Of a stretch of 64,000 nt of DNA, positions 1-64,000 are shown piece by piece (positions within the stretch are counted from its first letter, which is position 1; each line of letters begins with the position of its first letter). This DNA is from Apostichopus japonicus (Eukaryota > Echinodermata > Holothuroidea > Aspidochirotida > Stichopodidae): positions 2,852,501 through 2,916,500 of the forward strand of contig NC_092573.1 of assembly GCF_037975245.1 (NCBI RefSeq), read 5' to 3'. Position numbers and translations under genes: made by a program. The notes under the pieces are model-generated. The model did no database searches. It was not told the origin of the DNA and saw only the letters and a program-made list of their open reading frames with translations.

Positions 1-2094
1 CAGTGATCGGTGCAGATGTTAGTGTACTGTGTATATCGAAAAAGAACAAATACTAAACAATATCTTATCCAGAAACTATATTTTTTAAGTAAGTACCGTA
101 ACTACTTTGCTGAGAACGCTATACACAAGGCTATAACTAAATTCACAAGCACGCATAAAGCATACAGCAATAACCGAGACACATTGCAGAAATAATATGC
201 AAATCATACTATTAATATTCTTCATTGAGCCAATAACTGTATAGAGCATTACGTAACTCACGTATCTGAGCAACACAAATCCCAATAATTTACATCTCCT
301 CACTGGGATATATCCATAGAAAATATTATTTCTTTGTGAAGGATATATCGAAGGAATTATACATTCATCTATGAATGTATACCTAGGCTATCGGATAGAT
401 CCATATAATGAAGCTTTAACTGTTATAATGAATGGAGTTAATTCCAATGAATATGCAAATTATTAAAACCTTTAACCCATGGGTACATGAAGGATATGAG
501 AAACATGTCAGAAAAAAAAAACAAAAGTTAATAAAGAAGAGTACAATGTAATATGGCTTTAGGATATGTTGCCAAAAAAGAAAAGAAAAAAAAGCGCTTT
601 TAACCTATATACAACTCCGTACCCAGCACCATATAGTAACGCATCCATCTAGATCCATGTGTGATCAACGTAAACAATGTTGATCAAGGGTGTACAATTA
701 TTTCATTAATTTGCTCCTGATCAAAACTTAAATCAACTGCGCATCTAAAGACGTTCATGCATGTTCGGTATGGTAGTTAAATGATTGTCCAACCACGGAG
801 CCTTGGAATCCTTGGTCCAACTGACTCCTCACCTGACCACCTGACCACCTGACCTTTAATTGTTTGTACATTCAGCAGGAAACAAAATATATATACTGCT
901 CAGCCGAACACTGAACAGCCTCCATGCACTTCTCACTCAGCAATAAAAGTTTGCTTCAACGTAACGTCTGAATCAATTGAATATTTTGCACCCGATTTAT
1001 AAACAACAAGTTAATCTCTCCCTATATCCCCTCTGCCCTGTACCCCCCCCCCAAGACACCCGACCAATAGGAAACCGTGTTTATACACTAAAGAAAGATT
1101 CCTGTCACCATTGTCCTGTTCGTATCCATCTTTCCATCACCTTTTCCGTAATTCCAGTAGATGAAGAAATCTGTATAAAAGAAAAAAGAAAAAGCGATAC
1201 AAAAAGAAATCATATGGTAACATAACTAGGTGGTAACATCACCTGTCTCATGAATATGCAAGTATAATGCAAATCAAGTTTCTCCCACTATATCACATTG
1301 TAAGGTAGCCTGTTATAGACATCTAATCATATAAGTTGTTAATATTCCATATTACCTACATACACATCAGTGTCTTAATTGGTTTCGTAGTCGCTGCCAA
1401 TTTTTAGTTTATAATAAATAACAAAACACACACACACACGCTGTGAGTTATACCCGATAGAATTGGACAACTAGAATTTTATATCATTGGAACGTTCTTG
1501 TCATGAATAAAGAAAGATTATACACACGTACCAAGCCCTCACGTTTTTTCATCTCTCAAGACAAGTTATAATGTGGCAAGTTCCATTGCCGCAAGAAGAA
1601 CGGTATTGAATGATACTATATGTGATGCAGTATTTCTCGGGTTAACCCTAGAGGTTGTTTGTACATTCAGCAGGAAACACTATAGGTTAGAGGTTAACCC
1701 TAATCATAGGGGTTTTCCCGGTCCACAAGATGCGTCATTCATTGGGCTGTATCATGCATGATGACATTGCTCGACATATATATTAAACTGTGTAAAAATC
1801 GGTTTCCTTGAGAAATACTGTCACATGAGGGGAGCGGGGGGGGGGGGGCGGTGTCGAACAAGTCGTTATACGCACCATCCAATCACACAATGCTGCAAAA
1901 CTATATATGATCCACCCGTATAAGTTAACCAACATTCTCGCCCCAAAACGAAATGAAATTGCACCGAGAAGCCAGGTCTCGATAAATTGCGAAAATCATG
2001 TGATAAAGTTATCAGTTATACCAATCTAGAGAACTGTCCAAAAAGCCAACGTATGTCATGTTTCAAGATGATGAGTGAAAGGAACACAACTATT
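1..2094. other. Intergenic stretch, no gene seen
   Basis: I see no coding exon here. The short open frames have no family resemblance and no convincing splice context. The stretch is AT-rich and holds only simple features: a C-run near 1044, a short CA repeat near 1425-1440 and a G-run near 1837-1851. Confidence 0.6.
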
Positions 2095-2270
2095 GTGTTC
2101 TACCACAAAAGGAACACGTCACATTTGAACATTACGAAACACGCATTCAGACTATTATTAATTCACGCGCACAAACAAACGTTTTTATTAAATTAAATTT
2201 TGTGTAAGGGGAATTTGATAGCGGTAGCTTATCAAGAAATTTGTTGTAAATGTCTGCATAACGTAAACAA
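2095..2270 (+). repeat. Dispersed repeat, copy matching 43050-43220
   Basis: This block is clearly similar, in the same orientation, to 43050-43220, which lies directly beside the longer KCTD-like gene. Shared landmarks are GGAACACGTCA, ATTCACGCGC, a T-rich run, TAGCTTATCAAG and TTGTTGTAAATGTCTGCAT. No KCTD frame follows here, so the flank was copied without the gene or the gene was lost. Confidence 0.7.
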
Positions 2271-2600
2271 GAGCAGCAATGCAGCTGTATCTCCATCTAT
2301 ATTATTTCCACCGATGTAAAATGCTATTGAAACATTTCTTGAGAAATAAATCAAGGTGATCCGTCTCAAGTGTCTCGCCTGGTTGAGCTGTCAGTGTTTT
2401 TTTCATCGGTATCCATGCAAATCAGCAGTTCCAGAGCAAATGAGCCTACAACTATATAGCAAACCATGTCAATATAGCTGCTGCGTTTAATAAGATAAAC
2501 TTCCTGTGAACTTTGATGCTAATTACCAAATTTGCTCCAATGACCTTATGTACGAAGTTTCATGTTGATCCAACAATAACGGTTTATTTCACTGTCTAGA

Positions 2601-2712
2601 GTGAGGTTACATAGAGAATAATCAACGCTCTGAGTTTAATACAAGCGAAGCCAGAGTGCATCCAGCGATAGCATTAAACACAGAGCGTTGATTATTCGTT
2701 AGATAACCTCAC
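2601..2712. mobile_element. Small palindromic MITE
   Basis: The ends form an imperfect inverted repeat: the first about 32 bases (beginning GTGAGGTTA) pair with the last about 32 (ending TAACCTCAC), with a few mismatches. The centre carries GTGCATCCAGCGATAGCATT, also found in the centre of the MITE at 33117-33296, whose terminal repeats differ. There is no coding capacity. I could not define a target-site duplication. Confidence 0.65.
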
Positions 2713-4389
2713 GATAACACCAATCAAATTTGAGGATTCTATTCAAGCATGAATGAATGTCTAGTAAAATGACCTCCCCATTTTGCAGCAAGAAATGTTG
2801 GCTAAAGGTACCAAGTTTCATGTTGATCCAACAATGTCTAGTAATTCGACCTCAAATTTTCAACACATTAACATGTACAGAAATGACATAGTCGTAATTG
2901 TTCTTTTATAGGCTCGTTTTATTTCAACACTATTGTAGAAATGGCTGATAGAACTATAAACATAAAAATAAAGAAGAACAAATGATGTAAAAGGAATATA
3001 AAAAGAAACTTAAAACAACAATGTCATAGTCTGTCTAAAGACTAAATGGCAGGAATGTGTTGGATATTACATGTCAGTAAGGTGATATAAATTGTTTACT
3101 TGAAATACAGGTGACTTTTGGAGCACACATGATAAATAAGTACTATTTTGTGGGAAAGAATCGGTTGAGAAGACTGGGGAAGTATAAAACGATATGTTGT
3201 GAAGGTAAAAGCCCCCCTCCAGTTTGTTCTCTCTGAATAAATATCATGCACAGCTGCCACTGATTGTGGACCTATCCACCAAATATGAAGTTTGACCATA
3301 GCTGTGCTTCATGTGGAAAAATTAATTTGAACCTCTCTTATTACTGGATTACTGGAACAATAAATAAACAATAGGGGTAGACTAGTTCCTTGAGACTGCC
3401 CAAGATAATGAAAGGTATAAGTGAATACTGCAAGTAATAACCAGAAATCTGTAAACACCGCATTTTTGAATGGTGGTGTTCACAAACAGAATGAGGTCAC
3501 TACTGACGTTGTCTGGTAGGCTTCTTATGGAACCGTATGTAGAAAGTTTCATTGTTGTAAACTTGCTTAAGATACTAATTTTTGCGAAAAATACCATTCA
3601 TCTAGATTTACTGAATTGTTACATGGGCATGTTCAACAGAAGTCAAGAATACAGGTTTTGTAGTACCTGTATTCATACCTACAGGAAGACATCCTGACAC
3701 ACAATCATGATTGCATAGATTCTTTGAGCCTCTGGCAAGGAATACAAAATAATTTATTTGGAAATAGACAGTTTGATAAGACTGGAATTATGATATGTAG
3801 TGAATAACTTCAGTAAAAAACTTGTACATGAATATGTTTCACTTTGTATTTACACAGCTGTCTTTTGCATATAGTTTCAAAATGAAGAAGTGTATTACAT
3901 GTTATGGAAAACCGTGTCTAATGGAACAGTAATAGTTTGTAAAAACGAATGTTTAATCTGATTATACAGATGACCAAATAACAGGGGCTACTTTTGTAAA
4001 AACAAACAACGTCTGGTCATGAGCAAAATTGCACTACGTTTCGCCCCTTCAGAATCTTCATGTGATGACATTTCGTACCACACAAACGTACCAAACCACC
4101 TACCAATGCCATCAAAACAAGTTTGATCAAAATCGGACATGCAGTTGCCAAGATATTGACATTTGAGAGAATTCGCTCTAAGCCTTGCCCACTCATAGAT
4201 ATTCATGATATTGGAACCAACATAAATATAGATAGTCTACTAATGATGGGCAACTTCTGTACCAAGTATGACCTCAATCCACTTTTGAAGTGCCGAGAAA
4301 ACCTACTTACAAGCTTTGTGTCACACACACATGTCACATACCCATACACGCACTCATGATTGCATAGATTCCTACGGCTCGAGCCCCTG
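2713..4389. other. Repeat-rich spacer, no gene seen
   Basis: A phrase beginning AAGTTTCATGTTGATCCAAC occurs near 2558 and again near 2815. The phrase TTATACAGATGACCAAATAAC occurs near 3963 and again near 4540. A TGATTGCATAGATTC phrase occurs near 3709 and 4357. These are local duplications. No exon is supported. Confidence 0.55.
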
Positions 4390-4541
4390 GTTGTCAGTTT
4401 CTTATTTGACTTGCTAACTATACACCTGTAGCAACAGGGTAAACTGTATATCTTTGACTTTATTTTCTATTGTCAATTGACATTGAGGCAGAGTCATGTT
4501 AATAAGGTCAAAGCCAGTGACTTCGAGAAGGCTGGGATTAT
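4390..4541 (-). pseudogene. Decayed duplicate of the 4626-4802 exon
   Basis: This block aligns with 4605-4753, which includes most of the downstream terminal exon, at an offset of about 214 bases. It shares GTCAATTGACATTGA and TAAGGTCAA but carries many substitutions. The reading frame that is open in the neighbour is broken here. It looks like a tandem duplication covering the end of the coding exon, after which one copy decayed. Confidence 0.55.
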
Positions 4542-4625
4542 ACAGATGACCAAATAACGGTCAATCAGGGGCCAATTTTGTCCAGAAATAACCTCTAGTC
4601 ATCAGTTTCTTATTTGGACTTTCAA

Positions 4626-4802
4626 CTATACTGCTGTAGTAACAGGATACTCGAACTGAATCTTCTTGACCTTATCTCCTTCCACTGTCAATTGACATTG
4701 AAGCGGAGTCATGTCAATAAGGTCAAGGCCAGAGACTGCGAGCAGACTGGAAGGTAGGTCGAAGGTGTTCCCGCATTCTGTGATGATGGAGATATTGTCT
4801 GT
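4626..4802 (-). CDS. Candidate terminal coding exon, unknown protein
   Basis: Read on the minus strand, an acceptor (AAATTTCAG) is followed by 58 codons and a stop. The peptide begins TDNISIITECGNTFDL and ends KKIQFEYPVTTAV. The frame is open from acceptor to stop and the composition is protein-like, not repeat-like. I do not recognise the family. A further candidate exon lies at 8873-8934 on the same strand. Its donor phase (2) does not fit this acceptor (phase 0), so at least one exon is missing between them or they belong to different genes. The decayed copy at 4390-4541 shows by contrast that this frame has been kept open. Confidence 0.45.
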   Translation of the reverse strand, partial: TDNISIITECGNTFDLPSSLLAVSGLDLIDMTPLQCQLTVEGDKVKKIQFEYPVTTAV

Positions 4803-5123
4803 CTGAAATTTGAGAAGAAATAAAAGTGAATAAAGAAGGGCAGATGAATTTGTTTCCTTGGTACAGGAAAACACTCAAGATAATGTGTCTCCTTCTAAGG
4901 ACAGGGAGAAGGTTGTCGGACACAGTTCGGAAGGTACACTTGCATGTTTACTGATAATCATCAATCAGCGATCAGCAAAAGACGACAGAGGCATGTTTGG
5001 AGAAGTTTCAAGCTGAAATTCAAATCAAGTTTTACTGTCCCCTGGTCAGAGCAGATATGATATGAACCAGGGTACATTTTTGGTTTCGATGAAATCGTAA
5101 CCTATGCATTCATGCAGGCGGAG

Positions 5124-5184
5124 AGTGTGTGTATGTGTGTATGTATGTATGTATGTATGTATGTGTGTGTGTGTGTGTGTGTGT
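5124..5184. repeat. GT/GTAT microsatellite
   Basis: A run of GT and GTAT units about 60 bases long, directly before the AGGTCA-rich satellite. Confidence 0.9.
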
Positions 5185-5279
5185 GACGCCTGGCTTGTAA
5201 ACACGGTATCTCAAGTAGGGAAGCTTGGACCAATCTAATATTTGGTGTATATGAGTGCCACATTGAGTAGATGTGCCCT

Positions 5280-8200
5280 ATTTTTTGTGTTGCCTGTGAA
5301 GGTCACCAAAGGTCAGTTAGAGGCCAAAAACCAAAATATTAAAACAAGCAATAACTCCCATTGACAGGATCCGACATGGTTGATATTTTGGGACCAGTTG
5401 TGAATGGGGTAAGGGATCATTTCAAAACATAACGGTCATGTGATCCAAGGTCAACAAAGGTCAATCAGGGGTCAAAAACTAGTATTTTTGCAATAACTTG
5501 AGAACCAAATGTCCGTGAAGGTTGGGAGTTGCGCTATTGTAATCAGGGAGTCGACCCGCATCTAGGTGACCTTTGACCTCAGGTTGACCTCGGGTGACCT
5601 TTATCAGTTTTTTGGGTTATTTGAATTTTCGTGGCCATAATCGGATCTCAAAGGTACCTTCCGATCAAAATGGTCCATAGTTGACCCCTGTGCGACCTTC
5701 GTGTGCGAAGTTATCAGAGGTCAATGTTTTTGTTTTTTAATAAGTACAGTTGGGATGGTCGCACAGACTTGTCATGTTGCTTTTTGGAATCAGCGTGTCA
5801 AACTACATCTGACTGCGAGGTCGAAAGGTCAAAGGTCAAATCTTAAAAAATATGCTCATTTTAGGAGATACGGGGCAAAACAAAATAGAACAAAGATAAG
5901 TTTAAAAAATTGTTGACATATGATAGAGCTTTTTGTGCTGAATATATGAAACCAACTCCCGCTTCAATCGGACACCCAGTTCTCAAGTTATGAGGGGCCA
6001 AAGGTTGGTTTTGATACATTTCTAGCAATAACATTATGTGTGTACCTTGTAGGCCAAACAAATTTTAGGACAGAGTGCACATCATCAAGAGAAACATTTT
6101 TGATAAAAACCATCAGGTCATCCAAGGTCATTCAAGGTTGATTATGTGCCAAAAACTCCCAACTTATGCTAATTTTTGCAACAACTTCTAGTCACGAAGT
6201 CTGACACGGCTGGTAAATTAGGACAAGTTGTGAATGGAGTAGGGACACATTTTCAAAAATAACCGTGATGTGATCCAAGGTCACCAAAGGTCATTTATGG
6301 GTCAAAATGTGTTTTTTACCCTCAATAACTTGTGAAACTACCACTGACAGGGTCCGACATGGTTGATATTTTGGGACTAGTTGTGAATGGGGTAAGGGAT
6401 CATTTCAAAACATAACGGTAATATGATCCAAGGTCAACAAAGGTCAATTAGGGGTAAAAACTAGCATTTTTGCAATAACGTTAGAACCAAATGTCCCTCA
6501 AGGTTGGGATTTTAGGACAGAGTGCACATCATCAAGGGGAAAATTTTTGATAAAAACCATTAGGTCATTCAAGGTTGAGTATGTGCAAAAAACTCCCAAC
6601 TTATGCTAATTTTTGCAACAACTTCTAGTCACGAAGTCTGACATGGCTGGTATATTAGGACAAGTTGTGAATGGAGTAGGGACACATTTTCAAAAATAAC
6701 CGTGATGTGATCCAAGGTCATCAAAGGTCATTAATGGGTCAAAATGTGTTTTTTCTCAATAACTTGTGAAACTACCATTGACGGGTCCGACATGGTTGAT
6801 ATTTTGGGACTACTGTAGTTGTGAATGGGGTAAGGGATCATTTCAAAACATAACGGTAATATGGTCCAAGGTCAACAAAGGTCAATTAGGGGTCAAAAAC
6901 TAGTATTTTTGCAATAACGTGAGAACCAAATGTCCATCAAGGTTGGGATTTTAGGACAGAGTGCACATCATCAAGAGAAACATTTTTGATAAAAACCATT
7001 AGGTCATCCAAGGTCATTCAAGGTTGATTATGTGCCAAAAACTCCCAACTTATGCTAATTTTTGCAACAACTTCTAGTCACGAAGTCTGACATTGCTGGT
7101 ATATTAGGACAAGTTGTGAATGGAGTAGGGACACATTTTCAAAAATAACCGTGATGTGATCCAAGGTCACCAAAGGTCATTTATGGGTCAAAATGTGTTT
7201 TTTACCCTCAATAACTTGTGAAACTACCACTGACAGGGTCCGACATGGTTGATATTTTGGGACTAGTTGTGAATGGGGTAAGGGATCATTTCAAAACATA
7301 ACGGTAATATGATCCAAGGTCAACAAAGGTCAATTAGGGGTAAAAACTAGTATTTTTGCAATAACGTTAGAACCAAATGTCCCTCAAGGTTGGGATTTTA
7401 GGACAGAGTGCACATCATCAAGGGGAAAATTTTTGATAAAAACCATTAGGTCATTCAAGGTTGAGTATGTGCAAAAAACTCCCAACTTATGCTAATTTTT
7501 GCAACAACTTCTAGTCACGAAGTCTGACATGGCTGGTATATTAGGACAAGTTGTGAATGGAGTAGGGACACATTTTCAAAAATAACCGTGATGTGATCCA
7601 AGGTCATCAAAGGTCATTTATGGGTCAAAATGTGTTTTTTCTCAATAACTTGTGAAACTACCATTGACGGGTCCGACATGGTTGATATTTTGGGACTAGT
7701 TGTGAATGGGGTAAGGGATCATTTCAAAACATAAGGTAATATGGTCCAAGGTCAACAAAGGTCAATTAGGGGTCAAAAACTAGTATTTTTGCAATAACGT
7801 GAGAACCAAATGTCCATCAAGGTTGGGATTTTAGGACAGAGTGCACATCATCAAGAGAAACATTTTTGATAAAAACCATTAGGTCATCCAAGGTCATTCA
7901 AGGTTGATTATGTGCCAAAAACTCCCAACTTATGCTAATTTTTGCAACAACTTCTAGTCACGAAGTCTGACATTGCTGGTATATTAGGACAAGTTGTGAA
8001 TGAAATAGGGACACATTTTCAAAAATAACCGTGATGTGATCCAAGGTCACCAAAGGTCATTTATGGGTCAAAATGTGTTTTTTCCCGATAACTTGTGAAA
8101 CTACCACTGACAGGGTTGAGAGTTACGCTATTGTAATACAATGGTCGAACTGCATTTGGGTGACCTTTGACCTCAGGTTGACCTCCAGTGACCTGTATTA

Positions 8201-8300
8201 GCTTCTTTCAAGTTGATTCTTTGAAGTTTCGTGGGCATATTCCAATCTAACTTGTCCATAAGTGGACTCCTCTGCAACCCTAATGTGCGAAGTTATTAAG
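5280..8300. repeat. Satellite with alternating ~443-bp monomers and AGGTCA direct repeats
   Basis: The phrase TTTAGGACAGAGTGCACATC recurs at 6064, 6511, 6950, 7397 and 7830, giving spacings of 447, 439, 447 and 433 bases. Monomers alternate between two types: copies at 6064, 6950 and 7830 have TCAAGAGAAACATTTTTG, while those at 6511 and 7397 have TCAAGGGGAAAATTTTTG. The true unit is thus a dimer of 880-886 bp. Ten copies of AGGTCA-N4-AGGTCA occur, near 5451, 6278, 6429, 6714, 6868, 7161, 7315, 7598, 7748 and 8041, all in the same orientation. Flanking segments at 5530-5720 and 8110-8300 are related to each other and carry TGACCTTTGACCT. The array may lie inside an intron. Confidence 0.85.
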
Positions 8301-8872
8301 AGATTTGGTTTGGTTTTGTAATACTTGGTGTGTGGATTCATAACATTGAGTACAAGAACCCTATTGCTTTTGATGGAGGTGTGTATAACCACGTACAGTA
8401 GACTGACCTGTGTTAGCATGTCATAGTGTTATTGTAACAGCTAGTTCTGGTTATACTAACAAGCAGAAGTCTAGTGCATTAAAGTCATCGAAACCTCAAT
8501 GCATTTTGCATTCTGGTTAGTTGTGGGAGAGCAGCTTAAGAAATCATCATGTCTCTCCTTCTGTTATTCTGTTCCTTTTTCTTTTGTTCCTTGTTCGTAA
8601 CAAACGTTCATAACTCAAAAAGTATTGAATGGAATTGAATCAAACTTGAAACACATATGTTTTCGGTAACGGAAGGCTGTTTTTCTTCCAAAACTTTCAA
8701 TTTGCTGTTAACCTACAACTGAACCATATCTGATTTTAACTTGAATAGTAGGGTGGTGTTTTGTTCAAATTTCTATTAAATATGGTGATTGGTGAGGATG
8801 TGAATTTTCTTGTAAGGAAGGACACTAATGCTCATGTGTGATGAGGAAATTATCTATGTCAATTGAACTTAC
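8301..8872. other. Spacer, no gene seen
   Basis: AT-rich sequence between the satellite and the 8873-8934 exon, with no recognisable coding or repeat unit. If the two flanking exons belong to one gene, this is intron. Confidence 0.4.
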
Positions 8873-8934
8873 TCTTCGTTATCTATGCCAATGATGGTGT
8901 AGGTTGCTTCGGCTGAAACTTGTTTTCCTGTTAT
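8873..8934 (-). CDS. Candidate internal coding exon, unknown protein
   Basis: On the minus strand this 62-base block runs from an acceptor (TGTATCACAG-like) to a strong donor, GA|GTAAGT. Only one frame is open, giving ITGKQVSAEATYTIIGIDNE and a split codon. Both signals and the single open frame support an exon, but it is short and no family is recognised. It may join the exon at 4626-4802 through an unseen exon, since the phases do not match directly. Confidence 0.4.
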
Positions 8935-9714
8935 CTGTGAAGAAATTAGAAAATAGTTGTCATGAGCATTTTTGTTCATGTGTTTATGGTTTACTGGTTT
9001 TGATTGTTGAGTTAGCTTTATAATTTGTTGTATTATATTATAGACAGGATCTGAAAGGCACAATTGAATTTTGATACTGAAATTTGAAGGGTCATTTGAC
9101 TTGGTTTGGAATGCAGTGTTCAGGGTTGTGCACAATAGAGAGGGCAGAATATTAGTACTATAGGAGCATGCAGTAAAACTTTCCCAAGCTTTTAAATCAA
9201 GATAAGATATGCTTATAACACTTATTCTTATGGCTCATCAGGTTTTTTAATTAACACTTACAGATTCTCAGGAGTACAGATTACAAAGACTACATAAGAC
9301 TCTTTCATTAAAGTCATATATACTACAATGGGTGTAAACAAGTTAATGAGAAAATGTAGTTTCTCACCACACTGAAATCATTACAATACTTTAAAAAACT
9401 TCTTTTGGAAAAAACCATTAAAAAAATAGTATTTTTCAACAGACTTCAGCATCACTCCGTAATGATGTGGAAATAGTTTATTAGTATTTACATCACATGG
9501 GAGTCTATATATTTTGAAGGAAAAAGTTAAAAATTAACCTGGCAGGTGGCAGTCCCCAAAAATGTGTCAGGCGGCCATTTAAAAAATTAAAGAAGGGCCT
9601 CCTAATTTTTTTTCACTTGATCTAAACAGAGACAATACAAACTGAAATAAACATCTTTCAAATATTGGCATTTTTTCTTCTATCCCAGAAACTTTTTCAT
9701 AGATATGTTGAAAA
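8935..9714. other. Spacer, no gene seen
   Basis: AT-rich, with no exon or repeat unit that I can define. It may be intron of a minus-strand gene. Confidence 0.4.
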
Positions 9715-10330
9715 TTATTCTAAGTCTGAGGGGAGCAGGCAGAGTGGCTATGATGGCCCCAGTTACATGTACTTAATTCTGCCTATCCTTTTATACATAA
9801 AAATAATGAAAAATATTTTAAGTCTGAGAGTCGCAGGCAGAGTGCCTAAGATGGCTTTAATTCCATCGTTTTCATTGCCGCCTATTTTTTATACAAACAA
9901 ATGTTTAAGAAAATTTTAAGTCAGAAGGGAGTTAGGATAGTGGCTACGATGGCTTGGTTTTCATTTCTGCCTATCTTTTTACATTCTATTAAAGACCGAG
10001 GGGAGTAGAAGGTGTGGCTACCATGGCTCTGATTGCATCGGTCTCATTTCTGCCTATCTTTTAATAAAGAAAAATGTGAGGGGAGTAGAAAGAGTGGCTA
10101 GATGGCTCCAATTGCAGCGTTCTCATTTCTGCCTATCTTTTGAGACAGAAAAATGTTTAAAAATTGTTTAAATCTGAATGTGTAGGAAGAGTGGCTAGGG
10201 TGGGTCCAGTTGCATCTTTCTCATTTGTGTGTATCATTTTGTACAGGGAACAGTAGAAAATAATTCCAGAGTCAGAGGGAAGTAGGGATAGTGGCTACGA
10301 TTGCATCGTTATCAAGAACGTAGCCACCTA
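9715..10330. repeat. Degenerate tandem repeat, 75-108-bp units
   Basis: About seven diverged units carry a phrase like AAGTCTGAGGGGAG, then GTGGCTA-GATGGC, then TCATTTCTGCCTATCTTTT. The GTGGCTA landmark recurs near 9743, 9851, 9939, 10013, 10093, 10182 and 10281. Unit length varies through indels. No coding function is seen. Confidence 0.7.
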
Positions 10331-12000
10331 GCAGCCACCTAGGCCTACAGGGTGCAGGTAAATTGTGGCGGGGTATTAATGCAACTAGGCCTGGCTGGAG
10401 CCTTTGTTACATATATTTGAACTGGTAGGTATTTATTTTTCTCATGCTGAAATATTACGAAAATGAAGGTGTTCAGACTATGCATTGTTCCTAACTTCGC
10501 ATTACTCTTACTGTAATATAGTACTTACGAGTACAACTAGCCTAGCCTAGTACTAGGCCTAGTAGTATTACTAAATGGACCCTGCATAGTTTAGAAACAG
10601 AATATGAGAGGGTTTTCAACCATTCAACTGAAGAAATACCCGTGCGAAACAAAATTCACCCTTCATTAGATTTGCTCTGCAGATATCAATTGTGTAAGTT
10701 TCGGAAATTCCGGTAAATTTTTTACGGAAATTTTTTTATTTTCTGTACAGGAAACTATTGGCTCAGCCTAGCCTATGCCTAGGTAGACAACGTCGGAGTA
10801 TAATTCGAACGGCCAACTAAAATGGCGGCCAAAAGTTGATAGGCATTAAATATTTGAAATAGACTGGTCTAATTCTTAACTTCAATTCATAATAAATTCA
10901 TTTTATTCACCGAAAATTGTGGTTGATTGGTAAAAGTGTTGAGATTTTGCGAGGTTCCATTCTAGTTAACACAATGTTGAAATACCTGATGGAAATATTT
11001 TTCAAAGGTCATTTTTTATGGGAAGGTCGTAAAATTTTGTGACCTAACATTGAATTTATTTCTGATTTTATTACATATTTGAAAACTGGTAGGTTTTCAT
11101 TTTCCCTTGATGTAATATTACGAACATGAGGGTGTCCGATCTTAGAAGAGTTCCTAACTTCGCAATACTGTATATAGGCCTAGGCTAGGCCTAGTAATAA
11201 TAGACTAGTACAAATCAGCCTTAACTTAGACATACGCTAGGTCCACTGTACTAACGGAGTAACGTTAGATCGAACACAGTGGCGTCTCCAAATTCATATT
11301 ATTATCATTTAAATATTATCATTAAATACTTACTAAATAAATAAACTTACGCTTTCTTTTACTGGCGAGTTGGATTTGGTAAATATGGAACGCAAATACC
11401 AATATTCTGCTGCACTGGATCTAATTGTTGAGAGTTGGGTTTGGTGTGCTTTTTACGTGACCCGCCATGCGGGATACAAAACGTCACGGGTAGTACGAGC
11501 ACGCAGTTCTATTGATTTTTACCCCAAACATCCAACATATCGACAAGCGCTCGTCCAATCACAATAGGAATCATAAATTCAACCAATGACATTGCCTTAT
11601 TACTGCATGATCACCGTGTGTTTTTATCTAATTATCATAAAGACAGGGAGTTGAATTTAAAGGTACAGGTCACGATACAAAATAATAACACTATGTTCAC
11701 CGATGTAATTGAGAAAATGGTTACGTGTACATCGCAATACCTTTAAGTACCATGCGCTGTATTAAAAATCACCTAAAAAATTACGGAAAACGTACCAAAA
11801 GTATGTTTTCTGATCATTTTAAAACGTTATCAATAAGTAACATTTAAGTGTCATCTTGTGATGTACACTACGATGAAATTTCACATCAAACAGACATTTG
11901 GGTAAAAACTAGTAGGCATTTAAAGAGCCCTCAGACTGAAAACGATTGGTGTGAGATAATCTCCATATATGTAATATATGGAGATAAAAAGTACGAACCT
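10331..12000. other. Non-coding stretch with CTAG/TAGGCCTA-rich patches
   Basis: Patches rich in AGCCTAG, TAGGCCTA and CTAGTA occur near 10530-10575, 10765-10785 and 11175-11215. Similar patches appear near candidate first exons elsewhere in the window. The 11350-11600 part is richer in CpG, contains CCAAT motifs and could include a promoter. I see no exon with both a start and a donor. Confidence 0.4.
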
Positions 12001-12034
12001 CTTTTTTGATGTACATTGATGATTTAGGCAATCC

Positions 12035-12349
12035 TTAAATCAGCAACTGCATTATTTCTTCTTCTAATTTCTTCATCTCATAGAACCTAGCTTCCTCAAG
12101 TAACATATCCAATTCGGGAAAGTTTGTGGGTACGATGAGCGCACCAACTCGCAGAAAATTCAAGATGTAGCGAAATAGGCTTCCGTCTCGGTCGATGAAA
12201 ACATTACCGTTGCGGTCTATGGTCCATTTTGAAGGGTTTTGTGAAAACATCTTTCCAATGACGGATTCTTGATCACATTTTAGAACTTCCCGGGTAGTAG
12301 TATAGAAGTTACCGCCGACATTGAGGTAAACAGCACCGGATTGATCCAT
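12035..12349 (-). CDS. KCTD-like BTB/T1 protein, truncated copy
   Basis: A single 104-codon frame opens at ATG 12349. It holds a potassium-channel-tetramerisation-type BTB (T1) fold: LNVGGNFYTT at residues 10-19, FIDRDGSLFRYILNFLR at about 51-67 and EEARFYEMKKLEEEI near the end. Proteins of this type usually assemble as oligomers, and many act as adaptors for cullin-3 ubiquitin ligases; that is family knowledge. The frame stops just after the BTB domain. The related gene at 43268-43867 continues for about 98 more residues. The 5' and 3' flanks of the two genes still match, so this copy appears to have lost its C-terminal half by an internal deletion. It could be a BTB-only protein or a pseudogene. 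The BTB part has no internal stop. Confidence 0.75.
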   Translation of the reverse strand: MDQSGAVYLNVGGNFYTTTREVLKCDQESVIGKMFSQNPSKWTIDRNGNVFIDRDGSLFRYILNFLRVGALIVPTNFPELDMLLEEARFYEMKKLEEEIMQLLI

Positions 12350-12415
12350 AATGAGGATTTATGGAACAATTTCGTTTCAAATTATCTACCACTGCTACTA
12401 ACTGCTACTGCTACT

Positions 12416-12469
12416 AACGTTGTCAAATACCTTGGTGTCTTAATCGACAACCGTCTGTCCTTTAACGAG
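12416..12469 (+). pseudogene. Non-LTR retrotransposon RT fragment
   Basis: Eighteen codons read NVVKYLGVLIDNRLSFNE, matching the conserved YLGV-ID-LSF motif near the end of LINE reverse-transcriptase domains. Nothing else of the element is readable. It lies close upstream of the truncated KCTD copy. Confidence 0.7.
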
Positions 12470-13664
12470 AGAACCTTCTCGAATGTTCCACAGACCAGTC
12501 GGTAATCTGACCTGGTGACCCTCATTATGTTCAAGATATGTGACGTCAAGCTTTTTTGAATTTTAGCACTAAATTTGAAAAGTAGACAACAAAACTTTAC
12601 AGCTGAATATCTCTTAAAGAAATGGCATAACGATGATTTCACTCCCACACACACACTACAAAACAACATGATCAACTTTTAAGAAACTTTCGAAGAGAAA
12701 TTACACACTTACGGCGGGTCACGACCAACGTGAACGAATCGAGCACTGTGTATCCAAGTTTCAAAACGTGAACACGTGAGTAAAAAAAAATGGCCAAAAT
12801 TGAACTTTCCGTGCGTGAACATACTCGATATCCGCACAAAAGCATCTTGAAATCCCAACACAGATTTAGGTACTTCTTATGGTTTAATCCGAGTTCTAAT
12901 ACGGACACTTACAGATGTTTTACGACGGCTATTGTCAGTACGAAACATTAGGTCCATTCTTAAAAACAAAAATGGCGGACTGCTTCATAAGGTCATGCAT
13001 ATTCATTGTATAGTAATGACAACGTCATCAAATTACGCCTTTTCTGATGAATAGTCATGAAATATTAGATGACTGACAACCATTCCCGGTACTAAAAGCA
13101 CACGCAATTTCCACTGCTTTTGATCCGGTGTTTCAGAATATTTTTGACTTGCTTTGGTTAAGTTAAAACTGAGATTTGAACCATTTTTAAGTATGTGGAA
13201 CATGAGAAAAGCAAAAAACCACTCGGTTTATTTGTTTTGTACAAACTTAGGGCATCAGGATTATTAATTTTAATTGTAAGGACAGGGAAATCAAAACATG
13301 GTAGCCGAGGTTGGGGACTATCCAGGAAAGGGATGGTGTGGAGAGGTATGTGTGTGTTTGTTGGTGGGTGGGCGGGAGGGGGCATCAGTGATATGGAACA
13401 GATTGGAGGGAAAAGCTTATTGGCTGCCAACACAAAAATCTAACCCATTGGGGTGCTAATGGAATAAGAGGGGGGGGGGGGGAGGTTGACATGGAAATAA
13501 ACTCATCATTTGGAAGTCATCCTTAATGCATCGGTAGTAACATTCTGTGCGATCACCACTGTCCTACAGTACCAGTAACAAATAAAGACCAAATAAAGAA
13601 GAAAGATCAGGGTTCTCCAAGTCCTTATTTATCCTTGGAAGTTATCTTTATTATAAACTCCTTG
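12470..13664. other. Spacer, no gene seen
   Basis: The open frames here lack family resemblance. A GT/G-rich stretch lies at 13340-13385 and a G-run at 13471-13483. A phrase TCTAATACGGACACTTACAG near 12896 resembles one near 23455, which suggests a short dispersed repeat. Confidence 0.5.
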
Positions 13665-13684
13665 GTACTTAACATGAAACAAAG

Positions 13685-15150
13685 CTATATAAATTTCAAC
13701 ACAAATGTGTAGAGGAATGAATACAAAAATGAAAAGGTTATGTATATAATATTAAAATGGCATAGAAGGTAATATATGACTTTTATAATTGGACTGTACA
13801 TGGAGGTAAGATGTGGTACATAGACATTTCAACAAAAAAGGTGACAAGGCAAAATAAAATATGATAATTTTAAAGAAGCTCACCATACACGAAGCATGTA
13901 GAGGTGGACAGGTGTATACAAAGTGAAAGAACTATTAAGTATTAAAAGTATAGCATTGTAAAACAGAAAGAGATGATAGTTAAACAATTCACGTCACATA
14001 ATGAAATGTGATTATCAGGCAGCAAAGATGGCAGTTTTCTTTTTTAAATAAATGAAAGTAATGTGACCAGAAGTATGAGTACAGTATGCTATGATGTGGA
14101 ATCAATATAGCACAGGGCACTGAACAAAGGTGGAATGAAAGATACCAAAAAAATGTAATAATGCTTTATAAATTTCAACAAAAATGTGTAGAGGAAAGCA
14201 CACAAAAATGAAAAGGGTAATCATATAACATTAAAATGGCATAGAAGGTAATATATAGAGATATTTGTAATTATACTGTATATGACCAAAAACAGCTAAC
14301 TCTGTACACGGAGGTAAGATGCACATAGACATTTAAGTGAATGAGGAGACAAGGCAAAATAATATATGATAATTGAAAGAAGCCCACCATACATGAAGCA
14401 TGTAGAGTTAGACAGGTATATACACATTGAAAGAACTTTTTAGTGTTGAACGAAAAGCATTATAAAACAGAAAGAGATGATAGTTAAACCATTCACATCA
14501 CATAATGAAATGTGCTTATCAGGCAGCAGAGGTGGCAGTTTTCTTTTTTAAATAAATGAAAGTAATGTGACCAGATGTATGAGTACAGTATGCTATGATG
14601 TGGAATCAATATAGCACAGGGCACTGAACAAAGGTGGAATGAAAGATACCAAAAAAATGTAATAATGCTTTATAAATTTCAACAAAAATGTGTATAGGAA
14701 AGCACACAAAAATGAAAAGGGTAATCATATAACATTAAAATGGCATAGAAGGTAATATATAGAGATATTTATAATTATACTGTATATGACCAAAAACAGC
14801 TAACTCTGTACACGGAGGTAAGATGCACATAGACATTTAAGTGAATGAGGAGACAAGGCAAAATAATATATGATAATTGAAAGAAGCCCACCATACATGA
14901 AGCATGTAGAGTTAGACAGGTATATACACATTGAAAGAACTTTTTAGTGTTGAACGAAAAGCATTATAAAACAGAAAGAGATGATAGTTAAACCATTCAC
15001 ATCACATAATCAAATGTGCTTATCAGGCAGCAGAGGTGGCAGTTTTCTTTTTTAAATAAATGACAGCTAATGTGACCAGATGTATGAGTACAGTATGCTA
15101 TGATTTTGAATCAATATAGCACAGGGCACTAAAAAAGGTGAAATGAAAGA
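13685..15150. repeat. Tandem triplication of a ~504-bp unit
   Basis: The phrase GCAGTTTTCTTTTTTAAATA occurs at 14031, 14535 and 15039, exactly 504 bases apart each time. The second and third copies are nearly identical over their length. The first is more diverged and slightly shorter at its start. No coding frame runs through the units. Confidence 0.9.
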
Positions 15151-15309
15151 TAAAAGAGTAACTTAAAGATAAAGAAAAGAATATATCAAAAATGTACATG
15201 TAGAAAAGGTGTGACTAAAAAATAAAAGTGATGTAAATGTTGAAAGCATCTACAGAATACAGACACAGCAATCAATGAGCCAGTCACAACACATTACAAA
15301 CGTATGTAC

Positions 15310-15860
15310 GAAGAGGCAGCACATGAAAGGACAGAGTCTTTTACAGTTTATGTGGGACGTAGTGAAAGACGGCATGTGATGTTGTCACAAGATCAGCTGA
15401 TATATGAAATAACTTATAGTAACAAGGAAACACAAGGTCTAATTGCTCAAGGTTTATGAAGTACTGAAGAACTTTCAAAAAGAAAAAATGAAAAAAAAAA
15501 CCCATATAATGGAATGAAGTGTAATCCAGATACATGGTAGCTTTTGCACAACACATAACAAAGGTACATACAGCAGCTGCAGCACAAGAAGGACGGAGCC
15601 TTTTACAAAGTTTTTGTGGGACGGATTGAAAGACTGCATGTGATGTTGTCACAAGATCAGTTGATATATGAATATGTGTTATATGAGAAAATTAAACTTA
15701 ACAAGGTGGCATGCTCCATGACTGGAACTTTTATAAGGCTTTAATAATATCGGCAAGCATTAGTGTTGTGTTTAAAAATGGCACGGCAAGGTATTGTTTT
15801 ATGACAAACTTTGCCTAAGGTTTAATTGCTCAAGGTATATTAAGTACTGAAGGAAATTTA
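15310..15860. repeat. Diverged ~265-bp tandem duplication
   Basis: A block with GTGGGACG, GCATGTGATGTTGTCACAAG and GATATATGAA at 15351-15410 recurs near 15615-15675. The phrase TAATTGCTCAAGGT-TAT-AAGTACTGAA also occurs twice (near 15440 and 15820). The copies are diverged. Confidence 0.7.
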
Positions 15861-17006
15861 AAAGATATGGAGAAAAAAATAATTCATTGTAATGTATCAT
15901 TGGGTGGCAAGAAGGCAGGTTTTAAGGCAGCACCAAATGCTAGAAGGTTTTAAGGCAGCACCAAATGCTAGATGATAAAGTATTCTCAAATATATAATAA
16001 AAAATAAAATAGATCATGAGATGTAAAGGCTATGTAGTAATGCCACAATGCACAACTACTGGCGATAACATTTTTTCATGTTTGCTATGTTTCCCTCTAA
16101 TTTTTCCCCCCTCTAATTGTGTCATGTTTCCCTCGTATGCACTAATATTAAGATAAGTAATAAAATTGGACTGAAAACACCAGAATGTCCTTAACTTCAC
16201 AAAGTGGTGAAAGGTGAACTAAGAACCATCCCAAAAGCCCCTTCCCAAAAAAGGGCCACCTCTCACAAATAATGCACCTAAATATCCACTTAGTTCCTCC
16301 CTCCCCTCCATCACCCACCAACTGAACCCCACAGCTCAACCACCCCCCCCCCTCCACCCCAAAAGCAAAAAAAATAAGAACTTGAATAAGTAGAAACAAA
16401 TTTTGACCACACTATACTTTTGTCTAGAATAGGACTTATGTTTTGACATCCAACATGTAAACCAATTCACTATAAATCACTACAGTATTGCAGTATTGAA
16501 GGATTAAGGCAGCTAAAGATGTTCATTTTGTGTATATTTTCATCCACAAAGCAATTACTCATCATTCATAGTGCAAGACTTTTTTGATAAAACAAAACCT
16601 ACCACAAATATCATCATAAGTAAACAAAGGAACCTCACTACTATTGCTTGACAGTTTAAAAGACCTGTACTCTTTTTATCTAAAGTTTACTGACAAAAGC
16701 TTCACAACACATTCTGGATTGAAAGTCAAGTCTGATTTTTTATTTCACATGTTAAACAAACCTTGATGATGACAGTAGTTTTGGAGATAATTTTTGAATA
16801 ATTTCTCATGTAATCAACAGTGGTAAGCACTCACTTTATTGGCAAACTCACTGTTTAAAGGGGCATAAGTACCTAACAGTAAAAGGAAATAATAATGTTG
16901 GATGTCAAAACCCAAACCTGTAACTTTCCATTATGACTGCTGTGACGGCACCTGAGAATGAGAAAAACAGTAAAAAGTTGATACATCAGTTGATGTAGAG
17001 GCTAAC
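15861..17006. other. Downstream spacer of the 1755-codon gene
   Basis: No exon is supported. A roughly 27-base phrase containing TTTTAAGGCAGCACCAAATG is duplicated at 15914-15968. A C-rich run lies near 16341. The 3' UTR and poly(A) site of the minus-strand gene ending at 17007 should lie here. I did not define them. Confidence 0.45.
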
Positions 17007-20000
17007 TTATATACCATTGTCATCAAAATACTCAGTTTCAGTTGCAGCAGCTGCAACTAATTTGCAAAACTCATCAATATCAAACAATTCAGTTTCATTT
17101 TCTTCATCTAGTAATTCATTACCAGATAAAGAGTCTGCATCTGAAGAGTCAGAGCCAGAGTCACTGTCAAACTGTTCTTGATGACTAACAAGATGTGCTG
17201 GATTAGAGGATTCGGGTGAGATTTCTACGGTATCAACATTTGACAGGGTTTTATTCTCACAACTCTGACACTGACAAAATATGGAACAGATTTTACCATC
17301 TTTCCTACATTTACACCAATTTCTGGTGCAGCCTTTCTTGCATTTGCAACCTTCCTTCAGGTGCTGAATGTTGCGGTTAACTTTCTCCAAGTTCACTTCG
17401 GTATCCCACACAACACTAACTTTGTCATTTGCAACAGTCCAACCATGGGAAGTCAATTCCGGAACTGTTACATTCGAGGAGCATGCCTGAGCCCATACAG
17501 TAAGAACCCAGCAACATCTCTGCCAATGCAACCGGAGTGCATCTGTTGAAGGCATCCACTCTGACTCTCCAGAAATTCTATGGAAGTGTCCATTTCTAAT
17601 AGACTCAAGAAAGGTTGTGTGATTCTCAAGGTTACTTTTTTCTGTTAACCAGAGGGATAAAAGAAGTTCTCGTGGACTCTCAGCCTCAAAGGCACTGCAG
17701 TGCTTTCTGAAATAGACTGAACCTATTAAACGATAGAAGGCTAGAAGACCTACTTCAGAATGCCTGAAGTCATCCAGTTTTCCACAAGCATCAGGTCCAG
17801 TGATGAACTCACAGTCCCTGAAGAAAACATCCAAAAAACCCTTTTTAGAGTGACCTTTAAAGAAAGAAGTAAAATCACAGCCACTAACCACATACAAAGT
17901 CTGAAAGAAAGTAGGGATGTGGTCAATTAGACTTGGTCCAACCTTCTGAAGGGAGACATCACATGTTAGTAAATTAATAAGAACATTCATATCTATAAAC
18001 AAATTGTCATTCTTAGCAGCTCTCAACTGCACATACACCTGCTTTGAGGTAAAAGAAGACATAAGCGGTAGTCCCACATGGAAGGTGTCTCGATCAGGGG
18101 AATAAATAACTACTCGTTCACAAGTGGTTTTTCCTGTGTGGAACCAAACCCTAGAGTCACCTTCTTCATGATTGGAGGTCAACTCACTGACTACAGATAT
18201 AGTAGGGTTGTTCTTTGAAACAGATAATGCTTGATCTGTGTTGTCTCCATCGAAACCACCAGCAGTTATCAAAATAATAGGTGCAGTATCAGCCTGTTCA
18301 GCAATATGTAGGAGCTCCATAGATAAAAAATTCACTAATAACCTCTTCTGACTTCGAACACAAAGAAATTTTCTCCAATTAGAAGGACAGAGCGTCTCGG
18401 GAAGTATTTCAGTGTACAGTGCCTCCTCAACAGTGCCATCACGACGGACCCGTTCAATATCCTTCGGACTACAACCATGCCTTCCCGGGTGATCGAACAC
18501 AATATGTATTTCACAAGCATTAAATTCCCTCATTGCTTTAACAACCCAACGTCTATACAAAAAAAGAGCATACTCTCTGAACGTTTTGTGTATTCTTAAG
18601 GGGGGACAATTGACCATGAACATACCTTCAATTATACATGATGTTTTTGTTTGGGAAGATGCAGGGCATAACTTTGAACAGAAGGCATCTGGGTACCTCT
18701 TTTGCAACTCTGATGCAGATTTTGACTTACAGGCTTTGAAGGGTAATCCATCTGGACAACAAATGGCACGTGGAAGGGAAACAAATTGGTATAGACACTC
18801 AACAGGCTGATTTGATGCCTTTGATAGAGCAACCTGTCTCCTTAGAGACAATATCTGTAGCTTTTGATCTTTAATTTCGTATGATTGCTTCTGAATAGAT
18901 TTTTTCTTGACAGTGAATGTCTTCAAATTTCGCCTGGATCGTTTAGGCGGCTTTGTGCCTGAAGTGTTCAGAACAACACAACGAATAAATGCAACAAGAT
19001 CTTCCTCCCCTTTGTCATAAAAAGTCTGCAGATCCTGCGACACAACTTCTGATGAAATCTCACCAGTGAAAATATGATGTATGCGATCAGGTTGCGGACC
19101 CTTATTAAAAATCAAACCAGCATCTGTCAACTTACCAAAGTACTGCACGACATTCGCCTCATGCGATTTGAACAATGACAGAGGAAGACTTTCCTGAGAT
19201 CTTTTAGATTTGTCAGTGCACTGAATTTCACTTTTCAAATTTTTTAGTACTCTAGCCCTATATGGTAGGTAATGAAGAAGACGGGACATGCTTCCCATGC
19301 CAGTTGTTGTCATGGCCATTTTAAACTCCTTATTAATTAGCATTTCGTGTGCTTCATCAAAAGCTACAGAACATCCATCATTACCAGAAATACTGACAGC
19401 AAATGCACCTTTTTTGAAATTAGAGAGAATATCTGGTGGAAACTGCTTAAGTTCTGCCATGTGAAAAGGGACTAATTTGAGGTATATTGGTCTGTCCATT
19501 GCATGAAAAATGGGAGCAAGCTTTCTGACTGAAGCAGTACACAAACTGAATTGCCGCAGCCTTATTGCCATGAACAGACTAGCATAGTGTAGCATGTCTC
19601 TATGTATGAAATAGTGCCAAAACTGGGAAGTGGCATCTGCTGTACTCATAGTTTCAAAATATGGGAGAAATTTCTCCTGAAAGAACGAAAACATGTTTGT
19701 AAGTTCATCAATGTTATGAAAAACATTACTACCATTCACACAGATCTGTTCCTTTACAGAACTATAAAGGGACTGGTAAATGTTTACATCAGCTTCTTGA
19801 GATGTTATGGCTTGATTTGTAGCAAATGTTGTAATTTGTTGCCTATAAAAGGCTTCCCATGACTGCATTAAGAATATATGAGTTTTTCTGAATCCAGATG
19901 CTGAAGCAACAGCAGCATGTGTAGCTCCACGATGGAACATACTCAGTAGGTTTCTCAAGCCTGCGTCATTATACAATTTCATTAATGGTGCTTGTATGTT

Positions 20001-22274
20001 CTTTAGAAGATGCCACTCCCCAAGGTATGGTAACAACCAATCTAAATCATCACCATACATTCGTTTAGCATTATGCATGTACTCATATGTTTTAGCATCC
20101 CCTGCGACAACTAGATGTTGAATGTTTTTACCAACTCCATGCTTATCATGCAAAATATCTATAGCATGTCTCATTGTTTCTGCATTATCTGCAGGTTCTC
20201 CTAAAATGCATGTGTAATGGACAGATGACTGTTCTGTTACACTGGGTGTCATGTGTGTCAAAGCTGTTTTGAAATCAGGAAGAACACAAGTGAGCCCCTC
20301 ATTGTGACATACATACTTTGTGAACATATAACAAAACACTTTTGTCTTCATGTTTGTAAGTGCATTGTTCTCATCATCTGAGAGTGAAAACGAGTCAATA
20401 TTAATGGATACATCTGAAATAAGAGGATGGAAGCGTGTCGGAACTCCTGATGGATATGAAGACTGAACCTCATGATACTGGTTAAGGGTAATGGAGTCAA
20501 TCTGCTGTGAAGTAGAAGGCACATTATAGTTTGAATCAGGAGTCACTTCTGGAAGTGTTTCTGTGGAAGTTGGCAAGGGTTGCACAGCCTGAATGGATGT
20601 GCCATGAAATCCCCTGTCCAGCTGACCAGCAGACACAGCAGCATAACTTGCACTTCTGTCAATGTTATCAATTGATGCCACTGCAAAGCCACGAGAAAGT
20701 AGGGATGGCTTATCAGCCATTTCTTGGGCTGCAATTTGTGTCTGAAATCGTTGATATGTGGATTTGCTGACAGTAACACCAAAGGAAGAAAGATAATGAA
20801 AGCATGTTGATGATGATGAACTGAACCTGTCAACCACGTCTGAGATAGCTAGATGGATGGGTGAAAAGCAGTTATCGTTAAGTGTATATAACATGTTAGC
20901 ACAAATAAAATAACGCTTCAGCATTTTCTTCCGATGTACTGTTGACGAAACATGAAGCTGTTGAAGAAAATGTGTATGCCAACTGAAGTCACCACAAGAC
21001 AGCAGTTGCTTCTTCTCAACATCATTGAGTGTACTGTGGTAAATGAAATTCCATAGGAAGGGGGGTAATTTGAGTATTTCAGCTTCAATGTTGATTTGAT
21101 CTATCCCAGAATATTTGACTGCTTGGTCCTGTATGGTCTTGGTTGCAGGAATCATTTGCTCTGATAGTGTATTACAAAAGTACTCCGAGCTGAGCTGATT
21201 TGCTGGAACTTGGTTTTGCTTTCTAAGTAAATCTACCTGCAATATGAGATCTGCCTTTTCTCGTGAAAAATGGAAAAGAGATGTATGTAAGCATGTAAGT
21301 ATATCAGTCCCACATCGCCGGATGAGAGTACCAAGCCTACGCTGTTCACTGATGTGAGAAGCAATAAAACAATCACCTATAGCAGACTTAACTTGGGCGA
21401 AGAACTGCATTTTGTTTTTCTTACTTGGCAAGTCTTGATTGCTATTTTCATCCCGTACTGATGAGCAATTGTTAAAACTTTTGGAATAAAAATCATAGAC
21501 TGTTTCAAGTAAAATTGCTCTATCCTCTAATAACTCTCGACCTAAAAATAGCAAAGACTGGGCAAAGGCATAAACCTCACACTTATCAGCACTCTCAAGT
21601 GTGGTTGTTCGAAAGTGGTCTAACAGCTCAGAGAGATATTGCTTTGAAGTTTTTACACTCTCCAAATACTCTGAGCTAATGGCATACCTTGAAACTGCCT
21701 GATAACAGGTGTTGCACAGTAAACTATCTCTTTCAAAAGTGACATCTGTCTTAAGGGAATGTTTAATATAAGCAGTAACAACACAAGGTTCTCTGTATGA
21801 ACGCATTGCTGAACTTGTCGAAAGACATATGGAACAATCCTTAAAGATGATTTTGTTTGTAAGAATACAGTAATGAGCATGGCAAAGAAAAATTCCTGAC
21901 CTGTTACAGCAAAGCTCAATAGCAGTGGCATCATCAATGTCAAACAAATTGGTTAGAGTGCTACGGTTAACAAATTTTGATGTCTGATGCACATTTTCTT
22001 GACTAGTGCAATTTGGCAACTGACATGTATTTGACGAAGGTCTTTTCGAGGGAGGCCTAGATTCATCTTTGACTGAGCTTAGTCTAAGTTTACATGCATA
22101 GCAAACACAGTCATAATCCAATATATTTTTCTGCCTTAGCACTATAACCAACTGAGAATTAGCAGGAGTGGCTTGAGCTATGTGCCAGTAACGCGGCTTG
22201 GACTCTTTACATACAGTACATGGTCCAGCAACTTTCTCTTCATGGTATAACTGACAAGCTGTTTTCTTTGGCAT
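17007..22274 (-). CDS. Giant intronless zinc-finger / PIN-like / CXC protein
   Basis: One uninterrupted frame of 1755 codons from ATG 22274, the MPKK start. In-frame codons continue upstream to 22439, but the hydrophobic leader they add looks like UTR. In order: Cys-rich zinc-binding segments in about residues 1-260 (CTVCKES, CYACKLR, CSICL, CNTC); a central region with GDAKTYEYMHNAKRMYG near 720 and GEWHLLKN near 752, like the GDWH-type motif of DUF6589/transposase-like proteins; a region with FHAMDRPIYLKLVPFHMAEL shared by many uncharacterised invertebrate proteins; a PIN/FEN-like module with FDHPGRHGCSP near 1260, YSPDRDT near 1391 and SGCDFTSFF near 1465; a CXC (tesmin-like) zinc cluster at about 1643-1675; and an acidic, Ser-rich tail. 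CXC domains usually bind DNA. A nuclear protein of transposon origin is my inference. No homologous copy is seen elsewhere in the window. Confidence 0.85.
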   Translation of the reverse strand: MPKKTACQLYHEEKVAGPCTVCKESKPRYWHIAQATPANSQLVIVLRQKNILDYDCVCYACKLRLSSVKDESRPPSKRPSSNTCQLPNCTSQENVHQTSKFVNRSTLTNLFDIDDATAIELCCNRSGIFLCHAHYCILTNKIIFKDCSICLSTSSAMRSYREPCVVTAYIKHSLKTDVTFERDSLLCNTCYQAVSRYAISSEYLESVKTSKQYLSELLDHFRTTTLESADKCEVYAFAQSLLFLGRELLEDRAILLETVYDFYSKSFNNCSSVRDENSNQDLPSKKNKMQFFAQVKSAIGDCFIASHISEQRRLGTLIRRCGTDILTCLHTSLFHFSREKADLILQVDLLRKQNQVPANQLSSEYFCNTLSEQMIPATKTIQDQAVKYSGIDQINIEAEILKLPPFLWNFIYHSTLNDVEKKQLLSCGDFSWHTHFLQQLHVSSTVHRKKMLKRYFICANMLYTLNDNCFSPIHLAISDVVDRFSSSSSTCFHYLSSFGVTVSKSTYQRFQTQIAAQEMADKPSLLSRGFAVASIDNIDRSASYAAVSAGQLDRGFHGTSIQAVQPLPTSTETLPEVTPDSNYNVPSTSQQIDSITLNQYHEVQSSYPSGVPTRFHPLISDVSINIDSFSLSDDENNALTNMKTKVFCYMFTKYVCHNEGLTCVLPDFKTALTHMTPSVTEQSSVHYTCILGEPADNAETMRHAIDILHDKHGVGKNIQHLVVAGDAKTYEYMHNAKRMYGDDLDWLLPYLGEWHLLKNIQAPLMKLYNDAGLRNLLSMFHRGATHAAVASASGFRKTHIFLMQSWEAFYRQQITTFATNQAITSQEADVNIYQSLYSSVKEQICVNGSNVFHNIDELTNMFSFFQEKFLPYFETMSTADATSQFWHYFIHRDMLHYASLFMAIRLRQFSLCTASVRKLAPIFHAMDRPIYLKLVPFHMAELKQFPPDILSNFKKGAFAVSISGNDGCSVAFDEAHEMLINKEFKMAMTTTGMGSMSRLLHYLPYRARVLKNLKSEIQCTDKSKRSQESLPLSLFKSHEANVVQYFGKLTDAGLIFNKGPQPDRIHHIFTGEISSEVVSQDLQTFYDKGEEDLVAFIRCVVLNTSGTKPPKRSRRNLKTFTVKKKSIQKQSYEIKDQKLQILSLRRQVALSKASNQPVECLYQFVSLPRAICCPDGLPFKACKSKSASELQKRYPDAFCSKLCPASSQTKTSCIIEGMFMVNCPPLRIHKTFREYALFLYRRWVVKAMREFNACEIHIVFDHPGRHGCSPKDIERVRRDGTVEEALYTEILPETLCPSNWRKFLCVRSQKRLLVNFLSMELLHIAEQADTAPIILITAGGFDGDNTDQALSVSKNNPTISVVSELTSNHEEGDSRVWFHTGKTTCERVVIYSPDRDTFHVGLPLMSSFTSKQVYVQLRAAKNDNLFIDMNVLINLLTCDVSLQKVGPSLIDHIPTFFQTLYVVSGCDFTSFFKGHSKKGFLDVFFRDCEFITGPDACGKLDDFRHSEVGLLAFYRLIGSVYFRKHCSAFEAESPRELLLSLWLTEKSNLENHTTFLESIRNGHFHRISGESEWMPSTDALRLHWQRCCWVLTVWAQACSSNVTVPELTSHGWTVANDKVSVVWDTEVNLEKVNRNIQHLKEGCKCKKGCTRNWCKCRKDGKICSIFCQCQSCENKTLSNVDTVEISPESSNPAHLVSHQEQFDSDSGSDSSDADSLSGNELLDEENETELFDIDEFCKLVAAAATETEYFDDNGI

Positions 22275-23498
22275 GATGTCATGATAGTTAAAAAGTAAAA
22301 AAAAACAGAATGACAAGTTCCACACGAAAATTAGAAACTTATATGATACACATAAGCACATACTCATTGTAGTCAGGGTGCAAATTGTTATCTCCCTGTT
22401 TCCTAAACATACAATTGAATTAATACACTGAGTAATCAAAACTTTGGACTCGTCAGTAAGCAGAGATTTAAATTTCTAAGCTACAAGTACAAGCAGAATG
22501 CAGGCCTATGTTGTACCCACATCCCAAAATCCCAAGGCTGCATGTGTCTCAAAAGGTTCAAGATCATTCGCCAAAAAAATGAAACCCTGCTTTGTATTGA
22601 AATGTTGGTTAGTGCATCTGCTAAAACTAGTGGGCAAAACTGCAGCTAGAAAATAGAATGCTGTTTATTCTACATAACTATTAGGAATATATGAATATGT
22701 AGATAGGCCTTGCCTTGAAAATGCCTACTAACTTTACCCAAGATTGAGAACAGCACTCCACCCAAAGCTTAAGTAATGTATATATTTCCTAAAACTAAAA
22801 GTGACACTCCAGTCAACAGATATATAACAGACTTAGGCCATAGCCTTACTTTATATCTAAGCTTACGCCGTGCCCTGCTTTGTACTAGTACTACTAGGGC
22901 CAAGACCAATGAGGCCTTAAAGTTGAAGTTATTAAAATATGAAGATTTGGGCCTAGCCTAAAAAGTACATGACCATAGGCCGGTTGGCTACCCCTATACT
23001 TCTTAGGAATACAGAACCCTAATACTAATAGTAGTATCATACTTAAATTTAAGAGCGATCCGCGATTAGGAAACTATATAAAATTTGTCACAACGAATTT
23101 AAAGAATTTACGGTGTGGCGAAGCCCTACCTACGTTGCTAACAACTATGTCCAAGGCTTTAGTATGATAGTAGTTAGTAATAGTACTGTAGAAAAGTAAT
23201 ACTAGTAATAGTAACTAATAGTACGTAGGCCTATACTATTACTATTTATATGAAGCCAATGTGTTAGGCGACATTACAGTGCAACAACAACGTTAAGCCG
23301 TATGTACTGTTTCTAACGATTAAGCAAGAACTTGGTATGATGTTTGACCTAAATTTTTGTACACTTTTTACGGGTGAACAAAATCCAAACTTACAGCTTC
23401 GATGCTTTAACGTATTGCCAACATTTTGAAACCATCATTATGATAATCTACATTCTAATACGGAAACCTTACAGATCCGAAAAGTCAGAGTTACTTAC
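22275..23498 (-). other. Probable 5' UTR / intron of the 1755-codon gene
   Basis: On the minus strand a plausible acceptor (TTGTACTTGTAG) lies near 22480, and a strong donor (GCAG|GTAAGTAAC) lies at 23498. That would make this region mainly an intron in the 5' UTR. It contains CTAG/TAGGCCTA-rich patches near 22915-22985 and 23215-23235. Confidence 0.4.
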
Positions 23499-23557
23499 CT
23501 GCAAATTCTCCTCGCCGTTCCACAAGGGCAGAGAAATTCATTGATTGAAGCTAGATG
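23499..23557 (-). other. Candidate 5' non-coding exon of the 1755-codon gene
   Basis: On the minus strand this GC-richer block ends in a near-consensus donor, TTTGCAG|GTAAGTAAC. It is followed downstream by the large intronless frame. No transcription start was defined. The upstream edge given here is the end of the 8-base target duplication of the adjoining transposon, so the true exon may be shorter, or may continue beyond it. Confidence 0.4.
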
Positions 23558-24154
23558 GGAGTAATTATAGAATACAGGGCCACTCGATGATACTATCTGA
23601 GCATCCGGATGCGCGGATGCTTAGTCTCACCCAAGTACGTATGTGAGTATAAAATGTCAAAGTCCCAGTTCTTTCTTTTTCAGTGGATGCGCGGATGCGT
23701 GGATGCGGAGTGTCCTTTCCTAGTACTTCTGTGGTGGAATTTTAGAGGGCATCACACATGTACGGATGCCTTTTAAGAACGACACACTATTGATGTGGAA
23801 TATCTTCGTACATACGGGACTTTCAGTATTGGAAATACGTGATGGTATATGTCGAAACTTTTCGAAAATTGTAAGTCCATTCCTAGTACTCCCAGGGTGG
23901 ATGCGCGGATGCGCGGATGCGGAGTCAAAATGAAATACGTGATGGTGTATCGTATATGGGGAAACTTTCGAAAATTATCTAAGTCCTTTCCTAGTACTCC
24001 CGGGGTGGATGCGCGGATGCGGAGTCAAAATGAAATACGTAATGGAATTTTAGAGGGCGTCATACGTGTACGGACATGTACAGACACACCGCGCATCCGC
24101 GCATCCGGATGCTGGGAAGAGTTAATGAATGGCCCTGTATTCTATAATTGTACC
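23558..24154. mobile_element. 597-bp MITE with GGATGCGC repeats, 8-bp TSD
   Basis: The ends are inverted copies of each other: a stretch including AATTATAGAATACAGGGCCA starts at about 23563, and its reverse complement ends at about 24150. The element is flanked by GCTAGATG at 23550-23557 and 24155-24162, an 8-base target-site duplication. Inside, a roughly 110-bp unit with CCTAGTACT, GGATGCGCGGATGCGGAGTC and AAATGAAATACGT is repeated about two to three times, and GGATGCGC also occurs near both ends. It has no coding capacity. An 8-bp TSD fits hAT or P superfamilies. It sits between two divergent candidate first exons. Confidence 0.8.
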
Positions 24155-24568
24155 GCTAGATGAGAACGAGTTCAACCGAATTCTAACGAAGATGTGTCTT
24201 TGCACTATATAAGGATGCTCTAATACCATATACGGCAATTCTCGGTGATCAAGATCATGCATAATTCATGTTTTAACGTGAGAATCGGTATTGGAAACGA
24301 CTCGGCTTATTTCCGCGCCATCTCCGATTTGCCACTTCCGGTTTGTGCATCGGATTCGTGAAAGTTGCGCAATAACGGTCGTTTTCGGCGAGGAGAGTTT
24401 CCACTGAGACATAATGGAATCTATTTTGGGAAAAGGCCCTGTACCAGTTGGAAGTCTGACCTCAATATATGACCGTTACTAGCAAATTTTCGAGCACAGC
24501 TACTTGACCCGGAAGTAATTGTTTCGCGCAAATCCGGTTCTACGGACTTCGGTTCGCTACTTCCATGT
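24155..24568. promoter_or_regulatory. Candidate promoter / 5' UTR of the 24569 gene
   Basis: This interval has more CpG than its surroundings and leads directly into a well-supported first coding exon on the plus strand. The other candidate first exon (23499-23557) points the opposite way, so the whole 23558-24568 interval may be a bidirectional promoter split by a transposon. A short overlapping upstream ATG lies at 24565. I saw no clear TATA box tied to a start site. Confidence 0.35.
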
Positions 24569-24952
24569 ATGGATGTAATCGGTAAAATTCGCAAACATCC
24601 CAATGTCATTCGGGTTTACGAGTATCGTAGCTCGATAAAGGATACTTTAGAGACTCAAATACGATCATTTCCGGAAAGAAACGAAGATTTTACCAATAGA
24701 GCAGTGCATTTTCTTATCGACGACCAACGCAAAAACATAAAGGTAAGTCAAATCGAGTCGACGTCTATCGTTATGTGACTTTTGCGTCTTAGACAACTTT
24801 TAACCGTGAAAATAACATTTTTGTAATATATAAGCTTGAATCTTACTCATATTTTTCAGAAAAGTTGTAACTCTCCCGAAAAGTGTGATTTTTTGGTCAA
24901 CGAAAATGGTGCTCCTATGTGGTTTTGGTTGCCCCTAATACATGTATCCTAA
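24569..24952 (+). CDS. Small two-exon gene, unknown protein
   Basis: Exon 1 is 24569-24742: 58 codons from ATG, peptide beginning MDVIGKIRKHPNVIRVYEYR and ending in a consensus donor AAG|GTAAGT. A 117-base intron ends in TATTTTTCAG. Exon 2 starts at 24860 in the same phase, adds KSCNSPEKCDFLVNENGAPM and further residues, and reaches TAA at 24950-24952. The total is 88 residues. The two phases and both splice signals agree, which supports a real gene. It may instead splice on from within exon 2, for example at ATGTG|GTTTTG, to later exons I did not find. I do not recognise the family. The N-terminal part is basic and Arg-rich. Confidence 0.5.
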
Positions 24953-25798
24953 CGTACATAATACACATATACACGAAAGCACCGTATCCTATAACGTGCA
25001 GCCTAGCGCTATATGTCGACTATGATGTAGCTAGTGCTACATTTACAACGTCTCGTATTTTTCGTAATCTTTCTATTCGGCATAGATTCCCTTCATTTTT
25101 TTGCGTTAATATGGAAAAATCAGGGAGTTGATAAGTCACGGTACTACTTATGGCTACTAAATAGTTAAAATTTAAAAATTCGAGGGCATAGCGGACAGTA
25201 ATATTACTAGTACAAGCCTAGGCTAGCCTATAGGCTAGGCCTAGTACTTTTGTATTTACTAAAGTAATATACTACGACAAGTTTTTACTACAGGTAGGCC
25301 CTAGCCTAGTTTTAGTAATACTAGAATACCTGCATAGTTTAGTCCAATTTTAATAACGGACTAAGGCTTATAACCTTTAGTTCTTAGCCTACGCCTTCTT
25401 GTCCTTGTGTAATAATTCTAAGGGGCCTGTTCTTGAAAAGATTTGGACTGCATAAGATACAATTTAGTATTATTATTATTATTATACAAAAATTATTAGT
25501 AGTACTAGTAGACTGCCTTTGTACTATGTATAAGTTAAGATCATGGCTTATCATGAGTTTTATTAAAGCTGGACTGGGTGAAAATTTCCTCCATCCTGGG
25601 ATCGGGATCCATTTCAATGTCACTTTGTTACAAGTGTTCAAGACCGTTATTAGATCCATGACTTAAGTCTAGGCCCAATTCCCTATGCTTAATATGTAGT
25701 TAGGTAGAGCAAGATACGTAACACAGAAATAAAACTAGCTTGCTTAATACTGCTTACACTTTATACTTATTGCTATTACAGTTAGACCTACTGCTGGT
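24953..25798. other. Spacer or intron with CTAG-rich patch
   Basis: A striking patch of AGCCTAGGCTAGCCTATAGG and similar words lies at 25206-25245, with a smaller one at 25295-25330. A short ATT run lies at 25466-25487. No exon is supported. Confidence 0.45.
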
Positions 25799-27528
25799 TA
25801 GTGTTCAACCGATTATGCATAACAGAAAATACCGATTACCGATTATTTTTTTCATAATCGTACCGATTCCGATTATTTGAAAATGAGAAAATATCCCGTT
25901 TATACGAAATCGGCAATAAAGTTTGACAGAAACAATTATTGTTGTGATTTTCCCCTGTTTCCTTTTGCTTCGTTGTTATACAAGGCTCTAAGGTATCATT
26001 TTGTATGTACCAAATTACCTCTGGAGTTTCTCGGAAAGAAAAAAAAAGATTTTTTTTTTTTAAATTTCCAAAATACGGAGATATGACATCCTACCTAGTC
26101 AGCACTGTGCTAAGCGAATGGCCTAACCACCTCGACGTGAATGTCACCTGTTAATGGCTTGAAATGGGCTATGAATAGTTACTCAAAATATCCATCTCAA
26201 AAAGTATCTCAGACAAACCATCCATCTTCAATCTTTACCAAAGTGTAAATTTTAAAGACATATTGCCTTCATTCCGACATTATTTTGTACTTATTTTCAG
26301 TATTATACCGTTTATGAACAAATAGAAATGTTACGAACTTGAAGTTAAACATACCTATTCGTTACCAATATAACTCCATTCAGGTTCAATTAGAATGTGT
26401 AAGCTTAGGCCAATCAAACTGAAAAGCAAATTGTACCATCGTCACTTGTTTAAAATTACTTTAAAATGTAATACCAGATTGATGTAAAGAAATAATAACA
26501 ACTAGAAACTACTCCAATATAAAATATAACATTCCCTCTATAAGACATATCACTTACATTACCTTCCAAACAAATGCCGATTTCCAGCAAACTGAAAGTT
26601 GTAAACTAAGCTACGCATTTTTTTTTTTTTTTTGCAAACCGATGGTTAGGCTACATTTCCCATTGACTTAGTGTGGTTGTTAGGCTAACATGTGGTCGAA
26701 GATTGCAGTTTCCGTGGATATTTTTAGTTTTTATTTGCGACACAACTAGAGCGAATAAACAGATGTCAAGTTTAGATTTCCATGCAGTTGATTTAGTGTG
26801 AAGTAAGGCTACCATGTGGTCGGAGATTTGTGAGGATTTTAGGTTATTTTCGCTGGTACTGCAGGCCGTAATTTACCACGGGAAGTTCCCGGTGATTGTG
26901 CGCGACCCTCTCGCACTGCTTCAAATTTGATGCGAGATGTGAGAAAACTGTTTGCGCGATTCGCGCTGCAACTGCAATTCCTAGCTAAAGCAAACGTATG
27001 TCACAATTAATTTTACACAGACACCTGATATAACGAGGGCGATTTTTTTATATTTCATTTTTCTTTTTCGCACTCGTAATTGTGCTTTAGGAGGGCTTTT
27101 TAGCACTTGCGAGGGCGAATCGCCCGTCGCCTCCGCTTATTTCCTACCCTGTCCAGCACATTCCTGAATTCGCGAAATTGCTATTGCTGCTATGCTTACT
27201 GTGCCAAGAAATATGAAGTCAATAACCACGAGGGAAGCAAAATCGGCGACCCTGGCAGCCTAATTTGATGAAAGTATACACTGTGGAAGACGTATAGGGG
27301 TGCCTTTTTTTTAATATTTCGTAGTAAAAGAACAAACCTAATTCATCAGTTGATATTTTCAACTTCCCTATGTTTTTGAATAATGATATTTTCACCTTCC
27401 ATGTGTTTTTGAATAATCGGTATGACATAACTGGTATTCCACGTAATTTTTACCGATTCCGATTATGTACCGATTATGCAATATTCGTACCGATTCCGAT
27501 TCCGATTAGGTTAATCGGTTGAACACTA
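25799..27528. mobile_element. Non-autonomous hAT element, 1730 bp
   Basis: A perfect 17-base terminal inverted repeat, TAGTGTTCAACCGATTA, stands at both ends. CTGCTGGT at 25791-25798 and 27529-27536 is a perfect 8-bp target-site duplication. This combination is diagnostic of hAT. Near each end the words CCGATTA and CCGATTCCGATTA recur several times, as expected of subterminal transposase-binding repeats. The interior is AT-rich and no transposase domain is readable, so the element must have moved using an enzyme encoded elsewhere. Confidence 0.92.
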
Positions 27529-28462
27529 CTGCTGGTACTTGAGAACAATTGCACCTCATAGAGCCATGTAGTTGTACATAGCTACTTATAATTCCAGGTG
27601 ACTTAAACATCAGGGATCATTTTGTGACAACATGTTTTGCTGTTAACGAGAGTTTACGATCTTGTTATTGTTAAGTTGTTTTCTATGATAGGTACAGTAG
27701 TAGAAGTACTTAGTTAGTCATTCACGTACAGTCTTTCCTATGTGTGTGTGTGTGTGTCACACACAGATTTCTCTAAGGTGCTTTCCCATGTATATATGAC
27801 CAAAAAAAAGTTATTCCCAAAAAGAAGAAAAGTTTCATTCACTATTAAATTTGTTTTGTTATGTATAATGACTAACATTGCAAAATGCAGTTCCACTGGT
27901 ATTAAGTATTAGCCCAGAGAGCTTCCAGAGTTTATTACATCCCCATGTTTATTATCCTCATATCTGAAGTCTTCATATAAGAGTTTATTTATAGAAATCT
28001 GTTAATAAATGTAGTCTCACATTCTATTTAATACTATACATCTTTAAGTTCCTAGCTCTGTTATATGTACCCGTAGTAAGAAGGAATGCAGCCTGTGGAT
28101 CAGTTAAGTGCCTGTTGTTACAACTCTGCTCCAAACTATTGTTTGTTTAATCAGGTTGTATTATTAGTGTGCTACCTTTAAGCAATTTTGTTTTCTATAT
28201 ATATGTAATTTACATTTTTCCTCAGTTTCTGTTATACTCTTATAGAAAGAACAAGTTGTGTGCAGCAACAGGCTGTAATATACTCAGCAGTCTCATGCCT
28301 ATTCTCTAGCTAACTCGAACAGGTTATTGGCCCAGACACATACACTGGAAGTTAACTGTGTAGAATAGATTGTTGTTTGGAATTTATGTGCTGATTTTGG
28401 AACCATTTCTTGGGAAATGTCGGTACTTAAATTGGTTAATTTAGTCGTGACAACTGACCAAT
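27529..28462. other. Spacer, no gene seen
   Basis: AT-rich, with a GT/CA microsatellite at about 27742-27767. It may include the decayed leader of the copia relic that follows, but I could not define an LTR. Confidence 0.45.
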
Positions 28463-28935
28463 ATGGCTGGAACAACAGAAGATATGACGTGGAAAATTAA
28501 CAAGATGGATGGCTCGAACTGGCTGACATGGAATTTCCAGATGAGACATTTGTTTCTTGCAAAAGACCTGTGGGCTATGAGGATGGCTCAGGAAAGTTGG
28601 GGGTTACTGTATGTGAGAAGTAGAAGAGTGCAAACTTGAAAAAGACACAACTGGCATTTTTCACCATTGTGCTTGCAATAGCATCTAGTCAGCTGGAAAT
28701 AATTACAACAAGTGACAAACCAAGTGATGCTTAGGATGCCTTGCGTACTCTGTTCGAAAAGGATTCTCTAACCAACAAAATTCAGCTCAAGAAAAAGCAC
28801 CTCAGAACTGAAATGGCAGAGGGCAAGTCAGTTGGAAATAATTTGAATTATATGAAAGGAATTATGGATCGTTGGGCTGCTATTGGTGCTCCTATTTCTG
28901 AAGAAGACCAGGTTGTTAAAGTTATATGTCAAGTT
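28463..28935 (+). pseudogene. Degraded Ty1/copia gag
   Basis: From ATG 28463 the frame reads MAGTTEDMTWKINKMDGSNW and continues in the style of copia Gag (LDGSNWLTWKFQM). A frameshift and stop near 28640 break it. A later segment resumes with DALRTLFEKDSLTNKIQLKK and RWAAIGAPISEEDQVV, again typical of copia Gag. No protease, integrase or reverse transcriptase follows. It is a dead fragment. Confidence 0.8.
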
Positions 28936-29575
28936 TGGACTTATTTATTTACTTTCTAGTTTCTACTCTTACCTTTTACTTTTATATATTTGTCTTTTAA
29001 TTTTAATCTTATGCTATATGTCACAGGTATATCTCATCATTTCAAAGTTACAAAACTATCCATCCTGCCACCTGAACTGTTGTTGCTATGTCATGCCTTC
29101 ACTATGCCACCTTGAAATACCCCTTCCAGTCATAATGCACTTGACATTGTGTGTGATTTTTTTCAGACAATATTATTGTATGAAGTCTTCACAGTATGAA
29201 GTGTGTTTCATTTCAAGAAGTATTCAAATTTTGTTAAGCTATTCCTTCCATTTGAACAAAGTATTTCACTTTGAAGTGATCAAAGTAATTTATATTTCAT
29301 GCCCATATTTTCACAGGACATTAAAACATGTTCTTTCATGGAGAGTGTCACACCAAATGTTTTTGTTTTCTTTTTTCTGTTGTTTAAAGTGCCTTATTGT
29401 TACAGTTATAAAATCAATAAAAGACCAGGCAACTCTATTTCCACTGTTGACTAATGTTCTACTATGCATGTGAAAAAGAAAACAGCCCTACTCAAAATAT
29501 TTGGTCAGAGTATCCATAGAACGTAATGTATCCAAACACGTCCTGTGTACTGAAAGTCCGCTTTTAATTTAAGTC
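28936..29575. other. AT-rich stretch, no gene supported
   Basis: A 196-codon open frame exists here but is very hydrophobic, overlaps the dead copia gag and has no family resemblance. I treat it as chance. Confidence 0.5.
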
Positions 29576-29795
29576 CCCATATGTGGCAAAACCACCTCAT
29601 CCCTCCAAAATACCCTAACTCTTCCCAAAGCTGGTGAACACCACACCCATCCCAGAGCTGGGAAACTCAAAACCCTTCCCCAAATCCGCTAAGCACCACA
29701 TTCCCTCCCCCAAAACCCCTAAAAACACCAGTACACCACACCCCTCCCCTAAACAACACCGTGTACACACCCCTACCCAAGCCACAGTACTTAAC
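29576..29795. repeat. C-rich degenerate minisatellite
   Basis: Irregular units built on ACACCACACCCCTCCC and CCCAAA dominate this block. Both strands stay open by composition alone, giving Pro/Thr/Ser-rich frames that are not credible proteins. Confidence 0.7.
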
Positions 29796-30445
29796 TCCAA
29801 TATTGACAAGTGGTTATGTAGTGTGATACATGAACCAAACAAGGATCGGTATTGACTGGAAAACTGTTAACTGATATTTATTGATGAATATAAGCAACAG
29901 ATGAGTACCCAGCTTTGCAGAATCTCACTGAGTAAGGGCTACGTGGAATTATGGTAAGTGGGTAAGTATAAATCATTTGGTATTGTAGGTATAAATCATT
30001 CGGAATTGTTGGAAGTTCCTTAGAAAACAACTAGAAATAAGGTTTGGCCTAGGCCATGTTACCTTTGTATATTCGACATGTGGTATGACCCCTTCAGTTT
30101 TGACAACAGACTCAGGAAAATTTGTGTTACCTTAATAGTTACCACCATTAATTTAGCTAGAAAGGAAACACCATCTCCCTTGCCCCCTCCCCATTTTGTC
30201 TCTCTTACCCCTCCCATACGCAGCTCTCAGTAATTTCACATTTTACGTAATCATATATTAGAACTTGGGACAAAATTTCTTCCAAACCTTAGCACAACTT
30301 AAATTACGCCACAAAACCTAGCATTCCTAATAGACCGTACACTAAAGGAATGGGTTCCACTACATTGAAAACGATTTGAGTGAAGTCTTGTCGGTAGTAA
30401 CCCATAGCATGCAAACGGCTTGGCGAAAGTCTACCTAATTTCAAA
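29796..30445. other. Spacer, no gene seen
   Basis: No exon supported. A GGCCTAGGCC motif occurs at 30043-30052, upstream of the candidate first exon at 30446. Confidence 0.4.
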
Positions 30446-30479
30446 ATGGCGGCGACAGCAACAAAATCGCCGAGTCGAG
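30446..30479 (+). CDS. Candidate first coding exon, very short
   Basis: A well-placed start (AAAATGGCGG, a good Kozak context) opens a frame MAATATKSPSR that meets a possible donor, CGAG|GTAATC, after 34 bases. The surrounding 30 bases are GC-richer than the neighbourhood, and a TAGGCCTA-type motif lies about 400 bases upstream. I did not find the next exon, so this is only a candidate transcription start and leader exon. Confidence 0.25.
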
Positions 30480-31382
30480 GTAATCGTTTTGTGACTGGCC
30501 GTCTTAGACAGCCATTTCACCTAATCTTTACAGCTTCATGTAGGAGAGTACAAGATCCACAAATGGGAGAACTTTTTTGCTGTAACTCTCTTTCGTTGGT
30601 TCGTTTTGACCTATTTTGTGTCAGTTAGGAATACATGTGTGAGGACGAAGTTGGATTGCAATCGTTGTTTCATAGGTTTTCGTTGATTTTTTCTCGGGTA
30701 TCTTTGCCCTACCATACATTGGAATTACTTTTAATCCATTCTGTGAGGTTCCGGTAAGTTGTAAACTATCAATGTCTGTAAATTCTGTGAGTGAAACGTA
30801 GGACCGACTTATATGCGGGCAAATTCAAATTTAATGATATGCGTAATCGTTGATCATTCTTCAAGGTCACGGGGTCAGACTCCCAACTGTGTACCAAGAT
30901 TCAATAAGATAGTTAAAAACTTCTCGTGGGAAAACTGAATCCATGACCTAGATAAATACATAAGAGGCCTGTAAGGTGTCTCGATGGAGTTTTTCGGTAA
31001 TATCAAAGAGATGGTATCACTATTTCATAACAATACTATGAGGGTGCATATATGTACTATATCAATACCGTGGGCGCAATAATACATTTTGTTGTAATAG
31101 GGCCAATGAAGCATACAGTCAACTATTCTTGTTTTATAAAGACGCTTAATTTGAAAAGATCGCACTGCGTTTATGGTAGGCGAGAAATGAAGCTACAAAA
31201 GAGCCGTACATTCACGATGATGCATAAATGTAGGCATGAACATATTCTTATCCCTGGCATTTGGTGGGGGGATATGGTGTATTACATCCCCTCCACCCAT
31301 TTTCATGGGGGAATATATCCCCCCTTCCCCCCCAGGATCGCCGCCCATGATTGTATATTGTATTCACTTCACTGAATAATTA
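30480..31382. other. Spacer, no gene seen
   Basis: No exon or definable repeat. A C/G-rich stretch lies at 31257-31335. Confidence 0.45.
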
Positions 31383-32345
31383 AGTAAATATTGAATGAAG
31401 GAGTGAACAATTTTCGGAGGCCTAAAGTGGTCTAACATTGCCTCAATTGGCCCAATATTTGCACCACATTTACTTCCATTTGTGTGCTCTGACATGCATC
31501 CAAGCTACAAAAAAGCAAGATTTTGTTTGATATGTATCTCAAAAATATGTTCTCCTGTCGCTTTCGGTACTTTTTCTGAGATAAGAGAACACTCGGGCGG
31601 ATTGATATAGGCTGTATGATGTACGCCACCTTAAGGTGTCGTATACCAAAATTAATTGCTCCATTGACTTCCACATTAAATACGTCCCTTTCCAGGCGCT
31701 AGAACAAGTTATTCAACTGACATGAAGTATGCTAGATGACAGTGGCGTAGGAAGGTACTTTTGAGTGGGGGGGGGGGGGGGCTGAAGACTGATGGCCGGC
31801 CTGGGGGAGGGGTCTAAGGGGAGGGGATGTCCCCCTCCCCTTTGGAATTTTTGCATTTCCAGGTGGCCTCAGATGCAATTTGCACTTCAACACCCACTCC
31901 AATTTGTAGACTTAATTTTGTATTTTCACCTGGCCTTAGATGCAATTTGGTGCTCCAAATGAGATTTTTTTTCTCATTTGAAAATGAAAAAGGGGTTTTC
32001 TGACTTGCGAACCGGGGGGGCGGAATGATACTTCCGCCCCTCTACATTTTTCACTGGGGGGCTGGCGCCCCCCCCCCCCCAGCCCCCCGGTTCCTACGCC
32101 CTTGCTAGATGATGGCTTGGGCTATCACAGCACAATCAATTTTGGCCACCAACACCGTTTAGATTTTGAGCTAGAAGAGGTCAAAGGTTAGCATAGTGCT
32201 CCCCAAGCCATCGCCAGCGCTCGCGGCTTCGGAATCTTGTTGTTGTTTCACCCAGGACTTTGTAAAATGCCTCAAATCATCTTCAATCTTCACATTTTTT
32301 AACCATCAGTAATTTATTTCACCCTTTTCCACATCGATTCATGAA
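31383..32345. repeat. Duplicated block, partner of 45089-45520
   Basis: Phrases such as ATTGAATGAAGGAGTGAAC, GGAGGCCTAAAGTGGTCTAA, GAACACTCGGGCGGATTGAT, GATGGCTTGGGCTATCACAG and TTTCACCCAGGACTTT occur in the same order and orientation at 45089-45520. The copy here is longer mainly because the MITE at 31740-32104 is inserted in it. The partner preserves the empty site. Confidence 0.85.
31740..32104 (+). mobile_element. hAT MITE family A, copy 1 (365 bp)
   Basis: It starts CAGTGGCGTAGGAA and ends TTCCTACGCCCTTG, a 14-base terminal inverted repeat with two mismatches. It is flanked by CTAGATGA at 31732-31739 and 32105-32112, an 8-bp hAT-type duplication. Inside are G/C-rich runs, CTCCCCTTT-type stretches and two diverged copies of AGATGCAATTTG. 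The related copies are at 46983-47353 (same strand) and 63634-64000 (opposite strand). Confidence 0.92.
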
Positions 32346-32443
32346 ATTGATGACTCAAGAAATTACTCCCCCTCCCAAATGTCACTACCGCAGGTAAATT
32401 TTGGACTATTATCCGACGATGGTTAACCTGTAAGGCGGACTTA

Positions 32444-32857
32444 TGGAAAGCCATTTTAACATTTAATCGGGAATTTTAGATATCTGAAATTGTTTCTTAT
32501 TTCAGATATCTGAAATTGAATTCGAGATATCTAAAATAGATTTCGAGATATCTGAAATTCTAATTCAGATATCTGAAATTGAATTCGAGATATCCGAAAT
32601 TGAATTCGAGATATCTGAAATTCTATTTCAGATATCTGAAATTGAATTCGAGATATCTGAAATTGAATTCGAGATATCTGAAATTGAATTCGAGGTATCT
32701 GAAATTGAATTCGAGATATCTGAATTTGATTTTAAGATATCTGCAATTATTTGTAGATATCTTAAATAAATTGGAGATATCTGTAATTTAATTTGAGATA
32801 TCTGAAATTATTTTGAGATATCTGAAATTCCCGATTAAATGTTAAAATGGCTTTCCA
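32444..32857. mobile_element. MITE with GATATC satellite interior
   Basis: The first 33 bases (beginning TGGAAAGCCATTTTAAC) and the last 33 are perfect inverted copies. The element is flanked by TA on both sides, as in Tc1/mariner-type insertions. Almost the whole interior consists of about 16 copies of a roughly 22-bp unit, AGATATCTGAAATTGAATTC with variants, whose core GATATC is itself a palindrome. There is no coding capacity. Confidence 0.88.
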
Positions 32858-33116
32858 TACGGACGTACACTCACATAAGTATGGAATGGTACCTATACGT
32901 CGTCCATGGTTCAAGGCAAGTTCAGGAAAACCATTAACGTTGAGAGTTAAATTGGTGACTGATTCCACTATACTACCAACAATTTATTAAGCGATTCCGT
33001 TTTTATGCCTTCCTTATTGTTTCAGTTTGTTAGAAAATGAAAAGAAATATAGATTTGTATTGTAAGAATGCAGATAGGGGGGGGGGGGGGAATTGACCGT
33101 CTATATGCGTAAATAA
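32858..33116. other. Short spacer with G-run
   Basis: Nothing recognisable apart from a G-run at 33077-33090. Confidence 0.5.
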
Positions 33117-33296
33117 GGGGTTAATCAACGGTCTAGCGTGCGTTACTCACAAGATTAATGCACGATCGGGGGATAATGCAATTAAGCGATGCACGAGGGC
33201 GGAGCGTAGCGGAGCCCGAGTGCATCCAGCGATAGCATTAACACCCGGAGTGAATTAATCATGTGAGTAACGCACGCTAGACCGTTGATTAACCCC
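33117..33296. mobile_element. Palindromic MITE, perfect 34-bp inverted repeats
   Basis: Bases 33117-33150 (beginning GGGGTTAATCAACGGTC) are the exact reverse complement of 33263-33296. The centre carries GTGCATCCAGCGATAGCATT, also seen in the MITE at 2601-2712. Perfect ends suggest recent activity or gene conversion. I could not assign a target-site duplication. Confidence 0.85.
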
Positions 33297-33599
33297 GTTC
33301 ATTCATACACTACCATTTGTGGGAAAAATCATAAAACAAAACATTTTTTGGTTACATATAACCAAAGATTTATTAAAATGATGCCCCGTAATTTTACCGT
33401 GCGTTACTCACAGGATTAACCACGGTCAGCTGACCTGAATGGACCAATAGGATTTAGGAATCTTTACTAAGTATGAATGAACATTAGTTGCGTGTTTAGG
33501 ATTATATTGGTAATTTTAATGATCCTTAAATATGTAACTTATCTCCGTTTATATCCCTATAAGATTTCTTATCAAACTCGAATTTAAAAAAAAACTCCA
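33297..33599. other. Spacer, no gene seen
   Basis: A partial echo of the preceding MITE end (GCGTTACTCACAGGATTAAC, inverted relative to one end) lies at 33402-33421. Nothing else is identified. Confidence 0.45.
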
Positions 33600-33755
33600 T
33601 GGTGTCCATACCAGATTGTTTTATGTGTATTTGGTGAAGTGGAATTCATGTCCCCAATAAAAACCATGCTACACAGTACTTGGGAATTTGATGGTGTTAA
33701 TTGGCGGAATGTAAATCGTGTCAATGTCAGGTGAGTAAGGAACGGTAGTTAAAGG
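33600..33755. repeat. Duplicated block, partner of 47880-48035
   Basis: It shares TGTCCATACCAGATTGT, CCCCAATAAAAACCAT, GGGAATTTGATGGTGTTAAT and AAGGAACGGTAGTTAA, in the same order and orientation, with 47880-48035. No coding capacity. Confidence 0.85.
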
Positions 33756-33962
33756 TGGGATCGCTCGTAATTTCCTCGTAAATTCTGTCCTTCACACCAC
33801 CCGATTCAAAAATAATATCAATACTACCCTCTATCGGATCGTCGCTGTTGTCTCGTAATTTCTCAGCAATCCCGTATTTACGGCTAGTAAGCAATAAACG
33901 GGTTCGGTTACTTGAACGGTGGCCTTGGCGAAATTCCTGCATAGTTTCTTGTCTGTGGCAGT

Positions 33963-34170
33963 ACAGGGAGTTGTTATGGAACAACTCCCTGGTCAGTAGT
34001 ATGCGGTATTACGCCGCGTTTTCGTGTGTGTTGTGTGATACAAAACTCAGTGCTTTGTTTTACGTTCAGAACTTTTCACAACTAATGGGCTGTACAGTAT
34101 AGGTTACGGTCGAGCTTTGCATCAGGCGTAATAGTTCGACCAGGGAGCTGCTACTCTAGCAGTTCCCTGC
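33963..34170. mobile_element. Foldback element with hairpin ends
   Basis: The left end is a near-perfect 12-bp hairpin, CAGGGAGTTGTT/AACAACTCCCTG, followed by GTC. The right end is GAC followed by a second hairpin of the same kind, CAGGGAGCTGCTA/TAGCAGTTCCCTG. The two ends are also inverted copies of each other. This resembles a small foldback/MITE of about 208 bp. No clear target-site duplication was found. Confidence 0.6.
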
Positions 34171-36300
34171 TTTTACTCTTTTAGGCCTACATGGTGAGCA
34201 GTCGAAGTCAAGAAACAGCTCAAGAAACTAATAGTTATGAACTTTATGTCTGATTCACGCTGACTGGTGTCACAAAAAGACAAACGCGAATGAGTGAAAA
34301 AATTGACTGAAGTGATTACAAACTATTGGGTATCAAACGTAAAGTCAAGTCCGTCATGTGTGAACAATTGGTATTTCAGCCAATTTAGGTATTAATTATA
34401 CATAGACTGAGTCACAGCTTACATTGTATTTTATATATAAATTTTAGTTATATATCAGGAGGGAAAGACAAAGCATTTTATGTCATATACCATATACAGA
34501 TAAATATGTATATTTAATTATTTTTGGACTCCTGGCAACGGGCCCTTTAGGCGATCACAGAGCACTTGCCCTAGCTGCACCCCGTCCTCCTAACCGGTGC
34601 ACGTAAACCCTGTCCTTGCACCCCTTTGACCCGAATTAAAAAATAACGAAACTTGAACGGAAAAGGAAAGGAAAATACGTTGCCATAAGGGGCGGCTCCA
34701 CCCTCTTTAGAAAGGATTGGCAAAAAGGGAATAAGTACATGAACAATAAGCTAATAGTTATTTCCATTGAAAAGTGTCTCGCTGAGCATCGGCCGTCAAA
34801 GCAAAACTTTTTTTTTCTAAATCACGTCAGTGTATTGCTTTCCAGCGTACTGTACTCCCAGAATTGACTATCCTGTTTCTTGTTCCGAACGGCTCCCAAC
34901 GAAATGCCAAAAAGTCGGCAACGGGGTTGGGGTGTGTTACCCAGCTCCACCATGGGGCACCTCATCACGACTGACTCGAATTACAACTCGAAACTTTAAC
35001 TGAAATTGGATTGAATTTAAAAAAATATATACTAGATGTCTGCATGGATCATACTTATCTATACTATTGTGTGACCATATAGGCGTACGGGCTCTATATA
35101 GTCAACCAGGAGAGACTGGGGGGAAGCTTTTTTTCTTGCCACAGAAAATTAAACATTGCCCGGAAGTTCCTAGCACGATTAATTCATTTCAAACTTCGAC
35201 GGCAATGAAGGACAAAGAGAACCATATAGGCCTATGCCTGACTATAAGATCATTGAACCATCACGAACAACTCCGAATAATCTTCCATTTGCCGATTCAT
35301 GACACTGGGAAGTAAGGGGTGGGGGGGGTGGGGCTTTCCATTTGATCCGCAAGTATATTGAACGGTCACCACAACAAGGGTGTATAGCTTGGGACTAGCA
35401 CGGGGAGACTTGTCAACCTTGTGAACTTTTTTGGGGGTGAGATGCGGGGGGGGGGGGGGGAGTCGGCAAAGTAAAACATACAGGGTAAACAGAGGGGAGG
35501 AAAGAGGTCAAGAAAGAAAGCGTGAAAGACAGATGAAGGGATGGAGGAAGAAAGTAAAGAAAATGTGGAGATGGAGGCTAGGGGTAGAGATAGATATGAT
35601 ATGAAAGTACAGAGAGAAAAAAACCAAGAGCAGAAAAATGGAGATCACTGGGATACTGTCAAATACACAAGAAGAATATACAATCTAAATACTGGAATTA
35701 AATAATGCACAACATAGATACAGCTTTATGACATCAACAAATCAAAGGTGAAGGATATAATGTTTCAAGGATGCTGGAAAATAAGACACAACAGAAGATG
35801 ATTATGGTTTCTGATCTATTAGGCTTCTTCTCTCTACTGCTACCAGGATGTAAGAGACCACAGGGACTCGCACAACTCTTTAAGTTGTGATGACCTCTGA
35901 CCCTTACTATGCCTAACAGTTATCTTGCCAGGAAATAAATACACCAGTGCATGAGAGGAGGTGAGAGACAGGACTGATTGATCGTGTCGATAGGGGTACA
36001 TGTGATTCAAGAAGATAGATGTAAAGATTAGCATCGTTTGGACACTTCAAATGGGACCCCCTCCCCACCCCCCCCCCCACACCCTCCCCCACGTTCAAAT
36101 CATATCCCCTCCTGGCAACGGAAATGAACACCAGTATAAATAAACCGATACAGATATTTATACACGCTGTGCGTGTAGGCCTATATACAATAATATAAAG
36201 CTGGCCATTCTCTGATTGTTACTCCTTGATTGAATTTCCCCAACCTTGCCCACCTTGACTTAGAGGGTGGCCAAGCTCCTGATTCACAGTCATAGCTACT
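34171..36300. other. Long spacer, no certain gene
   Basis: G-runs lie at 35317-35330 and 35448-35461 and a C-run at 36068-36080. A minus-strand frame ending at 35840, with KITVRHSKGQRSSQLKELCE near its end, looks somewhat protein-like and could be a terminal exon of the gene at 37283-41037. I found no acceptor whose phase I can verify. Confidence 0.35.
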
Positions 36301-36310
36301 ATCGAACAAA

Positions 36311-36460
36311 ATGGACGAAAGCAATTTATCTCAATCTGGTGATGCAGATGTATCATTAGCTGCTAATCCAACGTTTGTGAATGTCGCACAACCTGTCAAC
36401 AAAAGTCTGGGAAAAGTGCTTGCCCCTGCCATATGTATGATCTCTTTTGTTCAGGATCAT
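36311..36460 (+). CDS. Candidate first exon, unknown protein
   Basis: An ATG in fair context (AAAATGGACG) opens a frame MDESNLSQSGDADVSLAANP that continues to about 36493. The first 40 residues have protein-like composition. No donor is clear, so the end is approximate. It lies directly beside the foldback transposon at 36501-37281 and on the strand opposite to the neighbouring gene. It might be a separate gene's leader exon or part of an unrecognised element. Confidence 0.25.
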
Positions 36461-36500
36461 GTAAATGTGGCAATGTGTATTCGTATAGTCTGAGGTTTTT

Positions 36501-37281
36501 GGTACACGTTGTCAGTCCGACACGTTTTCAGTCCGAAAATGAAATACACGTTCTCAGTCCGAAAAAACGAGTTTTCAGTCCGACACGTTTTCAGTCCGAA
36601 AATAAAATACACGTTTTCAGTCCGAAAATGAAATACACGTTTTCAGTCCGAAAATGAGATACACGTTTTCAGTTAGGGAATGAAAGCAGTTTTAATGCTA
36701 TAATAACACCAATAAACGGTGACAGCCCGAACTGATAGTAAAAAAATCGATTGAATCTTTTGTCTCACATCACCGGCCTCAACAAAGACTTGGGACCCCT
36801 TAACAACTATCAGTTCTACAAACATATGTAATCCGTTCTTCGCTCCTTAATCAGCTTCCTGTATAGTCATGGTTTGTTTGGTTCTAATTCCATCAATGCA
36901 ATTTACACTTTAAACCTAGCGTCATACTTTCATTGTGTTACATTTTGTACTTTTCATTCGACTGCCAATATTGCTGATGAAGGTCCCAGGGGGACCGAAA
37001 ATTCCAATATATTTTCTAAAACTTTACTCCTTATTTGTCAATTATGAGTATAAACGAAAGATTCAATCGATTTCTTTACTATCAGTTCGGGCTGTCACAG
37101 TTTATTGGTGATATTATGGCATTAAACTGCTTTCATTCCCCTGAAAACATTTTCGGACTGAAAACGTGTATTTCATTTTCGGACTGAAAACGTGTATTTC
37201 ATTTTCGGACTGAAAACGTGTATTTTATTTTCGGACTGAAAACTTGTCGGACTGAAAACTTGTCGGACTGAGGGGTGTACC
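36501..37281. mobile_element. Foldback element with repeated GTTTTCAGTCCGAAAAT ends
   Basis: Each arm consists of tandem units of about 26 bases built on CACGTTTTCAGTCCGAAAAT. They are direct at 36520-36670 and inverted at about 37147-37270. The extreme ends are GGTACAC and GTGTACC. Inside the arms a second long inverted repeat pairs 36680-36760 with about 37050-37135 (for example GACAGCCCGAACTGATAGTA). The loop contains a sequence resembling a hammerhead ribozyme core at 36974-37000. There is no transposase frame. The right end abuts a coding exon of the minus-strand gene. Confidence 0.8.
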
Positions 37282-37282
37282 C

Positions 37283-40200
37283 CTTTCTCCCATGCTGCTC
37301 CATATCTAATCCTACTGGTGACATTGGACAGAACATTGGCAGATGGCTTCTTGAGAGGTGTTGAAGTAACTGGATCAGGAGTATCTGTAGAGATTACATA
37401 AAACAAGAGTTACTAGATTGCAAGTATCCTGCTATAGCTTCTATGGCTGTGACTAAAAATATACCTTTTGTTTAGAACTTATCACACTTATGCAGCACTG
37501 GAAACTGATATTTCAATTTAAATGGTGTCATTGAGTTTAGAGGACATTGAAGTTACAAGTATGTTGGTGAAACCAAGACCACCCTCAAGAAGCAGTTCTA
37601 GTCACAAGTCAATACCATGAAAATGGAGACTCCAGCAGGGGAACACTTTCAGCTGCCCAATCATACCATTAAAGAATGTCCCAACAGGTAACTGAATTCG
37701 TAGACTAACCATCTCAGACATAGTACACCACAGCAGAGATAGAGAGAGCGGACGGAATGCCCTAGCACCATTCAACTGAATAGGCTCAATATACAGGAAG
37801 GACATGACTAACTTTATCCTGCTCCATCTCTGTATTCTGCTATAGTTTATTCGCCCTCTCTCCTTACTTAATCCTCGCTTTGTACTCCACAGTTTATCTA
37901 AATACCTCTGCTTTCACTGACTCCTTTTGTTCAATACACCATTAACTTCTTTCTTTGTGTTCACCATGTCCTCTCTGTTCCAGGCTCTATTGTGTCTCTT
38001 GAATTTACTGTTACTAGTCAGTTTGCCTCTAAAGAAGATCATGATAATATCAGGCCCACTTACTTTTATAAATTTTCATACACATGTATGCTTTTTAGTG
38101 GATGAGCAATATGCTACCATTTTTTTCTTTTCTTTTGGAATTAAATGAGAATGAAATTGTATTATTTTTCTGATCACATCAGATCAGATAAGATTAGCAC
38201 TGCTCTTCCAGTCTGTAATTCATGCAAGGATAAACATATAAATTTACCTTCTCCTTTCTGAGTGTCAACTGATCTTTCTGTGGTGACAGCTGCTGAGAAT
38301 GCCTCTGTTTGACTTTCAGCATCTTTCCGGAAAAGATGCATTTGAAACCTATACAATGAAACCAAAAAAATTGTCCGTAAATCATATAACTGAAATAGTA
38401 ATTTTACTGTACACCCCAAGCTTAATTGTATGCATAATGAATCTGGTAATGACCAAATCATTACAAACATACATGTTTTTATCATACCTACCCAAGAAAA
38501 AATATGAAAGAGAAAAGTAACAAACAAACACTTAGGCATATTTCAATAATAACATATTGTTAACCCACATTGATTTAAACCCAGATAAGGATGAGATATT
38601 CTTTCATACTCTTCTTCAACATATCCATAAACCGCGGTATCTTTCAAGAATTGTAAGGATAATTTTGTGTTGCCCAACTGCTTGCCCAACAACTTGAGCT
38701 CACATGTCAATGTAAAATTTACTATGTAAACTTCCTATCTTAGTGAACTGATTGGTTTCATATCGCTAAAAGATGTCCAGTCTTTTGATGAGAGTTTGAT
38801 GTACACTCATTATTTACCTACTGTGTAAACTTCCTGTTTATGTGAGCAGTTGGTTTCATGAGTGAGAATTGAGATGCTACTGTAGCTTACACCATGACAT
38901 AAGCCCACCATTGTGAAAAATTCCTGTTTACATGAATAGCTTTATTTCAGACTACCATTAATTTAACGCTAGATTACTCTCCACAAGAGATAGTTTCGGC
39001 CACCAAATTTAATAGATATTATAATTTTTGAACACTAAACATCAGATCATTCACAAGAAGCTGAACAAAAACAAGCATAGTATATACTGACTATATATAA
39101 AAAATATGATAACTTAGCACAGCATCATAAAGTATGAGCATCAGGCCTACACGCAAAAAGAAAACTGGTACTTTCTTACCCCCAGGCATGGCTATATAAA
39201 GGTTTATATAGGTATAGCTATATGTACTATGGTCCCTCAATTTGTGAGGCTAATTTACCTAACTTCTTGCATAGCAGTTGGGTTCCTTCAAAAATCCCAA
39301 ACACAGACATGTACACATGATTGCTGGAATATTGGACAGACAGTCAGTAGATAACAGTATAACACCCTGTTGCCCAAATGAACCATTAAAACTTGATTGC
39401 ACATATGCTGGCTGTGGCTGACCTTAAAAAAACCTAAGGTCTAGTTGCATACGCAGCGGTGTGAAAACATGTGAATCAGTTAGGAGTGATTCTAAATTAT
39501 TTATGTAGATGCATTATTTTTATAGGAAAAATTGCAGGTCCATGTGGTTGTACTTGTACAGCACAGTAGGCCTTCCTCACTGGTGTATATTACAGGGAAT
39601 ACAGTTACTATGAACACTAAATTCTGATACTTATTACTAATACTATAGGCCTTAGTCCTATGTTATATGCCCAGTTAATTATGACTGGGCATAGGTGAGG
39701 CTTTTCTTTCAAATGCTCATTCACAAGAATTATTCTGCAAACAAGGACAGCTGATAACAATTTAGAACCTGGAGGGGGTGGGGATGAACAGATCACCTAG
39801 GCCTAGTGGTTAGAAAATATATTTCCATCAATTTGTTGAGGCAAAAACAGTTTACTTTTTGGTGATGAGAAGGCCCAGCTTTCCATGGCATAAATATGAG
39901 GAGTGAAACTAAAGACCCCCAGTCCCTGTCAGTCTTCTTTAGGAAGGATATTTTAATTTTTAACTGTATACAGTACAAAGTGGCTATTCTTACAACTAGT
40001 CGTAAGAATAATTTCCGACTACGCATGGGCAGTTGCTATTTTTATGATTAGGGGTACTAATTTTACGACAATGAGTAACAATAACTTCCGGTTAGGGTTA
40101 GGGTTATGTTTAGGGTTACCTCTACTACATGCGCAGTTGCTTTATTTACTGCACTTGAATTTGCCTTTGTCGTAAGAATAGTTTATAATTGTTACGACTA

Positions 40201-41037
40201 GTCGTAAGAAACGGCCTATACAGTATCCTCATGACAAGCATTCACAAACAGTGATGATGATGACTCAGTAATACAACTTACTGCTATTTTGTGCTAGGAT
40301 AAGTATGATAAGGTTAGCATACGCTAGGTCCATTGGAAAAATAATGAATGATAGGCCTAGTTACAAAGCCTAGGCTCATCAAATCATGTATGTTACAAAT
40401 ACAATAGCATAGACACTGCGAAGTTCGAACACCTACTGTAAGCCTTAAAATACCCCAAAAACTATCTTCATTTTATTGACAGATATGTACGTACATACTT
40501 GCGCACGGGTCATTTTGGAGAGGAAATGACTGTAGCTTCCTAGTTTTTAGTGATATTGGCTTTCGCTTGTAGGTTATCATGGTGAAATCGTGTATTTCTT
40601 AGGGGTGTCCGAACTTTGCAGTTTTCTGTACTTCGCAATACTGACAGTTACCTAGGACAATACCCTGTAGTACTTCTATGTACTAGTATTACCCTATACA
40701 GTTTTAGCCTAGCTTAGCAAATCATTACCTTTTTGTGTGATCCTGAAGCAAATGTTCTGCGAAATCTGCGTTGCTAACAGAAGTCAAATCGTGGACATGT
40801 TTGTAGAGTTCTTTCTCCATTTGCCAGTTTACGTAGGAACGTAGAAGATAGATCTTCGTGGCATCTCTTCGTCGCTGTTGTTCCTTTGCACTGCTGTTTT
40901 TGTCAGGTCCATGCAACAATGGCTTTCCTCCACTTGAACCTATACGCTCGTTCCAGGATAAGGTCGTTTTCTTTCGCCCGATTCTCCTTGCCCTGATCCC
41001 TTTTCCATGATTGTCACTATACTCTAGTCTAATCGAA
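37283..41037 (-). CDS. Partial multi-exon gene, unknown protein
   Basis: Three exons join in phase on the minus strand. The first runs from about 41037 down to 40729 and ends at donor AAAAG|GTAATG. It includes SSAKEQQRRRDATKIYLLRS and NADFAEHLLQDHTK. Exon two, 38248-38348, begins after ATAG and encodes FQMHLFRKDAESQTEAFSAA and more, ending GAAG|GTAAAT. Exon three, from 37384 down to about 37283, follows CTACAG and encodes TPDPVTSTPLKKPSANVLSN and RYGAAWEKG. The start codon is unclear: ATG at 41010-41012 has good context but its frame stops after 21 codons, so a sequence error or an upstream exon is possible. Exon three ends exactly where the foldback element begins. The protein is basic and helical at first, then Ser/Thr/Pro-rich. 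I do not recognise the family. Confidence 0.6.
37545..37800 (+). pseudogene. GIY-YIG relic of a Penelope-like retroelement
   Basis: The plus strand reads YVGETKTTLKKQF, a stop, then METPAGEHFQLPNHTIKE, followed by a frameshifted RDRERADGMP-like stretch. This order (YVGET...LKKRF..H, TPV..HFN.PNHT, then an ER-rich segment) is that of the GIY-YIG endonuclease domain of Penelope-like elements and related retroelements. Several stops make it non-functional. It lies in an intron, antisense to the host gene. Confidence 0.75.
38540..39975. other. Intron of the 37-41 kb gene
   Basis: No exon or clear repeat unit was found. GCCTAG-type motifs appear near 39645 and 39798-39805. Three diverged phrases containing CTTCCTGTTTA-TGA lie near 38730-38935, suggesting a weak local repeat. 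Confidence 0.45.
39976..40216. mobile_element. ~240-bp MITE with internal telomere-like TTAGGG
   Basis: The ends are imperfect inverted copies built on TTCTTACGACTAGTCGTAA. TATACAGTA at 39967-39975 and 40217-40225 flanks the element as a possible 9-bp (or 8-bp) target duplication. Inside, GGTTAGGGTTAGGGTTATG at about 40093 is a short run of the animal telomere repeat. It lies in an intron. Confidence 0.7.
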
Positions 41038-41329
41038 TGTATTTGTACGAAAATCGTACAGTATTCTTTACTCAAAAGGCACACAAACAACAAACTATCG
41101 CGTACGAAAATCCTTTGCGGTAAACAGTACAATAATCTGAAATGCTGTGCTATAACATTATGTGTGCATGGGTACGGGCTTGTTACGCATACGCTTGCCT
41201 GTGCTATTCACTGATCTAAATTTGCCACCGAGGTCACGTGAGTTTTAGGGGTCCCATTAAACCTCGCTGAAACCTCGATAATGCCAGCGCCCTCAAAAAA
41301 AAGTCTACGAGCGATATCGCCTTTAACGT

Positions 41330-41560
41330 TTACTTTGTGCAGGGACGCTCATGTCCGAAGTATCCCCAGACTGAGGATAAATGCCTTTGTTATAGATGAA
41401 AACGGTGCTACCAAAAGGTGAATTGTGCTCCGTTCCGGTGAGCTCCAAACTATGATACACTGTATAAATAGTTGGCGAGTCAGAACTAGTAAATGTAAAC
41501 CTGTACGAAATGGAGATAATAAACTACATGTAGAGTAATACAGTCTAACACATAGATCTA
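41330..41560. repeat. Duplicated block, partner of 48047-48115 and 48955-49100
   Basis: It shares TTTACTTTGTGCAGGGACGC with 48047 onward, and AATTGTGCTCCGTTC, AACTATGATACACTGTATAA and GTACGAAATGGAGATAATAA with 48955-49100. In this copy the two parts are adjacent. In the other they are separated by about 840 bases that include an AT microsatellite. Confidence 0.85.
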
Positions 41561-43049
41561 AAACAACACTGGAAATAATTGAAAGCGCAAGAATTAAAAA
41601 ACAAAGGAACTACATTTGATTTCAGGTCTTGAGTCTTGAGTCTTAAGTCTAGTAATTGAGCAATCCATCTCTTGATTATTGGCGGCGATACCTCATACTT
41701 ATAACCATTGATATCATGACCTATGGCCATTGTCTTGCTGATACCATGTAAAGTATCGTAATAATGAGAAGTTGTTAAATTTTCTGGTTAAAATCATATA
41801 CTTTAATAGGAAAATAAGAAAGAAAGAAAGCAAGAAAAAAAAACACCATGATAAGTGAAAGAACGCTGAGATCCTTGTGATTTTTTATGTTCATATCCTT
41901 CTTCGAATGTTCTTCCTGATTTTAATTTTTTTATTTATATATAAAACGTCTTGTTATAGATACATCCTGGCAAACAAGAAATAATTATACATTCTTTCAA
42001 TCTGTTGGCGAGATATCAAGGCGGAATTCCACCTTCAATTTACAACTGGCGTGGTCTGACAGTATTGGGTGAAGTCGACCACTTCCGATCCACAATTCGT
42101 TCTATTTGGTAAAGTTTTCCATGTTTTCTAAGTCTGAAGTAATCTGCAAAATAAGAAAAAAATATAAACATGATAACTGTAAGAACATAAATCTCGAGAA
42201 TAATTGAGGAAAAAAAAAGAAAGAAGCAAAACAGTCAGTCTTTATTCCTCTCTTTCTTTCTTTTTTATTCGAGCATAATCTCAAATCTGGAAAGAAAATA
42301 ATCTCACTTTATTCCGGATAATTTCAGATAATTTCAAGAGATACTGACACATTTTCATTAATGCATAATAAATAACTTCAAACAAATGGTCCTTTGATCA
42401 AATGTTGCAGTTTATGTCTTTACTGAGTTCTTACCAGTAATCGTACATTGGAGTTTGTGTGGAGGACGGAGCTTGGAAAATTGGCATTACAATCGAACTT
42501 GGATCATTGGTTCACAAATTCGCATTGTTAATCATAGGTGTGAGTATTTAGCTCAATATATATCACATGTTTCATTATCTAAGAGACTATAGGCCTATAG
42601 CTAATTGAGAAAGAAACCGAAAAAGGTGAACGGAATCCCTCCAAATCTTAAATAAGCCAAATCTATTTATTATCACTGTAAAGTTCTCATTCGATAAGTG
42701 TTAATGTAAACAACAATTACACCACAAACGCTACATCATGCGTTTACCTGCATGCTTATATAAGTCGACTAATATTATATATATGTCAACGGGGCAGTTC
42801 AGTTGTATTGTTAAGGTTATAAGGTGTATTTGAACAATGAAAAAATAAAAAAACAAAGGGGTCCTCGGTCTGAATGTGAAACACACCTGCGCGTGTATTT
42901 GAGTACTGTGTGATTTTTACATATGTACAGTTTTTGGTATTGTGTTTACAAGTGAACGAAATAATGCGGCCGAGCGACGGTGAAAGGAGGAGAATAAGGA
43001 ATGGAACACCTGTCCAAGTAACGGTCATCATTTAATTTGAAACACGTAA
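41561..43049. other. Spacer, no gene seen
   Basis: AT-rich. The only open frames are short and lack family features. No repeat unit was recognised. Confidence 0.5.
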
Positions 43050-43220
43050 ACCCATAGGAACACGTCAAATTTGAACATTACGAATCACGCATGCAAACTA
43101 TTAATTCACGCGCCCCAAACGAACGTTTTTTTTTTTTATTAAATTGTTATTGTGTGTAAAAGGGGAATAAGATAGCTGATAGCTTATCAAGTATTTTGTT
43201 GTAAATGTCTGCATGACATA
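43050..43220 (+). repeat. Dispersed repeat beside KCTD gene, partner of 2095-2270
   Basis: It matches 2095-2270 in order and orientation (GGAACACGTCAAATTTGAAC here). It lies just downstream of the KCTD-like gene. The adjoining ATAAAAAGTAC-AACCTCTTTT at about 43220 also matches 11985-12005 beside the truncated KCTD copy. Confidence 0.75.
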
Positions 43221-43267
43221 AAAAGTACAAACCTCTTTTTTATGAAGATTGATAATTTTGGCACTGT

Positions 43268-43867
43268 CTAAAGGTCTTTAACAAGTTTCACTGGTAATCC
43301 TTCTTCCTCGGAATCCTCGCTGACTTCAAAGCCCTGCTCGGTTAGAAACGCCTGAATCGTGTCCATGTGCTGGATCGCGTAATAATTTTCCCAGTATCCG
43401 TGAAAACGTTCTACTGAACTGATATTTTCAATCAACGCAAAATTGAGTTTTTCTTTCAGTTCTTTGGATAAATGCTCTCTCGCTGTCAAAACTACCGCCT
43501 TAGGTAAAAGGTTTGGTAAGTTTGCTAAATGCAAAAACACGATTATCTTCCGAAAAGACATCAATCGCAATATTGCTTCTTCTAATTTCTTCAGCTTATA
43601 GAACTTGGCTTCCTGAAGTAACAAATCAAATTCCGCAAACTTTGTGGGTACGATGAGCTGATCATCTCGCAGAAAATTCAAGATGTAGCGAAACAGGCTT
43701 CCGTCTCGGTCGATGAAGACATTACCGTTGCGGTCTATGATCCATTTTGAGGGGTCTCCTGAAAACACCTTTCCAATGGCGGAGTTTTGATCACGTGTAA
43801 GAACTTCCAGGTTAGTAGTATAGAAGTTACCGCCGACATTGAGGTAAACAGTACCGGATTTATCCAT
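43268..43867 (-). CDS. KCTD-like BTB/T1 protein, 199 residues
   Basis: An intronless frame runs from ATG 43867 to a stop at 43268. The BTB/T1 domain fills about residues 1-105, with LNVGGNFYTT at 10-19, SKWIIDRNGNVFIDRDGSLF at about 40-59 and LQEAKFYKLKKLEEAIL at 88-104. A C-terminal part of about 95 residues with no motif I know ends in an acidic patch (EDSEEEG) and VKLVKDL. Human intronless relatives such as KCTD6 and KCTD21 are somewhat longer and recruit substrates to cullin-3 ligases; whether this one does is inference. Compared with the truncated copy at 12035-12349, the BTB parts align without gaps and about 55 bases of 5' flank match, so both descend from one duplicated gene. Confidence 0.85.
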   Translation of the reverse strand: MDKSGTVYLNVGGNFYTTNLEVLTRDQNSAIGKVFSGDPSKWIIDRNGNVFIDRDGSLFRYILNFLRDDQLIVPTKFAEFDLLLQEAKFYKLKKLEEAILRLMSFRKIIVFLHLANLPNLLPKAVVLTAREHLSKELKEKLNFALIENISSVERFHGYWENYYAIQHMDTIQAFLTEQGFEVSEDSEEEGLPVKLVKDL

Positions 43868-45088
43868 AATGAGGATTTATGGAACAATATCGTTTCAAAG
43901 TATCTACCAAAGAACTCACTACTTCAACTTTAGCTCTGATTGCCCAACAGATCTTAATATGTACCAGTAACGAGTGATGGAAAGACTTAACCGTGAACTA
44001 ACTGGGTAGTATAACTTCACCTGCTTAACTTTATCGGTTATGCCGCGTTATCAACAATCTGCTACTTTAAATATTAACAAGGATTTGCGTGTAGGCATGC
44101 GCAGAATGATTAAACCACACAGAAGTTCAGTAAGTTGGAACTACCTCAACGACCTATTAATAATTAAAAATTGTTTATAAGCCGATAACTGAAATATGTT
44201 TAAGTGTGAAGGTCAGATGGCGTAGGGCCAAAATAGAGATCTTTAAAGCGAAATATGAAGGCGGCTCATTACGGAGCAAAGATGAATTCAAAATAGATCC
44301 TATTGACATGTAAATTATATAATATATTTAACTTATTCTGAAAGCTTATAGCTAATTCTGTCGCATTATAGCAAAAACATCTCTGACGGGAGAGTGGACA
44401 TGCACTCGCTTCGTTTTGTACATCTAATAGTGAACAGCATGACGTCACGTTGCGGTCAATATGGAAGTGAGCCCTCACTATACGGGCAGGTTAACCGTTG
44501 TTAAACTACAACGTTCAATCTAAAAGGAAACATTTACATCGATACATGTTTTTTTCCTGAATACAAAAAACAATGTTTTGGTAAGAGTAATAAGACGAAA
44601 ACGACACCAGCGAAGGTGGCGTCAGATACATATCTTTCATCTGGCAAGCCATGTTTCCAAATTTATTGATACAACTTACAAGAAAACAACCATTGATGAT
44701 ATCGGGGTGTGTCACTCATTATCTGTTCAAGTATGATCACCGATTTCAAGTCCAACTCTCTTTTATTAACAGGTATATTTATGATCATGGTAACTAATCC
44801 CAAACTGGCTTTATATTATAATTAGAGAGTTCTAATAATTACTGTTGGACATACAGTTTCAAGTTTACATCCAGAGCCTGCGACAGCATAACAAAAAAGA
44901 AGAAGAAAGAGAGCATACCGTCCTCTGTTTTCACTTTACTGAATAATTATCTCAGGTCTTCATGATGAACAGGTCTCTGTATGCAATGGTATGGTACAGA
45001 GAGGCAGCTAATTTATACAGTTTTATACAGCTTAGAGAGGCGTTATGCAATTTTAAAATGAAAAAATAACACTGAGATGGGTCATTGG
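43868..45088. other. Upstream spacer of the KCTD gene
   Basis: No exon supported. The promoter of the minus-strand KCTD gene should lie in the first few hundred bases, but I saw no clear core element. Confidence 0.45.
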
Positions 45089-45520
45089 AAGTAAACATTG
45101 AATGAAGGAGTGAACAATTTCCGCACGCTGCTACTTGGAGGCCTAAAGTGGTCTAACACTGCCTTCTGAGATAAGAGAACACTCGGGCGGATTGATATAT
45201 ATTATGATGTATGCCACCTTAAGGTATGGTGCCAAAATTAATGGCTGCAATGACTTCCAAACTAAATACGTCCGTTTCCAAGGCCGCTAGGATATAGAAG
45301 TTTATCACCTGACATGACACATGATAGCTGATGGCTTGGGCTATCACAGCAAATACAATTTTAGCTAGAAGAGGTCAAAGGTTAGCATAGTGCTCCCCAA
45401 CCCATCTGACAGCTCTCTCTTTGGAACCTTATTGTTTCACCCAGGACTTTCTAAAATGCCTTAAATCATCTTAAGTCCTCAGATTGTTTGACCATCATTA
45501 GTTTATTTCACCCTTTTCCA
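45089..45520. repeat. Duplicated block, partner of 31383-32345
   Basis: Same order and orientation as the block at 31383-32345 but without the MITE: TGATAGCTGATGGCTTGGGC here corresponds to the two sides of the insertion there. This shows the pre-insertion state. Confidence 0.85.
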
Positions 45521-45584
45521 CATCCAAGCATGAAAAAGAATGATGATAACTCAAAACAAGAATCAAGAATGCAAAAATGCATTG

Positions 45585-46905
45585 CGGTTTCGATGATGTA
45601 ACATGAGCAGTTTTTTTCATGAATCTTACGTAATGTATAGTGAGGGTGTACATCCACCAATAGGCTTCATTTACACAATGTGGTACTCCTACACACCAAA
45701 TATGAGGCAAGGGCGGCGGAACCGGGGGGGCACAGGGGGCACGTGCCCCCCCCACTTTTCCTCAGATTAAAAATGTGCCCTTTTTCTACATAAAAATTTC
45801 TAAATAAAAAAGAGTTTACAAAGCGAAACCCACGTCGAATGAAATATTTCAGGAAGTTTTAAATGTTTACTACCACAGGCGTAGGAGCCCAATTTGATTT
45901 GGGGGGCTGTAACGACTTGCCCGAAAAATATTACCAAAATTTTTCGCGCGCTTCGCGCGCGTTCAACACGTTAATGTGCATATCATATAGGCATGCACCG
46001 GTTATTACATCGCATGCCTATAACATACAATCATTTGCCGTGTTATAACCCTTCTAAATTGGTTATAATTATTGGCAAAGTCGTTACAATAATAATCATC
46101 ATAATAATATCAGTTTAACCATTGAAAAACACATAGAAAATTAATTTTCTTTCAGTATTTTCACATATTTCATTTGCTTTCATGCATGTATCGATCGCGT
46201 GTGCAGGGACTTGGACTTTATAATGATTTCACCTCATTTTGTCTTTTTCCTTCTTTCCCAATTTGCACATTAGATACTGCAGTGCTAGTATGCATTGTTT
46301 CCTTGAGGGGGGGGGGGGGCGTTGATGGAGTGATGTGTATACGCAAATAAGATAATACAATAAGAGTTATAAAGGGTACTAAATATCAGGTTGCATCAGT
46401 CCAATCGAATTTCTGCATAGTGCCCTTCGACGTTGGTGCCCCCCCAGATTGAAAGTGCTTCCGCCGCCCTTGATATGAGGTCTGCCCATGATTCCTTTCT
46501 TGAGATATCGTGTTTGCAAGGTTTTCACAATTTGACCCCTGGTGACCTCAAATGACCATGACCTCCATCAAAACCAATGTACTTTTTGTACTCAATGTGG
46601 TACCATTACACACTTAAAAGAAATCCTCCCAAGCTTTCCCAACACCCCAAATGACTTTTACTTCCACCAACACAAGATTTTGTACTCATTATGTATACAC
46701 ACTTACTATGACTCGGTTGATCCGACCTTCCCTTCTTGAGATATCGTGTTTACAAGGTTTTCACAATTTTACCACTGATGACTCCAAATGACTTTGACCT
46801 CCAGCAACAAAAGATTTTGTACTCATTATGTTACTTCTACACACTCTATGAGGTTGGTCCGACCTTCCCTTCTTGAGATATCGTGTTTACAAGGTTTTCA
46901 CTTTG
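45585..46905. repeat. ~145-bp satellite, second array (interrupted)
   Basis: Units contain TTCTTGAGATATCGTGTTTA, CAAGGTTTTCACAATTTGACC, AATGACC-TGACCTCCA and a phrase like CTCAATGTGGTACTTCTACAC. They are the same family as the array at 49112-50310. The array is split by the hAT element at 45708-46472 and runs at its right end into the KCTD pseudogene. Confidence 0.85.
45708..46472. mobile_element. hAT element family B, 765 bp, with 8-bp TSD
   Basis: CAAGGGCGGCGGAA at the left and TTCCGCCGCCCTTG at the right are perfect 14-base inverted repeats. ATATGAGG stands at 45700-45707 and 46473-46480, an exact 8-bp duplication. The uninterrupted satellite sequence, CACCAAATATGAGGTCTGCC, is present at about 49431-49450, so the empty site can be read in the same window. 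The ends are close to those of family A. There is no transposase frame. Confidence 0.95.
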
Positions 46906-47444
46906 AATACCATTTGAATACATTACGGTTTGTGTCAACCATGTTTGACTCGTTTCCTGAAAGCATAATATGCAACTTGGAACAGTGGCGTAGGAAGGTA
47001 CTTTTGAGTGGGGGGGCTGAAGACTGATGGCCGGCCTGGGGGAGGGTCTAAGGGGAGGGGGTGTCCCCCTCCCCTTTGAAATTTTTTTGCATTTCCAGGT
47101 GGCCTCAGATGCAATTTGGTGCAATATAGCACACTTCAACTCCCACTCCATTTTGTAAAGAATTTTGCATTTTCACCTGGCCTTAAATGCAATTTGGTGC
47201 TCCAAATGAGATTTTTTTCTCATTTGGAAATGAAAAAGGGGTTTTCTGACTTGCGGAGCGGGGGGGCGGAATGATACTTCCGCCCCCCCCATATTTTTCA
47301 CTGGGGGGCTGGCGCCCCCCCAGCCCCCCCCCCCCCCGGTTCCTACGCCCTTTACTTGGAACCAGTGCACTTTGTAAGAACCGATCGACTGGTCGTGTAC
47401 AAACTGCCACCGACATTGAGGTGTACAATACTCTCTTGGACCAT
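46906..47444 (-). pseudogene. Third KCTD-like copy, broken by a MITE
   Basis: On the minus strand ATG 47444 opens MVQESIVHLNVGGSLYTTSR and continues to TGSK. The family A MITE (46983-47353) then interrupts, and the same frame resumes beyond it with HIMLSGNESNMVDTNRNVF. This matches the first half of the BTB domain of the two other KCTD copies. It ends where the 145-bp satellite begins, so the second half is missing. The 8-bp target duplication of the MITE explains the break exactly. The copy is more diverged from the other two than they are from each other. Confidence 0.8.
46983..47353 (+). mobile_element. hAT MITE family A, copy 2 (371 bp)
   Basis: It starts CAGTGGCGTAGGAA and ends TTCCTACGCCCTTT. 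ACTTGGAA at 46975-46982 and 47354-47361 is a perfect 8-bp target-site duplication. It is very similar to 31740-32104 through the interior. It is inserted in the KCTD-like pseudogene. Confidence 0.93.
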
Positions 47445-47879
47445 GATGAGTATTAAGGAAATTAAGTTGGACAAATCTTCACGGAGTCAAATATTTAGCA
47501 ACGTGGGTCATGCGTTGAAAACATAAATCGGACTGGCAGTATATGCAGGATCCAGTGTTTCCCGACCTAAACTCGTGACACTTTGCGTCACAAGGATATC
47601 ATGAAATTACGTCTCATTTCAGATCGTATAAGCACATCTAAGAGAGATACAGCAGGGATATCCCTGGATACATTACGTTTGCTAACTGATTATGGAGGCC
47701 CCTGACAAGAAAAACAAACTTTGTATTTTCATAAGTACGGTACTTGCTTTAATTAATTAAATATTAACTTTATGATCCTTAAATAGCCATTTGATAAACT
47801 TTATGAAATAGATATAGTATGTATAATTTATCTTCGTTAATACTCGTACGAGATTTCTTATCACAAACTCGATTGCAAG
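47445..47879. other. Spacer, no gene seen
   Basis: Upstream side of the KCTD pseudogene. No clear features. Confidence 0.45.
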
Positions 47880-48115
47880 GCTAAAAAAAAATCCATGATG
47901 TCCATACCAGATTGTCTTATGTACATTTTGGTGAATTGGAATTATCCCCAATAAAAACCATATTACACAATACTGGGGAATTTGATGGTGTTAATTGCGG
48001 AACGTAAATCGTCTCAATGTCAGGTGAGGAAGGAACGGTAGTTAACGTTTACTTTGTGCAGGGACGCTCATGTCCAAAGTCCCTCAGACTGGGGATGAAT
48101 GCCTCTATTATAGAT
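47880..48115. repeat. Mosaic of two duplicated blocks
   Basis: 47880-48035 matches 33600-33755. Directly after it, 48040-48115 matches 41330-41400 (TTTACTTTGTGCAGGGACGC). Two blocks that lie 7.6 kb apart elsewhere in the window are here joined end to end. Confidence 0.8.
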
Positions 48116-48118
48116 TAA

Positions 48119-48119
48119 G

Positions 48120-48193
<74 letters not shown>

Positions 48194-48240
48194 CATATAT
48201 ATATATTTACATATATATATATATTTACATATATATATCG
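48119..48240. repeat. AT microsatellite
   Basis: About 120 bases of (AT)n, in the last third interrupted by TTTACATATAT units. Confidence 0.95.
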
Positions 48241-48954
48241 CGTGTGGCATTTAGAAGATATAGCTGCATCTATATATGAGCCATGCACAGTAACTTGTAT
48301 ACCGTCTAACTAGGGATCATACTAAAATATCATCATTGAATACAACACAGAAATTGGATTTCAAGAGATATTATTTTGGCGTTGTATGAATTCACGTGTG
48401 TCGGGCGATTACGGGACTTATCAATATGAATATGATATAAGTAGCCAAAACTGGACAAGCATTGAGAGTAACTTTTGAGCTTGATCGTTCTATCTCTGTT
48501 CTGGTAAACGATACGGGGACCCAAACAGAACAGCAAGACTAATGCGAAATGAAAACAAAGAACTCAACTGGATTGTAATATAATAGAATATGTGTAATGT
48601 GTAAATCGATATATAATACATTACATTCAAATCTTGGGCCCAAGCAAATCATATAATATGTATATGCAGTTACTTAACTAAACTGATATCGCGCAGTACC
48701 GGTACCTTTAATTATTACTTGATGGTTAAGTTAGGGCTAAGTTCTTCAATCTTCGGTGTCCCTGTAGAGATTGATTCTGTCAGTGGCCGAGTGGCTCCAA
48801 CGTTATCTCAAGGTTCGGATTCATTGAACAGCTCCAGATAACAGTTGCGGTATTCCCTTTATTTGTTTTTTATTTCTTTAATTTATATATATTAAGTTCC
48901 TGCATGGGCGAGACCGATAAAGCTATATTGGTCCACAGGCTGTTTCCAAAAAGT
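48241..48954. other. Spacer, no gene seen
   Basis: No exon or repeat unit recognised. Confidence 0.5.
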
Positions 48955-49100
48955 GAATTGTGCTCCGTTCAGGAGAGTTCCAAACTATGATACACTGTAT
49001 AAATAGTTGGCGAGTGTCTGTCAGAACTATTAAATGTAAATCTGTACGAAATGGAGATAATAAACTATATGTAAGAGCATACAGTCTTACACATAGATGT
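48955..49100. repeat. Duplicated block, partner of 41420-41560
   Basis: Shares AATTGTGCTCCGTTC, CTATGATACACTGTATAAAT and ACGAAATGGAGATAATAAAC with 41420-41560, in the same orientation. Confidence 0.85.
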
Positions 49101-49111
49101 AAAACCAGAGT

Positions 49112-50310
49112 GCAAAAATGCATTGTGGTTTCGATGATGTAACATTAGCAGTTTTCTTCATGAATCTGAGACATAATGTATAGTACATGTTTACAAGGGT
49201 TTCACGGTTTGACCTATGATGACTCCACATGACCTTTGACCAAACATAATAGGCTTCTTTAACTCAATGTGGTACTTCTACACACTAAATTAGAGGTTGG
49301 CCCAAGCTTCCAGTATTGAGATATTGTGATTACAAGGTTTTCACAATTGACCCTGGTGACACCAAATGACCTTTGCTCTCCACCAAAAACAATAGGCTTC
49401 TGTTACATAATGTGGTACTCCTACACACCAAATATGAGGTCTGCCCATGATTCCCTTCTTGAGATATCGTGTTTACGATGTTTTCACAAGTTGACCCCCG
49501 ATGACCCCAAATGATCTTTGACCTCCACCAAAAACAATAGGCTTCTTGTACTCAACGTGGGACTTCTACACATTAAATATGAAGTCCTCCTAAGTTTCCT
49601 TCTTGAGATATCGTGTTTAGAAGATTTTCACAATTTGACCCCTGGTGACCCCAAATGACCTTTGACCTCCACCAAAAACAATAAACTTCTTGTAAACAAT
49701 GTGGTACTTCTACACATGAAATATGAAATTGGTCTGACCTTCCCTTCTTGAGATATCGTGTTAACAAGGTTTTCACAATTTGACACCTGTTGACCCCAAA
49801 TGACCTTTGACCTCCACCAAAAACAATAGGCTTCTTGAACTCAATGTAGTACTTCTACACACTAAATAAGAGGTTGGCCCAAGCTTCCAGTATTGAGATA
49901 TTGTGATTACAAGGTTTTCACAATTGACCCTGGTGACACCAAATGACCTTTGCTCTCTTTGCAAAAATGCATTGTGGTTTCGATGATGTAACATTAGCAG
50001 TTTTCTTCATGAATCTGAGACATAATGTATAGTACATGTTTACAAGGGTTTCACGGTTTGACCTATGATGACTCCACATGACCTTTGACCAAACATAATA
50101 GGCTTCTTTAACTCAATGTGGTACTTCTACACACTAAATTAGAGGTTGGCCCAAGCTTCCAGTATTGAGATATTGTGATTACAAGGTTTTCACAATTGAC
50201 CCTGTTGACCCCAAATGACCTTTGACCTCCACCAAAAACAATAGGCTTCTTGAACTCAATGTAGTACTTCTACACACTAAATATGAATTGGTCTGACCTA
50301 CCCTTTGGAC
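49112..50310. repeat. ~145-bp satellite with TGACCTTTGACCT, third array
   Basis: GAGATAT landmarks at 49318, 49461, 49605, 49750 and 49895 give spacings of 143, 144, 145 and 145 bases; the next is at 50167. The interval 49112-49346 is repeated almost exactly at 49961-50195, an 849-bp shift, so the array has itself been segmentally duplicated. Most units carry AAATGACCTTTGACCTCCAC, that is, AGGTCA direct repeats with one-base spacing on the minus strand. Confidence 0.9.
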
Positions 50311-52017
50311 AAGATCGTATATGCGTAAGCATCAGTTGCGTGCTAAAGATTTTGAAGTTATGGGAACCAAATTCAACCCCCCTCCCTGATGAAGGCATGG
50401 GCGAGAACCATTATAGAAGGGCTAGATGAGAACGGTATGGTAGGGGCTTGAACTTTTATGTAAGGGCCAGAGACAAATCAAGGATTTTGTAAAGGAGGGA
50501 GTTTGTCCCCTGGGCTCTGATGCCAACTCCCATGTTATTTGAGACCAAGACAGTCTTATATTTCTTATTGATCTTTGTGTTGCTTCTAAGGAGCAAAAAT
50601 AACTTGTTGTGCTATAAAGACTGTAGCACCTCCATTATTTAAAAGTTAATTTCTTACAACAACAAAAATTCAATTTCATGAAACTGAGGTTTGCTAATAC
50701 ACAATTTTTTTACACTATATATTTAGAGAGCATCTATTGATTGATCATGAATGAACAAAGTGGAAAGGCTTTCAGAGCCAGTAATAGGAATAACAATGTA
50801 TAAGATAAGGTATAAGATAATATAAATATTTGTAATTATTAAATGACTTAATCATTGAAGACTGGGCTAAAGAAGTTCTGATCCATTTTGTAGAGAGGTG
50901 ACAAACCTAAGGGTAAAGTTACAAATTCATTGCAAAAATGTTACTGTTTCTTTTCCATAGTTCAATAGCAACTTTTAATATCAAAATGGCTATTGAACTT
51001 AAAACAGTTTCTAATTGTGGACACATGTGGTGTGTGCACTATTTGTGTGTGTGTGTGCATGTGCGTGGGTGTGTGTGTGTGTATGTACCTGGGCATTTAG
51101 AAGTGTTACAGCAAGTACATGATAACTTGTCCTGATCTGGAAAGGTAACAGTGAGGTTATTAAAAAAATTAATTAAGAACACTGCATTTGATTTTACACT
51201 ATCAAATTTAATGAATTTAATCATGTCTTCTCCAAACTTATGGTCTATTTACTTGATATGTGAAAGGCACGTTACTCTTAGCCCTATAGTTATACAAATC
51301 ATATGGAATATTTCAGACTTGTCTGAGTTAAAATAGATTGCAAAGTATTCGACCATCTGAGAGAAAAATTTTCCACACAGCTTCAGGACTATGCTTGCTC
51401 ATTACCTCATGTAATAATTGTATGAAAATTAACAAATAAACTCTCGGCTTCTTCACAAAGAAGAAACATCATACTGTGTGAGTGTTTGGTCCATACCGCC
51501 TTTTGTTCCCTTAAAATGTAACAAATGTATGAATGCTTTGTTAGCAACCAGCATACTGTCGACTAAAGTCTTCTTAAAATCTGATTCTTCTGAAGGCTTT
51601 TATCATTCATTTTAGAAAAAAAGAAAATATCACTAGCTTTTAAAGAAAGGCAAAGCTTTTCTCAACACATGAACAGATATGTTCACTCAATCTAACCTTT
51701 TCATTAAAATAAAAAAAAATAAAAATTCCCAATCCACAACGGCACGATCTTTTCAAACCTTTGTATTCCCAAGAGTAAAGCTATTAAAATATCATTCTAG
51801 TCACAGTTAAGACTAATAAAGGGAACTAGATATCACCAATCACCAGAATTTTGCAATTAATCAGCTCAATCATATTTATAACAGTGACAATTCTCTCGTT
51901 CTCAGTTCTCCCGAACTGAAGGAATCCACTTCATGATTGATAACCTTCTGCGATGGGATGGATGAGAAGTTTCTGTCCAAAGCATCCCACCTCCCCTCAG
52001 ACGTTTCCTCAACTTCA
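50311..52017. other. Spacer and 3' flank of the TPR gene
   Basis: No exon supported. A GT microsatellite lies at about 51042-51084. The 3' UTR of the minus-strand TPR gene ending at 52018 should occupy the upper part. I did not define the poly(A) site. Confidence 0.45.
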
Positions 52018-55000
52018 TCACCTTTTCTTCTTGGGCTCAGCTGTATTTCCTTTTTGTGTAGGAACGGACATACCAGCAAACGGATCTGAAATTTTGAAAT
52101 GATGGATAAAATATCGACATAGATCAATGCTACATGAAAAATAATGACCACTCAAACAGTCCTGGTCATTTTCCTGCTGTCTAGGTTGAAAAAACAACTC
52201 GTATCATCATAATAATTGTTTGAAAGACATTTCCTGTGTTGATTTTTTGACTACTTCTGTTGTATTCAGGTTTGTTCCTACACCTTTTCTCCATCCATTC
52301 ATACTGTGTGGTCACATGGCTGTGAGTGCATGTGCATAGATTCTGATATTTTGTTAATCTCTGCCTTCCATGTAGATCCTGCTATTACTATCCAGACACA
52401 TGTTGCTTTATGTATTGTACTGTTATGTGTTGTATATTGTGATATACTGTACTGCACTTCTATTACTATGCTCATAATATACATTAATATACTATACTAT
52501 CCTATATTAAAACTATACTACAGTATACTATACCATACCATACTACACTATACTATAATATACTGTACTACACTACACTCATACTATACTGTCCTATACT
52601 AATACTATCCTATACAATCCTATACTAATACTAACACTTTACTATACTACAGTCTCCTGCAGTATACTATACTATATTATCCTATACAAATACTATATTA
52701 ATACTATACTATAGTATACTGCACTAATATTATACTATACTACACTATACGCTAAGGTACCGCATTACATGGCATTGTACATTAATGCAGCAAACTCAAA
52801 ATTTGTATTTGCCTTAGATTCCTTGACTTTGTTGGCAAGTGCCCACAGTAATTCACAGCAATTCCTAGCAATGAAATGTTGATAACTCTAATATATGGAT
52901 CACTACCAACTAAGGACTGGGTAGCTCAGTTGATAGAACGTAGAGTTTGTAACCCTGAGGTCACTGGTTCCAATCCCATGCTAAACGAAACATTTCTTTA
53001 CTCCTTCCCGAATATCATTAATTTCGTCCCATTAAATTGTCATTTTTTTTAAAAGAAATCATTTACCTGTCTGTACTTCCTTTGGTGCTTCGAGTAATAA
53101 ATCACGTTGCTGTTTTAAGATGTCTGTGTAAAACTTGGTGGCAGCATACCCCAGATAAGCACAAGCAGAAAATATGATGCCCTTCATGATAATACCCTAA
53201 AAGAAAGGAAAATAACTGAAAAGGTCAGATTTTCATTAAATATATAAAAATATAAATTTTACATAATTTAATAGTTCAACTTTGGAATTATTCAAGAATA
53301 TCAGTGGGTAAGGGGAAAGGAAAAAGAAAGTTGGAAGATGGCTTCAGAAGAGAATCATTCTCTACCATGAAATTACATTCAAAAGTATAGAATTTCAGCT
53401 ATCAATATTTTGAAAATTCAATACAAGATTTGTAACAAATTACACCAGTATGGTTAGTGTATGTTATCCTTTCCTTAGTCAAGAATAAAAATTTCTCTGG
53501 ATTTACATTTTTAATTCCATGTCTTGATAGAAAATAACAAAACAGAACACTAAACCACAAGAAATTATACAGATAATTCCACAATCAAAGTTCAATCATT
53601 TGAATGGACTCAAATTAATGTACTCTGCATGACAAATTCAACAGCCACTCTTTCATCTGCAGCTCATTTTTCCTTTGCATCTTTCAAAAATAACAAACAC
53701 TTTCTTACCTGAATCACCTGAGGATTAAGCAGAAGTTCATTGACCAGCAGAAATATAATGCCAGCAAATGTACCTACTCCTGTGCCTTGCATATGGAGGC
53801 GTCTTTCATCTGAAGAACGAAAAAAAAATGGGAAATAAACTAAAATATGATTCCACCAAACATGTCTACCCCTATCCATGTGGAGGCCACTTTCATCTGT
53901 AGAATGATAGAGATGGGATGATATTATTAACTTGAACATAATACCAGCTAACTATTAACTCCATTAACTAACACCTAGTACTTACATATGGAGATATTAA
54001 TCATCTAAAGAAGGAAGGGAAACAGGAGGTAATGTGAAACGAAATCCCTGTGCTGCCAGTGTGCATCTGGGAATATTTAAAAACAACTGAAATCTTTAAT
54101 AGAGGAGAAAAGATTTGCTGGTGAAGGATTAATAGTTGCTGTGTGTTATACCCACGTACAGTGTAACTTGTACCGTTGATTGTTTACAACAAATGACAAA
54201 ACAGAAGATTTTGTCCCAAAAACCAAGATTCAAACCAGAGACAAAGATACTTCCCTGTGGTCAAAATCATATGAAATATTTAAGATAAAAAGAAAGAAAA
54301 ACATGCAATGAAGAAATATGAGATGAAGAGCTTTTCAAAAAGAATCTCATTGATAAAATATTTGGCTCCAAGGCTCTTTTTGTTGTTGATATAAATTACA
54401 TATTGATCCTCATTAATGTTTTGAAGTTTTAAAGTATTTTTTGAAGTGTACATTCAATGATATATCTTGCAAAATCCTGCAATGTCATCATGCATGGTTG
54501 GAATCAACCTCATTTTTGTTGTTTTTTTCAAATTGAACTCATTATTTTAACCATGGAAAATTATAGTACAAAAATATGTTACCTTGGTTAGGTCTTATCA
54601 AGTTTAATGATCCAAATTAAATATGGGACTATCATTTTAATTTGTGAAATGGGTCTTCATTGCATCTCAGCAAAAAGAAAGAACTTTGAGGCTGCAGATT
54701 TGGATAAATGTATTGCTTTTTATAAGACATTAAAATATATATGTAATGTAATGCAATGCAACACATCACACAACACATCATAGAGAGAGTAGGATAGAGT
54801 ATTGTAGGATAGAGTATAATGGGATATAGTAGAATAGAGTAAAATAGAGTATAATAGGATAGAGTATAATCAAATAGAGTATATTAGGATAGAGCATAAT
54901 GGGATAGAGTATCATTGGATAGGTATAATCGTACAGAGTATATTAGGATAGAGTATGATGGGATAGAGTAGATTAGAATATAAAAGGATAGAGTATAATA

Positions 55001-58000
55001 GGAAAGAGTAGAATAAAACAAACCACATATTTCAAGGGTCAGATTTAAGTACATCTTTTAAATGATAATGAAAATAATATTTATTTTTACGACGCTTAAG
55101 CGACCACGAATGTGGGAGAAACCCGCAAGGGTTTATGGATTACAACTTACACGTCGAGTGTAACATTTTTACTCAAATTTGGAATCTTTTCAATTTAGAA
55201 AGTCATTTCAGATGGGAAAACCGTAGATTGCTCTTGGATGAAAAACCCACCTAACTATGACCCGGCCGGGAATCGAACCCCGAACCTCCCGATTGCGAAG
55301 CCTCATTGCTTCAAAAGCCACCGCCTTTATCCACTCGGCCACAGCACCGGTACGTAAATGTAAATAAAAATGGTTTTGTGTAAAAAGTAAACAAATAAGA
55401 AACTCACAAAACATTTGTCCTCTTTCTGCTCTGTTTGTCTTCTGCAAGGCATTGAGAACTTCTGTGTTCATAGAGTCTATGTCAAGTGCTTTCTGACAAA
55501 GTAAATGTAGAGATGTGAATTAAAACAAAGCCTCTTGAAAACGAAAGTCACTCTTGAACAAATGCTACCCTACATTAGTTAGTTACTGTCAACCAACTTT
55601 ATATGAAGTAACTTGCAGTGTTCAACAATAATAATGCTGAAATCAAAATTATTTTCAGTCCGTCTTCTAGGGTAATTACCAGTTAAGTATTCGCACAACA
55701 GACAAGGAAGAGTATTGGCAGTCCCATATTCTTTGAGTTTCTTATTTTCATAGTGGTCCCAACTGGTCCATGTATTATACTAGCTTCAACATAATGCAAA
55801 TTATACAATACTTTTATGGAAGCCTTAAAGAAGAAGAAGAATGTCAGAAATACATTTTCACAAATAACCTGACAATATTTAGAGAATATGACAAACTCAG
55901 TGCTCATTGTTCCCAAAGAAAAGGGATTCATTAATGAGACTCATTAATGTCACGTTTTTGTCAGAGACTGGGATATGCGTTGAAATCAGAATGTAAGTAT
56001 AGTTTCTACGCATCCAGAAAAACAATTGTTTTTCCTGACTCCATCTTGGATGAGATCCCATAGAAATTTGTTTTGTTATTTTTTACATACATCATATTCA
56101 ATCACAACAAGAAGACCTTATAAATGCACTTAAACAAAAGTCTGTCAAATTCAACTTTTAATTTAGCCTTATTCCAGACATTCAACATAGTTTAAAAAGG
56201 TGAATATCTTGCAACCAAACCAACAACAAAAATATGTAATACTAGCACAGAGGGGAACATGTGCTCAGGAATTTGAGTGCCGGGCAAATTTGTGTGGTAG
56301 TGTGATCCAAGCCCTGGGGGAGGGGGCTCAGGGGTGGGGTTAGAGGGGTGGGGGTTCTCCCTCCACTTTGGAAAAATTTTGCAAATAAAGTATGCTTAAA
56401 TGGCAAATGGTGCTATCTTGTTCCTATTCTGGCCCTAACTTCTGTGCCAAGTATTCAAGCATGCTTTGGTAATGGCAACTCTTGTTAAGTTAATCATCAG
56501 AAAAGTGCTGGGCGGAAACATTTAAAATACTGTTTGTGCTGGGCGGCATTCAGAACTGCCGGGCGCAACCCCCCAACAAGAGCACATCTCTGCACAGAAT
56601 ACTAACAGAGAGTGGGTATAATTACAGAGTTCCAGACAGGACACTCCAGACATTGGTTGTATCAGAACTGTTGGTTAAGACGACCAAGATATGAGACAAA
56701 CCTTACAATAAAAACTTTTTGATCAGAGCTGAATTTGATGCATTGCCTGGCAGTCTGGGATAATGATGATGCAATCAAAAAGTTGTGCTGTTATTTGAGG
56801 AACAGAGGGACAACCGACCTCATTTGCAATGTTAAGCACATGCCACTACAACCTTAGAATATGTCCAGGTTGTGAAAGGGACAACCATCAAAGTTATCTC
56901 TATATAACCAAACTCATGATGCAAATCCATGTATACAGTCTTCAAGAATTGCAACCAATGACATCCTTGACCTCCACTGAAAATGAACTGAACTGTCCGA
57001 TTGTTACTTTGGCCAGTGAGGCCGACAGACTAGATGGATAACAATTGTCAATAAACTTACTTTGACCAGTGAGGCTGACAGACCAGGGGCGGATCCAGGG
57101 GGGGGCCCGGGGGGCCCGGGCCCCCCTTTTTGAAAATCCTGATTTTTTTTTTTTTTTTTTTTTTTACCGCGTTCGAGGGAAAGTGCCCCATGCGTGATCA
57201 GTGGCGTAGCTACGGGGGGCCTGAAATTGCAGACATGAGATCCATATTTTCAGGCTAGGTACATGCTGCTTAGAATACACGGGAAGTGCCGTTTCCGGCC
57301 ATCTGGGGGGTTTGTAAAGCCAAAAATTTTCTTGTACGCTCCGCGCCAACCGATGATGGCGCTCCGCTTAGATAGTCTTACGTTCAGGCGCGGCTGGACC
57401 AGTCAGACCCCCCCCCCTGTCACAAATCCTGCATCCGCCCCTGATATGTCATTGAATATTCCACAAAACAACTTTTTATGTCCACGAAACTGTCGAAACA
57501 TGATTTTCACTACTGGTAGAGATATAAAATATTGGGAATTCTGAATTTCCTGCAAACATGCGGCTGTGCCTGTTCAATACTCACTACTGTATCGCCTTAA
57601 AAAATGATGAGTGGAAATAGTTTCTCCAGGACCGTATCGTATCGTGGGTATCGAGTGCGTCTGATATACAAACGTACGTAGTACGTACGTCTATGATGAT
57701 ATGCACTGTACTGTACTGATAAAAACATAGGTGAATTTCATTCCATTGGAGTGATCACTGAGCACATTCCGGTATAAGAGTGAATTTCCACTCCATTGGA
57801 GTAAATCTTAACTCCTAATAGAGTTATATTCACTCATATTAGGAGTGAGGGTTAACTCCAATAGAGTTAAATTTTACTCTTAATTTGAAGCGCGCCGAGT
57901 GATCACTCCAATGGAATGAAATCCACTCATTTGTTTTTAGAGTGTTGCTAGATATATGAAGAAGAAATTTACATATCAATACATGTTATCGGTCATCGAT

Positions 58001-60967
58001 TGGCACAAAAAGCCAGATTCTGATGACAGCTGCCTCAAGAAACCCAATAAATGGCCTAATAAGCACCGAGCCATCAATGTGGACCATTACCGAAACATCG
58101 ATGCGTGTTAGTCTTCCACCCCTTCCTCTAATGCTATTTAAGTCCACATGTGGGCATATCCTGCAAATTTACCGGTAGCCCACAGGGGTTTGAGTTGGGA
58201 GAAAGGCCTTGACAGCTTGAAACGACAAATGATGCCAACTTCCCTCAAGTTAAAAGTCTGGCTGAGTTGGCAAGGCCAGTCAGCATGAAAGAGAAAAAAC
58301 TTTTTTTGCATTTCTGTCACCAAAGTTGCACATCTTTTTGGTTGCTATTTTGCCTCACAGGTGCCATCTCCTGCGATCTGGGGGGTGCTGAAATCTCAAA
58401 TTTTCTCTGTACGCTCCGCGCCAACCAAGGTGGCGCTCCGCTTAGATAGTAAACTCCGCCCCCCCACAAGAAAGAACAGCCCCCCATGGCCCCCCACTCA
58501 AAAAATCCTAGCTACGCCACTGTGCGTGTAATTTTTTGTAAAATAAATTTGCAAAAAGAGTACACCATCATTCTGATAAAGTGAAGGTGAGAGGGGCACT
58601 CTGACTGCATCAATAGTCTCCATCTGGAAGGGGGCATCCAAGATGAAATGGCCTGGAGTAGCCTGGTAAAAAGTAGTTTGCATCACCACCTACTCCCCAA
58701 AGACGTAAATCCCAGCTCATTGCTCGAATTTGCAAATATATGCCCGGCAAACCATGAATACATGATTTATTGGAAATAAATTTTACTCCAAACTTTCACG
58801 AAAAGTAGCACCAGATTGCACCGAGGACCTCCATATTTTGTGAAATTTTCCCAAAGGGGAGGGGGGCACCCACTCCCCTTAGACCCCTCCCCCAGGACGA
58901 CGATTAGGCATTTCCCATCTGGGCCCCCCCTTCGGCGAAATCCTGGATCCGCCACTGCAGACTACTACTAGATGAATAATAATTTTCAATTACTGTAACT
59001 TACTTTGGCCTGTGAGGCTGACAGACTCCTAGTAGATGGATAATGTTTTTCTATTGGCCAGTGAGGCTGACAGACTGCTACTAGATAGATAATGTTTCTC
59101 CATTGACCAGTGAGGCTAACAGACTGCTACTAGATGGATAGTAATATTTAAAACTTACCTCATATGTTTCTCTAGCGTCTTTATATGCTTCTGCAGCAAA
59201 TTCAATTTTACCCTTTTGGAGGTAGGCCTAAATTTCGACAAAACAGAGAGAAAACTTGTATGAATTCCAAAAATTGTGTAAAACTTCCACCGTCACAGCA
59301 CCACTGTGCAGTGGGTACTACTGTATGGTGTGAAGTATCAGATCATGTCACCAGTATGCATTGTTGACAGTTTGTGACAAACTACAGTCATTGTACTAAT
59401 TAACCAGTTATGCTTATTTTAGAGTAGATAGTGAACCCATGTGTTACTATTCCCCATCTTGTTAAGTGAACAGTGATACTATTTTCCTACTTCATATGGA
59501 TGTATGTTTTACATGCTGGCTCATATGCATTTAGAGTAATTCACAGTGCCCTCTGCCACTATCTCACCCCCCACCCCCCCAACCCCCATTCTCTTTGATT
59601 TCTTGATATGTGAACAAACCTCTGATCTTATTCAAATGTTTGATGGACATATAATGATAATAAACATAGTAACTATTACTAACAATAGTAATGTAAAATG
59701 TACAGTACCACTGTTGAAGGACAAAAATATCTATGAAAATGAAAATGAACATTGAATTTATTCATATTTAAAGAAGTAACAAATATCAGAAACACTATAT
59801 TGTAAATACCTCTATAGATGTTGGTTTAATATCAATGCACTTTTGAGCATCATCTCTAGCCATATAATGATACTCTAGCATCAAGAATGCCTCTGCTCTC
59901 CCCAGATAACTTTCGTAGTGTTCATCATCACATTTTACAGCTTCTGTGAAAGACATCATAGCTTGTAGGGAGCTCCCTTTATCAAGGTGCGACTTTCCTC
60001 TTGCACATGCCTTCTTTGCCCTCTCCTATGTGTGGTAAAAGATATCAAAGCACATTTAGTAAATTTGAATGTATGCTTCCTCTCTCTCTTCCCCTTTGTG
60101 CAATCTTCTCTGATAAGCACTGTTTATTTGTCTCTAGCAAGACGCTCATTGTTAAATTGTAGCAAGTCACAGTCAACACTACAGTTGGGATAGATGTTGG
60201 CTTACTGTACGTTCACTTGAAATTACAAATCAAAATGTTGGTTAGGCTTGGGCCCTGACTGTTTTGTAACTAAAATTTTACCAGACCACTGGGACAGTGG
60301 GAGCAAGTGCATTGTAGGCCTAATAAAGTTAGGATAGCATGCACACCACACTAGGGCCATGCTAGAGCCGTATATCTAGAGACTGCTCCGGCCAATGCCT
60401 GACAGCATGAAACTAAAACTCCCATTTTGTCAACTGTAGTGTTGGCACCAAGGGCAAACCTCTAGACGATTTCATTGAGTTGACTGCAACTTATAATAAT
60501 AAAGTAATAATCATCAGCAGTTATTTTTACGATGCTTAAGAGACCACAAATGTGGGAGGGACCCGCAAGGGCTTGCTTCCAATTCAACATTTTAACTCAA
60601 ATTTGGAATCTATTAAATTTAAGGAGTCATTTCAGATGGGAAAACTGTAGATTGCTCTTGGATGAAAAACCCACCTTAGGATGATCCGACCGGGTGTCGA
60701 ACCCGGAACCTACAGATGGCGAGGCCTAATTGCTTCAAATGCCACCGCCTTTATCCACTCCGCCACAGCTCCCGTAACTGTTTCGATATTTCCCCAAGAA
60801 ACCTCAGCCAGGACACAATAAGCTTTAGGCTACACACTCTGCATATACTTAACTAGTTTTACCTACAGTAGCCTATGCAGGCACAGCCTATACTGCAGCC
60901 TACATTTAGTCTAATGCTTAGGCTAGGCCTAGGATATTTACTTGGTCATGCTTACCTTGTTAGACAT
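52018..60967 (-). CDS. TPR protein with C-terminal membrane segments (7 exons)
   Basis: Seven exons join in perfect phase on the minus strand: 60956-60967 (MSNK, donor AAG|GTAAGC), 59810-60025, 59159-59227, 55408-55492, 53709-53809, 53067-53196 and 52018-52085 with the stop. All introns are GT-AG. The 226-residue product has three tetratricopeptide repeats: about 8-41, 42-75 (YLGRAEAFLMLEYHYMARDD) and 77-110 (AYLQKGKIEFAAEAYKDARE). Two hydrophobic stretches follow at about 138-155 (GVGTFAGIIFLLVNELLL) and 162-184, then a Pro/Lys-rich tail ending KKKR. Lys at -3 and -4 fits a KKXX retrieval signal of ER membrane proteins with a cytosolic tail. TPRs bind partner proteins, so an ER-anchored co-chaperone-like adaptor is plausible but inferred. 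I do not recognise a named orthologue. JMJD7 starts 676 bases upstream on the other strand. Confidence 0.88.
52440..52760. repeat. ATACT-rich degenerate minisatellite
   Basis: Irregular repetition of TATACTA, ACTACAG and CCTATAC over about 320 bases. It lies in the last two introns' region, within intron 6 of the TPR gene. Confidence 0.8.
52914..52990 (+). repeat. tRNA-like sequence, probable SINE head or tRNA pseudogene
   Basis: GGGTAGCTCAGTTGATAGA resembles an A box and D arm, GGTCACTGGTTCCAATCCCA a B box and T arm, and TTTGTAA a Thr(TGT)-type anticodon loop. The acceptor ends do not pair and the anticodon stem is poor, so a functional tRNA is unlikely. It lies in an intron, on the strand opposite to the host gene. 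Confidence 0.55.
53197..53708. other. Intron 5 of the TPR gene
   Basis: AT-rich intron with normal splice ends. No other feature is visible. Confidence 0.7.
53810..54779. other. Intron 4 of the TPR gene, left part
   Basis: AT-rich. A decayed partial echo of the adjacent exon appears at about 53860-53900 (ATGTGGAGGCCACTTTCATC against ATGGAGGCGTCTTTCATC at 53792), consistent with a local duplication. No further exon is needed by phase. Confidence 0.5.
54780..55015. repeat. GGATAGAGTATAAT minisatellite
   Basis: About 15 imperfect units of 14-16 bases (AGGATAGAGTATAAT and variants such as GGGATAGAGTA). It lies in intron 4 of the TPR gene. Confidence 0.9.
55081..55353 (-). repeat. tRNA-derived SINE, copy 1
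   Basis: On the minus strand the head reads GTGGCCGAGTGGATAAAGGC (A box of a Leu/Ser-type tRNA) and then GGGGTTCGATTCCCGGCC (B box). A body follows, with GGTGGGTTTTTCATCCAAG, TTTCCCATCTGAAATGA and CCCACATTCGTGG. The same order is found at 60521-60778. It sits in intron 4 of the TPR gene, on the same strand. Confidence 0.88.
55493..56247. other. Intron 3 of the TPR gene, left part
   Basis: No exon or repeat unit recognised. Phase is preserved directly between the exons at 59159-59227 and 55408-55492, so no coding exon is required here. Confidence 0.6.
56248..56592. mobile_element. hAT-like MITE, diverged
   Basis: The ends, CAGAGGGGAACATGTGCTC and GAGCACATCTCTG, are imperfect inverted repeats, and GCCGGGC occurs near both. 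The interior has the same style of CTCAGGGG and GGTTCTCCCTCC-type runs as family A. I could not find a target-site duplication, so assignment rests on the ends alone. Confidence 0.45.
57005..57083. repeat. ~50-bp minisatellite, left part
   Basis: Units built on GGCCAGTGAGGCTGACAGAC and CTAGATGGATAA recur with a 53-base spacing here and 49-base spacing at 58958-59135. The nested hAT complex lies between the two parts. Confidence 0.75.
57199..58522. mobile_element. Inner hAT element, 1324 bp
   Basis: CAGTGGCGTAGCTA at the left and TAGCTACGCCACTG at the right are perfect 14-base inverted repeats. TGCGTGAT precedes and TGCGTGTA follows, an 8-bp duplication with two differences. A phrase with TACGCTCCGCGCCAACC and GGCGCTCCGCTTAGATAGT occurs near both ends (about 57335 and 58409) in the same orientation. 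No transposase frame is intact. Confidence 0.8.
57731..57928. mobile_element. Small palindromic MITE inside the inner hAT
   Basis: ATTTCATTCCATTGGAGTGA at about 57735 is repeated inverted, ending near 57922. Further inverted words (TCCATTGGAGTAA, AACTCCAATAGAGTTAA) fill the interior. It is a third level of nesting within the 57-59 kb complex. Confidence 0.7.
58958..59135. repeat. ~49-bp minisatellite, right part
   Basis: GTGAGGCTGACAGACT occurs at 59012, 59061 and 59110, spaced exactly 49 bases. CTACTAGATGGATAATG follows each. It continues the repeat at 57005-57083. Confidence 0.85.
59228..59809. other. Intron 2 of the TPR gene
   Basis: A C-rich run lies at 59567-59586. No other feature is visible. 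The flanking exons join in phase 0. Confidence 0.7.
60026..60520. other. Intron 1 of the TPR gene, left part
   Basis: No exon or repeat unit recognised. Confidence 0.6.
60521..60778 (-). repeat. tRNA-derived SINE, copy 2
   Basis: Same family and orientation as 55081-55353. The tRNA-like head on the minus strand (GCTGTGGCGGAGTGGATAAA) leads to a B box GGGTTCGACACCCGG. The body has AAGCCCTTGCGGGTCCC and the end CTTAAGCATCGTAAAAATAA. It is slightly shorter, with a deletion of about 20 bases in the body. It lies in intron 1 of the TPR gene. Confidence 0.88.
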
Positions 60968-61643
60968 AATGGTAGGCTAAAGAAGCTCAATGTTCGTCAC
61001 CTTTCTGCCAGCAATATGTGGTAACCTCACTAAACACTGATTAAAGTTGGTCGGTGATTTCGTGCTCTATTTTCTCATGAAGCCGTACTGTTATATGCCT
61101 ATGGGTAACAATGTCTAGATCACTTCTATCTAACGCCTACAGTAGCTACAGGTATCGACTTTTGGGGTTAGTGTGTACAGATCCTTTTCTATGGTACAGA
61201 TTGTCTTCAGACATACTGTATACACCGTATCACATTGGAGTTTGGTTTACACACAGAGCTTATCATTGGGAACTTGTTTACTTTTGTTACCCCACACCTT
61301 TGACCGAGTGACTTTCCCAATTTCTTCTAATTTTACGTAACGACAGGTAAATCAACTGAAAGGATACGACTTACGAAATCGTGTATCATTTCATTTGAAA
61401 TGTTTTATGATACTGCCACATGTTCGTTTAATTTTGGTTCTGAATAATCCATAAAATTCCGACTTTAGCGGAACAGGTTCTCAGTTGCCCACTACACTAC
61501 ATGTACTAAAATATTACGGTATTCAAACTCCATGCTCAAAAATCAAAGGTAGGAAGTTTCTGGTACTGCACAAGGTTGACCTGAACAAGTATTTTCCCTA
61601 GTTATCTCCATGAGTAATTGTCGAGCTGTGAATTCAAGAACCT
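60968..61643. promoter_or_regulatory. Shared upstream region of TPR gene and JMJD7
   Basis: The start codons of two divergent genes face each other 676 bases apart. The interval has no repeat and no TATA box in an obvious position. It should contain both transcription starts. TAGGCCTA-type motifs lie just inside the TPR gene at 60910-60935. Confidence 0.6.
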
Positions 61644-62424
61644 ATGGCAGAACAACAGGAGAGGAAATCAGATCTTATTTCTTGCTTTGAATATTTAGCA
61701 ACTGAAGCAAGGGGTGAGTTACCAAACTTAGCATGATTTATACCTTGGCTGAAGAAAACTGGATAAAATATATCTAATTATTTAAAACATGTCTTGTTAA
61801 AGGATCTAACAGTGTTTGAACTGAATCATTATAGGAATCATCTGTACCGTTGCTTTGTTTAATGAAACTAGAAGAATTTTTATCCACCACGATGAGCTTG
61901 GGAGACTTAATCTGTACTGTAGTGTATAGCAAGACAATGTTCTTGATACCTGTGATATCATACTGCAAGGGTATTTGAGCTGTCAACATCCATAACCCAT
62001 TAACTAATTAATAAGTTACAGTAAAATTTGTAACATTAGTCCTACTTTCTGCATAATAAAAATATATAGGGGATTCATTCAAAGATGTCACAATGATTTT
62101 GTAAACAGTCAGTAGTGGTACATTAAGTGAAAGTGAAGTCATATATGTTAAATTCAAGAGCATGGCATGAAAGTTTCAAGAAGTATCATTAGAACTTGGT
62201 TCACATATGTTTTTGAAAAACCATCTGCAATAACAAAATACTATTTTTATATATATTCATATATTTTCAGATCTTTATTTGTCAGAAAAAGTCCCAGTGA
62301 TTGACAAAGCTCCATCTGCTCTTACTTTCCATCGTCGATGGGTGACTTCAAATAGACCTGTCATCATAAAAAATGCAGTAACAAAATGGCCAGCTTTGGA
62401 AATATGGAACTTGAATTACCTCAG
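61644..62424 (+). CDS. JMJD7: JMJD7, first two coding exons (gene runs off the window)
   Basis: Exon 1 is 61644-61713 (MAEQQERKSDLISCFEYLAT and three more residues, donor G|GTGAGT). Exon 2 is 62271-62424, after ATATTTTCAG, ending TACCTCAG|GTAAAG. They join in phase. The product's first 74 residues follow the N-terminus of JMJD7: LYLSEKVPVID, then FHRRWVTSNRPVIIKNAV and KWPALEIWNLNYLR, which closely match the family's FYRDWV, RPCIIRNA and HWPAL..W.L.Y.R pattern. JMJD7 is a JmjC 2-oxoglutarate oxygenase known to hydroxylate a lysine in the GTPases DRG1/DRG2. Its iron-binding HxD...H residues lie in later exons, which I did not find before 64000. Exon 2 ends in phase 2, so the rest lies downstream. 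Confidence 0.92.
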
Positions 62425-63633
62425 GTAAAGTAGGACCTCTTCCAGTTATTTTTCATGAATAATTACACAACTACAATCAGTAGGGAACCACCAGATGTAG
62501 ACAGTCCAGCATTTCAGTTCCTTGTCATCCATCCAGGATGACCTCATGCCAGACATTTCATTGATGTTGAATTGATGTTAAGCAAAACCAAAACATCTGG
62601 CTTTGATGTGTTTGAAACACATTTTAAAAATTCTACTTGTATGTGTACATATACTGAAGGCCTCCTGGTTTCAGTACAGAAATGTACATATACAGTATAC
62701 ATAAAACAGTGTAAACATCAAGTAGAATTTCATTACATATAAAGTGATAATTTCCAGAGCCTCTTCATATAAATGTATTGCTATTGAACTTATTAATGAG
62801 TATTAACACCTTGAAATACATTTTTTCCAACAAACCAATGGATGCTTTTCAGTGTTGCAAATATCATTGAAAAGAGACGCACCGAAGGGGGGACGTGGAA
62901 GGGGTCCTAGCAGGCTAGCAGTACGAAATACGGCACAACGCAATAGTATCCAGTTTCATCAGTATATTGGCAGCATAAGTTCAGAACTGTTAAGAACATC
63001 CTCTGCCCAGTATTAATTAAAGATGATAGCCAGCATCCTTCAAACCTTCAAACATCTAGGGAAGCAGTGTCATCACAACCAGAAAACTCTTGCCATCAAC
63101 CCCAAAAAATATCTGTTTTCTTCAATTAATTAATTTCACTATTAAAACTTGCTGTCATAGAACCTCTTGGTCAGCATTGAACAAACAGCATGGCCCCAAC
63201 TGGTGACTGACTGCTTCACTCATGCAGCGTAACAATATTTGGTGAATTCCAGCGTGACTGATGGGACATTTGATAGAAAAGTCCAACAAAGAAAGTTATA
63301 TTGTTGAGAAGTGGGAGGGGGCAGAAGGCTATAAATTGCAACATTCACTTGGGCTACCCCCAGCTGGTCCATCATTAAAGAACTGTTCACATAAGTGTGT
63401 TCCTTTTTAGTAGGGAGCACTTAGAGTAGCCCTGTGACTGATGGGACATTTGGGACCACCATTTTTAGGTACCTTTAGTTAACTTGTAAGCGCTATCTCA
63501 GAATGAAAAGAAAGAGTTGGGTATATACCTCTCCTGGTAGCTACTTAATGTAGCTATATCAGAACACCACCATTGAGAGAATATTGGCATTAACTATTTC
63601 ACACAGTGGCATTTCCCTTGTGACTGATGGGAC
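62425..63633. other. Intron 2 of JMJD7
   Basis: No further JMJD7 exon was recognised. The phrase GTGACTGATGGGACATTTG occurs near 63255 and 63433, and its first part (GTGACTGATGGGAC) again near 63620, where the MITE is inserted. Confidence 0.5.
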
Positions 63634-64000
63634 CAAGGGCGTAGGAACCGGGGGGGCTGGGGGGGCGCCAGCCCCCCCAGTGAAAAATATGGGGGGGCGG
63701 AAGTATCGTTCCGCCCCCCCCCCCCCCCCCCCCGCTCCACAAGTCAGAAAACCCCTTTTTCATTTCAAAATGAGAAAAAAATCTCATTTGAAGCACCAAA
63801 TTGCATCTAAGGCCAGGTGAAAATGCAAAATTCTTTACAAAATGGAGTGGGTGTTGAAGTGTGCTATATTGCACCAAATTGCATCTGAGGCCACCTGGAA
63901 ATGCAAAAAAATTCCAAAGGGGAGGGGGATACCCCCTCCCCTTACACCCCTCCCCCAGGCCGGCCATCAGTCTTCAGCCCCCCCACTCAAAAGTACCTTC
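63634..64000 (-). mobile_element. hAT MITE family A, copy 3, cut by window edge
   Basis: The inverted copy starts CAAGGGCGTAGGAACC and runs through the same interior as the two other copies to AAAAGTACCTTC at 64000. About ten terminal bases (CTACGCCACTG) should lie just beyond. The left flank GATGGGAC (63626-63633) is the expected 8-bp target duplication. It is in the intron of JMJD7. Confidence 0.9.

Follow-up and report, generated by a model that had tools for sequence, protein, structure and literature searches.

A 1755-residue open frame in Apostichopus japonicus as the probable transposase of a recently active, Academ-like DNA transposon

A long open frame in the genome of the holothuroid Apostichopus japonicus probably encodes the transposase of a transposon about 11.3 kb long that is autonomous and was recently active. 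The element most likely belongs to AcademX, the nuclease-encoding lineage of the Academ transposons, and the way in which it would work is proposed below from its sequence. The frame lies in a stretch of 64,000 nucleotides of contig NC_092573.1 (C13:2852501-2916500), referred to here as the window, and the genome searched for relatives comprises 671.6 Mb on 35 contigs. The transposase reading follows from termini that begin with 5′-CAGT, 4-bp target duplications in most copies, the presence of five near-complete copies, and a second lineage that is built alike.

The long open reading frame

The frame occupies positions 17007-22274 on the minus strand, with an ATG at 22274 and a stop codon ending at 17007, and encodes 1755 residues. 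From stop to stop it spans 1822 amino acids, compared to a maximum of 212 in 30 first-order Markov windows of matched composition, and the list of open frames contains no second frame of at least 1000 codons anywhere in the window. The first-pass annotation had described a 5.3-kb frame without introns. The frame and its coordinates are borne out, with the minus strand now added, and the coding frame is indeed intronless; the extent given to the feature fell short, since the whole element runs from 12496 to 24406. On the minus strand, 5′ of the ATG, a splice donor (GCAG/GTAAGT at 23498) and an acceptor (TGTTTAG/G at about 22402) were spotted by eye. These splice-like sequences suggest a candidate non-coding first exon.

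All of the motifs listed earlier for the protein were found at their places. GDAKTYEYMHN begins at residue 725, GEWHLLKN at 752, FHAMDRPIYLKLVPFHMAEL at 923, YSPDRDT at 1391 and SGCDFTSFF at 1464, and a CXC cluster spans 1643-1672. In addition, CxxC pairs begin at residues 19, 58, 147 and 187, and CxxxxC pairs at 84 and 131.

Ends of the element and target-site duplications

The ends of the transposon were set by comparing the flanks of five long copies. Identity to the copies on contigs C19, C20, C17 and C1 begins at window position 12496 and ceases at 24406, which gives a length of 11,911 bp, or 11,306 bp after subtraction of 605 bp for a later insertion and the additional target duplication that came with it. 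Both ends start with 5′-CAGT. The left terminus (12496-12512, plus strand), CAGTCGGTAATCTGACC, matches the lineage-2 terminus described below at 14 of 17 bases, while the right terminus (24390-24406, minus strand), read inward as CAGTGGAAACTCTCCTC, repeats the left end imperfectly in inverted orientation. Nine of the first 13 bases agree between the two ends, a value equalled by 38 of 20,000 random pairs drawn from the window. The 4-bp sequence AGAC flanks the element on both sides, at 12492-12495 and 24407-24410. 

Exact 4-bp duplications flank three of the five copies of this lineage, namely AGAC in the window, AGAA on C19 and AAGG on C17. The flanks of the C20 copy, TGTA and TCTA, share three of four bases, and the boundary comparison found no target duplication at the flanks of the C1 copy. 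The right end of the C1 copy abuts TGTAC and a second CAGTCGG-type terminus (locus L026, around 3179), which means that elements of this kind may repeatedly adjoin each other.

Searches of the window alone found no terminal repeats, because the ends are imperfect and the left range searched started within the element (13000 or 14000). A 14-bp inverted match between 15301 and 23816 was discarded as chance. When the flanks were joined across the insertion site, no other copy of the joined sequence was found in the window or the retrieved loci. In the flank at 12420-12495, one frame reads YLGVLIDNRLSFNERTF, which we take to resemble the end of a LINE reverse transcriptase; such a sequence might supply paralogous empty sites. 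Within the element, downstream of the open frame, a 504-bp unit is repeated in tandem about three times, at 13671-15152.

Copies in the genome, age and constraint

A 501-base probe gave 11 matches in the genome, the window included. Long matches of 95-100% identity were found on C19, C20, C1 and C17; the remaining matches, on C17 and C16, are shorter or weaker. Near-complete copies number five, on five contigs, two of them intact and three decayed. Identity to the window element is 99.89% for the C19 copy (11,316 aligned positions), 98.63% for C20, 95.25% for C17 and 94.15% for C1. On C19 the frame is intact, with a single amino-acid replacement and no silent difference relative to the window frame, while the C20, C17 and C1 frames are broken by stops or frame breaks.

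The element moved very recently, as its C19 copy is 99.89% identical and retains an intact frame. The suggestion of a "still mobile element" is supported by this nearly identical copy on another contig, by the defined ends and by the target duplications. Of the earlier concern that the frame might be a decayed multi-copy repeat, the multi-copy part is correct and the decayed part does not apply to the window copy.

Ratios of replacement to silent change (dN/dS) were measured only against the C20, C17 and C1 stretches, since silent sites are saturated in the more distant lineages. They are 0.26, 0.26, 0.29 and 0.67 against C1 (four of six stretches, the last with 12 stops), 0.36, 0.40, 0.59 and 1.07 against C17 (four of seven matching stretches), and 0.31, 0.64 and 1.67 against C20 (three of four). 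Nine of the 11 measured stretches suggest past constraint on the frame before decay, and two do not.

Related lineages and neighbouring insertions

A search of the genome with the window protein gave 51 matches from the 27 candidates scored among 353 found at first look, so that the number of family members known from it is a lower bound. A second lineage at C17:23.70M shows 44% protein identity and has no stop within the match. Its element is 11,005 bp long, carries a perfect 17-bp terminal repeat, CAGTTGGAAGTCTGACC, and is flanked by the duplication TGTA. A relative at C16:41.24M is flanked by TAAA and has a broken frame, so both full-length lineage-2 copies have exact 4-bp duplications. As in the window element, lineage 2 (locus L057) has repeats downstream of its open frame, visible as off-diagonal matches. 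On C2, yet another lineage carries an open frame, which aligns at 33% identity to the window protein.

The later insertion in the window copy, at 23558-24154, is a non-autonomous element of 597 bp whose termini are inverted repeats and whose 8-bp target duplication, GCTAGATG, has a length typical of hAT elements. It is absent from the other four copies: the sites on C19, C20 and C17 are uninterrupted, and the C1 copy aligns around the site. The simplest reading of the alignment is that the 597-bp element landed in the window copy alone, after that copy had separated from the others.

A deleted lineage-2 transposon at 24445-30889 begins 38 bp beyond the main element. It keeps both termini, which agree at 16 of 17 bases, and has lost the large open frame. 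Its flanks, TGTAC on both sides, share 5 bp compared to 4 bp in the main element. Elsewhere in the window, 12041-12391 and 43559-43909 are 89% identical to each other, and the latter overlaps an open frame of 202 amino acids, presumably of KCTD/BTB-like sequence.

Domain architecture of the protein

Conservation was assessed in two alignments, one of four proteins with 33-58% identity to the window protein (A1) and one of nine members (A2). The N-terminal region (residues 1-200; 21675-22274, minus strand) is rich in cysteines arranged in CxxC and CxxxxC pairs. Nothing in Pfam scored above its cut-off in this region, which is presumed from its cysteine spacing to be a zinc-binding, DNA-recognition part.

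The transposase core (residues 530-1010; 19245-20687, minus strand) is marked by a match to the Pfam family DUF6589 (PF20231) and by conserved acids. When the fragment 521-1120 was scanned, residues 683-1018 scored 29.5 bits against a cut-off of 27, in an alignment spanning profile positions 66-398 of 410; on the full protein the score is 25.4 bits, under the cut-off. Three of the four A1 members match DUF6589, the best at 1.2e-14. Candidate catalytic acids are D536/D539 in (I/V)DN(I/V)D, D726 in GDxKTY, and E977/E974 in DExHEMxINK, and these D, D and E residues are conserved in all aligned rows that cover them. After the second D, at 752, is the motif GxWHxLKN, reminiscent of the [C/D]xxH motif that hAT and MULE transposases carry. 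A profile of the core found no solved structure in the PDB at E up to 10. A PDB match of the single protein at E 0.23 was taken as chance. The earlier description of this region as transposase-like is supported by the DUF6589 match, the defined ends and the target-site duplications.

The C-terminal block (residues 1210-1520; 17715-18647, minus strand) is a putative FEN/XPG-like (PIN-like) nuclease. The FEN/XPG nucleases carry metal-binding acids in a fixed motif order. In the window protein, the corresponding acids would be those of EGMF at 1216 (E1216), FDHP at 1260 (D1261), HEExDSR at 1369 (E1370, E1371, D1373), SPDxDT at 1392 (D1394, D1396) and SGCD at 1464 (D1467). These five blocks are invariant across all four A1 proteins, and VFD, EADD and TDK/ADK follow one another likewise in the E. 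coli Xni and Taq polymerase sequences. In A2, one partial row, from a broken C14 copy, has H in place of D1394, the first D of SPDRDT. From the order of its acidic motifs, we infer that the block is a flap-type nuclease.

Profile searches did not confirm the PIN-like nuclease proposed in the first-pass annotation, which the conserved motif blocks nonetheless make plausible. None of the nine A2 members gave a Pfam match to XPG, and the block matched nothing in the PDB at E up to 10. An hhalign comparison with a bacterial FEN/PolI profile of four sequences (ygdG, a flap endonuclease of E. coli, and three relatives from the PDB) aligned 19 columns over SPDRDT at a probability of 0.7% and E 0.079, which is not significant; the transposase core, used as a control against the same profile, gave 0.3% and E 0.21.

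The tail of the protein carries a tesmin/TSO1-like CXC cluster of nine cysteines (residues 1641-1675; 17250-17354, minus strand). These cysteines, which lie between 1643 and 1672 and do not vary in A1, uphold the CXC tail noted earlier; the Pfam score falls slightly short of the cut-off (PF03638, 21.4 bits on the fragment and 18.2 on the whole protein, cut-off 23.5).

Other searches extended beyond these domains and this genome. NCBIfam gave no family at E up to 1, and Rfam no match within 12000-31500. No relatives were confirmed in viral contigs, bacterial or archaeal genomes, phages or plasmids. A pattern scan of the viral contigs for FEN/XPG motifs gave no match, and six bacterial MAG pattern matches were rejected as relatives, since the three matches that they yielded were short and had E values of 2.0-9.4.

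Proposed mechanism and alternative explanations

A working scheme can be proposed. The N-terminal cysteine pairs and the CXC tail would bind the ends of the element. The DUF6589 core, with a triad of the type D536...D726...E977, would cut these ends and join them to the target at positions staggered by 4 bp. The C-terminal block, FEN/XPG-like in its motifs, may cleave the non-transferred strand, or trim flaps during excision or gap repair.

The last of these steps depends on the nature of the C-terminal block, and there is a modest chance that the block is instead a structural or DNA-binding part whose likeness to FEN/XPG motifs arose by chance. The missing XPG and PDB matches and the short, low-probability hhalign alignment fit such a part, while a nuclease is favoured by the five blocks of acidic motifs, which follow the FEN/XPG order and do not vary in A1. 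A different question is whether the frame is a domesticated host gene maintained by selection, as the first-pass annotation had also considered. An intact frame of 1755 codons would be expected of such a gene, and so would a dN/dS of 0.26-0.29 in three of the four measured stretches against the C1 copy, but formerly active transposons are also expected to show low dN/dS between copies. The frame does not sit at a single locus: there are terminal sequences and target duplications, two intact and three decayed near-complete copies on five contigs, and 99.89% identity between the two intact ones. Domestication is thus very improbable.

It is unlikely, to a lesser degree, that the element belongs to a DUF6589-type superfamily other than Academ, with the same layout and 4-bp duplications and a fused nuclease of independent origin. 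DUF6589 is the sole family above its cut-off in the protein, and neither a length of 11 kb nor a CXC tail is mentioned for Academ in the available portions of PMC10045372 and PMC10294476. Against this, a nuclease-like block together with 3-4 bp duplications fits the description of AcademX, as far as it is given in the accessible text of PMC10045372. A bolder form of the idea holds that giant animal transposons of about 11 kb, still moving in this genome, make up a superfamily of their own, distinct from Academ, and unite a DUF6589 DDE core, a FEN/XPG nuclease and a tesmin-type CXC cluster in one polypeptide. We give this a small chance of being right. If it were, one protein would perform excision, flap processing and end recognition, and the role of DUF6589 would be explained.

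The element also has wider consequences. DUF6589, a Pfam family of unknown function, is now linked to a transposon whose ends are mapped and whose target duplications are 4 bp long, and it likely has a role in transposition. With two nearly identical intact copies at hand, the role of a putative flap-type nuclease in a DDE transposase becomes testable. For genome annotation, uncharacterized genes of this type, encoding some 1700 residues, can be transposons. The name DUF6589 occurred in no paper of the literature collection searched, and the titles of the six papers there that mention both XPG and DNA transposons included one piggyBac fusion protein and no transposase of such build.

Comparison with known transposon groups

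Several groups may share parts of this architecture. The nuclease of AcademX is of the XPG type, and KDZ/Zisupton transposons carry CxC zinc motifs. Invertebrate proteins of the TGCDTTSAFF type presumably have a DUF6589-like part followed by a PIN-like part, the arrangement proposed for the window protein. The likeness to DUF6589 itself is confined to residues 683-1018, above the curated cut-off on the fragment, and Pfam assigns the family no function.

General background on Academ and Kolobok elements is provided in the available parts of PMC10799480, PMC8905726, PMC8290104 and PMC9587614. Academ comprises two lineages relevant here, and as described in the accessible text of PMC10045372, AcademX has duplications of 3 or 4 bp and is linked to a nuclease, while AcademH has duplications of 9 or 10 bp and a helicase. 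The window element differs from AcademH in its 4-bp duplications, and no helicase family was found among its Pfam matches. It also departs from what is recorded for Academ in general. At 11 kb it is twice as long as the mean of 5565 bp (5.6 kb) reported for 100 curated consensus elements of bivalve Academ in the available part of PMC10294476, and its CXC tail and 504-bp tandem repeats have no counterpart in the portions of PMC10045372 and PMC10294476 that could be consulted.

The closest named group is most likely AcademX within Academ, a comparison made by description only. Like AcademX as portrayed in the accessible text of PMC10045372, the window element is a DNA transposon that combines a transposase with a nuclease, here putative, and makes short duplications of 3-4 bp. 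Such duplications are exact in three of five copies of lineage 1 and in both full-length copies of lineage 2, and the terminal inverted repeats of Academ are seen as 17 perfect bases in lineage 2 and as 9 of 13 bases in lineage 1. The first-pass annotation's view of an "undescribed system" is therefore probably wrong, as a transposase with a nuclease and 3-4 bp duplications is already part of the AcademX description in that portion of PMC10045372. The window element probably adds a new family to a superfamily already known.
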